Source: Azospirillaceae bacterium (GTDB lineage Bacteria; Pseudomonadota; Alphaproteobacteria; Azospirillales; Azospirillaceae). From it: a stretch of DNA of 64,000 nt. Below the pieces are notes generated by a model. The model was not told where the DNA came from and did not search any database. It saw only the letters and a list, made by a program, of their open reading frames with translations. The translations under genes and the position numbers were made by a program. Shown here piece by piece: positions 1 through 64,000 of the stretch; within the stretch, counting starts at the first letter, position 1, and each line of letters starts with the position of its first letter. Where the stretch lies: positions 434,001 through 498,000 of the forward strand of contig JAPWJW010000001.1 in the NCBI GenBank assembly GCA_028283825.1, read 5' to 3'.

Positions 1-215
1 TCGACGTCTATCGCCGCCTGTACCCGGAAGCGGGGGAGGAAGGCTACACGTGGTGGTCCAACCGGGGCCAGGCCTGGGCCAAGAACGTGGGCTGGCGCAT
101 CGACTACCAGATCGCCACGCCGGGCGTCGCCGCCACGGCCAAAAGTGCCGCCATCTTCAAGGACCAGCGCTTCAGCGACCACGCACCGCTGACGGTCGAC
201 TACGCGGCCCCCTGA
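1..215 (+). CDS. xthA: Exodeoxyribonuclease III, C-terminal part (cut by window edge)
   Basis: Only the last 70 residues are in the window; the frame is open from base 3 to the TGA at 213-215. The fragment carries the signature end of the exonuclease III/AP-endonuclease family (EEP fold): WWSNRGQAW, GWRIDYQ and the C-terminal SDHAPL, in which Asp-His belong to the catalytic site. By family knowledge it cleaves DNA at abasic sites and degrades duplex DNA 3' to 5' in base excision repair. No terminator with a U-tract follows; instead a structured repeat starts 6 bases after the stop. ExoA-type paralogues share the motif, so the exact subfamily is inferred. Confidence 0.88.
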   Translation, partial: DVYRRLYPEAGEEGYTWWSNRGQAWAKNVGWRIDYQIATPGVAATAKSAAIFKDQRFSDHAPLTVDYAAP

Positions 216-220
216 TGTCG

Positions 221-350
221 GCGGCATGAGCCTTGCCATGCCGCCGTAGGCTGCGACCGCAGCCGCCGGACCTTTCCGGGGAGCCGAAGGCGGACTGGAA
301 AGGGAGGACAAGCCTTAGGGCGCGGATGCGCCCGCCCGGCGTTTGAGGGG
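221..350 (+). repeat. Five-stem intergenic repeat, copy 1
   Basis: First of about 14 copies of a dispersed element, described here for all. In order it has: stem 0 (arms here GCGGCATG/CATGCCGC), then TGTAG-like link, stem 1 with a GACC loop (GGCTGC/GCAGCC), CGCCGGA, stem 2 (CCTTTCC/GGAAAGG) enclosing a conserved GGGGAGC...GCGGACT loop, GAGGA, stem 3 with a GGAT loop (GGGCGC/GCGCCC), CCGGCGCTTGAGGG, and in some copies a fifth hairpin. Loops and linkers are conserved while stem arms differ between copies with matching changes on both sides. This copy lies between xthA and the MerR-type gene and lacks the fifth hairpin. Confidence 0.9.
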
Positions 351-448
351 AATGAAAATAACCCTTGAGCCGGACCTTGGGTCATAGCCGCACCGTCCCT
401 TTATCGACGAATGATTGGGGAATGACGGTGCGTTGGGAGAAAAAGGCC

Positions 449-1216
449 ATGGCCCACAAGCCCGTAGCGGCATCCCCCGTCCTGACGGCGGCCGACGCCG
501 CCGCGCAGGTAGGGCTGACGGTACGGGCGCTGCGGGTGTACGAGGCGCGCGGCCTGCTGGATCCGCCCCGCACCGAAAAGGGCTGGCGGCTGTACGGCCC
601 CCGGGAGTTCCAGCGCCTGGGCATCATCCAGGCGCTTAAATCCCTCGGGTTGTCACTGGCCGAGATCTCCCGTGTCCTGGCTGGCGACACCCCGTCGCTG
701 CGGCGCGTGCTGGAGGTGCAAGCCACCCTCTGGCGCGGGCGGCTGGCGGCGGCGCAAGCCGGGCTGGACCTGGTGCAACAGGCCCTGGCCCGCACCGACA
801 CCACCCCGATCTCCGTCGATGATCTGTGCATATTGATCCGGAGATTGGACATGACCACCCTGCCTGAAACCCTGCGCACCGTCCTGGCTGAGGACTATAC
901 GGCCGAACAGCGCGCCGACCTTTTGACGCCCACCGGCACACCGGAGGCGGCGGCCGAGGGCGCGCGCGCCTGGGCAACCTTGATCGCCGACATCCAGGCC
1001 CTGCGGACGGCCGGCGTGCCCGCCACCGACGCCCGCGCCAAGGACGCGGCAAAACGCTGGCAGGGCCTGACCGCCGCCTTCACCCAGGGCGACGCGGCCG
1101 TGGCCGCCCGCACCGGCGGCCTGTGGCAAAAGGCGCTTGCCCGCGACCCGCAAGGCCAGGGCCTGCCCTTCGACAAAGGCCTGTGGGACTACGTGGCGGA
1201 AGCCGCGCGGAGCTGA
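449..1216 (+). CDS. MerR-family regulator with TipAS-like C-terminal domain
   Basis: 255 residues. An N-terminal MerR winged helix-turn-helix is clear at about residues 10-75 (LTVRALRVYEARGLLDPPRT, then RLYGPREFQRL). The C-terminal half (about 150-250) resembles the TipAS ligand-binding domain, seen in the Trp/Ala-rich helices around AAKRWQGLTAAFTQGD. Such regulators sense small hydrophobic or antibiotic-like molecules and twist promoter DNA; the ligand here is unknown. Start ATG 449 has GGGAG about 10 bases upstream; in-frame ATGs at 365 and 422 are less well placed. It stands alone, with repeats on both sides and a strong terminator just after the stop. Confidence 0.85.
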   Translation: MAHKPVAASPVLTAADAAAQVGLTVRALRVYEARGLLDPPRTEKGWRLYGPREFQRLGIIQALKSLGLSLAEISRVLAGDTPSLRRVLEVQATLWRGRLAAAQAGLDLVQQALARTDTTPISVDDLCILIRRLDMTTLPETLRTVLAEDYTAEQRADLLTPTGTPEAAAEGARAWATLIADIQALRTAGVPATDARAKDAAKRWQGLTAAFTQGDAAVAARTGGLWQKALARDPQGQGLPFDKGLWDYVAEAARS

Positions 1217-1220
1217 TGTG

Positions 1221-1252
1221 AAAAGGGCGGCCCTGAGGGACCGCCCTTTTTT
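1221..1252 (+). terminator. Rho-independent terminator after the MerR-type gene
   Basis: AAAAGGGCGG stem, CCTGAGG loop region and CCGCCC arm followed by a run of six T. It begins 5 bases after the stop codon. Confidence 0.9.
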
Positions 1253-1260
1253 CTGCGTGC

Positions 1261-1370
1261 CACCGGCATGAGGCGCCGCCTCGTGCCGGTGGAGGCCGGC
1301 GACTGCCGGCCCGGACCGGTCAGGTCCGTGAGGCAAGGGCCCGGATGGGCCCGCCCGCCGCCTGAGGGAA
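1261..1370 (+). repeat. Five-stem intergenic repeat, copy 2 (divergent)
   Basis: A diverged copy in which stem pairing is fully kept: stem 0 is long (CACCGGCATGAGGC/GCCTCGTGCCGGTG), stem 1 is GGCCGGC/GCCGGCC with loop GACT, stem 2 is reduced to CGGACC/GGTCCG with a short loop, and stem 3 is GGGCCC/GGGCCC around GGAT. It sits between the convergent MerR-type gene and the efflux lipoprotein gene. Confidence 0.75.
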
Positions 1371-1382
1371 CACGAACAAGCT

Positions 1383-2954
1383 TCAGCGCGCGGCCTGGGC
1401 CTGCGACAGGAAGGAGCTGCCATCATCCTGCCAGCCGCCACCCAGCGCCTTGTACAGGCTGACGCTGGCCTGCACCCGCGACAGCTTCACCTGGGCCAGG
1501 GTGTCCTGGGTGGTCAGCAGCGTGCGCTGCGTGTCCAGCAGGGTCTGCAGGTCGGTCAGGCCGCCCTTGTAGCGATCCTCCGCCAACTCGAACGCCCGCT
1601 GGCTCTGCGCCACGGCGTCGCGCTGCAGGGTGTACTGGTCCTGGTAGCGGTCGATGGAGTAGACGGCACCCTCAACGTCCGACAGGGCGGACAGGGCGGC
1701 CTTGCGGTAGCTCTCCGCCAACTCGCGATGCCGGCCCTGGGCCTGGTGCACCTGGCCCTCCAGCCGGCCGCCGGAGAAGATGCTCTGCGCGATATCGGCG
1801 CCCAGGCTGGCCAGCAGGGTGGGGGCGTTCACCAGATGGGCCAGGGTGGCGGCCTCCACCCCGGTGCTGGCGTTCAGGCTCACCGACGGCAGCATCTGGG
1901 TACGCGCCACCTTGATGTCGGCGCCGGCGGCAGCCAACTGCGCTTCGGCATAACGGATGTCGGGGCGGCGGGCCAGCAGTTCGGCCGGAACGCCGGTGCC
2001 CAGCGCCGGCGGCTGCACGTCGGCCATGCCGGTGGCCTGCACCTGGAAGCCTTCCGGCGGACGGCCCAGCAGGATGGCCAGCGCGTTCAGCTGGATGCGT
2101 TCCTGCTGTTCCAGGGCCGGGATGGCGGCGCGCTGGGCAGCCACGGTGGCCTTCTGCTGCACCAGGTCCAGCTGGCTGTCGGCGCCAGCCTCGACCCGCG
2201 CCTGGATCAGGTTCAGCACGCCCTGGGCGTTGTCCAGGTTACCGCGCGCCACCGTCAGCCGGTCGCGCAACGACAGGATCTGGAAGTAGGTGCTGGCGAC
2301 GTTGCTGCTGAGCGCCAGGGCCACCGTCTCATTGTCGAAACGGCTGGCGTCCAGGCTGAACTGGGCGGAGTCGCGCGTGGCGCGGTTCTTCCCCCAGAAG
2401 TCGATCTCATAGCTGGCCGACGCCGTGACGCTGTGCACGTTGCCGGCATAATCGGTGGGCGACACGCTGGTCAGGGGGGCGGCGGCCGAACCCTTGATGT
2501 TGCGGGTCATGGTGCGGGTGCTGTCCAGCCCCAGTTGCACGCTGGGCCATAGGGACGCGCCGGAGATTTCGGCCTGCGCCTCCGCCTGGGCGATGCGGGC
2601 GGCGGCGGCACCCAGGTCGGGGTTGTCGGCCCGCGCCTGCGCCAGAATCTGCGTCAGTTCCAGCGAGTTGAAGCCGGCCCACCAGTCGGTCGTGGGCCAG
2701 GCGGCTGCCTGGGTCGTCACGGCGGCGACCTTGGTGGTGTTGTCGGCGGCACCGCCCTGGGTGCTGGTGGCGTCCCACTGGGACGGCATCGCCAGCGTCT
2801 TGGCGGGATCGGTCGGGGTTTCCCCGTCCAGCGCGCAGGCCGCCAGCATCAGCGGCAGGAAGGCGGCGGCCAGTCGGCTGGTCACCGACCGGTTGAACCA
2901 GAAGCGGGTGGCCCCGGAAGCGGCGGCCAGGGAACGCGGGGACGTCGTGGACAT
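1383..2954 (-). CDS. NodT-family outer-membrane efflux lipoprotein
   Basis: 523 residues. The N-terminus is a lipoprotein signal with lipobox LAAC (Cys about residue 40). Two OEP (TolC-like) repeats follow, with typical phrases DWWAGFNSLELTQIL, AQAEAQAEISGASLWPSV, YEIDFWGKNR and LLARRPDIRYAEAQLAAAGADI. It should form the trimeric outer-membrane duct of an RND or MFS pump. ATG 2954 is preceded by GAAGG at 6 bases; a longer frame to 3068 lacks the lipoprotein signal at its start. No periplasmic adaptor or RND gene adjoins it; the nearest transporter is the Bcr/CflA exporter 424 bases upstream on the same strand. A partner elsewhere in the genome is likely. Confidence 0.9.
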   Translation of the reverse strand: MSTTSPRSLAAASGATRFWFNRSVTSRLAAAFLPLMLAACALDGETPTDPAKTLAMPSQWDATSTQGGAADNTTKVAAVTTQAAAWPTTDWWAGFNSLELTQILAQARADNPDLGAAAARIAQAEAQAEISGASLWPSVQLGLDSTRTMTRNIKGSAAAPLTSVSPTDYAGNVHSVTASASYEIDFWGKNRATRDSAQFSLDASRFDNETVALALSSNVASTYFQILSLRDRLTVARGNLDNAQGVLNLIQARVEAGADSQLDLVQQKATVAAQRAAIPALEQQERIQLNALAILLGRPPEGFQVQATGMADVQPPALGTGVPAELLARRPDIRYAEAQLAAAGADIKVARTQMLPSVSLNASTGVEAATLAHLVNAPTLLASLGADIAQSIFSGGRLEGQVHQAQGRHRELAESYRKAALSALSDVEGAVYSIDRYQDQYTLQRDAVAQSQRAFELAEDRYKGGLTDLQTLLDTQRTLLTTQDTLAQVKLSRVQASVSLYKALGGGWQDDGSSFLSQAQAAR

Positions 2955-3213
2955 CGTGAACCTTCGATCCGGCAAAGTGGGGGTGCGCCCCGGCCGCTCC
3001 GTAAGGGACGCCGCCAGGGGACAGGATGTCTGAATGGAACGCGAGAAAAGGCGTGAACCGTTTCGCACCGGCCCCCTTCGGGATGGCCCTCCGCCCGGGT
3101 CCGCTGCAATCGTGCAGCTATGTACAGCGCCGCCCGCCGCGTCTCAGTGACGCGGCGCACATCGGTTAACGGGATAGATGCCGCCCCTCACCAGCGCCGC
3201 GTCCGGCTTGTAC
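2955..3213. other. Upstream region of the efflux lipoprotein gene, with two inverted repeats
   Basis: No gene is seen. Two good inverted repeats lie here: GCTGCA-ATCG-TGCAGC at 3103-3118 and GCCGCGTC-TCAGT-GACGCGGC at 3136-3156. Either could be a repressor site or a leader hairpin for the minus-strand efflux gene. No confident promoter boxes were recognised. Confidence 0.4.
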
Positions 3214-3370
3214 CAGCGGCACAAAATTTCGACTCGCGCCGCTGTAGCCCGCGACCGCGGGCGCCGGAGCTTTCCGGGGAGCCGGGCGGACTGGAAAGCG
3301 AGGAAGCCCAAGCCAGCGGATGCTGGCGCCCGGCGCCTGAGGGGGCATTTGAACGGTCACGTTCAAATGC
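3214..3370 (+). repeat. Five-stem intergenic repeat, copy 3
   Basis: Nearly complete: stem 0 outer arms CAGCGGC/GCCGCTG, stem 1 GCCCGC/GCGGGC, stem 2 GCTTTCC/GGAAAGC, stem 3 GCCAGC/GCTGGC, and a fifth hairpin CATTTGAAC/GTTCAAATG around GGTCAC ending 9 bases before the exporter stop codon. Confidence 0.9.
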
Positions 3371-3378
3371 CACACGTA

Positions 3379-4632
3379 TCAGCGGATGAAGACGCGGTTG
3401 AAGACGAAACCCAGCACGCCCACGCCGCCGATGATGGCGGTCATGGGCCAGGGGGTGCCGTCGGCCAGCCAGCCCACCAGGGTGCCGACGACGGCGCCGG
3501 TGACGAACTGGGTGGAGCCCATCAGGGCGGACGCCGTGCCCGCCATATGCGGGTATGAGGCCAGCGCGCCAGCGGTGGAGTTGGCGCCGATCAGGCCGGT
3601 GAAGGCCATGAACAGGAACAGCCCGGCGACGATACCATAGAGGCCGCCGAAGCCCGTCCACCCGGCCACCGCCAGGCCGATGCCGAACACGGCGATGCAG
3701 GCCGACCCCAGGGCCAGCAGGCGGTCGGTGCCCAGGCGCAGCACCAGCCGGCTGTTGACCATGTTGACGATGATCATGCCGACGATGTTGACGCCGAACA
3801 GCAAGCCGTACAGGCCCGGCCGGACGTGGAAATAGTCGATGTAGACGAAGGGTGTGCCCGCGATGTAGGCGAACATGCCGCCGTAGATCATGCTGCTGGT
3901 CAGGGCATAACCCAGGAAACGGCCACTGGACAGAAGCTTGCCGTAGGCGCGCACCTGGTCCCAGACACGCGCATTGGCCCGCGCCGTGGGGTGCAGGGTC
4001 TCCGGCTGGCTGAGCAGGCCGACCATGGCGATCAGGCCGAAGCCGGCCTGCACCCAGAAGATGGCGCGCCAGCCCAGGATGGCCAGCACCTGGCCACCCA
4101 CCAGCGGCGCCGCCATCGGGGCGACACCCATGATCAGCATCATCAGGGAAAAGACGCTGGCGGCGCGATCGCGGTCGAAGACGTCACGCACCATGGCGCG
4201 GGCCAGCACCGGGGCGGCGCAGGCGCCCGCCGCCTGCATGGCGCGGCTGAAACTCAGCATGGTGATGTCGCTGGCGGCCGCACACCCCGCACTGCCTGCC
4301 AGGTACAGCAGGATGCCGGCCAGCACCGGGCCGCGGCGGCCGTAGCGGTCGCCCAGCGGCCCCCAGAACAGCTGGCACAGGCCGAAGGCCAGGAAGAAGG
4401 CGGAGAGGGAGGCCTCGACGCCGGCCTGGGTGATGCCCAAATCCTGGGCGATCTGCGGCATGGCCGGCAGGTACATGTCGACGGACATGGAACCGAAGGA
4501 CATCAGCAGGGCCAGCATGGCGACGAAACCCACGCCACGCTGCGTGAACAGGCCCGTGCCCTTTCGAACGACCTCGCCCGCCGACGCCACCACCGGGGCC
4601 ATACCGCCCTCGACCACCCGCTCCGCCGTCAC
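3379..4632 (-). CDS. Bcr/CflA-family multidrug MFS exporter
   Basis: 417 residues with about 12 hydrophobic segments. The first helix region MSVDMYLPAMPQIAQDLG and the loop motif GPLGDRYGRRGPVL are hallmarks of the Bcr/CflA drug:proton antiporters of the inner membrane. Substrates cannot be read from the sequence; family members export bicyclomycin, chloramphenicol or sulfonamides. The frame begins with GTG at 4632, which has a good CTGGGGG Shine-Dalgarno 6 bases upstream; an internal ATG at 4602 is an alternative. It is followed on the same strand by the outer-membrane efflux gene, but the 424-base gap with a structured repeat argues against a simple operon. Confidence 0.88.
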   Translation of the reverse strand: MTAERVVEGGMAPVVASAGEVVRKGTGLFTQRGVGFVAMLALLMSFGSMSVDMYLPAMPQIAQDLGITQAGVEASLSAFFLAFGLCQLFWGPLGDRYGRRGPVLAGILLYLAGSAGCAAASDITMLSFSRAMQAAGACAAPVLARAMVRDVFDRDRAASVFSLMMLIMGVAPMAAPLVGGQVLAILGWRAIFWVQAGFGLIAMVGLLSQPETLHPTARANARVWDQVRAYGKLLSSGRFLGYALTSSMIYGGMFAYIAGTPFVYIDYFHVRPGLYGLLFGVNIVGMIIVNMVNSRLVLRLGTDRLLALGSACIAVFGIGLAVAGWTGFGGLYGIVAGLFLFMAFTGLIGANSTAGALASYPHMAGTASALMGSTQFVTGAVVGTLVGWLADGTPWPMTAIIGGVGVLGFVFNRVFIR

Positions 4633-4790
4633 GTCGAACCCCCAGGGGGCGCCGTCCCGGGCTGCCCGCCAATGCCTAACTGTTGCGATGCGATAATGAT
4701 GGCGTCCGGCGCGCCGCTGACCAACCGGCCCTTTGGCGGATCAGCCCCGCGTGGCGCGGTGGGCATCGTTACGGGATGGTTAATGTGCCA

Positions 4791-4947
4791 GCGGCACGAG
4801 ACTCTGACTCGTGCCGCTGTAGGACGCGACCGCGTCCGCCGGAAGTTTTCGGGAAACGCAGTGGACTGGAAACTGAGGAAGCCCAAGCCAGCGGATGCTG
4901 GCGCCCGGCGCTTGAGGGGGCCTTTGATCGGTCAAGATCAAAGGCCG
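4791..4947 (+). repeat. Five-stem intergenic repeat, copy 4 (type copy)
   Basis: The most complete copy, with all five hairpins: stem 0 GCGGCACGAG/CTCGTGCCGC, stem 1 GGACGC/GCGTCC, stem 2 AGTTTTC with the partly matching GGAAACT, stem 3 GCCAGC/GCTGGC, and a fifth perfect hairpin at 4919-4946 (GGCCTTTGATC/GATCAAAGGCC). It lies between the exporter start and the 3' end of the small lipoprotein gene. Confidence 0.92.
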
Positions 4948-4964
4948 CGCGTATGGGACACAGA

Positions 4965-5009
4965 CAAAGGCCGAAGGAACCCACTTTGAAAGGGTTCCCC
5001 CGGCCTTTG
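4965..5009 (-). terminator. Hairpin downstream of the 41-residue lipoprotein gene
   Basis: Long stem AAAGGCCG...GGAACCC pairing with GGGTTCC...CGGCCTTT, 38 bases past the minus-strand stop codon. Read on the minus strand it ends in CTTTGTCTGTG, a weak U-tract. Confidence 0.6.
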
Positions 5010-5046
5010 ATGGGCCTAACCGGCCGTCACGCCCGGGGCTGGCGGA

Positions 5047-5172
5047 TCAGTAATGCCAGTAGTGATGATGGTCGTGATAGGGGCGGTCTTCGATGATGCA
5101 ACCGGACAGTCCGGCCAGCACCATCCCGGCCAGCACCAGCCGGGTCACGATGGAACGGGAACGGTCACTCAT
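5047..5172 (-). CDS. Tiny His/Tyr-rich lipoprotein (41 residues)
   Basis: A short gene: ATG at 5172 preceded by GGAGAGAG, TGA at 5047. The product has a basic start, a hydrophobic stretch and a textbook lipobox LSGC with Cys at residue 25, leaving only a 17-residue mature peptide after the Cys, CIIEDRPYHDHHHYWHY. The many His, Asp and Tyr residues suggest metal or surface binding, but no function is known. It lies just downstream (same strand) of another lipoprotein with the same LSGC lipobox. The strong ribosome site, lipobox and following hairpin make it a real gene in my view; no homologue is recalled. Confidence 0.7.
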   Translation of the reverse strand: MSDRSRSIVTRLVLAGMVLAGLSGCIIEDRPYHDHHHYWHY

Positions 5173-5348
5173 GATCTCTCTCCGGACAATCTGGCCGTAG
5201 CCCCGGCGCCATCCCGGCGCCTCAGCAACGTGGCTATCGGCATGACTTCAAGATGGCCCCCAAATGCGACGAGAAGACGGCGGAGCCTAGGCATCATCAG
5301 GCTTTTGACGTGGCACGCTGACGCAGGCTGGCCCCCAATGACGCCAAC

Positions 5349-5376
5349 GCCCGGCCCCCTGGGAGAGGGGCCGGGC
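5349..5376 (-). terminator. Hairpin after the Gly/Tyr-rich lipoprotein gene
   Basis: GCCCGGCCCC pairs with GGGGCCGGGC around CTGGGAGA. It lies 40 bases beyond the stop of the upstream lipoprotein gene, with no clear U-tract, and would separate it from the 41-residue gene. Confidence 0.6.
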
Positions 5377-5415
5377 GCGACAGGGATTCCCGCTTGAGAC
5401 GCAAGGCTGGAGGGC

Positions 5416-5850
5416 TTAGTGACCCCGGCCGCCACCGCCGTGGAAGCCACCACCACCGCCATGGAAGCCACCGCCCCCATGGAAGCCGCCGCCATGGTAG
5501 CCGCCGAACCGGCCGCCACCCCAACCGCCGCGGCCGCCCCAATAGCCGCCACCCCAATAGGCGCCGGCGTAATAGGGGAAGCCGACGCCGTAGGCGCCGT
5601 AATAGTAGGGGTCGTAATAACCGGCCCCATAATAATAGGGGTAGTCATAGTCATAACTGTAGGCGGAGGCCGACGCCGTGGTGGGCGTGCCGTAACCGTA
5701 ATAGTCGCTGGCCACGCAGCCGCTGAGCGATGTCAGCGCCAACCCGGCGACCAGGCCCGACATCAGCAGACGACGCCACCGCGGCGATGCGGAGGCACCA
5801 GCGGACCCAGTGTTCGACGCGATGGTGGTGGGGAACCCGGTCATGGACAT
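5416..5850 (-). CDS. Gly/Tyr/His-rich lipoprotein
   Basis: 144 residues. After a signal region ending in lipobox LSGC (Cys about residue 43) comes a tail of very low complexity: a Tyr-rich part (YDYDYPYYYGAGYYDPYYYG), then GGYWGGRGGWGGG and a run of GGFHGGGG repeats. No domain is recognised; such tails suggest a surface or periplasmic adhesive, metal-binding or stress protein. ATG 5850 has AGGGAG 9 bases upstream; ATG 5844 is a close alternative. The frame extends upstream to 6117 but without a ribosome site. The downstream 41-residue lipoprotein shares the lipobox and Tyr/His bias, so the two may be related. Confidence 0.75.
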   Translation of the reverse strand: MSMTGFPTTIASNTGSAGASASPRWRRLLMSGLVAGLALTSLSGCVASDYYGYGTPTTASASAYSYDYDYPYYYGAGYYDPYYYGAYGVGFPYYAGAYWGGGYWGGRGGWGGGRFGGYHGGGFHGGGGFHGGGGGFHGGGGRGH

Positions 5851-6241
5851 GATGGCGCACTCCCTGGACAAATCAGCAGGGACAGGTGCTCGGGAAGACA
5901 CGAAAGCGTGGTGTCGGTCTCGGGGGTCGGTCACCGGCGGTGCTTGCCGCCCGGCGATTAACGGCCCCGGCTGACACCCGGGCACACATCCTGTACTGCA
6001 AATGTGTTCGCGACCGAACGGACACAAGGGGTGCATCCATGCAGGTCTGGGCCGCACAGCCGGCGCGCCGGGTTTTGGAACCTGGATTCCGGCCGGCGGG
6101 CGGGGCAATGCTTCCAAGCCGATTCCGGCCTTGCGCGATCCACCCTATGCGGAAGGTCCGCGCCAAGGCTGGCGTCCGGCGCCGGTTTGAGTTATGTGGC
6201 AGCCCATGACGCACCCCTTATCCCATGAGACCCGTGACCCC
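5851..6241. other. Divergent upstream region of lipoprotein and ychJ genes
   Basis: About 390 bases without a convincing gene on either strand. It must hold the promoters of both flanking genes; no clear promoter boxes or operators were recognised. Confidence 0.4.
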
Positions 6242-6721
<480 letters not shown>

Positions 6722-6751
6722 GCCCGGCACCGGAAAGCCATTGATGTTTTG

Positions 6752-6783
6752 ACCCCGCCCGGATCGATCTGGGCGGGGTTTTT
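6752..6783 (+). terminator. Terminator after ychJ
   Basis: ACCCCGCCC pairs with GGGCGGGGT around a GGATCGATCT loop region, followed by TTTTC. It lies between ychJ and the convergent DUF6624-like gene. Confidence 0.88.
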
Positions 6784-6790
6784 CATTGAA

Positions 6791-7867
6791 TCATTGCGCT
6801 ACCGGCGCCGCATCCGCCTTGACCGGGGCAGAACCCATCCCCTTGCAGCCGGCATCCATGCGCGCCTGATAGGCAGTCGCCGGTTCCAGACCCAGGGCGG
6901 CACGACGGCCGTCCAGCTGGCCGGGATCGGCCAGGGTATAGGCGTGCCAGGTGTGGCTGATCTCGTCACAGGCGCCCTGGGTGCCGTAAAGCTGGACAGT
7001 GTTGGTGGCCAAGGCCAGGCGGTCGTGCAACAGGGCGTAGCCGGCACCGGGGGAACGGCCGGCCTCCGCCGCCGCTTGAGCCAGGGGCAGGGCCTTGGCG
7101 GCCAAAACCCCGTCCGTCGCCATCATCTGCAGCAGGGTGCCGGCCGCGATGTCGGCGCGCAGGCCCCAATCGGCGGCGGCCGGCCAGGCGCCCAGCCGGT
7201 CGAACAGACGCAGAAGGCGGTCATGGGCCAGGGCCGCCACATCCTTTACTCGTTGAGCCTTGGCCTTCAGGCAGGGGGCCTGGTCGGCTGCCGGCAGTGC
7301 CTGGCACACCGGCTGGCGGTTGGCCAGCAGCAGCACCTCATGCAGGGCGACCAGTTCACCGGCCACGCACGCCGCCTGCGTGGCCGGGCAGGTGCTGGCC
7401 TGCACATCGGCCATCACCTGCCGACTGAGGTCATCCACCGTCGCCGCCGTGGGTGGCAGATGGCGGTGTTCCATGGTGTAGGGGATGGAGAAGTCGTCGC
7501 GCACCACGTCCAGCCGGGTGTCCACCGCCTGGGCCCGCGCCTTGATGCGGGCCGCCGCCGCCGCGCGATCGGCCAGGCAGCCCTTGTCGCCTGGGCAATC
7601 GGGATAGGCGCTGGCCAGCCCCACGGCCGACCAGGCCAGGCTATGCAGGCCCAGCGCGCACACCCGATCGGCCAGGTCGCAGGCGTGGATGTCCAGCGCG
7701 GTGTCCACCTGGTCAAGCCAGGCGGTGGCCGCCTGTTCCGCAGCCGCCGGCGTGGCGGGCCCGAAGATCGCCGCCCGCGCCGGCCCCATGGCCAACTGCA
7801 TCATGACCAGCGGCACCAGCGCCGTCCGCCCGACCCAAGCACATACACGCCCCAAAGCCGCCCCCAT
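6791..7867 (-). CDS. Exported DUF6624-like protein
   Basis: 358 residues with a signal peptide (hydrophobic segment about 15-32, cleavage after ARA). The mature part is helical and holds several Cys (for example CDLADRVCALG and CPATQAACVAGE). Its last third has the DUF6624 pattern: TVQLYGTQGACDE, then DPGQLDGRRAALGLEP and a final YQARMDAGC. DUF6624 proteins have no known activity. It is the third gene of a probable minus-strand operon with the PhyH-fold gene (65 bases upstream) and the amidohydrolase gene. Confidence 0.7.
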   Translation of the reverse strand: MGAALGRVCAWVGRTALVPLVMMQLAMGPARAAIFGPATPAAAEQAATAWLDQVDTALDIHACDLADRVCALGLHSLAWSAVGLASAYPDCPGDKGCLADRAAAAARIKARAQAVDTRLDVVRDDFSIPYTMEHRHLPPTAATVDDLSRQVMADVQASTCPATQAACVAGELVALHEVLLLANRQPVCQALPAADQAPCLKAKAQRVKDVAALAHDRLLRLFDRLGAWPAAADWGLRADIAAGTLLQMMATDGVLAAKALPLAQAAAEAGRSPGAGYALLHDRLALATNTVQLYGTQGACDEISHTWHAYTLADPGQLDGRRAALGLEPATAYQARMDAGCKGMGSAPVKADAAPVAQ

Positions 7868-7932
7868 CGGTGGTTATTGGACTGATCAACACTACCCTGG
7901 CCTGTCATACGATCCAAGCGGGGGATCGCACC

Positions 7933-8826
7933 CTAGCGCCGGCGCATGATCAGTTGATTGACGTCGGGATCGAAGTTGCTGTCCCGGCCCAGCCACGGCG
8001 GGCGTGGCATGTGGGGGGAGGCGTGCACATTGTACTGTGCCGACAGCACCAGGCCGCCGGCACCAGCCGTCCCCAGCCGCCGCTTATGGAAGCCGGCGGT
8101 ATCGGCGATGAAACGCGTGCCGGCCGGCCCGGCCAGGGCGGTGGCCTTGTCCACGCCGAAGAGGCGATGGACCAGGACATCCTCGCAGGGCCACGCCACC
8201 GCCAGGCGCGAATCGCGGTGGCTGCCCCGCACGAAGACGAAGGCGCCATCCTCCGGCACATCCGTCAGGTGGAAGAACAGGGTGAAGCCCTTCAGCGTGT
8301 CCCAGGCGCGACGGTATCCCGGCGCCGGCGCGGCCCCGTCGGTCCAGCCACAGCGCACGGCGTCCAGCACCGGCTTGCAGCCCAGGTACACCTCCGCCAT
8401 GTCCAGCAGGGTGGAATCGTTCAGCAGCGACAGCACGTGCGGCGCCGCCAGGACGTCCGCCGCCGCATAAGACGCCGTACCCGTCCCGTCGGCGACAGGG
8501 CGGGGCAGGCTGTCGAAATGGGCGCGGATCTCGGCCAGGCGGTCACCGCCCAGCGGCGGCAGGGTCACCAGGCCTTGCCAGGCCAGATCCCGCGCCCAGG
8601 ACCGCGCCACGTTGGACGGGCTGGGCCACAGCGACTTGGCCTGGAAGAAGGCCACCACGCCCGCCAGGGCGTCCCGCACCCCAGGCGACCAGACCAGGGG
8701 CTGCAGGTCGTAGGCGGCCAGCCGCCAGTCGGACTGCGCCCGCTCCTGGAAGGCCCGGAAGAACGGGATGCGCGCGCGCAGGCGATCCATCCACCCGATG
8801 CGACCTCCGTTCACCGCGCCCATCAT
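7933..8826 (-). CDS. PhyH-fold (phytanoyl-CoA dioxygenase family) protein, probable pseudoenzyme
   Basis: 297 residues. The C-terminal half matches the PhyH jelly roll: LFFHLTDVPEDGAFVFVRGS, then FIADTAGFHKRRLG and LSAQYNVH. In active Fe(II)/2-oxoglutarate members an HxD motif lies 14 residues before the LTDV strand; here that position reads Arg172-Arg173-Ala174, so two of the three iron ligands appear missing, while distal His247 remains. A non-catalytic role is inferred. The start is ambiguous: ATG 8826 lies in a 17-base tandem duplication, and in-frame ATG 8790 has GGAGGT 12 bases upstream. It sits between an amidohydrolase and a DUF6624-like gene on the same strand. Confidence 0.7.
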   Translation of the reverse strand: MMGAVNGGRIGWMDRLRARIPFFRAFQERAQSDWRLAAYDLQPLVWSPGVRDALAGVVAFFQAKSLWPSPSNVARSWARDLAWQGLVTLPPLGGDRLAEIRAHFDSLPRPVADGTGTASYAAADVLAAPHVLSLLNDSTLLDMAEVYLGCKPVLDAVRCGWTDGAAPAPGYRRAWDTLKGFTLFFHLTDVPEDGAFVFVRGSHRDSRLAVAWPCEDVLVHRLFGVDKATALAGPAGTRFIADTAGFHKRRLGTAGAGGLVLSAQYNVHASPHMPRPPWLGRDSNFDPDVNQLIMRRR

Positions 8827-8844
8827 CTCACCGCGCCCATCATC
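8811..8844. repeat. 17-base perfect tandem duplication at a gene start
   Basis: TCACCGCGCCCATCATC occurs twice in direct succession (8811-8827 and 8828-8844). The unit contains the minus-strand ATGATG of the PhyH-fold gene, so the upstream copy repeats the start codons out of frame with the gene. Confidence 0.85.
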
Positions 8845-8871
8845 GCCTCCGTCACCCGGGGCCGGCCATCG

Positions 8872-10209
8872 TCACAGGGTGGGCCGGCCGTCGGCCTTGT
8901 AGACCACGCCACCCTTCATGACAAACCGCACCTGTTCCATCAACTCCAGATGGGTCAGGGGGTCGCCGGCCACGGCGATCAGGTCGGCGAAACGGCCGGG
9001 CTGCACCGTGCCGATGCGGTCCGACGCGCCGACCAGGTCGGCGGCGTTGCGGGTGGCGAACATCAGGGTGTCGGCCGGGGTCACGCCGGCCTCCGCCAGC
9101 AAGGCGAATTCGCGGGCGTGGTCGCCCTCGCCGATGTCGGTGCCGTAGGCGATCTTGACCCCCGCCTTGTAGGCCAGCGGCAGGTTGCGCTTCGGGATGG
9201 CGTCGTTGGCCAGTTCCTTTTCCGCCGTCCCCGGGGGCAGCAGTTCGGGATGTTCCTGGGCGGCCTTCATGAACACGTCGTAGACGGTCAGGGTGGGCAC
9301 CAGGTAGGTGCCGTGCGCCTTCATGGCCTTCACCGCCTCGGCATCCGCGAACGATCCGTGCTCAATGGAATCGACGCCGGCGTTCACGGTGTTGATGATG
9401 GCCTGGGACGGATAGGTGTGGGCCGCCACCTTGAGCCCCAAGCTGTGGGCCATGTCGATGGTGGCCTTGATCTCCTCATTCGTCATCAGCTGGGCCCGGG
9501 GGTCGTCGCCCGTGCTGGCGATGCCGCCGGACGGCATGATCTTGATCAGGTCGGCGCCGCGCTTGTGGTGTTCGCGCACCCGCAGGCGCGCCATGTCCGG
9601 CGTGTCGACGATGCCGTTTTCCCAATCGGGATGGTGCAAGCGGGAATCGAAGCCGTTGGACGGGTCGCCATGGCCGCCGGTGGGGCCCAGCGGTTCCAGC
9701 GATACCCACAGGCGCGGGCCCGGCACCTTGCCCGCGTTGATGGCGTTGCGCAGGGACACCGTGTCATCCCCGCCGCCCACGTCCCGGGCGCTGGTGAACC
9801 CCTGCAGCAGCAGGGCGCGGGCGAAGACGGCGCCGTCCAGCACGGCGTCCACCGCGTTGTGGGTCATCATGTCCTCCACCGCGTTGACCTGGCTGGGCAG
9901 CTTGGCGGAGATGTGGATGTGGCAGTCGATCAGGCCGGGCAGGACCGTCTGGTCCTTCAGGTCGATCACCGTGGCGCCGGGGTGGGCGACGTAGCCGGCC
10001 TCCACCGCCACCACCTTGCCGCCCTGCACCACGATGGTGACCTGGTGGCGCGGGGTGAAGGTGACGCCATCGATCAGCGAACCGGCGTAGACCACGGTAT
10101 CGTGGGGCACCGTGTCTTCCGCACGCGCCGTCGTTGCCATCGTCGCCATCGCCGTGCCGGACAGCATCACGGCCGCCAGCCGGCACCGCCACCCCATCGC
10201 AATCCCCAT
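8872..10209 (-). CDS. Exported metal-dependent amidohydrolase
   Basis: 445 residues with a signal peptide (cleavage near TTARAED). It is of the imidazolonepropionase/prolidase-like amidohydrolase group: HIH at residues 97-99, the probable carboxylated Lys in LIKIMPSGG, His in VAAHTYPSQ and IEHGSFAD, and Asp in KIAYGTDIGEGDHAREF. These are the ligands of a binuclear metal centre in a TIM barrel. Homologues hydrolyse Xaa-Pro dipeptides, cyclic imides or aryl amides, usually in the periplasm; the substrate here is unknown. ATG 10209 has AGGGGA 9 bases upstream, better than the GTG at 10215. First gene of a probable three-gene operon (45 bases to the next). Confidence 0.88.
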   Translation of the reverse strand: MGIAMGWRCRLAAVMLSGTAMATMATTARAEDTVPHDTVVYAGSLIDGVTFTPRHQVTIVVQGGKVVAVEAGYVAHPGATVIDLKDQTVLPGLIDCHIHISAKLPSQVNAVEDMMTHNAVDAVLDGAVFARALLLQGFTSARDVGGGDDTVSLRNAINAGKVPGPRLWVSLEPLGPTGGHGDPSNGFDSRLHHPDWENGIVDTPDMARLRVREHHKRGADLIKIMPSGGIASTGDDPRAQLMTNEEIKATIDMAHSLGLKVAAHTYPSQAIINTVNAGVDSIEHGSFADAEAVKAMKAHGTYLVPTLTVYDVFMKAAQEHPELLPPGTAEKELANDAIPKRNLPLAYKAGVKIAYGTDIGEGDHAREFALLAEAGVTPADTLMFATRNAADLVGASDRIGTVQPGRFADLIAVAGDPLTHLELMEQVRFVMKGGVVYKADGRPTL

Positions 10210-10361
10210 CGTCACATATCCCCTGCGGACTTTTTGTTGATGCGGCCACCGTAGCCGTCAGCCGGGCGCACCCGCAACCGCCATCCATGCCAAGTCATTG
10301 CCAAATACAGGGCGATCATGTGTTTTAGCGGCGCCCCTGACGCAGGACACCGACCGCCGCC

Positions 10362-10901
10362 ATGACCACGCCCCCTCCCCCGCCGCCGCCCGGCATCCAC
10401 ATCCGCGACGCCACCCAGGCCGACCTGCCGCGAATCGTGGAGATCCTGAACCACGCCATCGTCCACACCACGGCGGTGTGGAGCCTGGAGCCCACCAGCG
10501 TGGCGGCGCGCACACCCTGGCTGGCGGAACGCCAGGCCAAGGGTTTCCCCGTCCTGGTGGCGACGGACGGGCCAGACGCCCCGCCGGGTGAGATCCTGGG
10601 CTTCGCCTCCTACGGCGATTTCCGGCCCTTCGCCGGCTATCTGCACACGGTGGAGAATTCGCTGTACGTGGATGCGGCGGCACGCGGCCGGGGCATCGGC
10701 CACGCCCTGCTGGCGGCCCTGCTGAAGCGCGCCGAGGCCGCCGGCCTGCACGCCATGATCGCCGGCATCGAGGCCGGCAATGAGACCAGCATCCGCCTGC
10801 ACGAACGCTTCGGCTTCACCGAGACCGGGCGCCTGCCCCAGGTGGGACGCAAGTTCGACCGCTGGTTGGATCTGGTGTTCCTGCAGAAGATATTCGATTA
10901 A
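10362..10901 (+). CDS. GNAT acetyltransferase, phosphinothricin/methionine-sulfoximine type
   Basis: 179 residues. After a poly-Pro start it shows IRDATQADLPRIVEILNHAI and then SLYVDAAARGRGIGHALLAAL, the acetyl-CoA loop (RGRGIG), and the family ending GNETSIRLHERFGFTETGRL with KFDRWLDLVFLQK. This is the pattern of PAT/Bar and MddA/YncA enzymes that N-acetylate phosphinothricin, methionine sulfoximine or related amino-acid analogues. ATG 10362 is chosen because the domain starts within 15 residues. Divergent from the amidohydrolase gene; a structured repeat follows directly. Confidence 0.88.
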   Translation: MTTPPPPPPPGIHIRDATQADLPRIVEILNHAIVHTTAVWSLEPTSVAARTPWLAERQAKGFPVLVATDGPDAPPGEILGFASYGDFRPFAGYLHTVENSLYVDAAARGRGIGHALLAALLKRAEAAGLHAMIAGIEAGNETSIRLHERFGFTETGRLPQVGRKFDRWLDLVFLQKIFD

Positions 10902-10918
10902 TAAGTTTGGTCTTTCGT

Positions 10919-11049
10919 CCCCTCAAGCGCCGGGCGCCGACATCCGTCGGCTTGGCTGATCCTCGCATTTCAGTCCGCTGACGCTCCCCAAAATGCTCCG
11001 GCAGACGCCGTCGCGTCCTACGGCAGCATGAGACTCCGGCTCATGCCGC
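10919..11049 (-). repeat. Five-stem intergenic repeat, copy 5
   Basis: Minus orientation. Read on its own strand: stem 0 GGCGGCATGAG/CTCATGCTGCC, stem 1 GGACGC/GCGTCT (one G-U), stem 2 GCATTT/AAATGC, stem 3 GCCGAC/GTCGGC with loop GGAT. The stem 2 and stem 3 arms are unique to this copy yet fully paired. No fifth hairpin. Confidence 0.9.
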
Positions 11050-11096
11050 CGATGATCCCCAGGTCTCCCTGTCACCTTTGCAGGATCCCCACGCCC

Positions 11097-11723
11097 ATGG
11101 AAATCCACGCCCCGGAAAGCCCCATCCATTCCCTCAAGGAATTCGCCGTCCACATCGGCGTGGTCACCATCGGCATCCTGATCGCCCTGGGCCTGGAACA
11201 GGCGGTGGAGGCCTATCACCGCCACGAGTTGGCGCATGAGGCGGTGGAAAGCTTCCATGCGGAACTGAAAGACAACAGCGACGCGATCAGCGCCGTGCTG
11301 GCCGATTTCGCCGACAACGACGCCCGCGCGGAACGGGATATCGCCCTGCTGACCAGCCCGCAGGCGGCCGAGGGCGAGTTGCTGAAGTACCCCAACCTGC
11401 GCCTGGACCTGCTATCCACCGCCAGTTGGGACACGGCCATCGCCACCCATGCCCTGGCCGAAATCCCCTATGCCCAGGTCCGCGCCTACACCGACGCCTA
11501 CAACACGGTGCGCCTGTTCATGGAGGAGGAGAAAGCACAGTTGGCCGACTGGCAGACCCTGCGCGTCTACGGCGACGCCCCCGCCCAGATCGATCCGGCA
11601 CAGCGCCAGGCGCTGGTCCAGCGGCTGCGGGCCTACCGCAACTACGTCATCGTGCTGAACCTGGCCGGCAAAAGCGCTTTGGAGTCCATCGCCAAAGCCA
11701 CCGGCGAAGCCAAAGGGCACTGA
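11097..11723 (+). CDS. Single-pass membrane protein of unknown function
   Basis: 208 residues. A short cytosolic start (MEIHAPESPIHSLKEFAVH) leads into one transmembrane helix (about residues 23-42, IGVVTIGILIALGLEQAV), followed by a helical, charged domain with coiled-coil character (HRHELAHEAVESFHAEL, FADNDARAERDIALL). Similar proteins starting with MEIH-PxxPIHSxK are common in Caulobacter-like and sphingomonad genomes, without a known role. ATG 11097 has GCAGGAT upstream and gives the conserved N-terminus; upstream ATGs fall in the repeat. Confidence 0.7.
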   Translation: MEIHAPESPIHSLKEFAVHIGVVTIGILIALGLEQAVEAYHRHELAHEAVESFHAELKDNSDAISAVLADFADNDARAERDIALLTSPQAAEGELLKYPNLRLDLLSTASWDTAIATHALAEIPYAQVRAYTDAYNTVRLFMEEEKAQLADWQTLRVYGDAPAQIDPAQRQALVQRLRAYRNYVIVLNLAGKSALESIAKATGEAKGH

Positions 11724-11730
11724 TACGCGT

Positions 11731-11862
11731 GGCCTTTGATCTTGACCGATCAAAGGCCCCCTCAAGCGCCGGGCGCCAGCATCCGCTGGCTGGGCTGATC
11801 CTCGCTTTCCAGTCCGCTCCGCTCCCCGGAAAGCTCCGGCGGCCGCAGTCGCGGCCTACAGC
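11731..11862 (-). repeat. Five-stem intergenic repeat, copy 6 (no stem 0)
   Basis: Minus orientation, between convergent genes. Its fifth hairpin (11731-11758) is base-for-base identical to that of copy 4. Stem 1 GGCCGC/GCGGCC with loop GACT, stem 2 GCTTTCC/GGAAAGC, stem 3 GCCAGC/GCTGGC. The element stops after TGTAG, 6 bases before the stop codon of the neighbouring regulator gene, so stem 0 is absent. Confidence 0.9.
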
Positions 11863-11868
11863 CCCCGA

Positions 11869-13311
11869 TCAGCTGGTCGGCGGCCCGATGTAGCTGGACA
11901 GGCCGCGGATGTTCTCATCCACCACCAGGCGGTGGTTCAGGGGTGGGAAGGCGCGCTGGGTGCAGTCCAGGCGGGGACAGAGGCGGCAGTTGGTGCCCAC
12001 CGGTGTCGCCTGCCCCCCCGCCAGATCCATGCCGTCGGCGTAGATCAGCTGGTGGGCCTGGCTGCCCTCGCACCCCAGGCTGAGGGCGAACTGCCGCGGC
12101 ACGCTTTTCCACCCGCCGGCCTTGCTGAGGGTGCGGGCGATGGCGAAATAGTTGGTGCCGTCGGGCATGCGCATCAGCTGGGTCAGGATCTGTCCCGGAT
12201 TGCGGAAGGCCTGGTGCACGGTCCAGCGCGGGCAGCCGCCGCCGAAGCGCGCCATGTGGAAGCCGGGCACGGCGCTGAAACGTTTGGAGATGTTGCCCGC
12301 CGGGTCCACCCGCACCAGGAAGAAGGGCACGCCCTTGGCCCCCGGCCGCTGCAGGGTCGTCAGGCGGTGGCAGACCTGTTCGAAGCTGGCGACGAAGCGG
12401 TGCATCAGCACCTCGATGTCATACCGCGCGGACTTCGCCGCCTCCAGGAAGCGGCCGTAGGGCATCATGACGGATGCCGCGAAATATCCCGCCAGGACGA
12501 TGCGGGCCAGCTGACGCGACTCCTCGGCAACCATGTTGGCCTTCTCCACCGTGGCGCCCAGCAGGTCACGGTGGCGCATCAGCGCCACCTGCACCGCCAG
12601 CTGGAAGGTGCGGCCCGCCGGCGGCAGCATTTCGGAGATCAGCACGCGGCGGGAATGGCGGTCGTAGCGGCGCACCGTCTCACCCATCACCTCCACCGGC
12701 ATCAGCTTGACCGTCAGGCCGTGCGCCTTGTGCACGAAGCGGGAGAGGGAGCCGTAGAGGTCGCCCGAATCCAGGTCGGCATCGAACCACAACGTTTCCG
12801 CCGCCAGTTCCAGTTCGGGGAAATGGTTGTTCTGGTCCTGGAAGAATTCCCCCACCTCATCCTGGGCGAAGTGCTGGCCGGCCGCCTGCGGCTGTTCACG
12901 GTCGCGGTGGTCCACCTTCTCCGCCAGCGCCTGCACATCCTCGCGCGCCTCCAGATAGGCGCGGTAGAGGGTGACGACCGCCTGGCCCAGGGTGGGGGCG
13001 ACGGCCGCCAGTTCCTTCATGTCCTGGTTCTTGATGTCGTTGTGGTCGAACAGCGGGTCGGCGAACACCTCGCGCAGGCCGGCCACCAGCCGCACCTCGT
13101 CATCCTCGGCAAAGGTGGACAGGTCGACATCGAAGGTCTGGCCGATCTTCAGCAGCAGGGTGACGGTCAGTGGCCGCTGATTGCCCTCGATCAGATTGAG
13201 GTAGGAGGGGGAGATGCCCAGCATCTCCGCCATCTGGGCCTGGGTCAGGTGCAGGTCGCGCCGCAGGCGCCGCACCTTGTGGCCCAGCATCGCCTTCTTT
13301 TCAGCCGCCAT
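11869..13311 (-). CDS. ScfR/RamB-type XRE regulator of short-chain fatty acyl-CoA metabolism
   Basis: 480 residues. An XRE helix-turn-helix occupies about residues 9-63 (GHKVRRLRRDLHLTQAQMAEMLGIS, PSYLNLIEGNQRPLT), followed by an IrrE/ImmA-like peptidase-fold region (about 150-300; AAETLWFDADL, GRTFQLAVQVALMRHRDLLG) and a C-terminal Cys-rich part (GTNCRLCPRLDCTQRAFPP) typical of DUF2083. This architecture is that of RamB (Corynebacterium) and ScfR, which act with acyl-CoA ligands on glyoxylate-cycle genes. ATG 13311 is set by GGGAGG 7 bases upstream; ATG 13317 would leave only one base. It is divergent from aceA, its likely target. Confidence 0.88.
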   Translation of the reverse strand: MAAEKKAMLGHKVRRLRRDLHLTQAQMAEMLGISPSYLNLIEGNQRPLTVTLLLKIGQTFDVDLSTFAEDDEVRLVAGLREVFADPLFDHNDIKNQDMKELAAVAPTLGQAVVTLYRAYLEAREDVQALAEKVDHRDREQPQAAGQHFAQDEVGEFFQDQNNHFPELELAAETLWFDADLDSGDLYGSLSRFVHKAHGLTVKLMPVEVMGETVRRYDRHSRRVLISEMLPPAGRTFQLAVQVALMRHRDLLGATVEKANMVAEESRQLARIVLAGYFAASVMMPYGRFLEAAKSARYDIEVLMHRFVASFEQVCHRLTTLQRPGAKGVPFFLVRVDPAGNISKRFSAVPGFHMARFGGGCPRWTVHQAFRNPGQILTQLMRMPDGTNYFAIARTLSKAGGWKSVPRQFALSLGCEGSQAHQLIYADGMDLAGGQATPVGTNCRLCPRLDCTQRAFPPLNHRLVVDENIRGLSSYIGPPTS

Positions 13312-13395
13312 TCCCATACCTCCCGCGATCCGCGCCGGTGTTGCCCGGCTTCTTGTTCCAGACCCTTCCGCACTGCGCCGGAAGAGGTAAGTGAA

Positions 13396-13413
13396 TTTAC
13401 AAACTTTACAAGT
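13396..13413. promoter_or_regulatory. RamB-box-like operator between scfR-type gene and aceA
   Basis: The AT-rich stretch holds two direct TTTACAA units; AAACTTTACAAG at 13401-13412 matches the RamB box I recall from Corynebacterium, (A/G)AACTTTGCAAA, at all but two positions. It lies 85 bases upstream of the regulator start and about 220 bases from aceA. Binding by the neighbouring regulator is inferred. Confidence 0.45.
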
Positions 13414-13625
13414 TTTCATCCACAGACATTACAAGACATTACATGCTTACCACTTTTCAATCAAAGACTTATTGATCCGATTTACCAAATACCCCAAGTC
13501 TAATGCAGTGCAGTGAACGCGACGGACGCGGTGCGAACAAGGCGCCCATCGACGGTCACACCAACATTGCAGGGGCGACGGCCACGGGCGGCCCCCAAAG
13601 ACTTGCAAGAAAGGATGAAGCGACC

Positions 13626-14915
13626 ATGGCTCCGCTGGATCAAGGCACCACCCCCACCGACCTGAAGGCGCTGCATGCCCGCCGCTTCGAAGGTGTGAAG
13701 CGCGACTACACCGCCGACGACATCAAGCGCCTGTCCGGTTCGGTCAAGATCGAATACACGCTGGCCGAGCTGGGCGCCCGCCGCCTGTGGGAACTGCTGC
13801 ACACCCGTCCCTATGTCCACAGCCTGGGCGCCTTCACCGGCAACCAGGCCATGCAGATGGCCAGGGCCGGGCTGGAGGCGATTTACCTGTCCGGCTGGCA
13901 GGTCGCGGCCGACGCCAACCTGTCGGGCCAGATGTATCCGGACCAGAGCCTGTACCCGGCCAATTCGGTTCCCAGCGTCGTGAAGCGCATCAACAACGCC
14001 CTGCTGCGCGCCGACCAGATCCACCATGCCGAGGGCAAGGACAGCATCAACTGGATGGTGCCCATCGTGGCCGATGCCGAGGCCGGCTTCGGCGGCCCGC
14101 TGAACGCCTTCGAACTGATGAAGTCGATGATCGAGGCCGGTGCCGCCGGCGTCCATTTCGAAGACCAGCTGGCGTCGGAGAAGAAGTGCGGCCATCTGGG
14201 CGGCAAGGTCCTGATCCCCATCCAGCAGTTCATCCGCATCCTGAACGCCGCCCGCCTGGGCGCCGACGTTTCGGGCACCAGCACCCTGGTGGTGGCCCGC
14301 ACCGACGCCGAAAGCGCGCAGCTGATCACGTCGGACGTGGATGAGCGCGATCACCCCTTCATCGACCGCAACGACCGCACGGCGGAAGGCTTCTTCCGCA
14401 TCCGCAAGGGCATGGGTGTCGATTACTGCATCGCCCGCGGCCTGGCCTACGCCCCCTATGCGGACCTGCTGTGGTGGGAAACGTCCAAGCCCAACCTGGA
14501 CGACGCCCGCCGCTTCGCCGAGGCGGTGCACAAGCAGTTCCCGGGCAAGATGCTGGCCTATAACTGCTCCCCCAGCTTCAACTGGCGCGCCAACCTGGAC
14601 GAGGCGACCATCGCCCGCTTCCAGCAGGAACTGGGCGCCATGGGCTACAAGTTCCAGTTCATCACCCTGGCGGGTTTCCACTCGCTGAACTACGCCACCT
14701 TCGAACTGGCGCGCGGCTACAAGGAGCGCGGCATGGCCGCCTTCTCGGAGTTGCAGGAGAAGGAGTTCGCCGCCGTGGAGCAGGGCTTCACCGCGGTGAA
14801 GCACCAGCGCGAGGTCGGCACCGGCTATTTCGACGCCGTGTCCCTGGCGATCTCCGGCGGTACCAGCAGCACCACCGCCATGAAGGACTCGACCGAGACC
14901 GACCAGTTCCACTGA
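13626..14915 (+). CDS. aceA: Isocitrate lyase
   Basis: 429 residues, the usual length. It carries the catalytic signature [11 protein letters not shown] with Lys186-Lys187-Cys188-Gly189-His190, the upstream [20 protein letters not shown] metal/substrate loop, and NCSPSFNW further on. The enzyme splits isocitrate into succinate and glyoxylate, the first step of the glyoxylate bypass, for growth on acetate and fatty acids. ATG 13626 has AAAGGA 10 bases upstream. Malate synthase follows on the same strand after a 385-base gap full of hairpins, so the two may form one regulated unit with differential mRNA stability. Confidence 0.97.
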
Positions 14916-14933
14916 GGTCTTCCGGTCCAGGAA

Positions 14934-15034
14934 CGGATGGTTCCAGGGAAAGGCCGACGCACCGTTCGCCTGGGACCATCCTTCGGGCGGCGGCGGGAGT
15001 AAACGACGCTGGAGCGTCCCGCCGCCACCCGGTT
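14934..15034 (+). terminator. Hairpin pair after aceA
   Basis: First a 13-base stem at 14934-14946/14970-14982 (GGATGGTTCCAGG with CCTGGGACCATCC, one mismatch), then GGCGGCGGGA...TCCCGCCGCC around AAACGACGCTGGAGCG at about 14988-15027. There is no long U-tract; the second hairpin is followed by GGTTTTCCCC. They may end or protect the aceA message. Confidence 0.6.
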
Positions 15035-15040
15035 TTCCCC

Positions 15041-15165
15041 TCAAGCAGCGGCGCCAAGCCGCTGTAGGCCCCGACCGGGGCCGCCGGTTTTCGGGGAGCG
15101 AAAGCGGACTGAAAGCCGAGGAAGCCCCAAGCCAGCCGATGCTGGCGCCCGGCGCTTGAGGGAAC
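15041..15165 (+). repeat. Five-stem intergenic repeat, copy 7
   Basis: Lies inside the aceA-malate synthase gap. Stem 0 CAGCGGC/GCCGCTG, stem 1 GGCCCC/GGGGCC, stem 2 GGTTTTC/GAAAGCC (one G-U), stem 3 GCCAGC/GCTGGC with loop CGAT. Preceded by CCCCTCAAG, which looks like the tail of an opposite copy. Confidence 0.88.
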
Positions 15166-15184
15166 ATTTACCGACCACGAGATC

Positions 15185-15271
15185 GGCAGGAAGGGCTCAG
15201 AGCCTTTCCTGCCCCTGAAGGGTGCGGCGGCGGGGTTTAACGACGCTGGAGCGTCCCGCCGCCGCACCCTT
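15185..15271 (+). repeat. Two hairpins before malate synthase, second a duplicate of the one after aceA
   Basis: GGCAGGAAGGGCT/AGCCTTTCCTGCC at 15185-15213 is followed at 15219-15271 by a long hairpin with GCGGCGGGG and CCCGCCGC arms around TTTAACGACGCTGGAGCGT. The loop and arms repeat the hairpin at 14988-15027 almost exactly, so this part was duplicated on either side of repeat copy 7. Confidence 0.75.
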
Positions 15272-15300
15272 CACCCTTCAAGAAAAACGGGAGAAGCATC

Positions 15301-16947
15301 ATGCCTGACGCCTTGCTCGCCCCCTCGGCCCCCCGTCTGTCGCCGGATGCCCCGGTGGGACGCATCGAGATTCGCGCCGCGTCCAAGCCCGGGTATGACG
15401 CCATCCTGACGCCGGCAGCATTGGCCTTCGTCGCCGACCTGGAACGCCGCTTCGGCTGGCGCCGTCGCTATCTGATGGAAAAGCGGGTGGAACGCCAGGC
15501 CCGGCTGGACGCGGGCGAGAAGCCGGACTTCAACCCCGCCTGCGGCTATGCCCGGCACGAGGAATGGACGGTCGAGCCACAGCCGGCCGACCTGCGCGAC
15601 CGCCGGGTGGAGATCACCGGGCCGGTGGAGCGCAAGATGGTCATCAACGCGCTGAATTCCGGCGCGCAGGTATTCATGGCGGATTTCGAGGACAGCAACG
15701 CCCCCACCTGGGCCAACCTGATGGACGGGCAGATCAACCTGCGCGACGCCGTCCGCCGCACCATCACCCATACCGATCCGCTGACGGCCAAGCGGTATGT
15801 CCTGAACGACAAGGTCGCGGTGCTGATGGTTCGCCCGCGCGGCTGGCACCTGGAGGAAAAGCACGTGCTGATCGACGGCCGCCCGGTCAGCGCGGCACTG
15901 TTCGACTTCGGCCTCCATTTCTTCCACAACGCCCACGAACTGCTGGCCCGCGGCAGCGGCCCCTATTTCTACCTGCCCAAGATCGAGGGCCGGGCCGAGG
16001 CGCGGCTGTGGAACGACATCTTCCTGCACGCACAGGAATGCCTGGGCCTGGAGCCCGGCACCATCAAGGCCACGGTGCTGATTGAAAGCATCCTGGCGGC
16101 GTTCGAGATGGATGAGATCCTGTACGAACTGCGCTGCCATTCCGCCGGCCTGAACTGCGGCCGCTGGGACTACATCTTCAGCTTCATCAAGAAGTTCCGC
16201 GAGGACCCCAATGCCCTGCTGCCCGACCGGGCGGCCGTGACCATGGACAAGGGTTTCCTGAACGCCTACTCCCGCCTGGCGGTGAAGACCTGCCACCGCC
16301 GGGGCGCGCCGGCCATCGGCGGCATGGCGGCCTATATCCCGGTGAAGGATGATCCGGCCGCCAACGACCTGGCCTTCGCCAAGGTGCGGGCCGACAAGGA
16401 GCGTGAGGCCCACAATGGCCATGACGGTACCTGGGTCGCCCATCCCGCCTTGGTCCCGGTGGCGCGCGCCGTGTTCGACGACCTGATGCGCACGCCCAAC
16501 CAGATCCACGCCACTTGCCACGACGTGCGGGTGACGGCGGCCGACCTGCTGGCCGTGCCGGCAGGCCCGCGCACGGAGGCCGGCCTGCGGCAGAACGTGG
16601 CGGTGGGCATCGGTTATATTGAGGCCTGGCTGCGCGGCCAGGGCTGCGTGCCGCTGTTCAACCTGATGGAGGACGCGGCCACGGCGGAGATCAGCCGCGC
16701 CCAGGTCTGGCAGTGGCTGCGCCACGGCGCCATGCTGGACGACGGCCGCACCGTGGACCAAGCGCTGGTGGAGACCATCATCGGCGAGGAATTGGCCGCC
16801 TGGATCGGCCGCGTGGGCGAGGTGGCCCTGGTCCACAGCCGGCACGAGGACGCCGCCCGCCTGTTCAGCGACCTGGTGTTCCAGCACCGCTTCGTCGAAT
16901 TCCTGACCCTACCGGCTTATGACCGGCTGATGGAAGCGGGCAACTGA
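15301..16947 (+). CDS. aceB: Malate synthase A
   Basis: 548 residues, typical for the A isoform (G isoforms exceed 700). Key motifs: VLMVRPRGWHLEEKHV with the catalytic Arg, TVLIESILAAFEMDEILYEL and LNCGRWDYIFSFIKKFR with Mg-binding Glu and Asp, and PLFNLMEDAATAEISR with the catalytic base Asp. It condenses glyoxylate with acetyl-CoA to malate, the second step of the bypass begun by aceA. ATG 15301 follows GGGAGA at 6 bases. The last 30 residues (LVFQHRFVEFLTLPAYDRL) are complete. Confidence 0.95.
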   Translation: MPDALLAPSAPRLSPDAPVGRIEIRAASKPGYDAILTPAALAFVADLERRFGWRRRYLMEKRVERQARLDAGEKPDFNPACGYARHEEWTVEPQPADLRDRRVEITGPVERKMVINALNSGAQVFMADFEDSNAPTWANLMDGQINLRDAVRRTITHTDPLTAKRYVLNDKVAVLMVRPRGWHLEEKHVLIDGRPVSAALFDFGLHFFHNAHELLARGSGPYFYLPKIEGRAEARLWNDIFLHAQECLGLEPGTIKATVLIESILAAFEMDEILYELRCHSAGLNCGRWDYIFSFIKKFREDPNALLPDRAAVTMDKGFLNAYSRLAVKTCHRRGAPAIGGMAAYIPVKDDPAANDLAFAKVRADKEREAHNGHDGTWVAHPALVPVARAVFDDLMRTPNQIHATCHDVRVTAADLLAVPAGPRTEAGLRQNVAVGIGYIEAWLRGQGCVPLFNLMEDAATAEISRAQVWQWLRHGAMLDDGRTVDQALVETIIGEELAAWIGRVGEVALVHSRHEDAARLFSDLVFQHRFVEFLTLPAYDRLMEAGN

Positions 16948-16983
16948 GCAGCACCTTGCCCACCGTACATCCGTGACACGCCT

Positions 16984-17022
16984 TGCAAGGCCGGCGCCCG
17001 CCCTGGGTCGCCGGCCTTGTGC
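16984..17022 (+). terminator. Hairpin after malate synthase
   Basis: CAAGGCCGGCG pairs with CGCCGGCCTTG across a CCCGCCCTGGGT loop, 36 bases past the stop. No U-tract beyond TTGTG, so factor-independent termination is uncertain. Confidence 0.6.
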
Positions 17023-17200
17023 CGTTCGCCCCGCCGCCGCCTGCGACAAAGACGACAGCGCCCGGCCGTTCGGTACCCCGGGCCGGGGGGGCTTGCTATC
17101 ATCCTAGCGGATGTGAATGGCGTGGGCCCAAAAGACAGTGCGCGTGAAACGGCGATCAACGGTACCGGCGGCGACGCCCAGGACAACGGCAAAGGCGACG

Positions 17201-18256
17201 ATGGAATGGCGCCGCCGCCTGCTGGGGGCCTGCGCCCTGGGGTATGCGGCCCTGGCCGGGTTCCAGGCCCACGGGGCCGTGTCTGACGCCACCGTCCCCG
17301 GCGAAGCCGCCGACAATGACCTGGATGCGCCCGCCACCGACCAGCCCGAGACGGCCGACACCGCGCGGGCGGACGATCCCCACCACGGCCTGGCCCATCG
17401 CAAGAGCGCGGTGACGGTGGCCATCAACACCGTGGCCGCCTGTCGCGACCTGGGCGACTTTTATTGGGAGATCGGCGACGGCGGCGGCCCGTTGGCCAGC
17501 GGCGCCCGCGGCACCCGCTACAGCGCTAACCGGCCGTTGCAGGTGGCCTCATCCAGCAAGCTGGTCTTCGCCGCCTATGTCGTGGAGCGCACCGGCGGAC
17601 AACTGTCGCCGGACCAGCTGGATGCGCTGGAGATGCGGTCGGGTTATGACAGCTTCAATCCGCTGGCCTGCTTCGGCGCCCACACCGTGGCCGCCTGCCT
17701 GGATCGCCAGGGCAACGGCACGCTGCACGCCGGCCACAAGGGGCAGTTCAGCTATAACGGCGGCCATGACCAGCACCTGGCCGTCACCCTGGGCCTGGGC
17801 ACCCTGGACCGTTACGGCCTGGCGGCAGAGGTGCGGCGGGTGCTGGGCCCCGAACTGCACCTGGACTATGCCGCCCCGCGCGTGGCCGGCGGCCTGAAGG
17901 CCAGCCCGGCCGCCTATGGCGCCTTCCTGCGCAAGGTGGTGGCCGGCCACCTGCGCCTGCGCGACCTGCTGGGCAGCCACGCCATCTGCACGCAAGGCGC
18001 CGACTGCCCCAGCGTGCAGCACCCGGACCTGCCGCGCCCCTGGCACTACAGCCTGAACCATTGGATCGAGGATGGGCCGGGCGACGACGGCGCCTTCAGC
18101 GCCCCCGGCATGATGGGCTTCTACCCCTGGATCAGCGCCGACCGCCGCACCTATGGCCTGATCGCGCGCGAGGTCATGGCGCCCAAGGCCTACCTGGCCA
18201 GCATGGCCTGCGGCCAAGCCCTGCGCCGCGCCTGGAACCAGGCCCCGGCCTCCTGA
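17201..18256 (+). CDS. Exported serine hydrolase of the beta-lactamase/PBP fold
   Basis: 351 residues with a signal peptide (RRRLLGACALGYAALAGFQA). The SxxK motif is Ser117-Ser118-Ser119-Lys120 in VASSSKLVFAAYVVERTGG, and FSYNGGHDQ at 182-190 (Ser184-Tyr185-Asn186) fits the second SxN/YxN motif. No clear KTG is seen; SAPGMMGFYPWIS near the C-terminus may take its place. These suggest a penicillin-binding-like hydrolase acting in the periplasm, not a classical beta-lactamase. Extra Cys pairs (CFGAHTVAAC, CTQGADC) may be disulfides. ATG 17201 is chosen because it opens the signal peptide; the frame extends to 17117. Confidence 0.72.
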   Translation: MEWRRRLLGACALGYAALAGFQAHGAVSDATVPGEAADNDLDAPATDQPETADTARADDPHHGLAHRKSAVTVAINTVAACRDLGDFYWEIGDGGGPLASGARGTRYSANRPLQVASSSKLVFAAYVVERTGGQLSPDQLDALEMRSGYDSFNPLACFGAHTVAACLDRQGNGTLHAGHKGQFSYNGGHDQHLAVTLGLGTLDRYGLAAEVRRVLGPELHLDYAAPRVAGGLKASPAAYGAFLRKVVAGHLRLRDLLGSHAICTQGADCPSVQHPDLPRPWHYSLNHWIEDGPGDDGAFSAPGMMGFYPWISADRRTYGLIAREVMAPKAYLASMACGQALRRAWNQAPAS

Positions 18257-18261
18257 TCTTT

Positions 18262-18365
18262 AGAGCGGAACGCGATCAGGTGGAATCACCTGATCGTGTA
18301 AATCCGCTCTATCATGAACAGGTTACGAGCAAGATGCGATCACGGGTGATCGCATCTTGCTCTAG
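18262..18365. repeat. 104-base double-hairpin repeat, copy A
   Basis: Outer arms AGAGCGGA and TCCGCTCT enclose GCGATCAGGTG-GAAT-CACCTGATCGT; after ATCATGAACAG comes a second near-perfect hairpin GAGCAAGATGCGATCA/TGATCGCATCTTGCTC ending in TAG. Copy B at 21837 differs in only a few bases, mostly in the second loop and linker. Similar AGCGG...GATCAGGTGGAATC elements are common between genes in alphaproteobacteria. Confidence 0.9.
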
Positions 18366-18384
18366 ACGCGCGGCGTTTGAACTC

Positions 18385-18475
18385 AAATGCCGTGCCTCAA
18401 GCGCCGGACGGGCGCATCCGCGTCCTACAGCGGCACGAGTCAGAGTCTCGTGCCGTCGCCCGGCGATTGAGGGCG
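18385..18475. repeat. Five-stem intergenic repeat, copy 8 (scrambled remnant)
   Basis: Family pieces in mixed order and orientation: CCTCAAGCGCCGGACGG and GCGCATCCGCGTCCTACAG (minus orientation, stems 2 missing), then stem 0 GCGGCACGAG/CTCGTGCCG, then CGCCCGGCGATTGAGGG in plus orientation. It follows copy A of the 104-base repeat after a short CGGCGTTTGAACTCAAATGCCG hairpin. Confidence 0.6.
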
Positions 18476-18478
18476 ATC

Positions 18479-19594
18479 TTAAGATCCCGCCTTGTGTCCG
18501 GCGCCGTACCAGTCGGTGATGTCGAAATAGACGCGCACCCGGTGCTGTCGGCCGTTTTCCAGCGTCATCTGGTCGTACTTGCGGCCGTTTTCCTGCAGCA
18601 GCCGCTGTTCCACCCGCTTCCAGCCGGGGTAGAGGATGCCCAGCGTGGTGTATTCCCGCTTCACGCCATCGGCATCATCGCTGATGCCGGACAGGACGAT
18701 GGCGTCGCTGAGCAGGTCACCCTGGCCCTTGCTGGCCGGCAGCTTCAGCTTGGCCTCGATGCTGTTCAGGAATTCCTGGTGGGTGGTGACGCACGGGGCA
18801 CAGCCGGCGCGGCGCGCGATGTTGTACCAGTACTGGGCCTCATCCGGGGCGCCGGGGATGCCGCCGCTGTTGTACAGCTGGCCGTAGATCAGCGCGGCCA
18901 TCCCTAGCCCGCCTTCGGCCGCGGGCTTCACCACCTCGGCCGCGCGCTGGGGATCCTTGGCCGTGCCGCGGCCGTAGTAATAATAGAGGGCCAGCGCCTC
19001 GCGCGCCTTAAGGCTGCCCCGGCCCATGGCCTGTTCGAACAGCGCCAAGGCGGAAGCCATGTTTTCCGGCGTGGCGGACTTGCCGTCCTTGCCCGCCATC
19101 TGCGCGTCCGCCTGTTCCACCAGTTTCTGGGCGTCCACCGGGTCCGGCCGGGGGTTGATATGGCCGTCCAGCGGCAGCCCGCCGGTCTTGGGCGCGCGGT
19201 CGGCCTGGCCCACGGCACCGGGCATGATGGTGTCGGCAGTGGGGGCTTGAGTGATGGGGGCCCGGGTGATGGACGCCGGCGGAGCCTGCACCGGGGGAGC
19301 GGAGACCTGCGCCGCCACCGGCGGCGGCGCGGCATCGGGCGTCACCGGCGCCTGGGCCACCCGGACGGGCGCCGCCGGGGCCGGAGAAGCGACCGGCGCG
19401 GTCGGCGCCGGGGTCGCCTGGGACCCGGAACCGCTGAGCGACTGAAGCAGGCCATGCGACGGGGCGGGGGCCTGCCCGGCCTCGGGCTCATCCGCCTCGA
19501 AGAAGGAACAGCCGGACAACAGCAGGACGGCCGCCAGGCCGGTCACCGCCAAGGTTCCGGACATCGAAAGCGGGAAAGGAAGACGCGAACGCAT
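18479..19594 (-). CDS. Sel1-repeat lipoprotein
   Basis: 371 residues. A lipoprotein signal ends in LLLSGC (Cys about residue 29). A Pro/Ala-rich linker (about 40-145) leads to at least two Sel1-like helical repeats: ASALALFEQAMGRGSLKARE, ALALYYYYGRGTAKDPQRAA and AALIYGQLYNSGGIPGAPDE with YWYNIARRAGCAPC. The C-terminal 90 residues have no known domain. Sel1 proteins scaffold periplasmic or signalling complexes. ATG 19594 is chosen because it directly precedes the signal sequence and has GGGG 4 bases upstream; the frame continues to 19702. Confidence 0.78.
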   Translation of the reverse strand: MRSRLPFPLSMSGTLAVTGLAAVLLLSGCSFFEADEPEAGQAPAPSHGLLQSLSGSGSQATPAPTAPVASPAPAAPVRVAQAPVTPDAAPPPVAAQVSAPPVQAPPASITRAPITQAPTADTIMPGAVGQADRAPKTGGLPLDGHINPRPDPVDAQKLVEQADAQMAGKDGKSATPENMASALALFEQAMGRGSLKAREALALYYYYGRGTAKDPQRAAEVVKPAAEGGLGMAALIYGQLYNSGGIPGAPDEAQYWYNIARRAGCAPCVTTHQEFLNSIEAKLKLPASKGQGDLLSDAIVLSGISDDADGVKREYTTLGILYPGWKRVEQRLLQENGRKYDQMTLENGRQHRVRVYFDITDWYGAGHKAGS

Positions 19595-19775
19595 GGCACC
19601 CCGGGGGACGTGAAGACCCAAAGATGGGAGACAAAGGCAAATCGGCAAGCGGGCAAAACGATGAGGCCGATCCGCCCCAAGGCCACTGTAGGCCATGCGC
19701 ACGGATCTGCAAATGATCGCCCTTGCCTGTCGCCTTCCACGGTGCCGCCGGCCCAGAGTCGCCGCGCATGCCCGC

Positions 19776-20423
19776 TCAGCGCATCAGGGCCAGGATGCCG
19801 CCGGCGCCGATCAGCAGCCCGCCGGTCAAGCGGTTCAGCTGTCGCGCCGCCTTGGGCGTCTGCAGACGGCTGGCCAGGGTCTGGCCGCCGATGGCGTAGG
19901 TCAGGATCCAGCCGAACTCGATCACCACCATCAGCACGGTCAGCAGCACCAGCTGCGGCGTCAGGGGGGCGGCATCATTGATGAAGGCGGGAAAGAACGC
20001 CGCCATGAAGATCAGCGCCTTGGGGTTGGAACCGCAGACCATCAGGCCGCGCAGCAGCAGCCGATGGGCGTGGGCGTCGGCGGGGCGCACGGCCTCGCCC
20101 CGTTGCTCCACCGCGTTTTCCGACCGCAGCGTCTCATTGGGATCGGCCCGCCAGGCCTGGATGCCCAGCCACAGCAGGTAGGCGACACCCAGGACCTTCA
20201 GCACCATGAAGGCGGTGGATGAGGCCTGCAGCAAGGCCGCCATGCCCACGGCCGACAGGCCCGCCATGGCGCCCAGCGCCAGGCACATGCCTGCCCCCGC
20301 CCAGGCCGCCGCGCGCACGCCGTGGCGCAGGCCGATGCCCATGGCGAACAGCATGTTCGGACCCGGCGTGGCCGACAGGAAGAAACAGGTGATGGAAAAA
20401 GCCGAAAGTGTCTGCCAACTCAA
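19776..20423 (-). CDS. LysE/RhtB-family amino-acid exporter
   Basis: 215 residues, six hydrophobic segments. The N-terminal SITCFFLSATPGPNMLFAMG (ATPGPN) is the LysE/RhtB signature, and VLGVAYLLWLGIQAWR follows as expected. The family exports amino acids such as lysine, homoserine, threonine or leucine across the inner membrane; the substrate cannot be told. ATG 20423 has AAGGG 7 bases upstream and is preferred to the ATG at 20447. Confidence 0.88.
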   Translation of the reverse strand: MSWQTLSAFSITCFFLSATPGPNMLFAMGIGLRHGVRAAAWAGAGMCLALGAMAGLSAVGMAALLQASSTAFMVLKVLGVAYLLWLGIQAWRADPNETLRSENAVEQRGEAVRPADAHAHRLLLRGLMVCGSNPKALIFMAAFFPAFINDAAPLTPQLVLLTVLMVVIEFGWILTYAIGGQTLASRLQTPKAARQLNRLTGGLLIGAGGILALMR

Positions 20424-20575
20424 CATGCCGAAGCCCTTTCCATCCACGCCGGTTCAAGGCCGGCGCCAGACTGTCACGGCGACAATACCGCGGAATGAAA
20501 CCCGGACGGGAGGGGGCGTTGACGCAGGGAGCCTATGCCCGGATGCGAGGGCGGAGTCGCGATGGAGAGCGCAAC

Positions 20576-20604
20576 TCATTATTATCATTTAGAAATTCTC
20601 GCGA
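20576..20604. promoter_or_regulatory. Possible iron-responsive operator upstream of mbfA
   Basis: An abrupt AT-rich island in GC-rich surroundings: TCATTATTATCATTTAGAAATTCT. TTTAGAA equals one half of the ICE motif bound by Irr in rhizobia as I recall it, and ATTATTATCATT resembles a Fur-type hexamer array. It lies about 100 bases before the gene for a ferritin-like iron exporter, a known Irr target. Binding is inferred. Confidence 0.4.
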
Positions 20605-20700
20605 TCGGCGCCATGACGCCGCTTGACGGCGGCCCGTGTCCGGCTAGTCTGGCGCCCAAGCAGACGCGCATTCCATCCGCAATCCAAGGTTACCGCCGCC

Positions 20701-21657
20701 ATGAAGGACTTCTCCGACCTGACCGAGCAGGAGCTGCTGGCGCTGGCCGTCTCATTGGAGGAGGAGGATTCCCGCATCTATGACGAGTTCGCCACCGGCC
20801 TGCGGGAGAATTTCCCCGACAGCGCCAAGGTCTTCACCGCCATGGCGGCGGAGGAGAACGGCCACCGCCACCGCCTGATCGAGATGTACCGCAAGCGCTT
20901 TGGGGAACACATCCCGCTGATCCGCCGCCAGGACGTGCGTGGTTTCGTGCATCGCAAGGCGGTGTGGCTGAGCCGCCCGCTGGCGCTGGACACGGTGCGC
21001 CAGCAGGCGGAGGTGATGGAGGCGGAGACCAAGCGATTCTACACCCGCGCCGCCCGCCGTTCCACCGACGCCGCCATCCGCCAGTTGCTGGGCGACCTGG
21101 CGGACGAGGAACGCCGCCACGAGGCCCGGGCGGAGGCGCTGGAGACCCGCCTGGTCACCCCGAAAGTGCGGGAGGAGGAACACGCGTCGGAACGCCGGTT
21201 GTTCGTGTTGCAGGTGGTGCAGCCCGGCTTGGCCGGGTTGATGGACGGGTCAGTGTCCACCCTGTCGCCCCTGTTCGCTGCCGCTTTCGCCACCCACGAC
21301 ACCTGGCAGACCTTCCTGGTGGGCATCGCGGCCGCCGTGGGGGCCGGCATCAGCATGGGTTTCGCCGAGGCGCTGTCCGACGACGGCAGCCTGACCGGCC
21401 GGGGCAGCCCCTGGCTGCGCGGCCTGGTCTGCGGCCTGATGACCGCCATCGGCGGCCTGGGCCACACCCTGCCCTACCTGATCCCCAATTTCTGGACGGC
21501 CACGGGTGTGGCCGCCGGCGTGGTGCTGGTGGAACTGGCCGTCATCTCCTGGATCCGCAACCGGTACATGGACACCCCCTTCCTGGCCGCCGCCTTCCAG
21601 GTGGTGCTGGGCGGCTTGCTGGTGTTCGCCACGGGCATTCTGATCGGAAGCGCGTAA
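20701..21657 (+). CDS. mbfA: Membrane-bound ferritin / iron exporter MbfA
   Basis: 318 residues. The N-terminal half is a ferritin-like di-iron domain with the Glu/His pattern EEEDSRIYDEFA, AAEENGHRHRLIEMY, EVMEAETKRFY and LADEERRHEARAE. The C-terminal half (from about residue 175, VQPGLAGLMDGSVSTLSPL) is a VIT1/CCC1-type membrane domain with about four or five helices. This fusion is MbfA, which in Bradyrhizobium and Agrobacterium exports iron and protects against peroxide under Irr control. ATG 20701 is preceded by AAGG at 11 bases and starts the conserved MKDFSDLTEQE. Confidence 0.9.
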   Translation: MKDFSDLTEQELLALAVSLEEEDSRIYDEFATGLRENFPDSAKVFTAMAAEENGHRHRLIEMYRKRFGEHIPLIRRQDVRGFVHRKAVWLSRPLALDTVRQQAEVMEAETKRFYTRAARRSTDAAIRQLLGDLADEERRHEARAEALETRLVTPKVREEEHASERRLFVLQVVQPGLAGLMDGSVSTLSPLFAAAFATHDTWQTFLVGIAAAVGAGISMGFAEALSDDGSLTGRGSPWLRGLVCGLMTAIGGLGHTLPYLIPNFWTATGVAAGVVLVELAVISWIRNRYMDTPFLAAAFQVVLGGLLVFATGILIGSA

Positions 21658-21667
21658 GTTTTTGTTG

Positions 21668-21768
21668 TCCCTCAAGCGCCGGCAGGGCCATCCGGCCCTT
21701 TGGCTATCCTCGCGTTTCGGTCCGCTACCGCTCCCCAAAACGCTGCGGCGCCCGCAGTCGCGGGCTAG
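21668..21768 (-). repeat. Five-stem intergenic repeat, copy 9 (no stem 0)
   Basis: Minus orientation: stem 1 GCCCGC/GCGGGC with GACT loop, stem 2 GCGTTT/AAACGC (arms unique to this copy), stem 3 AGGGCC/GGCCCT around GGAT. It is broken off exactly at CTAG, where the composite insert begins. Confidence 0.88.
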
Positions 21769-21837
21769 TCGCTGCGCTCCGAAGGTGCTTGGAGACACCC
21801 CGCTATCAAGGAAAACTGAAACGGAGCGCAGCGACTA
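21766..21837. repeat. Long inverted repeat flanking the 104-base element
   Basis: CTAGTCGCTGCGCTCCG and its complement CGGAGCGCAGCGACTAG lie 38 bases apart, enclosing AAGGTGCTTGGAGACACC...AACTGAAA. The right arm runs straight into copy B of the 104-base repeat. Confidence 0.85.
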
Positions 21838-21940
21838 GAGCGGAACGCGATCAGGTGGAATCACCTGATCGTGTAAATCCGCTCTATCATGAACAGCTTA
21901 AGAGCAAGATGCGATCATGCCTGATCGCATCTTGCTCTAG
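21837..21940. repeat. 104-base double-hairpin repeat, copy B
   Basis: Same outer arms and first hairpin as copy A; the second hairpin reads GAGCAAGATGCGATCA/TGATCGCATCTTGCTC with loop TGCC in place of CGGG. It is wedged between repeat copies 9 and 10, sharing TAG with the start of copy 10. Confidence 0.9.
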
Positions 21941-22036
21941 GCCCCGACCGGGGCCGCCGGAGATTTCCGGGGAGCGGCAGCGGACTGGAAATCAAGGACC
22001 AGCCAAAGCCGCGGATGCGGCTGCCGGCGCCTGAGG
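21938..22036 (+). repeat. Five-stem intergenic repeat, copy 10 (no stem 0)
   Basis: Plus orientation: stem 1 GGCCCC/GGGGCC, stem 2 GATTTCC/GGAAATC, stem 3 AGCCGC/GCGGCT around GGAT, ending CCTGAGGA. It lies 22 bases from the end of the sensor kinase gene. Confidence 0.88.
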
Positions 22037-22057
22037 AACAAAACCAAGCCGCCGCCG

Positions 22058-25000
22058 TCAGGCGGCGGCGATGGGCACCGGGTAATCCCGGGCCAGCGCC
22101 GCCCAGGAGGCGGGGGCGACGGCGGCGATGGCGGCGGCCAGATCCTGGGCCTGGGCGCCGTCCTCCACGATGCAGGCCTGTTCCAGGGATTGCGCCAAGT
22201 ATTGCAAACGGCGCAGGCCCAGATTGCCGACGGTGGAAATCAGGCTGTGCGCCTCGCGCCGCGCCTCGGGCAGGTTGCCGGCGGCCACCAGGCCGACGGT
22301 GCGGGCGATGCGCGCCTGGCCGAAGGCCACGAACTCCCGCACCATGTCGACCGTGCCCTCGCGCCCCGCCAAATCCACCAGCTTGGCCAGCGGCTCGCCA
22401 TCGAACAGGGGCTGGTCGGCCATGGGATAGCCGTCGCTGGGGCCGGCCATGGCGGCGGGGGCGGCCAGCGCCGACGTTCCCGCCGCCGCCCCGCCGGTCC
22501 AGCGCGCCACCAGGTCCAGGAAACGGCCCTGGTCGAAGGGCTTGGACACATAGTCGTCCATGCCGGCCGCCAGATATTCCTCACGCATGCCCACCATGGC
22601 GTTGGCGGTCATGGCAATGACCGGCACCCGCCGGCCGGCCGGCTCACCGGCACGGATGCGGCGGGTCGCGTCCAGCCCGTCCATGCCCGCCATCTGGATG
22701 TCCATCAGCACCAAATCCACCAGCGGCATGCCCAGGGCGGCATCGGCACCGGCGGCACCGTCGGCGGCCAGCACCACCTCATACCCTTCGGTGCGCAGCA
22801 TCATTTCCGTCAGGCGGGCGTTGATGCTGTTGTCCTCCACCACCAGGACGCGATGGCCGGCACCACGCTTGGCGGGCGGCCGGGCCGGCGCCTCGGCGGC
22901 GGGGGCCACCGGCATGGCCCGGCGCGGCAGGTGAAGGTCGATGATGAAGGTGCTGCCCCGGCCGGGCGCGCTGTCCACGGCGATGGTCCCGCCCATCAGC
23001 CCGGCAAGCTCACGGCAGATGGCCAGCCCCAGCCCGTTGCCGCCGTAGCGGGCGGCGATGCCGTCATCGCCCTGGACGAAGCGGTTGAACAGCCGCGCCT
23101 GCTGTTCCGCCGTCATGCCGATGCCGGTGTCGCGGACGGTCAGCACCACCCGCGCGTCGTGAAGGCCGTCGTCCGGGGCCGCCGGTCCGTCGAAAATCTC
23201 CGCCATCAGGTGGATCTCACCCACGTTGGTGAACTTCACGGCGTTGGCCAGCAGGTTCAGCAGCAGTTGGCGCAGGCGGCCGGCATCACCACGGAAGGTG
23301 CCCGCCGCCTCCGGCGCGATGCTGGTGCGCAGGCTCAGCCCCTTGGCCCGGGCCTGGCCTTCCATGAGACGCGCGGCCTCCGTCACCGCCGCTGCCAATT
23401 GGAAGTCCGCTTCGACCAGTTCCACCCGCCCCGCCTCCATCTTCGCCAGGTCCAGCAGGTCGTCCACCAGCAGCAGCAGGGTCTGGGCACTGTCACGGAT
23501 GATGACGGCCAGATCGCGCTGCAAAGGGGCCAGAGGCTCGGCCGACAAAAGCTGCACCGCCCCGATGATGCCATTCAATGGCGTCCGGATCTCGTGACTG
23601 GTGGTGGTAAGGAAGGCCGATTTCGCGGAATTCGCATCCTCCGCTGCCCGCCGGGCCTGCTCCAGTTCCGCCGCGGCGGCCGTCAGCGTATCGCGCGCGG
23701 TCCGCAACTCCTGCTCCTGCCGCACCCGTTCGGTGACATCGCGCGAGGCGGAAATGATCAGCGGGGCGCCGTCATCGCCCCGGGTCAATGAGACGATGGC
23801 CTCAAGCCAGATCCAGCGCCCGTCCTTGTGCCGCAGGCGAAAGCGCGCGGAGACGCCGCCGCTGGCGTCCGCGCCCAGGTCGCCGGCCCCGACCAGGGCC
23901 GGCCCGGCGCGCAGGGCGGAATCCGACAGCGCGTTCAGCGTGGTATCCAGGACATGGTCGTCGGGATGGCGCAAGGCCGTGAAGCCCAGCGCCGTGAACT
24001 CCGCCACCGTATAACCCAGGATGCGTTCCACCGAGGGGGACACATAAAGCCGGGCGCCGTCGGGCCGCGTCAGCAGGATGATGTCGCTGGCCCGGTCGGC
24101 CAGCAGGCGGAAGCGCGCCTCGCTCTCCTCCAGGGCGTGCCGGGCCTCCACCAGGGCGGTGATGTCCCGCCCCGCCCCTCGCCAGCCGCGAATGGTGCCG
24201 TCGGCATCGTACAGGGGCCGGCCCGACAGCACGACGTGGTAACGCCGGCCGCTGGGGTGGCTGACAACATAACGCAGCTCGCGGAATTCCTGCCGGTCCA
24301 GGCCGGCGGCCAGCGCCGCCGCCGTCTCCGGCGTGGGCGACAGGCCGGAGACATGGGTCTCACCCACCATGCGCAGGGGATCCAGGCCGATGGCGCGGAC
24401 GCCGGGCGACACATAGGTCAGCCGCCGCTGGGCGTCCGCTTCCCAATACCAGTCGGTGGACACGTCGATCAGGTCGCGGAAACGCACCTCACGCTCCGCC
24501 AGGTCGGTGGCGCCGCGTTCCAGGTTATGGGCCATGGTGTTGATGGCCCGCGCCAGCACGCCGAATTCCGCATCGCCGGACCGGTCCGGTGCCCGCACCC
24601 CGCGCTCACCCCGGCCGATGCGCTCCACCACCCGGGTCAGGCCGCCCAGCCGGCTCATGATCGAGGTTTCCAGGCCGAAGACACCGAACAGCAGGGCGAG
24701 GGCGGCGACGGCGGTCAGGCCCACCATGCTGCGCCAGAAATCCTCGTCCGCCTCGCCCAGCGCCTCGGCCGTGGGCAGGCTGACCACCACCCGGGCGTTG
24801 ATGCCCTGAAGCGGGCCGAAGCCCACGATGCGCGGCACGCCGTCCAGGCCGGCGGACATCAGGGTGCCGCTGGGCTGGGCGAACAGACCGGCCACCAGGG
24901 CGGCGTCCAGCGCCGGCGTGGGCAAGGGCGGCGTGGCGGTCGGGGATTCCGGCGCCGGGGATGCGCCCACGACATCCGGCGCGGGTATCGGCGCCGGGAA

Positions 25001-25615
25001 CCGCACCAGCACCCGGCCCTGGCTGTCGACGATGGCGAACAGCCCGTTGGGCATGTCCGCCGCCATGGCCGCCAGGCGGCCGGTCCAGTTCAGGCGCATG
25101 CTGGCGCGGGCCACGGCCTTGACCTGGCCATCCGACCCCAGGACGGGCCGGGCCAGCGCCAGGACGGGGATGCCGGAGGTGCGGCCGATGATGTAGTCGC
25201 TGAGCGTGGGGCGGCCGGTGCGCACCGCCTCCTTGAAATAGTCGCGGTCGCCGGCGCTGACCGCCGCCGCCGCGGGGGAGGAGGCGCAGATCGCCGTGCC
25301 GTCCGGCCGCGACAGGAACACGTTGGCGATCCAGGGCTCCGCCGATTTCAGACGCACCAGGTCGGCGGTGCATTCCTCCGGCGACAGGGCGATTTCCTGC
25401 AGGGCCACCGTTTCCACCAGATGGCCCAACTGCTCAACCAGCACCCGATGCTCTTCCGCCGCCACCTGGGACAGGATGCGGACATGGGACCGGGCGGCGG
25501 TGACCGCCGCCTCGCGCCGCGACCGCCCCTCCACCACCATCAGCGCCGCCATGGCGCCAATGACGGCCACCAGCAACAGCAGCAGCCTGCCACGCAGTCC
25601 CGGAAGCCGCATCAT
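22058..25615 (-). CDS. Hybrid sensor histidine kinase (Cache-HAMP-PAS-PAS-HisKA-HATPase-REC-HPt)
   Basis: 1185 residues. A first membrane helix (about 8-28) precedes a periplasmic double-Cache-like sensor (about 35-295) and a second helix (about 298-318). Then HAMP (319-372), PAS (375-490, FRDLIDVSTDWYWEAD), PAS (500-620, RFRLLADRASDIILL), HisKA with SHEIRTPLNG and phospho-acceptor His674, HATPase with NAVKF (about 789), DTGIGM (830) and GGNGLGLAI (860), a receiver with Asp972 in LVLMDIQMAG, and a C-terminal HPt with His1123 in AHSLIST. All relay residues are present, so it can run a His-Asp-His phosphorelay. No response regulator lies nearby; the output is unknown. ATG 25615/25612 overlap a weak GAGGG site. 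Confidence 0.9.
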   Translation of the reverse strand: MMRLPGLRGRLLLLLVAVIGAMAALMVVEGRSRREAAVTAARSHVRILSQVAAEEHRVLVEQLGHLVETVALQEIALSPEECTADLVRLKSAEPWIANVFLSRPDGTAICASSPAAAAVSAGDRDYFKEAVRTGRPTLSDYIIGRTSGIPVLALARPVLGSDGQVKAVARASMRLNWTGRLAAMAADMPNGLFAIVDSQGRVLVRFPAPIPAPDVVGASPAPESPTATPPLPTPALDAALVAGLFAQPSGTLMSAGLDGVPRIVGFGPLQGINARVVVSLPTAEALGEADEDFWRSMVGLTAVAALALLFGVFGLETSIMSRLGGLTRVVERIGRGERGVRAPDRSGDAEFGVLARAINTMAHNLERGATDLAEREVRFRDLIDVSTDWYWEADAQRRLTYVSPGVRAIGLDPLRMVGETHVSGLSPTPETAAALAAGLDRQEFRELRYVVSHPSGRRYHVVLSGRPLYDADGTIRGWRGAGRDITALVEARHALEESEARFRLLADRASDIILLTRPDGARLYVSPSVERILGYTVAEFTALGFTALRHPDDHVLDTTLNALSDSALRAGPALVGAGDLGADASGGVSARFRLRHKDGRWIWLEAIVSLTRGDDGAPLIISASRDVTERVRQEQELRTARDTLTAAAAELEQARRAAEDANSAKSAFLTTTSHEIRTPLNGIIGAVQLLSAEPLAPLQRDLAVIIRDSAQTLLLLVDDLLDLAKMEAGRVELVEADFQLAAAVTEAARLMEGQARAKGLSLRTSIAPEAAGTFRGDAGRLRQLLLNLLANAVKFTNVGEIHLMAEIFDGPAAPDDGLHDARVVLTVRDTGIGMTAEQQARLFNRFVQGDDGIAARYGGNGLGLAICRELAGLMGGTIAVDSAPGRGSTFIIDLHLPRRAMPVAPAAEAPARPPAKRGAGHRVLVVEDNSINARLTEMMLRTEGYEVVLAADGAAGADAALGMPLVDLVLMDIQMAGMDGLDATRRIRAGEPAGRRVPVIAMTANAMVGMREEYLAAGMDDYVSKPFDQGRFLDLVARWTGGAAAGTSALAAPAAMAGPSDGYPMADQPLFDGEPLAKLVDLAGREGTVDMVREFVAFGQARIARTVGLVAAGNLPEARREAHSLISTVGNLGLRRLQYLAQSLEQACIVEDGAQAQDLAAAIAAVAPASWAALARDYPVPIAAA

Positions 25616-26268
25616 CCCTCACCGTCCGCACAACCGGGCTATCTGCCCGTAGGGCCGCCCCCTTCTTAACCCGGAGACAACCGGCCGTCCATTTGGCAAG
25701 GCGCCCATGCGGGCCTTCCCCCGACCCGCCGGTCCTGAAACCGGGCCGCCATTGATATTAGGGCCCGTCCCCGCCCCGCCAAGACGCCGCCAACCATAGG
25801 CTGCCGTGGTGCGCGGCCGGACCCCGGCGCCGGGGCCGCCAATCATGAGCGGCGCTTAATGAAAGGCCCCGTCCCGAGCCGCGGCGCCGGGTGCCTGATT
25901 CGCGGGAATTCCTGATCAACAGGTCAAGATTTCATCATTCTGCAACACAAGGGGCGCCACAGGTGGTGTGCGCACTTGCCGCACTTTCTAACATATTGAT
26001 ATATAATGTAATTATCCCCATAAATGCGCAAAAAAGCTGCGCTGCACTTTGCCGCATCACCCCACCGCCGTGTGGTTCTTCGGCCACACTTCTGGGCAAA
26101 TAAACGCGTTTTGGTGACGAAGATGCAAGAAGGCCGCGCCTCTGTAATGTTGTTGTAATACGAAGGAGGGAATAAAGCGCCCGACGCAGCCGCCACCCGG
26201 CTGAACGAGCGGGAGCAGACGGGTGCATGGCTGACCGAACGACGAACATTCCAATCTGGGGGCAACCG
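25616..26268. other. Long divergent region with AT-rich island before a TonB receptor
   Basis: About 650 bases between the kinase and the receptor, no gene recognised. From 25920 to 26170 it is far more AT-rich than its surroundings (for example ATATTGATATATAATGTAATTATC at about 25992-26015), followed by GCGCA...TGCGC around 26026. GAAGGAGGGAAT at 26162-26173 looks like a ribosome site but no start follows it. It probably holds the receptor promoter and a long leader. Confidence 0.4.
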
Positions 26269-28695
26269 ATGAGCAGTATCCTTCGCGCCAAGACGCCGGC
26301 GCAGCGCTATGCCACTTTCCTTAAGTTGAGCTCGGGCGCGTTGGCCCTGTCGGCGGTCACCGCCTGGACGGCGCCGGCGCTGGCGCAGTCCACCGCCTCG
26401 CAGGAAATGGACGAAATCATCGTGACGGGTGCCCGCCAGCAGCCGTCCATCGGCATCATGCAGGCCGAGACCGCCCCCAAGTCGCGCGGCACCGTCACCC
26501 AGGAATACCTGTCGCAGCAGACCGCCGGCCAGACCGCGCTGGCCGCGCTGAACATGCTGCCGGGCGTGAACTTCACCAACAACGACGCCTATGGTTCCAG
26601 CGGCGGCAACATCCGCATCCGCGGCTTCGACGGCAACCGCGTCTCGCTGACGTTCGACGGCATCCCGCTGAACGACACCGGCAACTACGCGATCTATTCC
26701 AACCAGCTGATCGACGCCGAACTGCTGAAGCAGGCGACCGTCAACATCGGCACCACCGACGTCGACAGCCCCACGGCCTCCGCCACCGGCGGCACCATCA
26801 ACGTCCAGACCCGCAAGCCGCTGGACACCCTGAACGTCGATACGCTGGTCAGCTTCGGCAGCAATGACTACAAGCGCGTCTTCAGCGTGATCGACACCGG
26901 CGCCTTCGGCCCCGGCGGCCGCACCAGCGCCTTCCTGTCCGGCTCGTACGAGAGCTATGACAAGTTCAAGGGCCCGGGCGGCATCGAGAAGAAGCAGTTC
27001 AACGGCCGCATCTATGAAGATTTGGGCGGCGGCGACTTCATCTCCGTGCAGGGTCACTACAACGAAAACCGCAACAACTTCTACTACACGGAATCGCGCG
27101 CCCAGCTGTCCGCGGATTACTTCGCTGATTACAACCCGACCTGGATCCCGCAGACCGCCACCCCCGGCAAGGCCGACACCGCCCCGGCGGCCAACGTCAG
27201 CACCAACGGCGGTTACTACAACCTGCGCCTGAACCCGTCCAACACGGGCAACGTCCACGGCCAGTCGCGCTTCCACCTCAGCGACGACGTCATGCTGACG
27301 GTCGATCCGTACTTCCAGTACACGCTGGCCAACGGCGGCGGCCTCACGACGGTCAGCGAAACCGACGCCCGCCTGAAGGGCAGCACCAGCAAGGGCGTGG
27401 ACCTGAACGGCGACGGCGACACGCTGGACACCGTCACGCTGTACTCGCCCAGCAACACCAACACCTTCCGCACCGGCGTGACCTCGTCCGTCATCTGGGA
27501 CATCGACGACAACAACCGCTTCCGTGTCGGCTACACCCTGGACTACGGCCGTCACCGCCAGACGGGCGAGTACACCTACATCGGCGCCGACGGCAAGCCG
27601 CTGGACGTGTTCGGCGGCAAGAACTCCGGCACCATCTACACCGCCGACGGCCAGCCGTTCGAGACCCGCAACCGCTACTCGATCGCCGAGCTGAACCAAG
27701 CCTCGCTGGAATACACCTACAAGGCGTTCGACCAGAAGCTGCAGATCACCCCGGCGCTGCGCCTGCCTTACTTCCATCGTGAACTGAACAACTACTGCTA
27801 CACGACGACCTCGGGCGGCGCCACCTGCACCACCCAGGCCGCCTCCACCGTCAGCAGCGTGTACAAGGCGCCGTACAGCACGACCAAGGACTTCAGCGAG
27901 CCGCTGCCCAGCCTGGGCGTGTCCTACCAGGTGACCCCGGAAAACCAGGTCTACTTCCAGTTCTCGGAAGGCTTCTCGGCCCCGCGTACCGACAACCTGT
28001 ACAACGTGGTCCGCGACGTCGGTGCCATCACCCCGGAAAAGACCTACAACTTCGAACTGGGTCATCGCTTCCAGACCGGCTGGCTGATGACCTCGGTCGA
28101 AGGCTGGTATACCCGCTACATCAACCGCGTCGTCTCCGCCCCGAGCCCGGACGATCCCACCCTGTTCCAGGACCGCAGCCTGGGCCGCGTGGATCTGTAC
28201 GGTGCCAGCGGCGAGGCCGGTTTCGCCATCACCGATCAGGTCAATATCTACGCCGAAGCCAGCTACACCCACTCCGAGGTCAAGGGCAATGTCACCAGCG
28301 GTGGCGTCATCGTCCCGACCAAGGGCAAGGAACTGGTGGACACGCCTGAGTTCATGACCAGCGCCCGTGTCGAGTACAAGCCGCTGGATATCCTGTCCAT
28401 GTCGCTGGAAGGCAAGTTCACCGGCACCCGTGCCGCCACCGATGTGAACGACGAATGGACCACCCCGTTCTTCGTCGCCAACTTCGAAGCCCGCCTGGAT
28501 CTGCCGGACGCGCTGGGCTTCCACGGTTCCTACCTGCAGTTCAACGTCGAGAACCTGTTCGACCGTCACTACATCAACGTCATCAGCACCTCGCAAACCA
28601 CGGCGCTGGGCGTCACGGGCCTCAAGGGCTCGACGCCCTACTACCTGGTCGGCGCCCCGCGGACCTTCATGGGTACCGTGCGGTTCCAGTTCTGA
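26269..28695 (+). CDS. TonB-dependent outer-membrane receptor 1
   Basis: 808 residues with a signal peptide (cleavage after APALAQ, about residue 40). MDEIIVTGARQ is the TonB box region; the plug domain (about 60-190) shows LNMLPGVNFTNNDAYGSSGG, IRIRGFDGNRVSLTFDG and a 22-strand barrel follows, ending in the outer-membrane signal VRFQF with terminal Phe. It takes up a large ligand using TonB energy; the substrate is unknown. ATG 26269 has GGGGG 6 bases upstream and opens the signal peptide; ATG 26227 is an alternative. It differs from receptors 2 and 4 in sequence class. A strong terminator follows. Confidence 0.92.
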   Translation: MSSILRAKTPAQRYATFLKLSSGALALSAVTAWTAPALAQSTASQEMDEIIVTGARQQPSIGIMQAETAPKSRGTVTQEYLSQQTAGQTALAALNMLPGVNFTNNDAYGSSGGNIRIRGFDGNRVSLTFDGIPLNDTGNYAIYSNQLIDAELLKQATVNIGTTDVDSPTASATGGTINVQTRKPLDTLNVDTLVSFGSNDYKRVFSVIDTGAFGPGGRTSAFLSGSYESYDKFKGPGGIEKKQFNGRIYEDLGGGDFISVQGHYNENRNNFYYTESRAQLSADYFADYNPTWIPQTATPGKADTAPAANVSTNGGYYNLRLNPSNTGNVHGQSRFHLSDDVMLTVDPYFQYTLANGGGLTTVSETDARLKGSTSKGVDLNGDGDTLDTVTLYSPSNTNTFRTGVTSSVIWDIDDNNRFRVGYTLDYGRHRQTGEYTYIGADGKPLDVFGGKNSGTIYTADGQPFETRNRYSIAELNQASLEYTYKAFDQKLQITPALRLPYFHRELNNYCYTTTSGGATCTTQAASTVSSVYKAPYSTTKDFSEPLPSLGVSYQVTPENQVYFQFSEGFSAPRTDNLYNVVRDVGAITPEKTYNFELGHRFQTGWLMTSVEGWYTRYINRVVSAPSPDDPTLFQDRSLGRVDLYGASGEAGFAITDQVNIYAEASYTHSEVKGNVTSGGVIVPTKGKELVDTPEFMTSARVEYKPLDILSMSLEGKFTGTRAATDVNDEWTTPFFVANFEARLDLPDALGFHGSYLQFNVENLFDRHYINVISTSQTTALGVTGLKGSTPYYLVGAPRTFMGTVRFQF

Positions 28696-28719
28696 TCCCT
28701 GGCGATCAGTTGCAAATAA

Positions 28720-28756
28720 GAAAAGGGGCGGCCTTCGGGCCGCCCCTTTTTCTTTG
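28720..28756 (+). terminator. Terminator after TonB receptor 1
   Basis: AAAAGGGGCGGCC-TTCG-GGCCGCCCCTTTTTCTTT: perfect stem, UUCG-type loop and U-tract, 25 bases after the stop. Confidence 0.95.
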
Positions 28757-29223
28757 CGAATCCGCTAGGAACGGCGCCCCCGCTGGCCGCTGAATGGATG
28801 GGATGGGGCCCTATCCGTCGGAAACGGGCCGCCCGCCTGAGTCGGGTCGGCACCGCGCCGCAGGCCCCCGCTGATTCCGGAATGGCGTCGGTAATTATCC
28901 GATTTGCCCCCGTTACGGTTTGATTTTTTATTTGCAACAGAAGTGTGTCGGATGACTCATTCTGTCTCGGGGTTATTTTTGTCCAATTTCAACAATTTTG
29001 GCGCAAGTTTATCGCTTAAGTGTAACCAAAAAGATACAGACATGCGCGGAATATACGCCACCAGTGGTTCGATCGTTGACGCATTGCAAGGGTGATCGGA
29101 AAACTTGCTCCCAAGCCAACAGGACGCTGGGCAGAAGCGACCTGAGGCAGGGCCGCCAGAGGCCAGGAACGAAGTCCTGGCGGCACGAACGGGGAACAAC
29201 CAATCCGAATGGAGATGGACTAC
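28757..29223. other. Leader and promoter region of TonB receptor 2
   Basis: No gene seen. The first part is GC-rich; 28890-29060 is AT-rich. It contains TTAAGTGT at 29016 and TTGACG-N17-GAAAAC at 29076-29104, an arrangement repeated before receptor 4. A GGCAGGGCCGCCAGAGGCC...GGCGGC segment lies closer to the start. Confidence 0.5.
29016..29104 (+). promoter_or_regulatory. Promoter-like block shared with TonB receptor 4
   Basis: TTAAGTGTAAC at 29016, then 60 bases on TTGACG (29076-29081), a 17-base spacer and GAAAAC (29099-29104). Receptor 4 has TTAAGTGTCAC, TTGACG at 59 bases and AAAAAC after the same 17-base spacer. The -35 is good; the -10 is far from TATAAT, so the sigma factor is uncertain. 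Confidence 0.5.
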
Positions 29224-32163
29224 ATGAAGGGATTTGAGAGCAGGATCCGTCAGTCGCTGCTGACGGGCGCCGCCCTTGGCGTGTGCGCCCTGGCGTCGAT
29301 CACGACGACGGCCTTCGCTGCGGACGACGACCTGCAGGAAATCGTCATCACGGGTTCGCGTATTAAGTCGGACTCTTCCACCGGCATCAGCCCGGTCACG
29401 AGCGTCGACAGCGCGGAAATCAAGCTGCAAGGCGCGACCCGCATCGAAGACGTGATCAACAACCTGCCCCAGGCTTTCGCCGGCCAGGGCAGCGCCATCT
29501 CCAACGGCTCCACCGGTACGGCCACCGTCGACTTGCGCGACCTGGGCCCGTCCCGCACCCTGGTGCTGGTCAACGGCCACCGCATGCCCGCCGGTTCGCC
29601 GCTGAACCCGGCCGCCGACTTGAACGAAATCCCCGAAGCCCTGGTCAAGCGCGTTGACGTGCTGACCGGTGGCGCCTCGGCCGTGTACGGCGCGGACGCC
29701 GTCGCCGGCGTCGTCAACTTCGTGATGGACGACAATTTCGAAGGCGCGCGGGCTGACATCAGCTACAGCTTCTACCAGCATAACAACGACGCCACGCGTT
29801 ACCAGAACGCCGTCAAGGCGCGCAACTTCGGCCTGCCCGAAGATGACGTTACCGACGGCTTCACCCGCACCTACTCCGGCACGCTGGGTGTGAACACCCC
29901 CGACGGCAAGGGCAACATCACCGTCTACGCCGACTACCGCAAGACGATGGCCGTGACCCAGGACAAGCGCGACTACAGCGCCTGCTCCATCAGCGTCTCC
30001 GCCAAGGGCGCCTACTCGTGCGGCGGCTCGGGCACCACCGCCCCGGCCCAGATCATCGACAACATCGGCGGCGGCGACTACGTCGTCAGCGGCAACAGCC
30101 TGCGCGACTATACGTCGGCCGACGCGTTCAACTACGCGCCGTACAACTACTACCAGCGTCCGGACCAGCGTTATTCAGCGGGCTTCTTCGGCCACTACGA
30201 ATTCAACCCGCATGTCCAGGTCTACACCGAGTTCATGTTCCACGACGACCACACGGTCGCCCAGATCGCGCCGTCGGGCGTGTTCGGTCAGGAATTCACC
30301 ATCGGTTGTAACAGCCCGCTGCTGTCGGCCAGCGAAGTCACCACGCTGTGCACCAACAACGGCCTGGGCGCCACGGACAGTGCCGACGTCAGCATCCTGC
30401 GTCGTAACGTCGAAGGCGGCGGTCGTATCGACGACCTGCGTCACACCTCCTACCGCGTGCTGGCCGGCCTGAAGGGCGACATCGCGGACGGTTGGAGCTA
30501 CGACGTCTACGCCCAGCGCAGCACCGTCCTGCTGTCCGAGACCTACAAGAATGACTTCTCGCTGGCCCGTACGGCCGAAGCGCTGAACGTCACGAAGGAC
30601 ACCAGCGGCAATCTGGTCTGCGCCAACGCCACCGCCGTGGCCGCCGGCTGCGTACCCTACAACATCTTCGACACCACCACCGGCATCTCCAGCGCCGCCT
30701 TGACCTACCTGCAGACCCCGGGCTTCAAGGAAGGTTCCACCGTCCAGGACGACATCAACGCGTCCATCAGCGGTGACCTGGGCCGTTACGGCCTGCAGAG
30801 CCCGCTGGCCAGCCACGGTGTCGGCATCGCGTTCGGTACCGAGTACCGCCGTGAAGAGCTGACCCTGAAGGTCGACCAGGAATTCGACAGCGGCGACTTG
30901 GCCGGCCAGGGTGGCCCGACCCACGGTGTGGCGGGTGCCTATGACGTCCGTGAAGCCTTCATGGAAATCAAGATCCCGCTGATCCAGGACAAGCCCTTCA
31001 TTAAGGACCTGAACCTGGAAGGCGGTTACCGCTATTCCGACTACAGCACCTCCGGCAAGACCGACACCTACAAGGTGGGCGGTGAGTGGGCCCCGACCTC
31101 GGACATCCGTTTCCGCGCCGGCTTCAACCACGCCACCCGTGCGCCGAACGTGGTGGAACTGTTCACGCCGTCGGGCGTCGCCTTGGGCCTGTCCAACGAC
31201 CCCTGCGCCGGTGACATGACCGCCGCTGGCGCCCCGACTGCCGCCGAGTGCTTGCGCACCGGCGTGTCGGCCGCCCAGTACGGCCACATCACCGCCAACG
31301 GCGCCGGCCAGTACAACGACCTTGAAGGCGGCAACACCGAGCTGAAGCCGGAAACGGCCGACACCCTGACCGTCGGCGCGGTGCTGACCCCGACCTTCTT
31401 GCCGGACCTGACCCTGTCGGCCGACTACTACAACATCAAGATCGACGGCCTGATCGGCGGCATCGGCGCCGACCTGATCATGACCAACTGCTTGAACGGC
31501 ATCAACACCAGCTACTACTGCCCGCTGATCCACCGTTCGTCCACCGGCTCGCTGTGGCTGGGCACCACCGGCTACGTCACCAACACCAACCAGAACACCG
31601 GTAGCGAAGAGACGTCGGGCATCGACTTCAACGCGAACTATCGCCTGGATCTGGCCGATGTCGGTATCGAGAAGATCGGCGCCCTGAACTTCAACTTCAC
31701 CGGCACGTTCACGCTGGACCAGGTGACTCAGGCGCTTCCGGGCAGCGATGGTTACGATTGCGCCGGCTATTACGGTGCCACCTGCTCCAACCCCGTTCCG
31801 ATTTGGCGTCACAAGGTCCGTATGACCTGGGAAACCCCGTGGGATGCCAACATCTCGGTGAACTGGCGCCACATCAGCGGCAGCCAGTGGGAAGTGCAGA
31901 GCAGCAACGCCACGCTGAACGGCACCGGCATCCCCGGCCTGAACAGCATCGCTGCTTACGATTACTTCGACTTCGCGGCGTCCTACCAGGTCAGCGATTG
32001 GCTGACGCTGAGCGGCGGCGTGAACAACGTCTTCGACAAGGATCCGCCCCTGGTCACCACCCAGGTCAACGGCAACTCGTCGTACATCAACGGCAACACC
32101 TACTCGCAGGTTTACGACAGCCTGGGCCGTTACTTCTTCTTCAGCGCTTCCGCCAAGTTCTAA
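29224..32163 (+). CDS. TonB-dependent outer-membrane receptor 2 (large family)
   Basis: 979 residues. Signal peptide cleaved near TTTAFAADD; TonB box DLQEIVITGSRIK; plug with NNLPQAFAGQG, LRDLGPSRTLVLVNGHRMP and the family hallmark GGASAVYGADAVAGVVNFVM. The barrel is about 800 residues and ends in FSASAKF. It belongs with receptor 4 to the large TonB-receptor class abundant in Caulobacter-like and sphingomonad genomes, for which substrates are mostly unknown (peptides, glycans, metal chelates). ATG 29224 has GGAG 9 bases upstream; ATG 29209 and 29215 are possible. The extra Cys pairs (ACSISVSAKGAYSC, GCNSPLLSASEVTTLC) match receptor 4. Confidence 0.92.
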   Translation: MKGFESRIRQSLLTGAALGVCALASITTTAFAADDDLQEIVITGSRIKSDSSTGISPVTSVDSAEIKLQGATRIEDVINNLPQAFAGQGSAISNGSTGTATVDLRDLGPSRTLVLVNGHRMPAGSPLNPAADLNEIPEALVKRVDVLTGGASAVYGADAVAGVVNFVMDDNFEGARADISYSFYQHNNDATRYQNAVKARNFGLPEDDVTDGFTRTYSGTLGVNTPDGKGNITVYADYRKTMAVTQDKRDYSACSISVSAKGAYSCGGSGTTAPAQIIDNIGGGDYVVSGNSLRDYTSADAFNYAPYNYYQRPDQRYSAGFFGHYEFNPHVQVYTEFMFHDDHTVAQIAPSGVFGQEFTIGCNSPLLSASEVTTLCTNNGLGATDSADVSILRRNVEGGGRIDDLRHTSYRVLAGLKGDIADGWSYDVYAQRSTVLLSETYKNDFSLARTAEALNVTKDTSGNLVCANATAVAAGCVPYNIFDTTTGISSAALTYLQTPGFKEGSTVQDDINASISGDLGRYGLQSPLASHGVGIAFGTEYRREELTLKVDQEFDSGDLAGQGGPTHGVAGAYDVREAFMEIKIPLIQDKPFIKDLNLEGGYRYSDYSTSGKTDTYKVGGEWAPTSDIRFRAGFNHATRAPNVVELFTPSGVALGLSNDPCAGDMTAAGAPTAAECLRTGVSAAQYGHITANGAGQYNDLEGGNTELKPETADTLTVGAVLTPTFLPDLTLSADYYNIKIDGLIGGIGADLIMTNCLNGINTSYYCPLIHRSSTGSLWLGTTGYVTNTNQNTGSEETSGIDFNANYRLDLADVGIEKIGALNFNFTGTFTLDQVTQALPGSDGYDCAGYYGATCSNPVPIWRHKVRMTWETPWDANISVNWRHISGSQWEVQSSNATLNGTGIPGLNSIAAYDYFDFAASYQVSDWLTLSGGVNNVFDKDPPLVTTQVNGNSSYINGNTYSQVYDSLGRYFFFSASAKF

Positions 32164-32192
32164 TCGAACGAAGCTTAGCGTGCGTATCAGAG

Positions 32193-32227
32193 ACGGCGGG
32201 CCCCCCGGGGCCCGCCGTTTTCTTTTT
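32193..32227 (+). terminator. Terminator after TonB receptor 2
   Basis: ACGGCGGGCCCC/GGGGCCCGCCGT followed by TTTCTTTTTG. The outer stem and tail (ACGGCGGG...CCCGCCGTTTTCTTTTTGC) are the same as in the terminator of receptor 4. Confidence 0.95.
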
Positions 32228-32356
32228 GCCCGCGTTTTTCTTTTATCCGCCGCCCCTTATCGCCCGACAGCCGCCGCTATTCCGCCTGGTGTAAAGGCGT
32301 GGCACACTCTGCCCCCGAAGATCGCGTTACGGATCAACCTCCTGGAATTCCGGACC

Positions 32357-32890
32357 ATGCCGTTCAAGAAGACCGCCGCCGCCCTGATCGTGACCATGGC
32401 CGTGGCGCCCGCCATTCCCCACGTCGCGCTGGCCGCCGACACGCTGGCCAGCTGCCGCGCCATCGGTGACGCCACCCAGCGCCTGGCCTGCTATGATGCC
32501 CTGGCCGCAAGCGCCGCCAGCACGCCCTTGGCCGCCGCCCCGGCCACGACACCGGGCGCCGCCCCCGCAGCGGCCGCCACGGCACAGGCGGCCCCCACGA
32601 CGCCTGCGCAGGACTTCGGCAAGGAAAAGCTGCCCCGCACGGAAGAGCAGCGGGCCCAGGACGACAAGGAGCAGGAGGAGGAGTTGAACTCCACCGTCGC
32701 CAAGGTGGTGGCCCTGCCCTATCGCATCTTCGCCGTCACCCTGGAAAACGGCCAGACCTGGGTCAGCAAGGAAGCCCTGACCTTCGACCCCAAGCCGGGT
32801 GACCCGGTACGCATCAACCATGGCCTGCTGGGCAGCTATTCCATGGTGGTGGGCCACAGCCGCCTGGTGAAGGCGACCCGTATCGCCTGA
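32357..32890 (+). CDS. Exported protein with CRAIGD-RLACYD motif, unknown function
   Basis: 177 residues with a signal peptide (KKTAAALIVTMAVAPAIP, cleavage near LAAD). The mature protein starts with SCRAIGDATQRLACYDALAA, a Cys-pair motif found at the start of many small proteobacterial exported proteins, followed by an Ala/Pro/Thr-rich linker, an acidic Lys/Glu coil (RTEEQRAQDDKEQEEEL) and a small beta domain (YRIFAVTLENGQTWVSKE, GDPVRINHGLLGSYSMVV). No function is known to me. ATG 32357 opens the signal peptide; the ribosome site is weak. Confidence 0.75.
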   Translation: MPFKKTAAALIVTMAVAPAIPHVALAADTLASCRAIGDATQRLACYDALAASAASTPLAAAPATTPGAAPAAAATAQAAPTTPAQDFGKEKLPRTEEQRAQDDKEQEEELNSTVAKVVALPYRIFAVTLENGQTWVSKEALTFDPKPGDPVRINHGLLGSYSMVVGHSRLVKATRIA

Positions 32891-32910
32891 TTGGCACCGC
32901 CGATTGGAAC

Positions 32911-32940
32911 GAAAAGGGCGGCCCGCGAGCCGCCCTTTTT
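32911..32940 (+). terminator. Terminator after the CRAIGD-motif protein gene
   Basis: AAAAGGGCGGC-CCGCGA-GCCGCCCTTTTT, 20 bases after the stop. Confidence 0.93.
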
Positions 32941-32942
32941 CA

Positions 32943-33320
32943 TGGCGCCGGAGAGGCCGACTCGGGATGCGGCGCGGCCGGCCCATTGAGGCGCATCATC
33001 CCACCCGAACAAGCATCCACATCCACCGGCATGCCCCCGGCGCGGGGTGCCGGCCCATTTGCCGGTCCCAAGCGCATGTGCCGGGGGCGCCGACGGCCGC
33101 AAAAACCAAAAACCTGACCATCTGGTCAAAAAGTGTTTGCCGCAACCCACGGCTGCGGGGATGCTGGAAGTGTGGATGGACCGGGCCCGCAATCGCCCGC
33201 CCAGCCCGCGAAATGGGGAGGAGTCGGGGGCTCGCCATCGGTCACCCAGAACTCTCATCAAAAATAAAAGAATGAACGAGCCCGCTTTCGTCAGAACAAT
33301 CACGAAAGACGGGGACAAGA
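32943..33320. other. Upstream region of the broken TonB receptor 3
   Basis: About 380 bases with no gene seen. Its last 80 bases turn AT-rich (CATCAAAAATAAAAGAATG at 33257-33275). No clear operator or promoter was recognised. Confidence 0.35.
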
Positions 33321-35574
33321 ATGTTGAACAGGGCAGTCAGTTCCAAAACGGGCAAGCATACGACACAGGCATCCATTTTTTCAAAACCGGCCGTTACTTT
33401 GAAAGTCCGCAACCTGCGGGCGGCGTTGGCCGCCGGCACGGCCATGGTGCTGCTGGGCCTGTCCCCGGCGATGGCCCAGACAGGGGCTCCCCAAACGGCG
33501 ATGCCGGCCGACGATGACGCCTTCCAGGAGGTGGTGGTCACGGCGCGCAAACGGGCGGAAAGCCTGACGGAGACGCCCACCGCCATCTCCGCCTTCACGG
33601 CGGAGGATATCCAGCAGCGCAACATGGACAATCTGGCGGACGTGGGCAAATACGTCCCCAACCTGGAGATCAACCGTTTCGGCGTGGGCAATCCGGCGCA
33701 CGCCGCCATCTTCATCCGCGGCATCGGCCTGCAGGACCACATCATCACCACCGACCCGGCGGTGGGCGTCTATGTCGACGGCGTCTATCTGGGCCGGCAG
33801 ATGGGGTCCAACCTCAGACCTGACCAATATCGAGCGGGTGGAGGTGCTGCGCGGCCCCCAGGGCACGCTGTACGGCAAGAACACCATCGGCGGCGCCGTC
33901 AACATCATCACCGCCCAACCGGGCGATGAGGAGGTGACGCGGGCCGACCTGAAGGTGGGCACCCGCGCCCGGGTGCAGGCCGACGTCTACACCAACACGC
34001 ACCTGACCGACAAACTGGCGGTGTCCTTCACCGCCAGCCTCAACCGCCGCGACGGCATCGGCAAGGCGCTGAAGGTGGATGCGCCGGAGGATGTGGGCGA
34101 GATCAACGAATATTCCGGCCGCGCCGCCGCCAAGCTGCAAGCGTCGGAGAAGTTCTCATTGCTGCTGACCGTGGATGCCATGACCGGCATCTATGGCAAG
34201 TCACCCACGACGATGGAGGTGATCAACCCCAATGCCGCCTTCACCAGCCTGGGCCTGAGCCAAAGCCTGCTGCCAGCCAACCCGGACGACAGCAATTCCA
34301 ACCACGCCGAACTGTTCAAGCAGACCATCCAGAACCGTGGCGCCTCGCTGACCGCCAACTGGGAATTGAACGACAATTTGTCGGCCAAGGTTCTGGGCGG
34401 CTTCCGCTACACCCACTACACCGGCGGCCTGGACGACGACCAGACCTACCTGGATTTGGAATCCTATCCTGAGCGCGGTTTTGCCCGGCAATACTCGGTG
34501 GAACCGCAGTTGAACGGGGAATACGGCAAGCTGGACTTTGTCGTCGGCGCCTATGCCGGGGATGAGGAGGGCAACACCAATTCCGGCCCCACCGTCTACC
34601 TGGCCCCCAGCGGCTATTTCGACCTGAAACAAACCACCAGCAGCTACGCCGTGTACGGCCATGCCGGTTACCAGGTGCTGGACGACCTGAAGGTGTCGGC
34701 GGGCGTGCGTTATTCCGACGACCACAAGGACGCCAGCGCCCAGTTCGACAGCTGGACCGATCCCTCGCGCACCTACCGCAGCCAGTCGTGGACCGCCACC
34801 ACCTGGGACGTGTCGGCGACCTACGACATCCAGAAGGCCCTGAGCGCCTACGCCACCATTTCACGCGGTTACCAGAGCGGGGGTTATCCGCCGCGGCCCT
34901 TCAACGGACCCAGTTACTTCGTTTCCTTCAACCCCACCTTCGCCACCAACTACGAGACGGGCATCAAGGGCGTGTTCTTCGACCGCCTGCAAATGAACGT
35001 GTCACTGTTCTATACCGAATACACCGACCTGCCGCTGGAGGTGTCGCAACCATCGGCCACCGGCTTCAACACCCGCATCGAAAGTGCGGGCCAGTCGGAA
35101 GCCAAGGGCGTGGAGGTGGAGGGGACCTTGAAGATCACCAAGTCCTTCGACATCCAGGGGTCGATGGGCTTCATCGATTCCCAGATCACGGCGGTGCCCG
35201 GCGACGCTACCGCCATCAAGGTCGGTTTCACCCCCGCCTTGACGCCGCAATGGACCGTGTCGGTGGCACCGGAATACCATCTGTTCCTGGACAGCGGCAC
35301 GGTCGATGCCCGCATCGATTACTCATACCGCGGCAAGGAATACGGCCAGGCCGCCAACGACAGCTACAATCTGATCAAGTCGCGCAGCCTGTTCGGATTC
35401 AACATCGCCTACACCCCCATCCACGGGTCGTGGACGGCGGCCATCTACGGCGAGAACATCTTCAACAAGCGTTACGACGTCGGCCGGCTGGACGACGCCT
35501 TCGCCGGCTTCACCGAAATCATCCGCAATAACGACCGCAGCGAGTTCGGCGTGAAGGCCAGCTACAAGTTCTAA
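33321..35574 (+). pseudogene. TonB-dependent receptor 3, disrupted by a one-base frameshift
   Basis: Reads as one receptor of 750 residues if one base is skipped. The first frame runs from ATG 33321 (GGGGA 5 bases upstream) through the signal peptide, the TonB box FQEVVVTARKRAESLTE, the plug PNLEINRFGVGNPAHAAIFI and GVYVDGVYLGRQMGSNL. After CTC at 33813-33815 an extra A at 33816 throws the frame; the next frame continues at 33817 with DLTNIERVEVLRGPQGTLYG and runs intact to the end (FGVKASYKF). The class is that of siderophore-type and other iron-complex receptors. The rest of the gene shows no other damage, so this is a recent mutation or an assembly/sequencing error. Confidence 0.85.
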
Positions 35575-35595
35575 GGACACCCAACCCAGTATCAG

Positions 35596-35725
35596 TGGCG
35601 TGAAGCCTTGGCTTCACGCCGCTGTAGGACGCGACCGCGTCTGCCGGAGCTTTTCGGGGAACGCAGTGGACTGAAAAGCGAGGACAAGGCAAGCGGGCGG
35701 ATGCCCGCGCCCGCCGCTTGAGGGA
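35596..35725 (+). repeat. Five-stem intergenic repeat, copy 11
   Basis: Stem 0 GGCGTGAAGCC/GGCTTCACGCC, stem 1 GGACGC/GCGTCT, stem 2 GCTTTTC/GAAAAGC, stem 3 GCGGGC/GCCCGC around GGAT, ending CGCTTGAGGG. First of a head-to-tail pair. Confidence 0.9.
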
Positions 35726-35736
35726 ACCCGGACATA

Positions 35737-35834
35737 TAGGTCCCGACCGGGACCGCCGGAGACTTCCGGGGAGCGAAGCGGACTGGAAGTCGAGGATAGC
35801 CAAAGGCGCGGACGCGCCTGCCGGCGCTTGAGGA
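35737..35834 (+). repeat. Five-stem intergenic repeat, copy 12 (no stem 0)
   Basis: Follows copy 11 by 11 bases in the same orientation. Stem 1 GGTCCC/GGGACC, stem 2 GACTTCC/GGAAGTC, stem 3 AGGCGC/GCGCCT around GGAC. All three stems differ from copy 11 in arm sequence but pair perfectly, so the pair is not a recent tandem duplication. Confidence 0.9.
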
Positions 35835-35842
35835 CATCCAAA

Positions 35843-37339
35843 CTAATGCACACCCGTGGTGTCGGCGACACGGGTGGGCCGGGGCGCCAGCCAGATGACC
35901 AGGGACGCCAGGAACAGGGCCGCCGCCACGCCCAGGAACACCTGGTTGGTGGCCAGCATCACCCCTTGCCCCTGCACCAGCTGGTCCAGCCGGCCGGCGC
36001 TGAGGCCGCCGGACAGCACGTCCGGGCGCAGCATATCCACCAGTTCCGCCCGGTTGCGGGTGGCGCCATCCTCCCACAACGTGTTGACCAGCGAGGTGGC
36101 GAAGGCGCCAGAGAAGGTGCGCAGGAAGTTCATCAACCCGGCGGCCGACGCCGTCTCCACCGGGTCCACGCTGGCCAGCGCCAGCGAGGTCAGCGGCACG
36201 AAGAAGAAGGGCATGCCGATGCCCTGCAACAGCAAGGGGGCGGCGATCTGGAAATAGGTCATGTCGCTGGTGGACCCGCAGCGATAGAAGGTCACCCCCG
36301 CCATCCAGGCCAGGCCGAAGAACACCAGTGGCCGGGGATCCACCTTGGCCGACAGCTTGGCCACCAGGGGCGCCAGCAGGACGGCGGAGACGCCGGAGAC
36401 CGCCGTGGCGTATCCCGCCCAGGTGGCGGTGTAGCCCATGTTGCTTTGCAGCCAGAGCGGCGTCAGCACGGCGGTGCCGAAGAAGGCGCCGAACCCTAAG
36501 CTGATGGTCAGCACCGCCATGGCGTAGCCGCGATGGCGGAACACCCGCAAATCCACGATGGGATGGTCCACCGTCGATTCCCAGATGAGGAAGGCGGCGA
36601 AACCGATGGCGGCCACGATGGCCAGGCCCACGATGTCGGTGGAGGCGAACCAGTCCAGATCCTTGCCCTCGTCCAGCATGATCTGCAAGGCGCCCACCCA
36701 GACGATCAGCAGCAGCAGGCCGACGATGTCGATGCGCGACTTCACCAGCGGCGTCTCGAACGGGCGCAGCAGGCCCCAGCAGGCGGCAGCACAGACGATG
36801 GCGATGGGCACGTTGATGAAGAAGATGAAGGGCCAGCCCCAGCTGTCGCACAAGGTACCGCCCAGGATGGGTCCCAGGATGGGCGCCACCAGGGTAGTCA
36901 TGGCCCAGATACCCATGGCCGCCGGCGCCTTTTCCTTGGGGAAGATGCGCAGCAGCAGGGTCTGCGACAGCGGCATCAGCGGGCCGCCGGCCAGGCCCTG
37001 CATCACGCGGAACAGCACCAGCATGCCCAGCGACTGGGCGAAGCCGCAGAGGGCGGAGCACAGGCCGAACCCTAGCATGCCCAGCACGAAGGTACGCACT
37101 GCCCCAAAGCGTGCCGCCAGCCAGCCGGTCAGCGGCACGGTCACCGCCTCCGCCACCGCGTAGGAGGTGATGACGAAGGTGCCCTGGCTGGACGACACCG
37201 CCAGACCGCCGGCGATGTTGGGCACCGACACGTTGGCGATGGTGGTGTCCAGCACCACCAGGAAGTTGGCGGCGGCCAGCAGCAATCCGCCCAGCAGGAG
37301 TTGACCGCCCGACAGTGTCTTGGGGGCATCGGGGTTCAT
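35843..37339 (-). CDS. emrB: DHA2-family MFS drug exporter (EmrB type)
   Basis: 498 residues, 14 predicted membrane helices. The DHA2 signature is seen in FLVVLDTTIANVSVPNIAGG, PLTGWLAARFGAVRTFVLGM and RVMQGLAGGPLMPLSQTLLL. It should export drugs or other hydrophobic compounds in complex with the adaptor EmrA (10 bases upstream) and the outer-membrane lipoprotein encoded before it. Order on the minus strand is outer-membrane channel, emrA, emrB, all within 12 bases of each other, hence one operon controlled by the divergent TetR gene. Confidence 0.93.
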   Translation of the reverse strand: MNPDAPKTLSGGQLLLGGLLLAAANFLVVLDTTIANVSVPNIAGGLAVSSSQGTFVITSYAVAEAVTVPLTGWLAARFGAVRTFVLGMLGFGLCSALCGFAQSLGMLVLFRVMQGLAGGPLMPLSQTLLLRIFPKEKAPAAMGIWAMTTLVAPILGPILGGTLCDSWGWPFIFFINVPIAIVCAAACWGLLRPFETPLVKSRIDIVGLLLLIVWVGALQIMLDEGKDLDWFASTDIVGLAIVAAIGFAAFLIWESTVDHPIVDLRVFRHRGYAMAVLTISLGFGAFFGTAVLTPLWLQSNMGYTATWAGYATAVSGVSAVLLAPLVAKLSAKVDPRPLVFFGLAWMAGVTFYRCGSTSDMTYFQIAAPLLLQGIGMPFFFVPLTSLALASVDPVETASAAGLMNFLRTFSGAFATSLVNTLWEDGATRNRAELVDMLRPDVLSGGLSAGRLDQLVQGQGVMLATNQVFLGVAAALFLASLVIWLAPRPTRVADTTGVH

Positions 37340-37349
37340 GGCCGCCCCC

Positions 37350-38516
37350 TCAGCGCCGGGCGGCGGCGGGCGCCGCGCCGGTGTCGATGGTCACGTTCAT
37401 GGACAGGCCGACGCGCAGGGGGTGGACGGCCAGTTCGCTGGGGTCCAGCAGGATGCGCACCGGCACGCGCTGTACCACCTTGATCCAGTTGCCGGTGGCG
37501 TTCTGCGCCGGGATCAGCGCGAAGGCGGAACCGGTACCGCCCGCCAGGCCGGCGACCTGGCCATGGAAGACGACACGGCCACCATAAAGGTCGGAGGTCA
37601 GTTCCACCGGCTGGCCGGGCCGCACGTCGGCCAGCTGCACTTCCTTGTAATTGGCGTCGACATAAGCCTGGCCCACCGGCACCACGCTCATCAGCACGGT
37701 GTCGGCCTTGACCCGCTGGCCCACCTGCACCTGGCGGCGGGCCACCACGCCGTCGAACGGCGCCTTCACCACCGTGCGGCCCAGGTCCACCCGGGCCTGT
37801 TCCACCCGGGCGCGGGCGGCCATGACCTCGGGATTGGTCTCCACCGTGCTGTCGCTGATCAGCACCGTGTTGACCTTCTGCGAGCCCTGGGCCGCGGCGC
37901 GGCTGGCCACGGCCTGGGCACGGCTGGCCTTGGCGGCGGCCAGGTTGGCACCGGCGGTGGCGAAAGCATTCTGCGCGCTGGTCAGTTCCTCCCCCGACAC
38001 GGCACCCGATGCCGCCAGCGCCTTGCGGCGATCCAGGTCGATGCGGGCGCGGTCAAAGTCGGCCTGCGCGGACACCAGCTGCGCCTCGGCCCGGGCGCTG
38101 TCGGCCTCACGCGCCGCCACCTGGGCCGCCAGGGCGCCGTCATTGGCGAAATAGCCCCGCACCCGGCGTTCGGCCTGGCCCAGCTGCGCCTCCGCCTGGG
38201 CCAGCGCGATGCGGGCGTCGGTGTCATCGATGACCACCAGCACGTCGCCCCGCTTCACGGCTTGCGTGTCCACCACCGGCACGGCGCGCACCGTGCCCTC
38301 GACGGAGGAAGTCACCTGTGCGGAGTCGGCGTTGACGTAGGCGTTGTCGGTGGAGACGTAGCGGGAACCAACCACCAGGCGGTAACCGCCATACCCCAGC
38401 CCGGCCAGAAGGACGACGGCGCCCAGGCCGGCGAACAGCGTGGCCCGCGGGGAGCGGCCGGCCTTCGCCGGGTGCGGCCGGGTGTGGGCGTCGGCGGTTG
38501 CGGAAATGTCGGACAT
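37350..38516 (-). CDS. emrA: EmrA-type membrane-fusion adaptor
   Basis: 388 residues. One membrane helix (about 25-47, LFAGLGAVVLLAGLGYGGYR), then the lipoyl half STDNAYVNADSAQVTSSVEG, a long coiled-coil hairpin (about 105-230, rich in Ala/Gln/Arg) and the second lipoyl/beta-barrel part VVKAPFDGVVARRQVQVGQR with NYKEVQLADVRPGQPVEL. It bridges EmrB in the inner membrane and the outer-membrane channel. GAGGA lies 9 bases before ATG 38516; the gene begins 12 bases after the channel gene. Confidence 0.93.
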   Translation of the reverse strand: MSDISATADAHTRPHPAKAGRSPRATLFAGLGAVVLLAGLGYGGYRLVVGSRYVSTDNAYVNADSAQVTSSVEGTVRAVPVVDTQAVKRGDVLVVIDDTDARIALAQAEAQLGQAERRVRGYFANDGALAAQVAAREADSARAEAQLVSAQADFDRARIDLDRRKALAASGAVSGEELTSAQNAFATAGANLAAAKASRAQAVASRAAAQGSQKVNTVLISDSTVETNPEVMAARARVEQARVDLGRTVVKAPFDGVVARRQVQVGQRVKADTVLMSVVPVGQAYVDANYKEVQLADVRPGQPVELTSDLYGGRVVFHGQVAGLAGGTGSAFALIPAQNATGNWIKVVQRVPVRILLDPSELAVHPLRVGLSMNVTIDTGAAPAAARR

Positions 38517-38528
38517 GGAAGGGGTTCC

Positions 38529-40046
38529 TCAGGAACGGGGGCCGGCGGCAGCGGCGGCGATGGTGGTTGGCGACGGGGCGGCCTCGTGGTATCCGCCGCC
38601 CAGCGCGCGGACCAGGGCGACGTCCAGCGTGAAGGCGCGGGCCTCAAGGTCGGCCAGGACGCGACGATCGCTGATCAGCGTGTCCTCCGCCGTCAGCACG
38701 TCCAGGTAGGTGGACAGCTTGCCCTCGTACCGGGCGGTGGCGATGCGGTGGGCCTCGGCGGCGGCCGCCAGCGCGTCCCGGGCATGGGCCAGGCGCACCT
38801 GCAAGGCCCGGGTGCTGACGGCGGCGTCGGCCACGTCCTGCAGGGCCTTGGCCACCGTGGCGTCATAGTCGGCCACGGCGGCGTCATAGTCGGCGCGGGC
38901 CCCCCGGTATTGGGATGCCAGCGCACCACCCTCGAAGATCGGCAGGCTGACGGCCGGACCCACGCTGCCGATGGTGGCGCCGGACTTGGTCAGCGCGTTC
39001 AGGCCCAGGGTCTGCAGGCCGAAATAGGCGGCCAGGTTCACGTTGGGGTAAAAGGCCGCCTCGGCCACGTCGATGCGCCTGGCCAGCGCCTGCGCCCGCA
39101 GGCGGGCGGTGACCACGTCCGGCCGGCGGCCCAGCAGGTCGGCGCCCACATCGGCGGGCAGGCCGAAGGCCTTCAGTTGGACGGCGGCCGGCGGCTGGAT
39201 GGCCAGGCCCCGGTCAGGGCCGGCGCCCAGCAGGGCCGCCAGGCGGTTGCGGGTCAGGGCGATGGTCTCGTCCTGGGCGGCCAGATCGGCGCGGGCGCCG
39301 GCCTCCCGCGCCTCGGCCTGGCGGACCGCACCCAGGGTTTCCAGGCCGTTGGCATGGCGCTGGCGCACCAGGCCGGTGCTGCGGTCGCGCACGTCCACGG
39401 CATCGGCGGCGGCGGCGCGGTCGGCCACCTGCTGCACCAGGTCGGCGTAGGCCGCGGCGATGCCCACCGACAGGGTCAGGCGCGCCTGGGCCAGGTCGGC
39501 CCGCGCGGCCTCCGCCTCCGACGTCGCCGCCGCCAGGCTGGCCCGGTTCTTCCCCCAGAGGTCGATATCGTAGCTGAGGTCCAGGGTCGCCCGCGGCACC
39601 TCATGATAGCCCTTGGGCACGAAGGATTGCGGGAACAGGTAGCGGTAGCTCTGCTTGTCCTCAGTCACCTGGGCGTTGGCCGTCAGTTTGGGCCACAGGG
39701 CGGCATCCGCCTGCCCCGCCAGGGCGTCCGCCTTGCGCAGCCGTGCCGCCGCCGCCGCCAGGTCCGGCGCGCCGGCCAGCCCCTCCTCGATCAACGCGTC
39801 CAGCTGGGCATCGCCATAGGCCGTCCACCACCGGTCGGCGGGCCATTCGGCGGCAGCGCCGGCCGCGAAGCTGGCGTGTGTCGCATAGTCGCCGGCGGGA
39901 TGCGGCGCGGGGGCCGGCCCCACGTCCGGCACCCAGGCGCAGGCGGCGGCGGTCAGAGCCAAGGCGGCGGACAGGTACAGGCGGGCCGTCAGCCGGCGTG
40001 GACGGCCGACAGGGCAGGCGACGAAGCCGGCGAAGGGGCGGGGCAT
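38529..40046 (-). CDS. NodT-family outer-membrane channel of the EmrAB pump
   Basis: 505 residues from ATG 40046. Lipoprotein signal ending LTAAAC, then two OEP repeats: DRWWTAYGDAQLDALIEEGL, LSYDIDLWGKNRASLAAATS and LLGRRPDVVTARLRAQALAR. First gene of the pump operon. The start is uncertain: ATG 40046 is only 22 bases from the end of the operator at 40069-40082, and ATG 40064 adds six residues but lacks a ribosome site; either way the leader would be very short. The 33-residue Arg-rich stretch before the lipobox is long for a lipoprotein signal. Confidence 0.88.
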   Translation of the reverse strand: MPRPFAGFVACPVGRPRRLTARLYLSAALALTAAACAWVPDVGPAPAPHPAGDYATHASFAAGAAAEWPADRWWTAYGDAQLDALIEEGLAGAPDLAAAAARLRKADALAGQADAALWPKLTANAQVTEDKQSYRYLFPQSFVPKGYHEVPRATLDLSYDIDLWGKNRASLAAATSEAEAARADLAQARLTLSVGIAAAYADLVQQVADRAAAADAVDVRDRSTGLVRQRHANGLETLGAVRQAEAREAGARADLAAQDETIALTRNRLAALLGAGPDRGLAIQPPAAVQLKAFGLPADVGADLLGRRPDVVTARLRAQALARRIDVAEAAFYPNVNLAAYFGLQTLGLNALTKSGATIGSVGPAVSLPIFEGGALASQYRGARADYDAAVADYDATVAKALQDVADAAVSTRALQVRLAHARDALAAAAEAHRIATARYEGKLSTYLDVLTAEDTLISDRRVLADLEARAFTLDVALVRALGGGYHEAAPSPTTIAAAAAGPRS

Positions 40047-40068
40047 GGGAAAAGCTTTCGGCATATCG

Positions 40069-40082
40069 AAACCGTACGGTTT
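40069..40082. promoter_or_regulatory. TetR operator O1 (perfect palindrome)
   Basis: AAACCGTACGGTTT, a perfect 14-base palindrome 22 bases upstream of the pump operon start. Its core CCGTACGG/CTGTACGG and flanks recur in O2, 55 bases away centre to centre. Confidence 0.75.
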
Positions 40083-40122
40083 GGTTCTATGCGCCTTGTC
40101 CAATCTGTGGTCAAGACAAAAT

Positions 40123-40138
40123 TGAACTGTACGGTTCA
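40123..40138. promoter_or_regulatory. TetR operator O2
   Basis: TGAACTGTACGGTTCA, palindromic except one base pair. It shares (A)AC-(C/T)GTACGGTT with O1. It lies about 106 bases before the TetR gene, beside CTGTGGTCAAGACAAAATTG, which could be part of a promoter. Confidence 0.7.
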
Positions 40139-40244
40139 GTTATAAGAATGATACGGCTTGATGTGCCCCGGCCGATCAAGGCAAGGTCGCGCCTGCGAAG
40201 CGGCGCCAACCCGCAGCCCATTTCCTGAGGATCCCGATACCGAC

Positions 40245-40844
40245 ATGAAGGTGAAGACCGAAGCCCGGCGACAGGCCATCCTGGCCGCCGCCAGCGCCCT
40301 GTTCCAGGAGGTGGGGTTCACCGCCGCGTCCATGTCGGAATTGGCCAGCCGCCTCGGCGGGTCCAAGGCGACGCTCTACGGCTATTTCCGGTCGAAGGAA
40401 GAGCTGTTCGTGGCGGTGATGGCGGATGCCGCCGGCGACATGAAGCAGGGGGCGTTCAAGTCCCTGAACCCCGACAAGGACGTCGGGGAAACGCTGCGGC
40501 GGTTCGGCCGCATCTATCTGGATTTCATCCTGTCGCCCTGGGCCATCTCCGTGCGGCGCATGACGGTAGCGGAGGCGCAACGGTCCGACGTGGGGCGCCT
40601 GCTGTATGAAAACGGCCCCAAGATCGGCTGGGGACTGTTCGCGGAGTATTTGACGGCGTTGATGGACCGGGGCCGCCTGCGCCCTGACGACGCCGACCGG
40701 GCGGCCGCGCATTTCCGCGCCCTGGTGGAGGCGGAGCACGTGGACGCCGTGCTGCTGGACATCCGGCCCAAGCCGGATGAGGCCGCCATCAGCCTGGCGG
40801 TGGACGCGGCCGTGGACGTGTTCCTGCGCAGCTACACTGTTTAA
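40245..40844 (+). CDS. TetR-family repressor of the Emr pump
   Basis: 199 residues. TetR helix-turn-helix at about 8-55: RRQAILAAASALFQEVGFTA, MSELASRLGGSKATLYGYFR and SKEELFVAVM. The C-terminal domain (RFGRIYLDFILSP, RMTVAEAQRSDVGRLLYENG) is of the AefR/TetR_C_7 type found in regulators of efflux pumps. Divergent from the pump operon across a 198-base region with two matching palindromes, so it most likely represses both itself and the pump until a drug-like ligand binds. GAGGAT lies 12 bases before ATG 40245. Confidence 0.9.
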   Translation: MKVKTEARRQAILAAASALFQEVGFTAASMSELASRLGGSKATLYGYFRSKEELFVAVMADAAGDMKQGAFKSLNPDKDVGETLRRFGRIYLDFILSPWAISVRRMTVAEAQRSDVGRLLYENGPKIGWGLFAEYLTALMDRGRLRPDDADRAAAHFRALVEAEHVDAVLLDIRPKPDEAAISLAVDAAVDVFLRSYTV

Positions 40845-40846
40845 GT

Positions 40847-40972
40847 CCCTCAAGCGGCGGGCGCCGCCATCCGGCGGCTTGCCTGATCCTCGATTTCTGG
40901 TCCGCTGATGCTTCCCAGAAATCTCCGGCGGTCCCGGTCGGGGCCTACAGCAGCATGCCCCCCATGCCGCTG
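40847..40972 (-). repeat. Five-stem intergenic repeat, copy 13
   Basis: Minus orientation: stem 0 CAGCGGCATG/CATGCTGCTG, stem 1 GGCCCC/GGGACC (one mismatch), stem 2 GATTTCT/AGAAATC, stem 3 GCCGCC/GGCGGC around GGAT. Begins 3 bases after the tetR stop. Confidence 0.9.
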
Positions 40973-41041
40973 GTTGTTTCATTCGGCACCCTTTGGCGCC
41001 CCCGGAACCGTCAGTCCATCAACATTTTAAAGACCTGAAAC

Positions 41042-42289
41042 CTAGAGGCTGGAGAACCCCCCGCCGCCGGACGGCTTGGCCGGTGTCAGGGGGGTGGCGC
41101 CGAAGCCGCCGGACGGCTGGTCCGCCTGGAAATCGTCCATGGCCGACATGACATGGGCGATGAAATCCCGTTCCGCCGCCGACAGGCGCGGGCTCCAGAT
41201 ATCGAAAATCATGACCACGCGCACCTGGTCACCGTCGTTCCAGGCCTCATGCTCGATGGTGTCGTCGAAGGCCCAGGCCACCCCCATCTGCCATTCCCGC
41301 GTCTCATTGCCCACGCGGAAGCCGCAACCGGGCGGCACCACCAGCGGCAGGTGCACCACCAGGCGGGTGTTGGCGACGCCGGTATGCGGCGGTATGCGGG
41401 TGCGGGGCTTCAGGACCGAGAACATGGCCGCCGGCGACCGCCGAATCATGCGCGGCTGCGGCATCTGTTCCAGCACGGCCATGGCTTTCGGGCAACGGTC
41501 GGCGTTGCCCGGAACCGGCACACCATGCTGCAACAAATGAAAGGCGCTCCACCGCGGGGAGTGGTTCAGCTCCGCCCATTGGTCCATCGGCCGGTCGTCG
41601 CGATAGTCGATATAGGGCACGAAGGCGCCGGCCAGCGCCTGTTCCGCCAGCACGGCCTCCAGTTCCCGACGGATGTCGGCGGTCGCGGCCTCCAGCGTCG
41701 GCAGCCAGGGGCATTCGTCACGATCGTAGAACTCGATCGCCGGCATGTCGGGATAGTGATAATGCGTCGGCTGCTGGGTGTAGATCTTGCGGCGGCCCAG
41801 CAACTGGTCGGTGAAGAACGTCATGCGCCGGGCGTCGGCACTGCTGCCCCGGGCCGCCCCCTGGTCCACCACCGGACGCAGGAAATCCGCCATTTCCTGG
41901 ATGTAGGTCGCATGGGCGGCGCGGGCCTGGGCCAGGGCCCGCTGAGTCGGGGGATCCAGGTTCTCCTGCGTCTCTCCCAGGGTGACGGCGATGCCATAGG
42001 CCTCACCCGCCTCGCGCTTGCGTCCCATGGCCTGCAATAGCGACGCGCGCATCAGCAGGCCCATGAACAACCGCGGCTCCAGCGACAGGGCATGGTCCAC
42101 CGCCGCCAGGGCGTCGGCGTGGCGGCCCATGGCGCGCCGGGCGGCGGCCAGATTCAGCCACAGGGACAATTCCCGCGGCGATTGCCGCAGCGCGTCCTGC
42201 AGAATGGCCTGCGCCTCCGCGTAATTGCCTGATTTCATTGCCGCCATAGCCGCCGCATTGGACCGCTGGGCCGGAACGTCAGGCTGCAT
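41042..42289 (-). CDS. TPR-aspartyl/asparaginyl beta-hydroxylase fusion
   Basis: 415 residues. N-terminal TPR repeats (about 5-110: AMKSGNYAEAQAILQDALRQ, AARRAMGRHADALAAVDHAL, RASLLQAMGRKREAGEAYGI) are followed by an AspH/LpxO-type Fe(II)/2-oxoglutarate dioxygenase domain (about 235-390). The iron ligands are present: His302 in PPHTGVANTRLVVHLP and His347 in IEHEAWN, with the 2-oxoglutarate Arg likely in VRVVMIFD. It should hydroxylate a protein or lipid substrate. ATG 42289 has GGGGAG 5 bases upstream, better than ATG 42325. It is divergent from TonB receptor 4 over a shared 417-base region, suggesting a joint function. Confidence 0.88.
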   Translation of the reverse strand: MQPDVPAQRSNAAAMAAMKSGNYAEAQAILQDALRQSPRELSLWLNLAAARRAMGRHADALAAVDHALSLEPRLFMGLLMRASLLQAMGRKREAGEAYGIAVTLGETQENLDPPTQRALAQARAAHATYIQEMADFLRPVVDQGAARGSSADARRMTFFTDQLLGRRKIYTQQPTHYHYPDMPAIEFYDRDECPWLPTLEAATADIRRELEAVLAEQALAGAFVPYIDYRDDRPMDQWAELNHSPRWSAFHLLQHGVPVPGNADRCPKAMAVLEQMPQPRMIRRSPAAMFSVLKPRTRIPPHTGVANTRLVVHLPLVVPPGCGFRVGNETREWQMGVAWAFDDTIEHEAWNDGDQVRVVMIFDIWSPRLSAAERDFIAHVMSAMDDFQADQPSGGFGATPLTPAKPSGGGGFSSL

Positions 42290-42388
42290 CGCCACTCCCC
42301 GTTGAAAAGATTTTGCCACCCCCATGGCACCATAACTTTGGCCGCAATGCTAGCGATGTAAGGCCTAAGCCATTGGAAACAGGCTTAT

Positions 42389-42407
42389 TTGCAGAATCAT
42401 TCTGCAA
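42389..42407. promoter_or_regulatory. Perfect 19-base palindrome, likely operator
   Basis: TTGCAGAATCATTCTGCAA: nine-base arms around a single C. It lies 100 bases from the hydroxylase start and about 320 from the receptor start. No U-tract follows on either strand, so a protein-binding site is more likely than a terminator. The binding protein is unknown. Confidence 0.65.
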
Positions 42408-42515
42408 TTGATCCAGCGACAATCATCGCGATTGCACACAATATTCATCACATGAAATAAATAAATTATACGCCTGTTACCAACGAGTTACTAAAATAAC
42501 GATGCTTTATTAATA

Positions 42516-42603
42516 TTAAGTGTCACTGAAACGTGACATTGACTCCAGATGTAACGGACTTTTATCGCCTTTAGTTGACGCTAGATTTTCACTCCTCAAA
42601 AAC
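42516..42603 (+). promoter_or_regulatory. Promoter-like block of TonB receptor 4, with inverted repeat
   Basis: TTAAGTGTCAC at 42516, TTGACG at 42575-42580, 17-base spacer and AAAAAC at 42598-42603, laid out as before receptor 2. TGTCAC-TGAAAC-GTGACA at 42521-42538 is an added inverted repeat not kept in receptor 2. Confidence 0.5.
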
Positions 42604-42706
42604 TCTGCTCCAAGCGACCCGGCGCCCACGGGGCATTTCAAGCGCGGGATTGTCGGTCGTGACCGTCGCAGCGCCATTTTCATGGCGGTTGGTTGGAGAC
42701 AAGAAG

Positions 42707-45661
42707 TTGAAGAAAATGACAAACCGGGGACGTTTGCTCACGTCGACCATCCTGCTCAGCACCCTGTCCGCCGGGCTCATAGCCGGACAGGCCGCGGCGC
42801 AAAGCGCCGACAGTAGCGATATGCAAGAAATCGTCGTCACAGGTTCACGCATCAAGCAGGCGGCGAACCTGACCAGCGACAGTCCGATCACCACGGTCGG
42901 CCAGAAGGAAATGCAGTTCCAGGGCACGACCAACGTCGAAACCCTGCTGAACAACCTGCCGGGCGTCACCGCCGACCAGACGCAAGGCGTATCCAACGGT
43001 GCCAGCGGCACCGCCACGATCAACCTGCGCAACCTGGGCGCCTCGCGCACCCTGGTGCTGATCGACGGCCGCCGCATGGTGGGCGGTGATCCCAGCTATC
43101 CCTACACCGACGTGAACTTCATCCCGGCGGCGCTGGTGGAAAGCGTGGACGTGGTGACGGGCGGCGCCTCCGCCGTCTACGGTTCCGACGCCGTGGCCGG
43201 TGTCGTGAACTTCAAGATGAAGCGCGATTTCGAAGGCGTGAAGGTCGACTACCAGCTGTCGGCCGCCCAGCACGACAACAACAACAAGGAAGCCGACACC
43301 GCGCTGAAGAACTTCGGCCTGTCCGTCCCGGGCAGCCAGTTCGACGGTTTCGTGCGCGACAGTTCCTTCATCATCGGCGCCAACGCCCCGAACAACAAGG
43401 GCAACGTCACCGCCTACGCCACGTACCGCTGGACGGAACCGGTGAAGCAGTCCAGCCGCGACTGGTCCGCCTGTTCCATGTCCGTGTCGGGCGACACCAA
43501 CGACACGCACGTCTGCCAGGGTTCCAGCAACAACCTGTACGGCGACTTCAAGACCAATGGCTCGGGCACCGGCTATGCGCTGAACCCCAACGGCACCTCC
43601 ACCTTCGTGCCGTACACCAACGCGCTGTCGTTCAACTACGGCCCGTACAACTACCTGCAGCGCCAGGACGAGCGCTACACCGGCGGCGCCTTCGCGCACT
43701 ATGAAATCAGCCCGGCGTTCGACGTCTACACCGATTTCATGTTCATGACCGACCACACCCGGGCGCAGATCGCCTCGTCGGCCATCTTCAATTCCGCGCT
43801 GTACAACATCAACTGCGACAATCCGCTGATGTCGGAGTCGGAAGCGTCGACGCTGTGCGGCGCCAACGCCGGCACCAGCGCCAACTGGTCGGGCACCATC
43901 GGCCTGCGCTTCGCCGGCGACGACAAGGCGCGTTACGACGACATCACCCACACCGACTACCGCTTCGTCATCGGCACCAAGGGCGACCTGGGCGGCGGCT
44001 GGAGCTACGACGTCTACGCCCAGCATTCCGAGACGCTGTACAGCGAGCATTACGAGAACGACGTCTCCATCTCCAAGGTCCAGAAGGCCCTGGACGTCGT
44101 GAACGTCAACGGTGTGGCCACCTGCCAGTCCGTCGTCGATGGTACCGACGCGAACTGCGTGCCGCTGAACATCTTCTCCACCAACGGCATCAGCCAGGCC
44201 GCCTGGAACTACATCAGCACGTCGTCCTTCAAGGAAGGCAGCGTCACCCAGGACGTGGTCAGTGGTTCCGTCACCGGCGACTTCGGCGAATTCGGCCTGC
44301 AAAGCCCGTTCGCCAAGAACCCCATCGCCATCGCCGTGGGCACGGAATACCGCAAGGAAAGCCTGAACCTGAAGGTGGACGAGGAAAATTCCTCGGGCGA
44401 CCTGGCCGGTTCCGGCGGCGCCACCGAGAACTCCTCCGGCGCCTATGACGTCAAGGAACTGTACGGCGAAATGCGCATCCCGCTGGTGCAGGGTGTGGAT
44501 TGGGTGAAGGACCTGTCGCTGGACACCGGCTACCGCTGGTCCGACTACAGCTCCTCCGGCAAGGTCGACAGCTGGAAGATCAGCCTGGACTACGCGCCCA
44601 TCAGCGACGTCAGCTTCCGCGGCGGCTTCAACCGCGCCGTCCGCGCGCCCAGCATCCTGGAACTGTACTCCACCCAGACCGTCGGCCTGACCTCGGCGTC
44701 GGATCCCTGCTCGGGCTCCAGCCCGTCGGCCACCCTGGCCCAGTGCTCCCGCACCGGCGTGACCGCCGCCCAGTACGGCACCATCGCCGAATGCACGTCC
44801 TCGCAGTGCAACGTCGAGACCGGCGGCAACACCGCGCTGAAGCCGGAAACCGCCGACACCTGGACCGTCGGCACCGTCATCACCCCGACCTTCCTGCGCA
44901 ACTTCTCCGCCACCATCGACTACTTCGACATCCGGGTGACCGACCTGATCGGCACGCTGTCGGCGTCGTCGGTGATGAGCCAGTGCCTGAACACCGGTGA
45001 CAGCTACTACTGCAGCCTGATCCATCGCGCCAGCAACGGCAGCCTGGCGCTGACCGGCGGCTATATCGTCGATACCGAGATGAACACCGGCTACCTGGAT
45101 GAGCAGGGTGTGGACTTCGGCATCAACTACATGCTGGACCTGGAAGACCTGAACATCCAGGACAAGGGTTCGGTGTCCTTCCAGTTCAACGGCACCTGGC
45201 TGGCCAACTACCTGATCCAGCAGCAGCCGGGCGAGCAGGCCTACAACTGTAAGGGCCTGTTCGGCGTGACCTGCGGCCAGCCCACCCCGATGTGGCGCCA
45301 CACCTTCCGCGTCACCTGGGAGACCCCGTGGAACTTCAACCTGTCGGGTAACTGGCGCTACATCAGCGGCGTGAAGCTGGACCAGAACACCGCCAACTCC
45401 ATCCTGGCCGGCGACTACGACAAGGCAGACGGCCGCATCAACTCCTACAGCTACTTCGACCTGGCCATGACCGCCAACGTCTACGACCACTACACGGTCC
45501 GGTTCGGCGTCAACAACCTGTTCGACAAGGACCCGCCCATCCTGGACAGCAACATCTACGGCGTGTCCGGCACCAGCAACTACGGCAACGGCAACACCTT
45601 CCCGGGTATCTACGACACCCTGGGCCGGACGTTCTTCCTGGGCGTCACCGCCGACTTCTGA
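42707..45661 (+). CDS. TonB-dependent outer-membrane receptor 4 (paralogue of receptor 2)
   Basis: 984 residues from a TTG start. GGAG sits 8 bases before TTG 42707, whereas the in-frame ATG 42716 has no ribosome site at proper distance. Signal peptide cleaved after QAAAQ; TonB box DMQEIVVTGSRIKQ; plug LLNNLPGVTADQTQGVSNGA, LRNLGASRTLVLIDGRRMVG and GGASAVYGSDAVAGVVNFKM; barrel end FLGVTADF. Matches receptor 2 along its whole length, including QYG-rich loops, LIHR(S/A)S and PIWRHK/PMWRHT phrases. Divergent from the TPR-hydroxylase. Substrate unknown. Confidence 0.92.
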   Translation: MKKMTNRGRLLTSTILLSTLSAGLIAGQAAAQSADSSDMQEIVVTGSRIKQAANLTSDSPITTVGQKEMQFQGTTNVETLLNNLPGVTADQTQGVSNGASGTATINLRNLGASRTLVLIDGRRMVGGDPSYPYTDVNFIPAALVESVDVVTGGASAVYGSDAVAGVVNFKMKRDFEGVKVDYQLSAAQHDNNNKEADTALKNFGLSVPGSQFDGFVRDSSFIIGANAPNNKGNVTAYATYRWTEPVKQSSRDWSACSMSVSGDTNDTHVCQGSSNNLYGDFKTNGSGTGYALNPNGTSTFVPYTNALSFNYGPYNYLQRQDERYTGGAFAHYEISPAFDVYTDFMFMTDHTRAQIASSAIFNSALYNINCDNPLMSESEASTLCGANAGTSANWSGTIGLRFAGDDKARYDDITHTDYRFVIGTKGDLGGGWSYDVYAQHSETLYSEHYENDVSISKVQKALDVVNVNGVATCQSVVDGTDANCVPLNIFSTNGISQAAWNYISTSSFKEGSVTQDVVSGSVTGDFGEFGLQSPFAKNPIAIAVGTEYRKESLNLKVDEENSSGDLAGSGGATENSSGAYDVKELYGEMRIPLVQGVDWVKDLSLDTGYRWSDYSSSGKVDSWKISLDYAPISDVSFRGGFNRAVRAPSILELYSTQTVGLTSASDPCSGSSPSATLAQCSRTGVTAAQYGTIAECTSSQCNVETGGNTALKPETADTWTVGTVITPTFLRNFSATIDYFDIRVTDLIGTLSASSVMSQCLNTGDSYYCSLIHRASNGSLALTGGYIVDTEMNTGYLDEQGVDFGINYMLDLEDLNIQDKGSVSFQFNGTWLANYLIQQQPGEQAYNCKGLFGVTCGQPTPMWRHTFRVTWETPWNFNLSGNWRYISGVKLDQNTANSILAGDYDKADGRINSYSYFDLAMTANVYDHYTVRFGVNNLFDKDPPILDSNIYGVSGTSNYGNGNTFPGIYDTLGRTFFLGVTADF

Positions 45662-45687
45662 CAGCGCATCCAAGTCAGTCTTCATGG

Positions 45688-45722
45688 AAACGGCGGGTCC
45701 CAGGGCCCGCCGTTTTCTTTTT
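45688..45722 (+). terminator. Terminator after TonB receptor 4
   Basis: AAACGGCGGGTCC-CAG-GGCCCGCCGTTTTCTTTTTGC, near copy of the terminator after receptor 2 with a shorter inner stem. Confidence 0.93.
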
Positions 45723-45800
45723 GCGGACTTTAAGGTTAGGATCCGGTCCGCGTCAGCCAAGGCCGGGGCACACCGGCCAATCGAGACGGGAGGACATCCC

Positions 45801-46814
45801 ATGAGCACCCCCATCAACCACCAGATCCGCCTGGCGGCGCGGCCCGTCGGCCTGCCCACGCCGGACGGCTGGCAGCACACGGAAGAACCGGCGGTCCTGC
45901 CCGCCGAGGGCGAGGTGCTGGTACAGACCCTGTACCTGTCCCTGGATCCGGCCATGCGCGGCTGGATGAACGAGGGCAAGTCCTACATCCCGCCCGTCGA
46001 GCTGGGTGCAGTGATGCGCGCGGGCGGCGTCGGCCGCGTGATCGCTTCGGCCAGTGCCGCCTTCAAGCCGGGCGACCATGTCAGCGGCGCCCTGGGCGTG
46101 CAGGAATACGCGACCCTGTCGGCCAAGGCCCTGACCCGGGTCGATCCGGACCTGGCCCCGCTGCCGGTGCACCTGGGCGCCCTGGGCATGCCGGGCATGA
46201 CCGCCTATTTCGGATTGCTGGACGTGGGCCAGCCCCAGCCCGGCGACACGGTGGTGGTGTCGGCCGCCACCGGGGCGGTGGGCGCCGTGGTCGGCCAGAT
46301 TGCCCGGATCAAGGGCTGCCGCACCGTGGCCATCGCCGGCGGCGCCGACAAATGCCGGTACGCCGTGGAAACGCTGGGTTACGACGCCGCCATCGACTAC
46401 AAGGCCGGCGACATCCGCCGGGAATTGCGCACCCACGCGCCCAAGGGCGTGGACGTCTATTTCGACAATGTCGGTGGGGACATCCTGGAGGCGGTGCTGG
46501 CGCAATTGGCGCGCAAGGCCCGCATCGTCATCTGCGGTGCTATTTCCCAGTACAACAACACGACGGCGATGAAGGGACCGGCCAATTACCTGTCGTTGCT
46601 GGTGAACCGCGCCCGCATGGAAGGCATGGTGGTGTTCGATTATGCCGACCGTTATCCGGTGGCGGTCGCGGACATCGCCGCCTGGATCAGGCAAGGCCAG
46701 CTGGTCACGCGTGAGGACGTGGCGGAGGGCGGCGTGGCCGCCTTCCATGACACGCTGCTGCGGCTGTTCAGCGGGGCCAACTTCGGCAAGCTGGTGCTGA
46801 AGGTCGCGGACTAA
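45801..46814 (+). CDS. NADP-dependent MDR-family oxidoreductase (CurA/YncB type)
   Basis: 337 residues. Zinc-free medium-chain reductase: LYLSLDPAMRGWMNEGKSYI, GMPGMTAYFGLLDVGQPQPG, the nucleotide-binding VVVSAATGAVGAVVGQIARI and VYFDNVGGDILEAVLAQLAR with ICGAISQYNN are typical of prostaglandin/leukotriene-B4-reductase-like and curcumin-reductase proteins that reduce alpha,beta-unsaturated ketones. GGGAGGA lies 6 bases before ATG 45801. It is convergent with a MarR regulator, which may control it, but nothing in the sequence proves that. Confidence 0.92.
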   Translation: MSTPINHQIRLAARPVGLPTPDGWQHTEEPAVLPAEGEVLVQTLYLSLDPAMRGWMNEGKSYIPPVELGAVMRAGGVGRVIASASAAFKPGDHVSGALGVQEYATLSAKALTRVDPDLAPLPVHLGALGMPGMTAYFGLLDVGQPQPGDTVVVSAATGAVGAVVGQIARIKGCRTVAIAGGADKCRYAVETLGYDAAIDYKAGDIRRELRTHAPKGVDVYFDNVGGDILEAVLAQLARKARIVICGAISQYNNTTAMKGPANYLSLLVNRARMEGMVVFDYADRYPVAVADIAAWIRQGQLVTREDVAEGGVAAFHDTLLRLFSGANFGKLVLKVAD

Positions 46815-46828
46815 GGGGAAGAAGCGCG

Positions 46829-46854
46829 CCCCGGCGGCCAGACGGCCGCCGGGG
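46829..46854. terminator. Bidirectional hairpin between convergent oxidoreductase and MarR genes
   Basis: CCCCGGCGGCC-AGAC-GGCCGCCGGGG, an 11-base perfect stem 14 bases after one stop and 16 from the other; no U-tract. Confidence 0.65.
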
Positions 46855-46870
46855 GTCGCGACTTAAAGGA

Positions 46871-47302
46871 TCAGGCCGAGGCCGACGCCCAGGAGGCGCC
46901 CGCGTTGGTCCGGCCGGACGCCGGCGCGGCATCGCGTTCATCGACGATGGGAACGGCCTGCACGATGATGGTGTTCAGGGTGCGGCACAAGGTGCGGCCC
47001 CGTTCCGTCAGGTGCAGGGTGCGGACCCGATTGTCGTGGTGCAGGGTGCGCGCCTCGACCAGATCGGAGGCGCGGTTGCCGAAGCCCGTGGAGAGGCGGG
47101 CGACGATACGCGACACCGTGTGCGGCTGGGCCCGCAACAGCATGCCCAGTTCGCGCAGGCTGATGCCCTCGTTCTCGCAGATGTAGAGGAAGCCGCAGGC
47201 CTCCAGCAGCGAAAACTGCTCATCCACCGACCGCATGGCCTCAAGGGCCGCCAGGGGGGCGCTACGCTGCCGGTGGCGGCCGTCGTTCTGATTAGCTGTC
47301 AT
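46871..47302 (-). CDS. MarR-family regulator
   Basis: 143 residues. The winged helix covers about residues 30-110: FLYICENEGISLRELGMLLR, PHTVSRIVARLSTGF and RTLHLTERGRTLCRTLN. The dimer helices are short, and the wing holds an unusual VEARTLHHDNRVRTLHL. Ligand and target are unknown. ATG 47302 has GGGGAA 11 bases upstream. It overlaps the end of a small upstream gene on the same strand by 11 bases, so translation may be coupled. Confidence 0.82.
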   Translation of the reverse strand: MTANQNDGRHRQRSAPLAALEAMRSVDEQFSLLEACGFLYICENEGISLRELGMLLRAQPHTVSRIVARLSTGFGNRASDLVEARTLHHDNRVRTLHLTERGRTLCRTLNTIIVQAVPIVDERDAAPASGRTNAGASWASASA

Positions 47303-47513
47303 ATTGATGCATGTTCCCCGTGTTGGAGGCTAGGCGCAGAGACGGTCGCACCTGCGAGGCTGCGCGCTGCTTAACCTGCGAGAACGTGAGGTTGGCTTGG
47401 GGGTACGTGGTCATGATCGGTTCGAACAGGCTGCGGATCGCCGCCTGATGATCCCCGGCCGCCACGAAATCCTCGGCCTCCACTTCAATGACGATGACGC
47501 TTTTGATCTTCAT
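47292..47513 (-). CDS. Small protein of unknown function overlapping the MarR gene
   Basis: 73 residues from ATG 47513: MKIKSVIVIEVEAEDFVAAG, DHQAAIRSLFEPIMTTYPQA, ending SNTGNMHQYDS. A GTG at 47531 preceded by GGAACC would add six residues. The first half alternates as a beta-alpha unit and looks like a folded, acidic small protein; no family is recognised. It ends 11 bases inside the MarR gene, an arrangement typical for co-translated partners. The codon pattern is consistent with a real gene, but support is modest. Confidence 0.5.
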   Translation of the reverse strand: MKIKSVIVIEVEAEDFVAAGDHQAAIRSLFEPIMTTYPQANLTFSQVKQRAASQVRPSLRLASNTGNMHQYDS

Positions 47514-48441
47514 TTCTGCCAATTCCACTTTTTTGGTTCCTTTGCCCCGGTCGGGTACCCCGTCCCGGCGACCCAAGGATCTGCCCGAATTCGCCATCCG
47601 CCCGACTGGCCCAGCTTTCCTGGCTCCCGGGGTGGGGTCATCACCCCGCCATGGTTGCCAAATCAACTTAGGCCATTCGTTAAAATGGCACCCATACGCG
47701 CTCGGGCCCAACACACCGATGCAAAAATGCAAACAACCTTAACGACTGCGACAAAAACGCGCTTGTCACAGGCGGCGCCCCTCGACACTTCGGTCGCCCC
47801 GCCGCCCAGGGCGACAGGAATAGGTGCGCTTTTGTCGGTTATACGGACGGGCGTGGGAAAGCTGTCGCTTGCAAGAACGATTAACGTGTCGATTTTGTCA
47901 GGCGCGGAAGGGAACCCCTCATCAGGGCGAGATCGGGGGCCCATCCAAAGGGCTGTTCCACCCCTCTATAACGGCCGTTCCTGGCGGCTGCCTGACAAAC
48001 CAAAGAAAGCGGGCGGAACATGCCGGGGCGCCAATCCCGGTGGGGATCTTCCCCTGCCCCCAACAGGGCCGGCGAATAACCGTCAGGCAGCCTAGCGCCC
48101 GGCCGTCACCAGCGCCAATCCCCTATTCCGCCTAGGAAATCGGGCTGCGGCAAAGAGACCGGGAACATTCCCATGCCACTGATTTTCGCCACCATCGGCC
48201 TTCCTGTCGCTGCCATCGGCGGCGGCTGTCGTCCGCCGGATGCGGGCATGGGTGGGCCGCCTGCGGGGACGCCCTGGCGACAGACAGGGATCTGTAGGGG
48301 ACGTTGAAGATGGGCGGGGGCAGCAAAGCAGCCATGCATCCGCATGGGAAAAGCGCGCGACGCCCACTGCGGGAAATGGGAAAGGGAAGGCGGCTCCGCA
48401 GCCCCTTGCCCCTTCTTCATGTGTGCTCTGCCTTGAAGCCT
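47514..48441. other. 928-base stretch without a recognisable gene
   Basis: Between the small gene upstream of MarR and the HD-GYP gene end. Open frames here have no ribosome site, no domain and Arg/Pro-rich out-of-phase composition. Base composition falls to near-average GC at 47680-47900. Small inverted repeats occur (GGGGT-CATC-ACCCC near 47634), none convincing as an RNA gene. Confidence 0.45.
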
Positions 48442-49407
48442 TCAGGAAACGACGCGGAAGCCGGGCCGCCGGGCGGGGCTTTCCCATTCCATCGCCATTT
48501 CCGCACCCTCATCCTCCTCCTCGACCTGCGTCAGGTTGCGGTCGCGGATGGCGACGAAGTCCTGGAGATTGGCCAGGAACAGGCGAACCAGCGCGGGGTC
48601 GAACTGCCGGCCGGCGCCGTCGTTCAGGTGATCCAGCACGCGGACCAGCGGCCAGGCTTCCTTGTAGGGCCGTACGGACATCAGGGCGTCGAACACATCG
48701 ACCAGGCAGACGATGCGGCCGGACACGGGAATGCTGTTGCCCTTGAGCGCGCGGGGATAACCCTCGCCGTCCCAGCGTTCGTGGTGGCTGAGCGCCACCT
48801 CCGCCGCCAGATCCAGCAGGGGCAGGCCGCTGCCCATCAGGATGCCGGCGCCGATGGTGGTATGGGTCCTCATCACATCCCATTCCTGCGCATCCAGGGG
48901 ACCAGGCTTCAGCAGGATGGCGTCAGGAATGCCGATCTTGCCCACGTCATGCAGGGGGGCCGCCAGCGCCAGCTGATCGGCGAAATCCTGGTCGGTGCCG
49001 GCCAGCAGGGCCAGGTGACGGGCCATCTGGCCCACGCGGTTGGTATGGCAGGCGGTCTCGTTATCGCGCATGGCGCTGGCGGTGCGCAGGCGCTGGATCA
49101 TCTGCGACTGCACCTGGTCCAGCCGGGCGTGCGCGTCGATCAACTGCACTTCGGAACGGCGGCGGCGCGCCACTTCGGTCGCCAGGATGCGGCTGAGCAC
49201 CGTCAGCCGGTCGCCCTTGCCCGCGACCGGAGCCTGGGCCGGGCGGCTGGTGCGGGCCAGCGCCCGACGGCGCAGAAGCAGGGCGACGAAGGCGGTGACG
49301 GCCAAGGTGGCGGTCAGCAGTGCCGGCATTGAAGCGCCCAACTGCCCCACCTGTTCCAGGGCCTCGCCCACCGGCGCCGCACCCGACAGCATCAAACCGA
49401 TATCCAT
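48442..49407 (-). CDS. HD-GYP domain phosphodiesterase with one membrane helix
   Basis: 321 residues. One membrane helix (about 31-47, LLTATLAVTAFVALLL), a short coiled coil (RRRRSEVQLIDAHARLDQVQ), then HD-GYP: ETACHTNRVGQMARHLALLA, HDVGKIGIPDAILLKPGPLD with His153-Asp154, HTTIGAGIL, SHHERWDGEGYPRALKGN and VFDALMSVRPYKEAW. All metal and GYP residues are present, so cyclic-di-GMP hydrolysis is expected, lowering c-di-GMP and favouring motility. ATG 49407 is set by GAGGAG 7 bases upstream. Divergent from the gene block leading into the flagellar genes. Confidence 0.9.
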   Translation of the reverse strand: MDIGLMLSGAAPVGEALEQVGQLGASMPALLTATLAVTAFVALLLRRRALARTSRPAQAPVAGKGDRLTVLSRILATEVARRRRSEVQLIDAHARLDQVQSQMIQRLRTASAMRDNETACHTNRVGQMARHLALLAGTDQDFADQLALAAPLHDVGKIGIPDAILLKPGPLDAQEWDVMRTHTTIGAGILMGSGLPLLDLAAEVALSHHERWDGEGYPRALKGNSIPVSGRIVCLVDVFDALMSVRPYKEAWPLVRVLDHLNDGAGRQFDPALVRLFLANLQDFVAIRDRNLTQVEEEDEGAEMAMEWESPARRPGFRVVS

Positions 49408-49670
49408 GAGCCCGCTCCTCAATCTTCGGTTCCAGTCTGCCGGCCTAGTCCTTAAGGCTTTGCTACCAGGCACGAAGACATATGCCGAAAGTCAGCCATC
49501 ACCCGTGGTAATCCTTAGGACTCAGGACGGCCCCTCAGGTTTTGTTTGCGGGTGCGGAAAACTTCGCCAGGATAAGGCCGGCCGCTTTTCATGGACCCGC
49601 CGGCCGGAGACTCCGGCCCTGGGGCGCAATTCCTTGACCATGGCCCGAACGTTCAGAGGAAGATCAAAAG

Positions 49671-50210
49671 ATGCAGCCCTACATGCCGTATCTTTTCATG
49701 GCCGCGGCACTGTTGATCATGGTGCGGCGCACCCGTGTCTGGCGCCGGGTGCGCCCCCCCTTCCTGGCCATCGTGCCGTTGCTGCTGCTGGCGCTGGTGA
49801 CCTTTTATGCCTGGGGTGCCGGGCATCTGGGACCGCACGTGACGCCACTGGGCTGGCTGGCCATCGCCGGCGGCCTGCTGGCGGGGGTGGGTTGCGGCGC
49901 CGTGATTGGCCGGCTGGTGCACCTGGCGCACGACCCCGACACCGGCCATGTCACCATGCGCCTGTCGCTGGTGGGCTTTGCCGTGCTGCTGGGATTGCTG
50001 GTCATCCGCCAGGCGGCGCGGCAGCTGGGCGTGGACCCCGCATCGACCGGCCCCGGCGCCGCCTTCAGCCTGATGTCCGACGTGCTGATCGCCGTGGCGC
50101 TGGGCACGGTGCTGAGCCGTCAATTCGTGTTGTGGCGCCGCTGGCGGGCGCTGGTCACCGCCCCTTCCCCCACCTCTGACACGGATACCGGCGACGCCGC
50201 CACCGCTTGA
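49671..50210 (+). CDS. Multi-pass membrane protein, CcdC/DUF1453-like
   Basis: 179 residues with about five hydrophobic helices. An Arg-rich first loop (VRRTRVWRRVRPP), RLVHLAHDPDTGHVTMRLS after the third helix, and LSRQFVLWRRWRALV near the end resemble the DUF1453/CcdC family, of unknown biochemical role. AGAGGAAG lies 8 bases before ATG 49671. It precedes the GloC-like gene by 77 bases on the same strand. Confidence 0.6.
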   Translation: MQPYMPYLFMAAALLIMVRRTRVWRRVRPPFLAIVPLLLLALVTFYAWGAGHLGPHVTPLGWLAIAGGLLAGVGCGAVIGRLVHLAHDPDTGHVTMRLSLVGFAVLLGLLVIRQAARQLGVDPASTGPGAAFSLMSDVLIAVALGTVLSRQFVLWRRWRALVTAPSPTSDTDTGDAATA

Positions 50211-50287
50211 GGTCCGCCAATCCTGGATCTGGACCCGCCGGCGGGGTATGACGGATTCAGATTCATCCCAGGACCCGGAGGCCACCC

Positions 50288-50992
50288 ATGCCGGACCAGA
50301 CCGTTCCCCCCGCAGCGGATCAAGCCGCCGGCACGCCGCCGCTGAAGGTGGCCATCCTGCCGGTGACGTCGTTCCAGCAGAATTGCTCCATCCTGTGGTG
50401 CACGGCCACCCGCCGCGCCGCCGTGGTGGACCCCGGCGACGGCGTCCAGCAGATCCAGGAATTCCTGGCGCGCCAGTCGCTGACGCTGGAACGCATCCTG
50501 GTCACCCATGGCCATGTCGACCATGCCGCCGCCGTCGCCGACCTGATGGCCAAGACCGGCGTGCCGGTGGAGGGACCGGAACAGGAGGACAAGTTCTGGA
50601 TCGACCGCCTGCCGGAAGACGGCGCCAAGTACGGCATGCTGCACGCCAAGTCCTTCACCCCCACCCGCTGGCTGAACGACGGCGACACGGTGACGGTGGG
50701 CGACCTGGTGCTGGACGTGCTGCATTGCCCGGGCCACACGCCCGGCCACGTCGTCTTCATCCACCAGCCGTCGCGCCTGGCCATCGTGGGCGACGTCATT
50801 TTCCAGGGGTCGATCGGCCGGACCGATTTTCCGCGCGGCGACCACGCCGCCCTGATCCGGTCCATCCGCGAAAAGCTGTTCCCCCTGGGCGACGACATCA
50901 CCTTCCTGCCCGGCCACGGCCAACCGTCCACCTTCGGGCAGGAACGGCGCAACAACCCCTTCGTCTCCGACCGCGCGGTGGCCCGGGGCTGA
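50288..50992 (+). CDS. gloC: GloC-like hydroxyacylglutathione hydrolase (MBL fold)
   Basis: 234 residues. The metallo-beta-lactamase motif THGHVDHA has His74, His76, Asp78 and His79; HCPGHTPGHVVF, IVGDVIFQGSIGRTDFPRG and FLPGHGQPSTFGQERRNNPF supply the remaining ligands and the type-II glyoxalase tail. This is the YcbL/GloC group, which hydrolyses S-lactoylglutathione from methylglyoxal detoxification. GGAGG lies 6 bases before ATG 50288. It is followed after 40 bases by the TPR-glycosyltransferase gene and may share a transcript with it. Confidence 0.88.
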   Translation: MPDQTVPPAADQAAGTPPLKVAILPVTSFQQNCSILWCTATRRAAVVDPGDGVQQIQEFLARQSLTLERILVTHGHVDHAAAVADLMAKTGVPVEGPEQEDKFWIDRLPEDGAKYGMLHAKSFTPTRWLNDGDTVTVGDLVLDVLHCPGHTPGHVVFIHQPSRLAIVGDVIFQGSIGRTDFPRGDHAALIRSIREKLFPLGDDITFLPGHGQPSTFGQERRNNPFVSDRAVARG

Positions 50993-51032
50993 CCGCCCCG
51001 CCCTGAACCCGTCCGGTCCGGAAGGAAACCCC

Positions 51033-53132
51033 ATGGCCAGCGTCGCCGAAGCCCTGAACGAGGCCCTGCGCCACCACCGCGACGGGGCGCTGGAACCGGC
51101 GGAGGTGCTGTACCGCCGCATCCTGGCGGCCGTGCCCGATCATGGCGACGCCCTGAACCTGCTGGCGGTGCTGTGCCTGCAGACACAGCGGGCGGCCGAC
51201 GCCCTGGACCTGGCGACGCGGGCCACCGCGGCCAATCCTGGCGCGCCGTCCTTCCACGCCACCCGCGCCGATGCCGCCGCCATGGCCGGCCGGCCGGCGA
51301 TTGAGGCGGAGGCCCTGGCCGCCGCGTTGAGCCTGGGCCCGACCGGTGCACCGGCCGCCGTGCTGCACCGCCGACGGGGACGCGCCCTGGCCGCATCGGG
51401 CGACGCCGCCGGCGCGGTGCAAGCCTTCCGCGCGGCGGCTGCGGCCATACCCGACGGTGCACCGGAGGCGATCGACATCCTGGACGACCTGGCCGTCATG
51501 CTGACCCGCACCGGTGACGGTGCCGAGGCGGAGGCCCGGTTCGCCGAAATCCTGCGCCTGCGGCCCGGCCATGCCGGCGCCACCCGCAACCTGGCCAGCC
51601 TGTGGCTGAACCGGGCGGCGGCGCACCTGGCGCAGGGGCAGGCGACTGAGGCGGCGGGACTGGCCCGCCGGGCGGCGGATCTGGATCCCAAAAGGCGGGA
51701 GGCCTGGGCGCGGCTGGGCCTGGCCTTGATGGCGCTGAACCGCCTGGGTGAGGCGGGCGACGCGCTGCGCCAGGCCGACGCGCTGACGGATCCGGCCGCG
51801 ATGGATGAAGAGGCCACAGAAATCCTGATCAACCTGGGCTTCGTGGAAACCCGCCTGGGCCGTTTCGACGTGGCGGCGGCGGTCCTAGACCGCGCCCTGG
51901 CGCTGGCACCGGCAAGGCCCGAGGCCCTGAACCATCTGGGCATCCTGCACCATGCCCAGGGCCGGCTGGACGCGGCAGCGGCCGCGTTTCGGCGGGCCAT
52001 GGCGGCCGGTCCGGCCGACCACCGCGCGCCGACCAACCTGGCCACGGTCCTGAAGGACCAGGGCGATGACGCGCAGGCGGAAACACTGTACGCCCAGGCG
52101 CTGGCCCTGGCGCCGGATGAGCCGGCCGTCCACTGGCAGCGCGCCCTGGCGCGGCTGATGGCCGGCGACTTCGCGGCGGGGTGGGCCGGTTATGAATGGC
52201 GTGGGCGGGCCGGCCAGGTGCCGCCGCCGGCCCCCGGCCTGGACCTGATCCCGGAATGGCGCGATCCGGGGATGGTCCCCCGGGGCCGCCTGCTGCTGCA
52301 CGCCGAACAGGGCCACGGCGACACCCTGCAATTCGCCCGCTACGCTCCGCTGCTGGCCGCCGCCGGGGGCCCCACCAAGGTGGGCCTCATGGTGCAGCCG
52401 GCGCTGGCGCGCCTGATGACCGGCAGTTTCCCCGGTGTGACCGTCCTGCCGTCGGACACGGCGATCGATCCGGCCGATTGGGACATCCGCGCGCCGCTGA
52501 TGGGCCTGCCCCACCGGCTGGGCACCACCCTGGACACCATCCCCGTCACCTGCCCCTATCTGGTGCCGCCGGCCGAAGCCGCCGCAACCTGGCGGGACCG
52601 GCTGGCGAGTATGGCGCCGGCGGGGGTGCGAAACGTGGGCCTGGTCTGGGCCGGCGACGCGCGGGAGGACGACCCGGTGTCCGCCCTGATCGACCGCCGG
52701 CGCAGCCTGCCGCTGACCGCGCTGGCGCCGCTGGGGCACACCGGCAGGGGAAACACACTGCGCTTCATCAGCCTGCAGAAGGGCCGCCCAGCCAGCCAGG
52801 CGTCGATGGCACCCTTCCCCCTGGTTGATTGGACGGCGGAGCTTGGGGACTTCGCCGACACCGCAGCCCTGGTCTCAAACCTGGATCTGGTGATCACCGT
52901 GGACACGGCGGTGGCCCATCTGGCCGGCGCGCTGGGCCGCCCGGTCTGGGTCCTGTCGCGGACCGATGGCTGCTGGCGCTGGTTGCGGAACCGGACGGAC
53001 AGTCCCTGGTACCCCACCATGCGTTTGTACCGTCAGGCGGCGTGGGATGATTGGGGGGCCACCATCACCGAAGTGGCCGATGATCTTGCGGCCTTCACCC
53101 GCCTGCCGACGGGGCCCGCGCCACAGCCTTAA
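51033..53132 (+). CDS. TPR-glycosyltransferase 1 (FlmG-like)
   Basis: 699 residues. About eight TPR units fill residues 1-370 (AEVLYRRILAAVPDHGDALN, LNHLGILHHAQGRLDAAAAA, AETLYAQALALAPDEPAVHW). The C-terminal part (about 385-690) is a GT-B-like domain of the kind fused to TPRs in FlmG: GRLLLHAEQGHGDTLQFARY, VGLVWAGD, LDLVITVDTAVAHLAGALG with Asp624 and His629, and WRWLRNRTDSPWYPTMRLYR. In Caulobacter FlmG binds flagellin through its TPRs and glycosylates it. Location upstream of flagellin supports that role here. GGAAGGA lies before ATG 51033. Confidence 0.82.
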   Translation: MASVAEALNEALRHHRDGALEPAEVLYRRILAAVPDHGDALNLLAVLCLQTQRAADALDLATRATAANPGAPSFHATRADAAAMAGRPAIEAEALAAALSLGPTGAPAAVLHRRRGRALAASGDAAGAVQAFRAAAAAIPDGAPEAIDILDDLAVMLTRTGDGAEAEARFAEILRLRPGHAGATRNLASLWLNRAAAHLAQGQATEAAGLARRAADLDPKRREAWARLGLALMALNRLGEAGDALRQADALTDPAAMDEEATEILINLGFVETRLGRFDVAAAVLDRALALAPARPEALNHLGILHHAQGRLDAAAAAFRRAMAAGPADHRAPTNLATVLKDQGDDAQAETLYAQALALAPDEPAVHWQRALARLMAGDFAAGWAGYEWRGRAGQVPPPAPGLDLIPEWRDPGMVPRGRLLLHAEQGHGDTLQFARYAPLLAAAGGPTKVGLMVQPALARLMTGSFPGVTVLPSDTAIDPADWDIRAPLMGLPHRLGTTLDTIPVTCPYLVPPAEAAATWRDRLASMAPAGVRNVGLVWAGDAREDDPVSALIDRRRSLPLTALAPLGHTGRGNTLRFISLQKGRPASQASMAPFPLVDWTAELGDFADTAALVSNLDLVITVDTAVAHLAGALGRPVWVLSRTDGCWRWLRNRTDSPWYPTMRLYRQAAWDDWGATITEVADDLAAFTRLPTGPAPQP

Positions 53133-53448
53133 GGCGGTATTACGACCGTTCCATCACAACCCGGAATCGCGTGCCGGGTGCCATGCCACCCTATCCTAAC
53201 GGTAGAGTTGCGAAAAAACTTTGGCGAACGGCGACAATTTTGTTAAAGTTCCACTTGAAAAACCAGCCGTGGCGTGATCCGCGGCTTCCCGACCACCGCC
53301 GAATCTGGCCTTTCCCCTTGGGAATCAGCCGGGTCCGTTGATGGGATAAGGGAACCGAACCGATGTTTTCCAAACGATCCATGACGCCCCTGCGTGGGGT
53401 GGCATGGGGAACGGCTGACCTTTGTCCCCCAACCAAGGACCGACGTCC
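53133..53448. other. Gap before the FlaG-like gene
   Basis: 316 bases without a gene. An AT-rich core AAAAAACTTTGGCGAACGG...AATTTTGTTAAAGTTCC at 53213-53250 may hold a promoter; neither a sigma-54 nor a sigma-28 consensus is clear. Confidence 0.35.
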
Positions 53449-54099
53449 ATGGCATTGGATGGCGTATTAAGCGTAGGCGGCATTTATTCCCAGGCCACCA
53501 GTGGCATGGGCATAGGCGCGCTTGGCTATGGCGGGACCGACGCGGTCGCCGCCACCGCGGCAACGGCGGCCCAGGGCGCGACCGCGGCTATCGCGCACGC
53601 GGTGGCCCCCGCCTTCATCAGCCCCATCACCACCTATGACAGCCAGGCCGCCATCGCGGTGACGGAATTCCGTGACAGCGTGACCGGCGCGGTCGATTAC
53701 CAGCTGCCCTCCCGCCAGGTGGTGGAACAGTACCGGCTGCGCGCCACGGGCGCCCCGCGTTACCAAGTGGGCGAAGGCCTGTTGCCGGGCGAAGTGGCCG
53801 GCAACACGACACTGCAAAAGACCGGACAGGGAACCACGTCCTCCGACGCCAGCGGCCAAGGTACGGCGAATTCCGGCTCAGGTTCCGGAACGCTGGGCTT
53901 TGGAACTCCAGGCACGACGACGGTTGCGACGACGGTCGCCGGCGCGTCCACGCCCGCCTTCGGCAGTGGCGGCAGCACCGGGTCCGGGACGGGCGGAAGC
54001 GCCGGTGGCAGTACGGGGGGTGGGTTGGTCAGCCCCACGGTCGCGGCTGTGACCCTGGGTGCCGCGGCCGCCTCCGTCGGCGTCAATCTGGTCGCCTGA
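53449..54099 (+). CDS. FlaG-like flagellar-associated protein with Gly/Ser/Thr tail
   Basis: 216 residues. The middle TEFRDSVTGAVDYQLPSRQV (about residues 72-92) resembles the FlaG pattern of a strand, D-x-x-T/G turn and Pro-x-x-x-V ending. The N-terminal part is small and Ala/Gly-rich, the tail (125-205) almost all Gly, Ser and Thr (GSGSGTLGFGTPGTTTVATT). Such tails could carry O-glycans. AAGGA lies 9 bases before ATG 53449. It sits between the two TPR-glycosyltransferase genes near flagellin, which suggests a filament-related role; the FlaG link is tentative. Confidence 0.55.
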   Translation: MALDGVLSVGGIYSQATSGMGIGALGYGGTDAVAATAATAAQGATAAIAHAVAPAFISPITTYDSQAAIAVTEFRDSVTGAVDYQLPSRQVVEQYRLRATGAPRYQVGEGLLPGEVAGNTTLQKTGQGTTSSDASGQGTANSGSGSGTLGFGTPGTTTVATTVAGASTPAFGSGGSTGSGTGGSAGGSTGGGLVSPTVAAVTLGAAAASVGVNLVA

Positions 54100-54140
54100 C
54101 TTCCCTTTTCGGCACGGACATTTTCGCCGCCCACCCCATG

Positions 54141-54180
54141 CCCGCGCGCGCCACCAGGCCCGTGCGGGTTTTGCGTTTTT
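54141..54180 (+). terminator. Terminator after the FlaG-like gene
   Basis: CCCGCGCG pairs with CGTGCGGG (one G-U), followed by TTTTGCGTTTTTGC. Confidence 0.7.
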
Positions 54181-54249
54181 GCTTTGAACCTCGGTCGGCA
54201 ATTCTGCATCTGATGGGGACGAACAGCCCCATCCCAGGAACCGTACCCC

Positions 54250-55989
54250 ATGGCCACTGTCGAGAAAGCGCTGAAGCTGGCGCTGGAGCATCGTGATGCC
54301 GGCCGCCTGGCGGACGCGATGGCGGTCCTGACGGAGGTCCTGCACTTGGCCCCCCCGGGCCACCCGCAAGTGGCGGAGGCGCGCCGCGCCCTGTCGCGCA
54401 TCCTGGTCGGCCGGGCAGCCCCGCTGGCGGATGAGGGCCGCGCCGTGGAGGCCCTGCCGCTTTATCAACAGTCGGTGGCGGTGCTGCGTGACGGCGGTCT
54501 GCCACCGGAACCTGAGCTTTGGAACGGCCTGGGTGCCTGTCTGCTGCAGGCCAGGCGCGCGGATGAAGCGGCGGACGCCTTCCGTGGGGCGATCACCGCC
54601 GACCCCCGCTATGCCGAGGCTTATTCCAACCTGGGCAACGCCCTGAAGGCACTGAAGCAGTTGGACGCCGCCGTGGCCACCTATCGCAAGGCGCTGCAAC
54701 TTTACCCCAATGCCGCCGAGATCCACACCAACCTGGGCACGGCGCTGGCGGAATTGAAACGTCCCGCCGAAGCGCTGGCCGCGTATGAAGAGGCGGTGCG
54801 CCTAAGCCCCGGCTTCGTCGGCGGCTGGCTGAATGTGGGCATGGGACGGCGGGCCATGGGCGACCTGGACGGCGCGGTCACCGCCTATCACCGAGCGCTG
54901 GCCCTGGACCCCGCCTTTTTCCGCGCCTGGACCGCGCTGGGGGTCAGCCTGTACGATTTGGGCCGGTTCGACGAGGCCATTGCCGCCGCCGAAAAGTCCC
55001 TGGCCCTGAAACCCGATGGTGTGGAGGCCAACTGGAACCTGGCGCTGGCGCAGCTGCTGCTGGGCCGATTCCAGGAGGGGTGGCCCCGCTATGAGTGGCG
55101 GCGCCACAGCCGCACCACCCCCCTGCGCACCTTCGACAGGCCGGACTGGAACGGCCAGCCCTTTCCCGGCCGCACCCTGCTGGTCCATGTCGAGCAGGGA
55201 CTGGGCGACGTGCTGATGGCCGCGCGCTATCTGCCCCTGGCGGCCGCACTGGGCGGAAAGGTGGTGATGGAGGCGCCGCCGGAGTTGGCAAGCCTGCTGG
55301 CCAGCCTGACACGGACGGGAAATATCGAACTGGCGCCCACGGGCCGGGCCCTGCCGCCCTTCGACCTGCAATGCCCGATCATGAGCCTGCCCGGACTGTT
55401 CCGCGCCGGCCTGGCCCCCATCCCGGCCGACGTGCCTTATCTGGCGGTGGACGAGGCCCGGCGCGACCGCTGGCGGGGGCGGCTGGCGGGCACCACCAGC
55501 GGGGCCCTGAAGGTCGGGCTGGTCTGGGCCGGCAACCCCGGCTTCACCGGCGACCGCTGGCGCTCCCCCCGCCTGCCCGCCTTCGCGCCGGTGCTGGCGG
55601 TGCCGGGGGTGCATTTCTTCGGCCTGCAGATGGGCGACGGCCGCCGCGACCTGGACGGCACCCGCCTGCCCGATGCCTTCACCGACCTGGGCGCCGAGAT
55701 CGGCGACATGGCCGATACCGCCGCCATCCTGGGCGAACTGGATCTGCTGATCAGTTCGTGCACCGCACCCGTGCACCTGGCGGGCGCCCTGGGCCGGCCG
55801 GTATGGGTGGTGCTGCCCCGGGCGCCGGACTGGCGCTGGGGCCTGGACCGGCCCGACAGCGCCTGGTATCCCACGGCCCGCCTGTACCGCCAGCCGGTCC
55901 GCGGCGATTGGGCGACGGTGATGAATGATGTGGCGGAAAATCTTTCCTGCCACGTTAAGGAAATGGCAAGGGATGGGGTGTATTTCTAA
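54250..55989 (+). CDS. TPR-glycosyltransferase 2 (FlmG-like) with altered active-site loop
   Basis: 579 residues, paralogue of the previous TPR-glycosyltransferase. Six or seven TPRs (ADAFRGAITADPRYAEAYSN, LGNALKALKQLDAAVATYRK, VTAYHRALALDPAFFRAWTA) occupy residues 1-270; the GT-like domain follows (GRTLLVHVEQGLGDVLMAAR, VGLVWAGNPG, FFGLQMGDGRRDLDG, ELGDLDLLI-type loop, DWRWGLDRPDSAWYPTARLY). Where its paralogue and most relatives have VDTAVAHLAGALG, this one has SSCTAPVHLAGALG: the Asp is Cys504 while His509 stays. Activity may be changed or lost. It ends 152 bases before flagellin. Confidence 0.8.
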   Translation: MATVEKALKLALEHRDAGRLADAMAVLTEVLHLAPPGHPQVAEARRALSRILVGRAAPLADEGRAVEALPLYQQSVAVLRDGGLPPEPELWNGLGACLLQARRADEAADAFRGAITADPRYAEAYSNLGNALKALKQLDAAVATYRKALQLYPNAAEIHTNLGTALAELKRPAEALAAYEEAVRLSPGFVGGWLNVGMGRRAMGDLDGAVTAYHRALALDPAFFRAWTALGVSLYDLGRFDEAIAAAEKSLALKPDGVEANWNLALAQLLLGRFQEGWPRYEWRRHSRTTPLRTFDRPDWNGQPFPGRTLLVHVEQGLGDVLMAARYLPLAAALGGKVVMEAPPELASLLASLTRTGNIELAPTGRALPPFDLQCPIMSLPGLFRAGLAPIPADVPYLAVDEARRDRWRGRLAGTTSGALKVGLVWAGNPGFTGDRWRSPRLPAFAPVLAVPGVHFFGLQMGDGRRDLDGTRLPDAFTDLGAEIGDMADTAAILGELDLLISSCTAPVHLAGALGRPVWVVLPRAPDWRWGLDRPDSAWYPTARLYRQPVRGDWATVMNDVAENLSCHVKEMARDGVYF

Positions 55990-56094
55990 GACACCCCAAG
56001 GTTCCCGGAAGGGCAGCGCGAGAGTTTGGACGAAATCGTCTAAAATTTTATCTTTCTCGCCTTGACTCCCCGGCCCAAACGGTTCATCTCTGAA

Positions 56095-56133
56095 TTGTCC
56101 GAAAAATTCGGGCAAACATACCCTCCAAAGGAG
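56095..56133 (+). promoter_or_regulatory. Two hairpins in the flagellin leader, one masking the ribosome site
   Basis: TTGTCCGAA-AAA-TTCGGGCAA at 56095-56115 (9 pairs, one G-U) is followed by CTCC-AAA-GGAG at 56123-56133, in which GGAG is the Shine-Dalgarno of flagellin. FlbT, encoded downstream, is known in Caulobacter to bind the flagellin mRNA leader. That these hairpins are the FlbT target is inferred. Confidence 0.55.
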
Positions 56134-56141
56134 CAATCATT

Positions 56142-57992
56142 ATGGCCACCGATTCCGTTTCCCTCTCGTCTGCCATGCGGTCCAACCTGCTGCTGCTGCA
56201 GCAGACCACGACCTCTGCCAACAAGCTGGAAACCCAGCTGTCGACCGGCAACAAGGTGAATTCTGCCCTTGACGGTCCGACCGCCTATTTTGCCGCGCAG
56301 AGCCTGAACCAGCGCGCCAGCGATCTGTCCACGCTGAAGGACTCGATGACCCAGGCCGTCAGCACCATCAAGGCTGGCAACCAGGGCATCACCTCCATCC
56401 AGGACATGGTCACCCAGGCGCAGGGCCTGCTGACCACCGCCTATGCCAACCTGGGTTCGGACGCCAGCTCGGTCTCGACCCGTAAGTCCCTGGCCACCCA
56501 GTTCAACGCGATCAAGGATCAGATCGACAAGCTGGCTGGCGACAGCGGCTATTCGGGCAAGAACCTGGTCGCCGGTAACGGCCAGTCCTTCGCCGCTTCG
56601 TCCACGTCGGTTGCCTCGGCGAACTCCATCACCGCGATTTCCAACGCCAAGGTGACCAACATCACCTCGGCCGACACCTACTCGTTGCGTGTCAGCGGCA
56701 CGGGTGCCGTCACCGGCTCCGCCGGCGACATCGCCGACACCGAGACCAACCGTGGCCTGTTCGGCCTGAAGGTTTCCGGCACGCTGAGCAGCACCGCCGG
56801 CAACTTCTCCGACATTTCCGTCCAGATCCGCGGCTCGGTCGGTCAGACCCGCAGCGTGGTCGTCACGGAAGGCGACGAGTCGCGTACCATCAACTTCTTC
56901 GACAACACCCAGTCGGCCACCAACACCCTGCAGGCCGCCGGCAGTTCCGGCGTCGCGCAGAAGTCGCAGGTGACGATCACGGGCAACGTCGATGAAGGCG
57001 ATACCTTCACCGCCACGGTGAACGGCCGCACCTTCACGTACACCGCCTCGGCGGGCGACGTGTCGGCGGCGGACCCCACCACCCGTCAGGCCAGCATCGC
57101 TTCCGGCCTGCAGAACGTCGTTAAAAACGGCCTACAGGCGTCGGGCTTCACCGTCGGCACCGCCAGCGGCGGCAGCTTCACCATCACCGCGTCGGGCACC
57201 ACCGGCACGGCCAATTCCTTCACGCTGGGCACCTCGGCCTCCAACGCGCTGACCAAGGACATCTCCTTGTCCTTCTCGTCGGGCACCGTGGTGTCGTTCA
57301 CCATCGACCGCGCATCCCTGGAAGCCCTGGGCACCGCGGGCAATGGCACGTCCACCATCGAGAAGAACGTTGACATCGCCGTCACCGCGACGGACCTGAA
57401 CGGCGTGTCCATCACCCGTTCCGGCGACAACGAACGGGGCAGCGCCAAGCTGTCGGATGGTGAAAACGCCTTCGCGTTCGACTCCGGTACCGTCCGCCTG
57501 AATGTCGCCTCGGCGAACATTCTGCAGGCGGCCAGCGCCAACGGGGCGGCCAACCTGACCACCGCGCAGACCACGGCGGCCGGGACGACCAACGACCTGT
57601 CGGTGCAGTTCAATGAGACCAACACCAGCGGCCTGACCGTGGCGGCGACCAACGTCACCACTTCCGGCCAGGGCCTCGCCATCGACTATGCCCAGAACGA
57701 TTTCCTGGATCGTTCGGACATCGACAAGGCGTCGGCTCAGCTGACCAACGCCACCAACGTTCTGCGCGCTGCCTCTCAGACGCTCAGCACCAACCTGAAC
57801 ATCATTCAGACCCGTTCGGATTTCACCGACGCGTTCAACAATGTGTTGCAGGACGGCGCCGACAGCCTGACGCAGGTCGACCAGAACTCGGCTGGCGCCC
57901 AGTTGCTGGCCCTGCAGACCAAGCAGTCCCTGGGTACGACGACCCTGTCCCTGGCCAACCAGGCTCAGCAGTCGATCCTCAAGCTGTTCTAA
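56142..57992 (+). CDS. fliC: Flagellin, large variant
   Basis: 616 residues. The conserved D0/D1 ends are clear: SAMRSNLLLLQQTTTSANKL, LETQLSTGNKVNSALDGPTA and YFAAQSLNQRASDL at the start; QTLSTNLNIIQTRSDFTDAF, NVLQDGADSLTQVDQNSAGA and LLALQTKQSLGTTTLSLANQ at the end. The middle (about 145-510) is Ser/Thr/Gly-rich and surface-exposed, much longer than the 270-residue flagellins of Caulobacter. It forms the filament after export by the flagellar apparatus. AAAGGAG lies 8 bases before ATG 56142. The two TPR-glycosyltransferases upstream and FlbT downstream suggest a glycosylated, post-transcriptionally controlled flagellin. Confidence 0.95.
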   Translation: MATDSVSLSSAMRSNLLLLQQTTTSANKLETQLSTGNKVNSALDGPTAYFAAQSLNQRASDLSTLKDSMTQAVSTIKAGNQGITSIQDMVTQAQGLLTTAYANLGSDASSVSTRKSLATQFNAIKDQIDKLAGDSGYSGKNLVAGNGQSFAASSTSVASANSITAISNAKVTNITSADTYSLRVSGTGAVTGSAGDIADTETNRGLFGLKVSGTLSSTAGNFSDISVQIRGSVGQTRSVVVTEGDESRTINFFDNTQSATNTLQAAGSSGVAQKSQVTITGNVDEGDTFTATVNGRTFTYTASAGDVSAADPTTRQASIASGLQNVVKNGLQASGFTVGTASGGSFTITASGTTGTANSFTLGTSASNALTKDISLSFSSGTVVSFTIDRASLEALGTAGNGTSTIEKNVDIAVTATDLNGVSITRSGDNERGSAKLSDGENAFAFDSGTVRLNVASANILQAASANGAANLTTAQTTAAGTTNDLSVQFNETNTSGLTVAATNVTTSGQGLAIDYAQNDFLDRSDIDKASAQLTNATNVLRAASQTLSTNLNIIQTRSDFTDAFNNVLQDGADSLTQVDQNSAGAQLLALQTKQSLGTTTLSLANQAQQSILKLF

Positions 57993-58020
57993 TCTGCGGT
58001 TTGACATCTGGAAGTACGGG

Positions 58021-58055
58021 GGTGGCGGACGGCAACGTCCGCCACCTTCTTTTTT
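58021..58055 (+). terminator. Terminator after flagellin
   Basis: GGTGGCGGACG-GCAA-CGTCCGCCACC then TTCTTTTTT, a strong hairpin with GNRA-like loop and U-tract, 28 bases after the stop. Confidence 0.95.
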
Positions 58056-58255
58056 GGGCGCGCCTTCGGGTGCATCACCGCCATAGAGGTCCTATTTTCC
58101 GCGGGACATTCTTCGGACGGTGGCGGTTTTTTGGTGACCGGACGGGGTCCCGTGCCGTAATTCCTGAGATCCGCCGGATCCGAATGCGCCCGGCGCCGAC
58201 GGCCCGGCCGTCAAAGAGTGGGTGTCCCCCCAAGCGTTCAAGGAAGGAATGCACG

Positions 58256-58714
58256 GTGCCGCTGAAGCTGGTCCTACGCCCCGGTGAAAAGTTGATCGTG
58301 AACGGCGCCGTCATCGGCGTCGGCGATCATCCCGTGTCGCTGTTCTTCTACAACAAAGTCAATTTCCTGCGCGGCCGGGAAATCCTGAAGGAAGAGAACT
58401 GCGACACCATCGAGAAGCGGCTCTATTTCATCATCCAGCTGATCTACATCTTCCCCGAGGACGCGGCCACCAACCTGGTGCATTTCGGCGCCATCCTGGA
58501 AGAGGCCCGCGCCCAGCACCCCGAGAAGAACGGGCTGTTCGATGAGGTCCAGACCCTGGTGCAGGAGGGCAACAACTACCGTGCCCTGAAGCTGTGCCGG
58601 AAGCTGTTCGACATCAAGGAAACCAACGGCGATCCCGCGCCGGCGCAGCAGCCCAAGCCACCGGTGGAGGTGGTGCGCCGCCGCCGCAAGGCACCGGCCC
58701 CCGCCGAGGAATGA
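58256..58714 (+). CDS. flbT: FlbT flagellin post-transcriptional regulator
   Basis: 152 residues from GTG 58256, with AAGGAAGGA 7 bases upstream. Family features: PLKLVLRPGEKLIVNGAVIG, FFYNKVNFLRGREIL, RLYFIIQLIYIFPEDA and NNYRALKLCRKLFDIKE. FlbT binds the 5' leader of flagellin mRNA and promotes its decay until the hook is complete (Caulobacter, Brucella). The Pro/Arg-rich tail (VEVVRRRRKAPAPAEE) is added to the common core. The gene follows flagellin after a terminator and 200 bases, so it likely has its own promoter. The usual partner flaF is not in the window. Confidence 0.95.
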   Translation: MPLKLVLRPGEKLIVNGAVIGVGDHPVSLFFYNKVNFLRGREILKEENCDTIEKRLYFIIQLIYIFPEDAATNLVHFGAILEEARAQHPEKNGLFDEVQTLVQEGNNYRALKLCRKLFDIKETNGDPAPAQQPKPPVEVVRRRRKAPAPAEE

Positions 58715-58718
58715 CGCG

Positions 58719-58860
58719 CAGCGGCACTCATGCCGCTGTAGCCCGCGACCGCGGGCGCCGGAAGTTTTCGGGGAGCCGAAGGCGGACTGAAAACTGAGGA
58801 TCAGCCCAGCGGCCGGATGGCCGCGCCCGGCGCTTGAGGAGACGGTAAAATAATCGTCTC
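58719..58860 (+). repeat. Five-stem intergenic repeat, copy 14 (overlaps a coding end)
   Basis: Stem 0 CAGCGGCA/TGCCGCTG, stem 1 GCCCGC/GCGGGC, stem 2 AGTTTTC/GAAAACT, stem 3 GCGGCC/GGCCGC around GGAT, and a fifth hairpin GAGACG/CGTCTC with an AT-rich loop. Its right part, from 58801, is read on the minus strand as the end of the KAS III-like gene. Confidence 0.9.
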
Positions 58861-59871
58861 GCACACGGCCAGCGGCCCCAGGGTGGCCGCGGCCGTGGCC
58901 CAGGACCAACCCACACCGAATCCCGACAGCAGCAGCCGCAGGGGCCCGGCCTTCAGGTCCTCCGCCACCGCGTGGGTCAGCGCCAGGGGTACCGACGCCG
59001 AACTGGTGTTGCCGTGCCGGGCCAGCGCCAGCACCAGCCGCCGCTCGTCCGCGCCGATCTTCTGGCCCAGGCGGCGGATCATCATCTCATTCGCCTGATG
59101 CAGGACGAAACGGTCAACGTCGGCGGCATCCCAGCCGGCGGCATCCAGGGTGGTGGCGATGGCGGCCGGCACCTCACGCAAAGTGAAGGCGAAGACCTGG
59201 GTGCCGTCCATGAACAGGCGAGGCGGCGTGCCGGGCGCGCGCATGGCGCCGCCGGGCACGGTCAGGTAGGGGGCACCCGCCCCGTCCGTGCCCAGATCCA
59301 CGGTCAGCGGCGGGGCGGCGGGGTCCATCTCCAGTGCCGTGGCCGCCGCCGCGTCACCGAATAGGGGCGCCACCGCCCGATCGTCCGGGTCCAGGATGCG
59401 GCTGGTGGTATCACCGGCCAGCAGCAGGGCGCGGCGCGGACGGCCATCGGGGTGCGGCAACAGCGACGCCAGCGCCGAGCCCGCCGCCCACAGGCCGTAG
59501 ACGTATCCGGAACAGCCCAGGGACAGGTCGAAGGCGGCCACCGTCTTGGGCAGGCCCAACCGCCGCTGCACCAGGCAGGCGGTGGCCGGCAGCACCTGGT
59601 CGTGGGTCTGGCTGACAAACACCAGCAGGTCGATGTCGGCGGCATCCCAGCCCAGACCGGACAGCAGGGCCTGCGCCGCCGGCACCGCCAGGTCGGACGT
59701 GCATTGGTCCGGTGCCGCCAAATGGCGAGCGTGGATGCCGGTGGCGGCGGCCAAGCGGCGGGCGGCATCGTCGCCGAAGCGCGCCGCCACGTCCGCCGTT
59801 TCCTCCACCCCGGCCGGCAATGCCGAAACGATGCCCCGCACCGCCACGCCGTTCAACCGGGCCAACGCCAT
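58801..59871 (-). CDS. 3-oxoacyl-ACP synthase III-like (KAS III/FabH family) protein
   Basis: 356 residues from ATG 59871 (GGGAGAA 5 bases upstream; an in-frame TTG directly precedes). The thiolase-fold triad is complete: Cys120 in LSLGCSGYVYGLW, His258 in VLHQANEMM and Asn288 in HGNTSSASVP. It should condense an acyl-CoA or acyl-ACP primer with malonyl units. The last 15 residues (about LPSPQAPGAAIRPLG) and the stop come from the structured repeat. Third gene of a tight minus-strand trio with a ketoreductase (10 bases upstream) and an acyl ligase. FabH/FabG-like pairs occur in flagellin glycosylation islands of Pseudomonas, so a role in glycan acylation is plausible. Confidence 0.85.
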   Translation of the reverse strand: MALARLNGVAVRGIVSALPAGVEETADVAARFGDDAARRLAAATGIHARHLAAPDQCTSDLAVPAAQALLSGLGWDAADIDLLVFVSQTHDQVLPATACLVQRRLGLPKTVAAFDLSLGCSGYVYGLWAAGSALASLLPHPDGRPRRALLLAGDTTSRILDPDDRAVAPLFGDAAAATALEMDPAAPPLTVDLGTDGAGAPYLTVPGGAMRAPGTPPRLFMDGTQVFAFTLREVPAAIATTLDAAGWDAADVDRFVLHQANEMMIRRLGQKIGADERRLVLALARHGNTSSASVPLALTHAVAEDLKAGPLRLLLSGFGVGWSWATAAATLGPLAVCETIILPSPQAPGAAIRPLG

Positions 59872-59884
59872 CAAGCTTCTCCCA

Positions 59885-60628
59885 TCAGCAGGTGATGCCG
59901 CCGTCGACCACCAAGGTCTGCCCGGTCATATAGGCGGCCCCCGGCCCCAGCAGGAAGCGCACCACCGGCACCACGTCGTCCGCCCTACCCAGGCGGCCCA
60001 GCGGCGTGCGCCGCACGATCTGGTCGCGCTGGCCGGGCGCAAGGGTGGATGACATTTCCGTCTCCAGATATCCGGGCGCCACCGAATTGACGGTGATGCC
60101 ACGCCGCCCCACCTCGCGCGCCAGGGCGCGGGTCAGGCCATCCAGCCCAGCCTTGGTGGCGGCATAGGCGGCCAGGCCGGAATAACCGCGCTGCCCGATG
60201 ATGGAGGAGATGTTGATGATGCGCCCGCCCGCCGGCTGGGCGGTGGCCGGCCGGCGCAGCAGGTGGCGCAAGGCCGCGCGCGCCGCCTGGATGGCACCGT
60301 TCAGGTTGGTCTGGATCAGCGTGTCGATCTCCACCTGCGGCAGGGTGGCCAGGATGCCCTCACGCGCGATGCCGGCGTTGTTGACCAGGCCGTAGAGGCC
60401 GCCAGCCCAGGCCACCGCCGCATCGACGAAAGCCGTCACCTGGGCGGCATCGCCCACCTGCGCCGGCTGGAACAGGAAACGGTCGGCATACTTTTCCGCC
60501 AGATCCGCCACCTCCGCCGTGGGGCTGCGGGCGCAGGTGGACACCCGCCAGCCGTCCTCCAGCAACGCCCGCGCCAGCGCCAGGCCCAGACCCCGGCTGC
60601 CGCCGGTGACGATGATATGATCGCTCAT
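59885..60628 (-). CDS. 3-oxoacyl-ACP reductase-like SDR (FabG family)
   Basis: 247 residues, classical short-chain dehydrogenase: cofactor motif TGGSRGLGLALARAL, NNAG in GLVNNAGIAREG, catalytic Ser in IINISSIIG and YAATKAG, and the FabG-like APGYLETEMSS and MTGQTLVVDGGI ending. It would reduce the 3-oxo group made by the KAS III-like partner. Its ATG overlaps the stop of the acyl-ligase gene by four bases (ATGA), and the KAS gene follows after 10 bases, so the three are translated together. Confidence 0.9.
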   Translation of the reverse strand: MSDHIIVTGGSRGLGLALARALLEDGWRVSTCARSPTAEVADLAEKYADRFLFQPAQVGDAAQVTAFVDAAVAWAGGLYGLVNNAGIAREGILATLPQVEIDTLIQTNLNGAIQAARAALRHLLRRPATAQPAGGRIINISSIIGQRGYSGLAAYAATKAGLDGLTRALAREVGRRGITVNSVAPGYLETEMSSTLAPGQRDQIVRRTPLGRLGRADDVVPVVRFLLGPGAAYMTGQTLVVDGGITC

Positions 60629-61878
60629 GCCCCTATCCGTTTCTTCTTGCCCGACGGGGATAATTCCAGTTCCGCAACGAATTCCAGCCGGCGTGGCCGG
60701 GCGGCCGGCGGCAAGTCGGCCAGCGCCGCCACCACGGCCCCGCGCAAGCGGCCCACGTCCTGGCCCGGCGCCGCCACCAGGCGGGCGGTCAGCAACTGGC
60801 CCACGATGGGGCTGGCCTGCACCAGCACGGCGGCATCGGCGATGCCGGGCACGCCCAGGATCACCGCCTCCACCACGTCGGGCCGCACCTTGACGCCGCC
60901 GACATTGACAACGCCGTCCTCACGGCCCCGGAACAGCACCCGGTCGCCCACCGGGTCCACCCGGTCGCCGGTGACGTACCAGCCGTCCTCATTGGCCAGA
61001 TCCAGCGCCTGGCGCGGTCCCCGCACCTGAAGCACACCGTCGCGGATGCGCAGGGCCGTGCCCTCCACCCCCGTTTCCAGCCAGGCGGCGGGGAAACCGG
61101 CGCGGCCGTCGGTGACGGCGAACAGGGCGCCGGCTTCGGTACTGGCATAGATGTGACGGATGGCGGCGGTGGGGAAGGCCAGGGCCAGGCGGTCCAGCAG
61201 GGGCTGGTCCGCCGCCTCGCCGCCGAGGGTCAGGGATTTCAGCGGCGGCACTTGCCCGGTCAGCAGGAAGGCGCGCCAGAAACTGGGCGTGGCGCTGATA
61301 TGGGTGACGCCGTGGTGCCGCGCCAGCGCCGCCAGGCGGGGCACATCATGGGCGGCACCAGCCACCAGCGTGCCGCCGCCCCGCAGCACCGTCAGCAGCA
61401 CCTGCAAACCGGCATAGCCGCCGGAATCGAAAGTGGCCAGCCAGACAGTGCCCCGCCCCCGCCCCGGCTGGACGCGGGCCGCCAGTCGGTCGGGATCGTG
61501 GCGCAGACGCTTGGGCACGCCGGTGGTGCCGGAGGTTTCCAGCACCAGGCGAAAGCTATCCGCAGCACCGTCCGAAAATCGGGTCACGCCGCCATCGGCA
61601 TCGACCAGGGCGTCAACCCCCGGCGGCACAGCCGTCCCGCGCAGCAGCGACAGTTCCACCCCCAGCGTGCGGGCGGCCAGCACGGCCACCGCCACCCGCA
61701 GGGGTTTGGCCGCCATCGCCGCCACCCGGGCGACGCCACGCAAGCGGCCAGCCAAATCGGCTGCCAGCGCCAGCAGGGCGTCCCGGTCGTGAAGCACGCC
61801 GTCCTGGATCAACCGACAATCCGGATCCAGCCAGGCGGCGGGCGCCTGCTGTGCGGGATCAAGGGGTGGCGCGGTCAT
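60625..61878 (-). CDS. Short AMP-dependent acyl ligase (ANL superfamily)
   Basis: 417 residues, about 100 shorter than usual acyl-CoA synthetases, the loss being in the N-terminal subdomain. Adenylation motifs are intact: VLETSGTTGVPKRLRHD, HIYASTEAGALFAV, GWYVTGDRVDP, FRGREDGVVNVGGVKV and the catalytic Lys near the C-terminus in LSPSGKKKRIGA. It should activate a carboxylic acid as the adenylate, perhaps loading it on an acyl carrier protein or CoA for the neighbouring KAS III/reductase pair. No carrier-protein gene is visible in the window. First gene of the trio; ATG 61878 lacks a strong ribosome site. Confidence 0.85.
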   Translation of the reverse strand: MTAPPLDPAQQAPAAWLDPDCRLIQDGVLHDRDALLALAADLAGRLRGVARVAAMAAKPLRVAVAVLAARTLGVELSLLRGTAVPPGVDALVDADGGVTRFSDGAADSFRLVLETSGTTGVPKRLRHDPDRLAARVQPGRGRGTVWLATFDSGGYAGLQVLLTVLRGGGTLVAGAAHDVPRLAALARHHGVTHISATPSFWRAFLLTGQVPPLKSLTLGGEAADQPLLDRLALAFPTAAIRHIYASTEAGALFAVTDGRAGFPAAWLETGVEGTALRIRDGVLQVRGPRQALDLANEDGWYVTGDRVDPVGDRVLFRGREDGVVNVGGVKVRPDVVEAVILGVPGIADAAVLVQASPIVGQLLTARLVAAPGQDVGRLRGAVVAALADLPPAARPRRLEFVAELELSPSGKKKRIGA

Positions 61879-61958
61879 GGGGCAGGCGGGCCTTGGGGGT
61901 GATTAAACGCAGAATCGCAAGCACCCACTATGGGCCAGCGCCCCGCCGCGCGACAGGA

Positions 61959-64000
61959 TTAATGAGGTGTCGGCAGCGTCATGTTCAGTTGGTCGAACAG
62001 GAAGCTGTAGATGTCGGTCGACAGGGCCACGCGTTCCGCCAGTGAACTGCCGTGGCCATGGCCGGCATTGGCGGTGGTGCGCAGCAGGATGGGCAGGCCG
62101 GCGGGGTCGGCCGCCTGCAACCGCGCCACCATCTTGCGTGAATGCATGGGGTTCACCCGCCCGTCATTCTCCCCCGTCGCCAGCAGGATGGCGGGATAAC
62201 GCGCACCATCCACCACGTGATGATAGGGGGAATAGGCGTAGAGCGCCTGGAACTGCGCCGCATCCTTCACCGTGCCGTATTCGGTGATGTTGAAGGCACC
62301 GTTGGGGTCCAGTTCCGTGCGCACCATGTCATAGATGCCGACATTGCCGACCACGGCGCGGGCCAGATCCGGATGCTGGGTCAGGGTGGCACCCATCAGC
62401 AGGCCGCCGTTGCTGCCGCCGATCAGGGCCAAATGGTCGGCATCGGTGTAGTGGCGCTGCACCAGTAGACGGGCCACGGCGGCGAAGTCATCGAACACGT
62501 GCTGTTTCTGCGTCAGGCGTCCGGCATCGTGCCAGGCCTCGCCGAATTCCGCCCCACCGCGCAGGTTGGCGATGGCGTAGATGCCGCCGGCGTCCAGCCA
62601 CAGCCGCTGTTCCGGCCCCAGCTGGTGCGGGCTGAGGTTGACACCGAAACCGCCGTAGCCGGTCAGCAGCACCGGCGCCTTGCCGTCGCGCTTCGCCCCC
62701 TTGGGAATGACGATGGTGACCGGCACCTGGGTCCCGTCGGCGGATACGGCCGCGTCGCGCACCACCTCGGCATCGCTGAAGTCCAAGCCACCGGTGGCGG
62801 ACAGCCGCGTCTCATCCATCGTCTGGCGGTGTTCGTCGAACACGGCGTAGGTGGGCGCCTTCAGATAGGTGCCGATGTCGTACAGCACCCGGCCGCCCTC
62901 CAGCGGCACCAGTTCCTCATTGGTGGCGACCGGCAGCATCTGCAGGGGCCCCAAGGGCTGGCCGGTGGTGGGCGCCACCATGGCGACGGTGACAGGGCCC
63001 CCTTCGATGCGCCGCAGGTAGAGGCGTTCCGCCGTCACCGCCAGGGCGCGCGAGCCCCCGTCGGACACCAGCGCCGCCTTGCCTTCCGGCACCAGCACCT
63101 TGGCGTGGGCCAGATCCGTGTCGCCGGGCGCCAGGCGCAGCACGCGGCCGCCCGGCGCACCCAGGCGGGAGATCAGATAGACGGCACCATCCGGCCCGGC
63201 ACTGACCGCCACCACCTTGTCGGCCAGCTTGGTCAAGCGCTTAGGCGTTCCGGTGGGGCCGGCGGCAACGGGCAGCAGGAAATGCTCGAACTCCCCGCCA
63301 TCGCCGTTGGCAACGGAGATGACCAGGGGGGCGGTACCCTCGCGGTTATCCAGCTGCACCTCGGCGATGCGGGGGAAGTCGCGGCCCAGGACGTAGGTGT
63401 CGTTCTTCGGATCGCCGCCCAGCGGGTGCCAATAGACCTGCATGAAGAAGTGGCGGTCGGCATCCGCCCGTTCGGCACCGGGATAGCGGGTGTACCAGAA
63501 GCCCTTGCCGTCGGCCGCCCAGGCCAGGTCGCCGCCACCGGTGGGATACTGGACATTGGGAATGACGTCGCCCAATTCCGCCCCCGTGGCGGCATCGAAG
63601 ACGTGGACGCTGCCGTCCTCACTGCCGCCCACCGACAGGCTGGCCGCCAGGTAGCGCCCGTCGGGCGAGGGCACGAACCAATCCACCGCCGTCAGGCCGC
63701 GCGGATCCAGCTTGTTGGGGTCGATCACCACCTTGACCGGCAGGCCCGACACCGGTGCGGTGGTGGCGATATCGTCGATCATGACGATCTGCGGCTGTTG
63801 CAGGCGCGGGTCCGTGAAACGCGCGAACAGATGGCCACCGGCCGCGCGCACGCCGGAATAGCGGCTGGGCGTGGCGGTGATCAGGGTCTGGAGCCGCGCC
63901 TGGATGGCGGCGCGCTGCCGCACCCCGTCCAGGTAAACCCGGCTGTAAGCGTTCTCATCCGCCGACCAGCGCTTCACCTCAGGGCTGGACCAATCCTCCA
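61959..64000 (-). CDS. Prolyl oligopeptidase family S9 peptidase (start beyond window)
   Basis: The frame stays open to the window edge (E-D-W-S-S-P-E-V-K-R-W at its visible start), so the N-terminal end is missing; about 680 residues are seen. The beta-propeller part (SPDGRYLAASLSVGGSEDGS, DLAWAADGKGFWYTRYPGAE) precedes the alpha/beta-hydrolase domain with the nucleophile Ser in LIGGSNGGLLMG, Asp in GENDGRVNPMHS and His in NAGHGHGSS. It cleaves short proline-containing peptides. No signal peptide can be judged. Followed after 80 bases by the start of the acyl ligase gene, on the same strand. Confidence 0.92.
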   Translation of the reverse strand, partial: EDWSSPEVKRWSADENAYSRVYLDGVRQRAAIQARLQTLITATPSRYSGVRAAGGHLFARFTDPRLQQPQIVMIDDIATTAPVSGLPVKVVIDPNKLDPRGLTAVDWFVPSPDGRYLAASLSVGGSEDGSVHVFDAATGAELGDVIPNVQYPTGGGDLAWAADGKGFWYTRYPGAERADADRHFFMQVYWHPLGGDPKNDTYVLGRDFPRIAEVQLDNREGTAPLVISVANGDGGEFEHFLLPVAAGPTGTPKRLTKLADKVVAVSAGPDGAVYLISRLGAPGGRVLRLAPGDTDLAHAKVLVPEGKAALVSDGGSRALAVTAERLYLRRIEGGPVTVAMVAPTTGQPLGPLQMLPVATNEELVPLEGGRVLYDIGTYLKAPTYAVFDEHRQTMDETRLSATGGLDFSDAEVVRDAAVSADGTQVPVTIVIPKGAKRDGKAPVLLTGYGGFGVNLSPHQLGPEQRLWLDAGGIYAIANLRGGAEFGEAWHDAGRLTQKQHVFDDFAAVARLLVQRHYTDADHLALIGGSNGGLLMGATLTQHPDLARAVVGNVGIYDMVRTELDPNGAFNITEYGTVKDAAQFQALYAYSPYHHVVDGARYPAILLATGENDGRVNPMHSRKMVARLQAADPAGLPILLRTTANAGHGHGSSLAERVALSTDIYSFLFDQLNMTLPTPH

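Follow-up and report, generated by a model that had tools for sequence, protein, structure and literature searches.

A folded repeat of about 100 nt, dispersed at gene 3′ ends, probably represents a new family of REP/BIME-like non-autonomous mobile repeats, whose trans-acting mover would read the folded strand, and to this reading we assign a probability of about 0.62. The repeat was studied in a window of 64,000 nt (positions 434001-498000 of a contig in a 7.16-Mb genome of 5 contigs), and the genome is taken as belonging to the soil bacterium Nitrospirillum, judging from one protein whose best named matches were Nitrospirillum iridis, N. amazonense, N. viridazoti and Azospirillum sp. B4. REP-like repeats are known mostly as short hairpins with a GTAG tag, associated with RAYT transposases. 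The element described here is an abundant and structurally richer family, present in a genus where no Y1 gene was found, and its cousins are spread over 18 families of a single class. Its many covarying copies in one genome amount to a natural mutational scan of a single fold and, with two thirds of the examined convergent gaps occupied, the role of such repeats in these gaps becomes testable.

The constant unit of the repeat is a core of three hairpins, numbered 2 to 4, arranged in the order TAG, hairpin 2 with a GAC(C/T/G) loop, GCCGGA, hairpin 3, GAGGA, a linker, hairpin 4 and YTGAGGG/A. Hairpin 3 consists of a seven-pair stem, a GGGGA/GGACT internal loop and a short tip, hairpin 4 carries a GGAT loop, and the loops and linkers of the core are nearly invariant across copies. 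The earlier note on this DNA had described five hairpins; the three inner ones are indeed constant, whereas hairpins 1 and 5, flanking the core on either side, are optional. Exact inverted arms of at least 8 nt were found within 50 nt 5′ of the core in 30 of 57 copies (hairpin 1) and within 45 nt 3′ of it in 18 of 57 (hairpin 5). The reference copy, scored with the covariance model R1, is laid out as follows:

4789-4819, + strand: hairpin 1 of the reference copy (optional, outer)
4820-4918, + strand: core of the reference copy, 106.7 bits with model R1
Parts of this core, in order: TAG; hairpin 2 at 4822-4837; the GCCGGA linker; hairpin 3 at 4844-4874; GAGGA
Hairpin 4 of the reference copy: stem at 4887-4902; second helix pairing 4881-4883 with 4907-4909; tail GCTTGAGGG
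4919-4946, + strand: hairpin 5 of the reference copy (optional), followed by GCGCGTAT

The second helix of hairpin 4, missing from the earlier five-hairpin description, is formed by GCC or GGC in the linker pairing with GGC or GCC 3′ of the stem. It is the weakest helix of the core, with 93.3% of its cells paired, and both sides are swapped in 4 of 35 copies. A competing helix, between GCCGG before hairpin 3 and CCGGC in the tail, is favoured by free energy in the three copies folded. It was nevertheless disfavoured: the 4 of 35 copies with a CGCC tail retain GCCGG, and it is their linker that becomes GGC instead. Because these copies change the linker and keep GCCGG, it is the local hairpin-4 helix that holds the covariation.

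Model R1 was built from 35 copies, 12 from the window and 23 from elsewhere in the same genome. All 14 copies listed in the earlier note are present, and the model resolves them into 12 intact copies at 96-115 bits, one shortened copy and one remnant. Apart from the reference copy, they are:

247-349, + strand: intact core, 104.3 bits with R1
1293-1368, + strand: shortened copy without most of hairpin 3, 38.8 bits with R1 and better matched by the short-cousin model R2 (62.9 bits)
3245-3343, + strand: intact core, hairpin 5 present, 104.6 bits with R1
10920-11020, - strand: intact core, 112 bits with R1; the matching interval of congeners G002, G003, G005 and G006 is without the element
11759-11858, - strand: intact core, hairpin 5 present, 114.8 bits with R1
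15065-15162, + strand: intact core, 96.4 bits with R1
18394-18476, - strand: remnant with hairpin 1, TAGG and a hairpin-4-like end, 21.1 bits with R1
21669-21767, - strand: intact core, 104.3 bits with R1; same-place counterparts in congeners G001 and, degenerate, G005
21938-22037, + strand: intact core, 105.4 bits with R1; another palindromic repeat replaces hairpin 1
35625-35724, + strand: intact core, member 1 of a tandem pair, 110.5 bits with R1
35737-35834, + strand: intact core, member 2 of the tandem pair, without hairpin 1, 107.6 bits with R1
40847-40947, - strand: intact core, 109.8 bits with R1; the interval of congeners G002, G003, G004, G005 and G006 is without this element
58739-58840, + strand: intact core, 110.2 bits with R1; same-place copies, some of another subtype, in congeners G002, G004, G005 and G006, none in G003

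Several other features of the window adjoin these copies or lie between them. A second palindromic repeat occurs at 18261-18365 and 21836-21940, in versions 95% identical that both adjoin copies of the element; at 21938 it stands in the place of hairpin 1, and similar letters are found beside copies elsewhere in the genome. As called here, the gene facing the last copy (58801-59871, - strand) terminates within it, the element providing the stop codon (58801-58803); in five congeners, the corresponding frame stops, by eye, before any element. Two long paralogous genes, at 29209-32163 and 42821-45661, lie about 13.5 kb apart and are 72-81% identical over several stretches.

The repeat is abundant well beyond the window. 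A strict pattern for hairpin 3, with the linker motifs fixed and the stems free, has 234 exact matches in the 7.16-Mb genome and none when reversed, and a relaxed version has 360 matches against 5 for the reversed control; in each of six other Nitrospirillum genomes, the relaxed pattern matches 56-102 times, against 2-7 reversed. The scan of the genome and its relatives with a covariance model, a check that the earlier note had proposed, gave matches in all seven Nitrospirillum genomes and in scattered relatives.

That the loops are fixed and the stems covary, as the earlier note had claimed, is borne out by the 35 aligned copies. In the assigned structure, 97.6% of 823 cells are standard pairs, and both sides have changed at 16 of 24 pairs, amounting to 145 cells against 40.6 in shuffles, a count reached by none of 500 shuffles. 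Sliding the partner registers by 1-3 columns drops pairing to 32-50%, and RNAalifold, unaided, recovers hairpins 2 and 3 and the inner part of hairpin 4. The strand reading TAGG..TGAGGG is the folding strand: among 58 model-aligned copies, its pair cells comprise 1302 Watson-Crick, 20 G-U, 4 A-C and 16 other combinations, a G-U to A-C comparison made among copies related by descent and with nine of the G-U cells at one pair, so that its nominal p-value is too optimistic. Covariation and G-U bias together support the earlier view that a folded single strand is what is kept. Three copies folded singly agree, the lowest-energy fold of the + strand having hairpins 2, 3 and 4 and that of the opposite strand lacking hairpin 3. 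The fold energies speak against this: two bare cores lie only modestly below shuffled sequences, the + strand doing no better than the other (z -1.76 and -1.82 vs -2.37 and -1.92), and the reference stretch 4820-4947, which includes hairpin 5, lies well below its shuffles (z -4.1 and -3.9). Broken pairs are few (20 of 1342 cells are A-C or other), in a set of model matches biased towards intact copies. This scarcity could mean that each copy is selected in place, i.e., that it has a host function.

The position of the copies was determined over 464 kb (the window plus 400 kb), with genes called by a small codon-usage caller that leaves starts rough. Among the 58 model hits placed, one lies at the edge, one overlaps a called gene and 56 could be classed: 31 in convergent, 23 in tandem and 2 in divergent gaps. 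Among gaps of at least 60 nt, the element occupies 27 of the 40 between convergent genes, 21 of the 128 between tandem genes and 2 of the 57 between divergent genes; where a stop codon faces the core, it lies no more than 50 nt from the core's 3′ edge 34 times out of 44. The location at gene 3′ ends and between convergent genes, already claimed in the earlier note, thus stands. Copies in tandem gaps have no orientation preference, 11 pointing with the genes and 12 against them. This absence of bias disfavours any function for which the upstream gene's mRNA would have to contain the + strand, and with it the 3′-end mRNA module that had been suggested for the element. The core is not an intrinsic terminator as a rule either, because TTTT follows within 12 nt in just 3 of 57 copies, and that candidate was rejected. 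Positions 1-20000 of the window hold 15 terminator-like sites, against 11.1 in shuffles, and none of them is made by hairpin 4 or 5 of a copy.

Comparison with other Nitrospirillum genomes suggests that the sites of the repeat turn over fast between congeners. BLAST located the flanks of all 14 window copies in several congeners each, and for 11 of these copies neither R1 nor R2 matches anything between the flanks in the congeners examined. Three window sites do have a model match in a congener: site 247 in G003, oriented the other way; site 21669 in G001 and, as a degenerate copy, in G005; and site 58739 in G002, G004, G005 and G006. At site 247, G002 and G006 also carry a remnant of hairpin 4, likewise reversed, which escaped the models. 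In a second region, 17 of 19 hits were compared, omitting those at 32592 and 48615 (67 and 58.5 bits), and the flank rule resolved 7 of the 17 sites; all seven are without an intact copy in the resolved genomes among G004, G005 and G006, G005 keeping a 5′ fragment at one of them. Two more sites of this region, 101032 and 172798, were inspected by hand, and there the same gene end of a relative is occupied by a truncated element or by a different one. Sites in both regions being mostly unshared with congeners, the mobility part of the REP-like mobile element proposed earlier gains support.

The copies also differ among themselves in ways that bear on their history. Median nearest-neighbour identity among 50 copies is 0.88 and mean pairwise identity 0.78; a nearest-neighbour value of 0.88 is not what one burst would give and appears to speak against a single recent one. 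Tandem copies with a period of about 100-120 bp occur in the same genome (L013-L015) and, by their coordinates, in G002, G003 and G004. Some gene ends hold different subtypes in different species, which could reflect replacement or decay rather than new insertion. Another subtype, with a different hairpin 3 (..GAGCACCGCAGGGC..-like), was seen at L153:3734-3822, L134:3814-3918, L138:13813-13900 and, in the window's own genome, on contig C1 near 1101032-1101119; occurring at gene ends common to several species, it may be an older subfamily.

Relatives of the element reach beyond the genus. Model R1, at E <= 1e-4, matches 11 of 30 genomes, namely all 7 Nitrospirillum genomes, 2 of the 11 further members of the family and 2 of the 12 further members of the class, with the number of matches counted per genome capped. 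Outside the genus, the repeat takes a short form, with hairpin 1, hairpin 2, a short hairpin 3, AAGCC, hairpin 4, TTGAGGG and often hairpin 5, so that hairpin 2, hairpin 4 and the tail are common to both forms and hairpin 3 is exchanged. The short form covaries as well: in an alignment of 20 sequences, 96.4% of cells are paired and 33 have changed on both sides, against 9.3 in shuffles. With stricter filters that lose weak matches, the short-form model at E <= 1e-5 matches 32 of 385 genomes of the class (the window's own included), in 25 of 277 genera and 18 families. A draw of 299 genomes from the phylum, searched in the same strict way, likewise with capped counts per genome, and with the share from other classes not stated in its output, gave 11 positives, all from the same class, and added two families. 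Carriers of short cousins include Niveispirillum cyanobacteriorum (G017) and G028. Families differ in their stems and in the hairpin 3 that they carry, yet they retain the order hairpin 2 - hairpin 3 - hairpin 4 - TTGAGGG, which points to a putative composite recognition code. A 47.9-kb record labelled viral_contigs (L302, L303, L289) carries the short form 16 times by pattern, partly as a 108-bp tandem array; its three stretches do not overlap beyond a repeat unit, and the record is possibly a host contig called viral.

One genome, G010, is very rich in the short form: of 150 candidates scored there, 148 reach E <= 0.001. Many of its copies are near-identical, often at contig ends. Here the outer ends read ATACC..GGTAT, an imperfect inverted repeat of about 17 bp, and the insides vary in size. 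The end motif, with at most one mismatch, has 407 + 385 matches (792 in 4.3 Mb) against 0 + 1 for the control, an unusually heavy repeat load with contigs ending in copies. Terminal inverted repeats are thus clear in G010, and in Nitrospirillum they are optional and weak. By eye, no clear target-site duplication was seen in G010, the flanks following TN|ATACC..GGTAT|NA with an N that is often unequal between the two sides.

The search for a mover covered the Y1 family of transposases and did not find one for the element. The Y1_Tnp domain (PF01797; IS200/RAYT) was found in none of 7 Nitrospirillum genomes, with control genomes positive, nor in G017 or G028 (77% complete), both carriers of cousins; G010 has two PF01797 genes and G024 one, and no copy of the element was noticed around the two of G010. 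PMC6006769 states that genomes of Alphaproteobacteria contain few Y1 homologues or none. A RAYT/Y1 (IS200) transposase, of the kind that the earlier note had said to look for, was rejected as the present mover in Nitrospirillum, given the negative result in all seven genomes.

In the main reading, we infer both the mover and any role of the element in mRNA. An enzyme acting in trans, which in Nitrospirillum today would not be of the Y1 type, would recognise the folded strand in single-stranded form. Insertions would survive, and perhaps be useful, at gene 3′ ends only, where strong hairpins in read-through RNA could protect or separate the ends of facing transcripts. The + strand fold is taken as being recognised by the mover and, less likely, by the cell. 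A more specific version, held only tentatively and with odds well short of even, is a class-wide mobile family in which a non-Y1 enzyme reads the three-hairpin fold of one DNA strand (or of RNA), with the invariant loops as code, the stems free to covary and the copies ending up at convergent 3′ ends.

The alternatives are exclusive neither of each other nor of the main reading, and their probabilities need not sum to one. The main rival gives the folded RNA a role in the host where convergent genes end: a 3′-end module would stabilise mRNAs or separate convergent transcripts, each copy being under selection. The filling of 27 of 40 convergent gaps and the avoidance of divergent ones fit it, as do the scarcity of broken pairs, the G-U bias and the stable fold of stretch 4820-4947 (z -4.1). 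However, the tandem copies point with the genes 11 times and against them 12, even though hairpin 3 forms on one strand, most sites are unshared between species, and a TTTT within 12 nt of the core in 3 of 57 copies leaves it no terminator as a rule, so that we consider a host module unlikely. Slightly less improbable, and still doubtful, is a MITE, a deletion derivative of an insertion sequence whose transposase would bind the outer inverted ends and carry the inner hairpins as cargo. G010 argues for it, with its 407 + 385 end-motif matches against 0 + 1 and its approximately 17-bp imperfect inverted ends around insides of varying size. Against this, many Nitrospirillum copies lack hairpin 1 or 5 and still keep the core intact, it is the core rather than the ends that is common to the families, no partner insertion sequence with the same ends was seen by eye in 3 of 20 G010 stretches, and target duplication is not clear.

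A GTAG-type REP whose RAYT has since been lost from the genus keeps a small probability, clearly below that of the two former readings, because the four letters ahead of hairpin 2 are GTAG in 38 of 57 copies (some other NTAG in 15, neither in the remaining 4). The REP-like position is in line with such an origin, and REPtron loss is reported by Di Nocera et al. (2013, PMC3733652). However, PF01797 was found neither in any of the seven Nitrospirillum genomes nor in G017 and G028 (77% complete), the cousins carry other tag letters, and the loci of the two Y1 genes of G010 did not show the element. The chance of a decoy that binds CsrA through GGA in the loops and linkers is close to nil: GGA does occur in the hairpin-4 loop, the linkers and the tail, and CsrA is present in 5 of the 12 genomes asked, but CsrA (PF02599) was not found in the window's genome or in six carriers of the element or its cousins (G006, G010, G017, G024, G059 and G061). 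For Nitrospirillum, where it was found neither in the window's genome nor in G006, the decoy was set aside.

The comparison with known repeats qualifies the earlier statement that no named family has this shape. Rfam release 15 gives 0 matches in the window at the gathering score; on the reference stretch, with E up to 5, there is one match (E 3.5, to the lncRNA model H19_3), and 18 cousin loci gave two matches, to a tRNA and to 5_ureB_sRNA, neither of them within the element. A word search of titles and abstract beginnings found no publication describing the element, a weak result given that most subscription journals fall outside its coverage. The kind of element, by contrast, is known, from REP/BIME, the CIR of Caulobacter and the bcr of Bacillus cereus.

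CIR (Caulobacter CcrM-associated intergenic repeats; Chen and Shapiro 2003, as described in PMC2229807) resemble the element in being about 110 bp long, intergenic, built of two hairpin arms and a linker and conserved across Alphaproteobacteria. However, GANTC, which that description gives as conserved in CIR, occurs in 0 of 57 element cores, so that identity with CIR is disfavoured; the element is set apart from CIR1-4 by description, not by sequences. In the hairpin-1 zone, the 50 nt 5′ of the core, GANTC (the CcrM methylation site) is found in 11 of 57 copies, about five-fold enriched over a background of 0.038 expected per 50 nt, and is not conserved. The repeats bcr1-bcr18 of the Bacillus cereus group are likewise dispersed, intergenic and similar in size, some being MITE-like and some having conserved structure according to PMC3446304 and PMC2267715, but they belong to another phylum and are assumed to be unrelated in sequence. 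Prokaryotic MITEs, as described in PMC10969869 and PMC2229807, are non-autonomous, folded, mostly intergenic and 100-200 bp long, and the G010 cousins share their inverted ends; unlike in MITEs, the part common to the families of the element is its inner core, and neither a partner insertion sequence nor a clear duplication was found.

A close likeness exists to REPs, which Di Nocera et al. (2013, PMC3733652) describe as palindromes of 20-40 bp, the GTAG ones with RAYTs, sitting between convergent or unidirectional genes near stop codons. With REP/BIME the element shares its abundance, the G-T pairs and complementary residue exchanges in its hairpin stems, composite arrays and a position at gene ends, rare between divergent genes; REPs come with GTAG or CGTC tags, and 38 of the 57 copies have GTAG ahead of hairpin 2. 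It differs in being an ordered set of about 100 nt, with three different hairpins, near-invariant linkers and the GGGGA/GGACT internal loop, in its inconstant tag, and in the Y1 gene not found in the seven Nitrospirillum genomes. In the wide sense of REP/BIME, that of many hairpins at gene 3′ ends with few in divergent gaps, the element falls among them.
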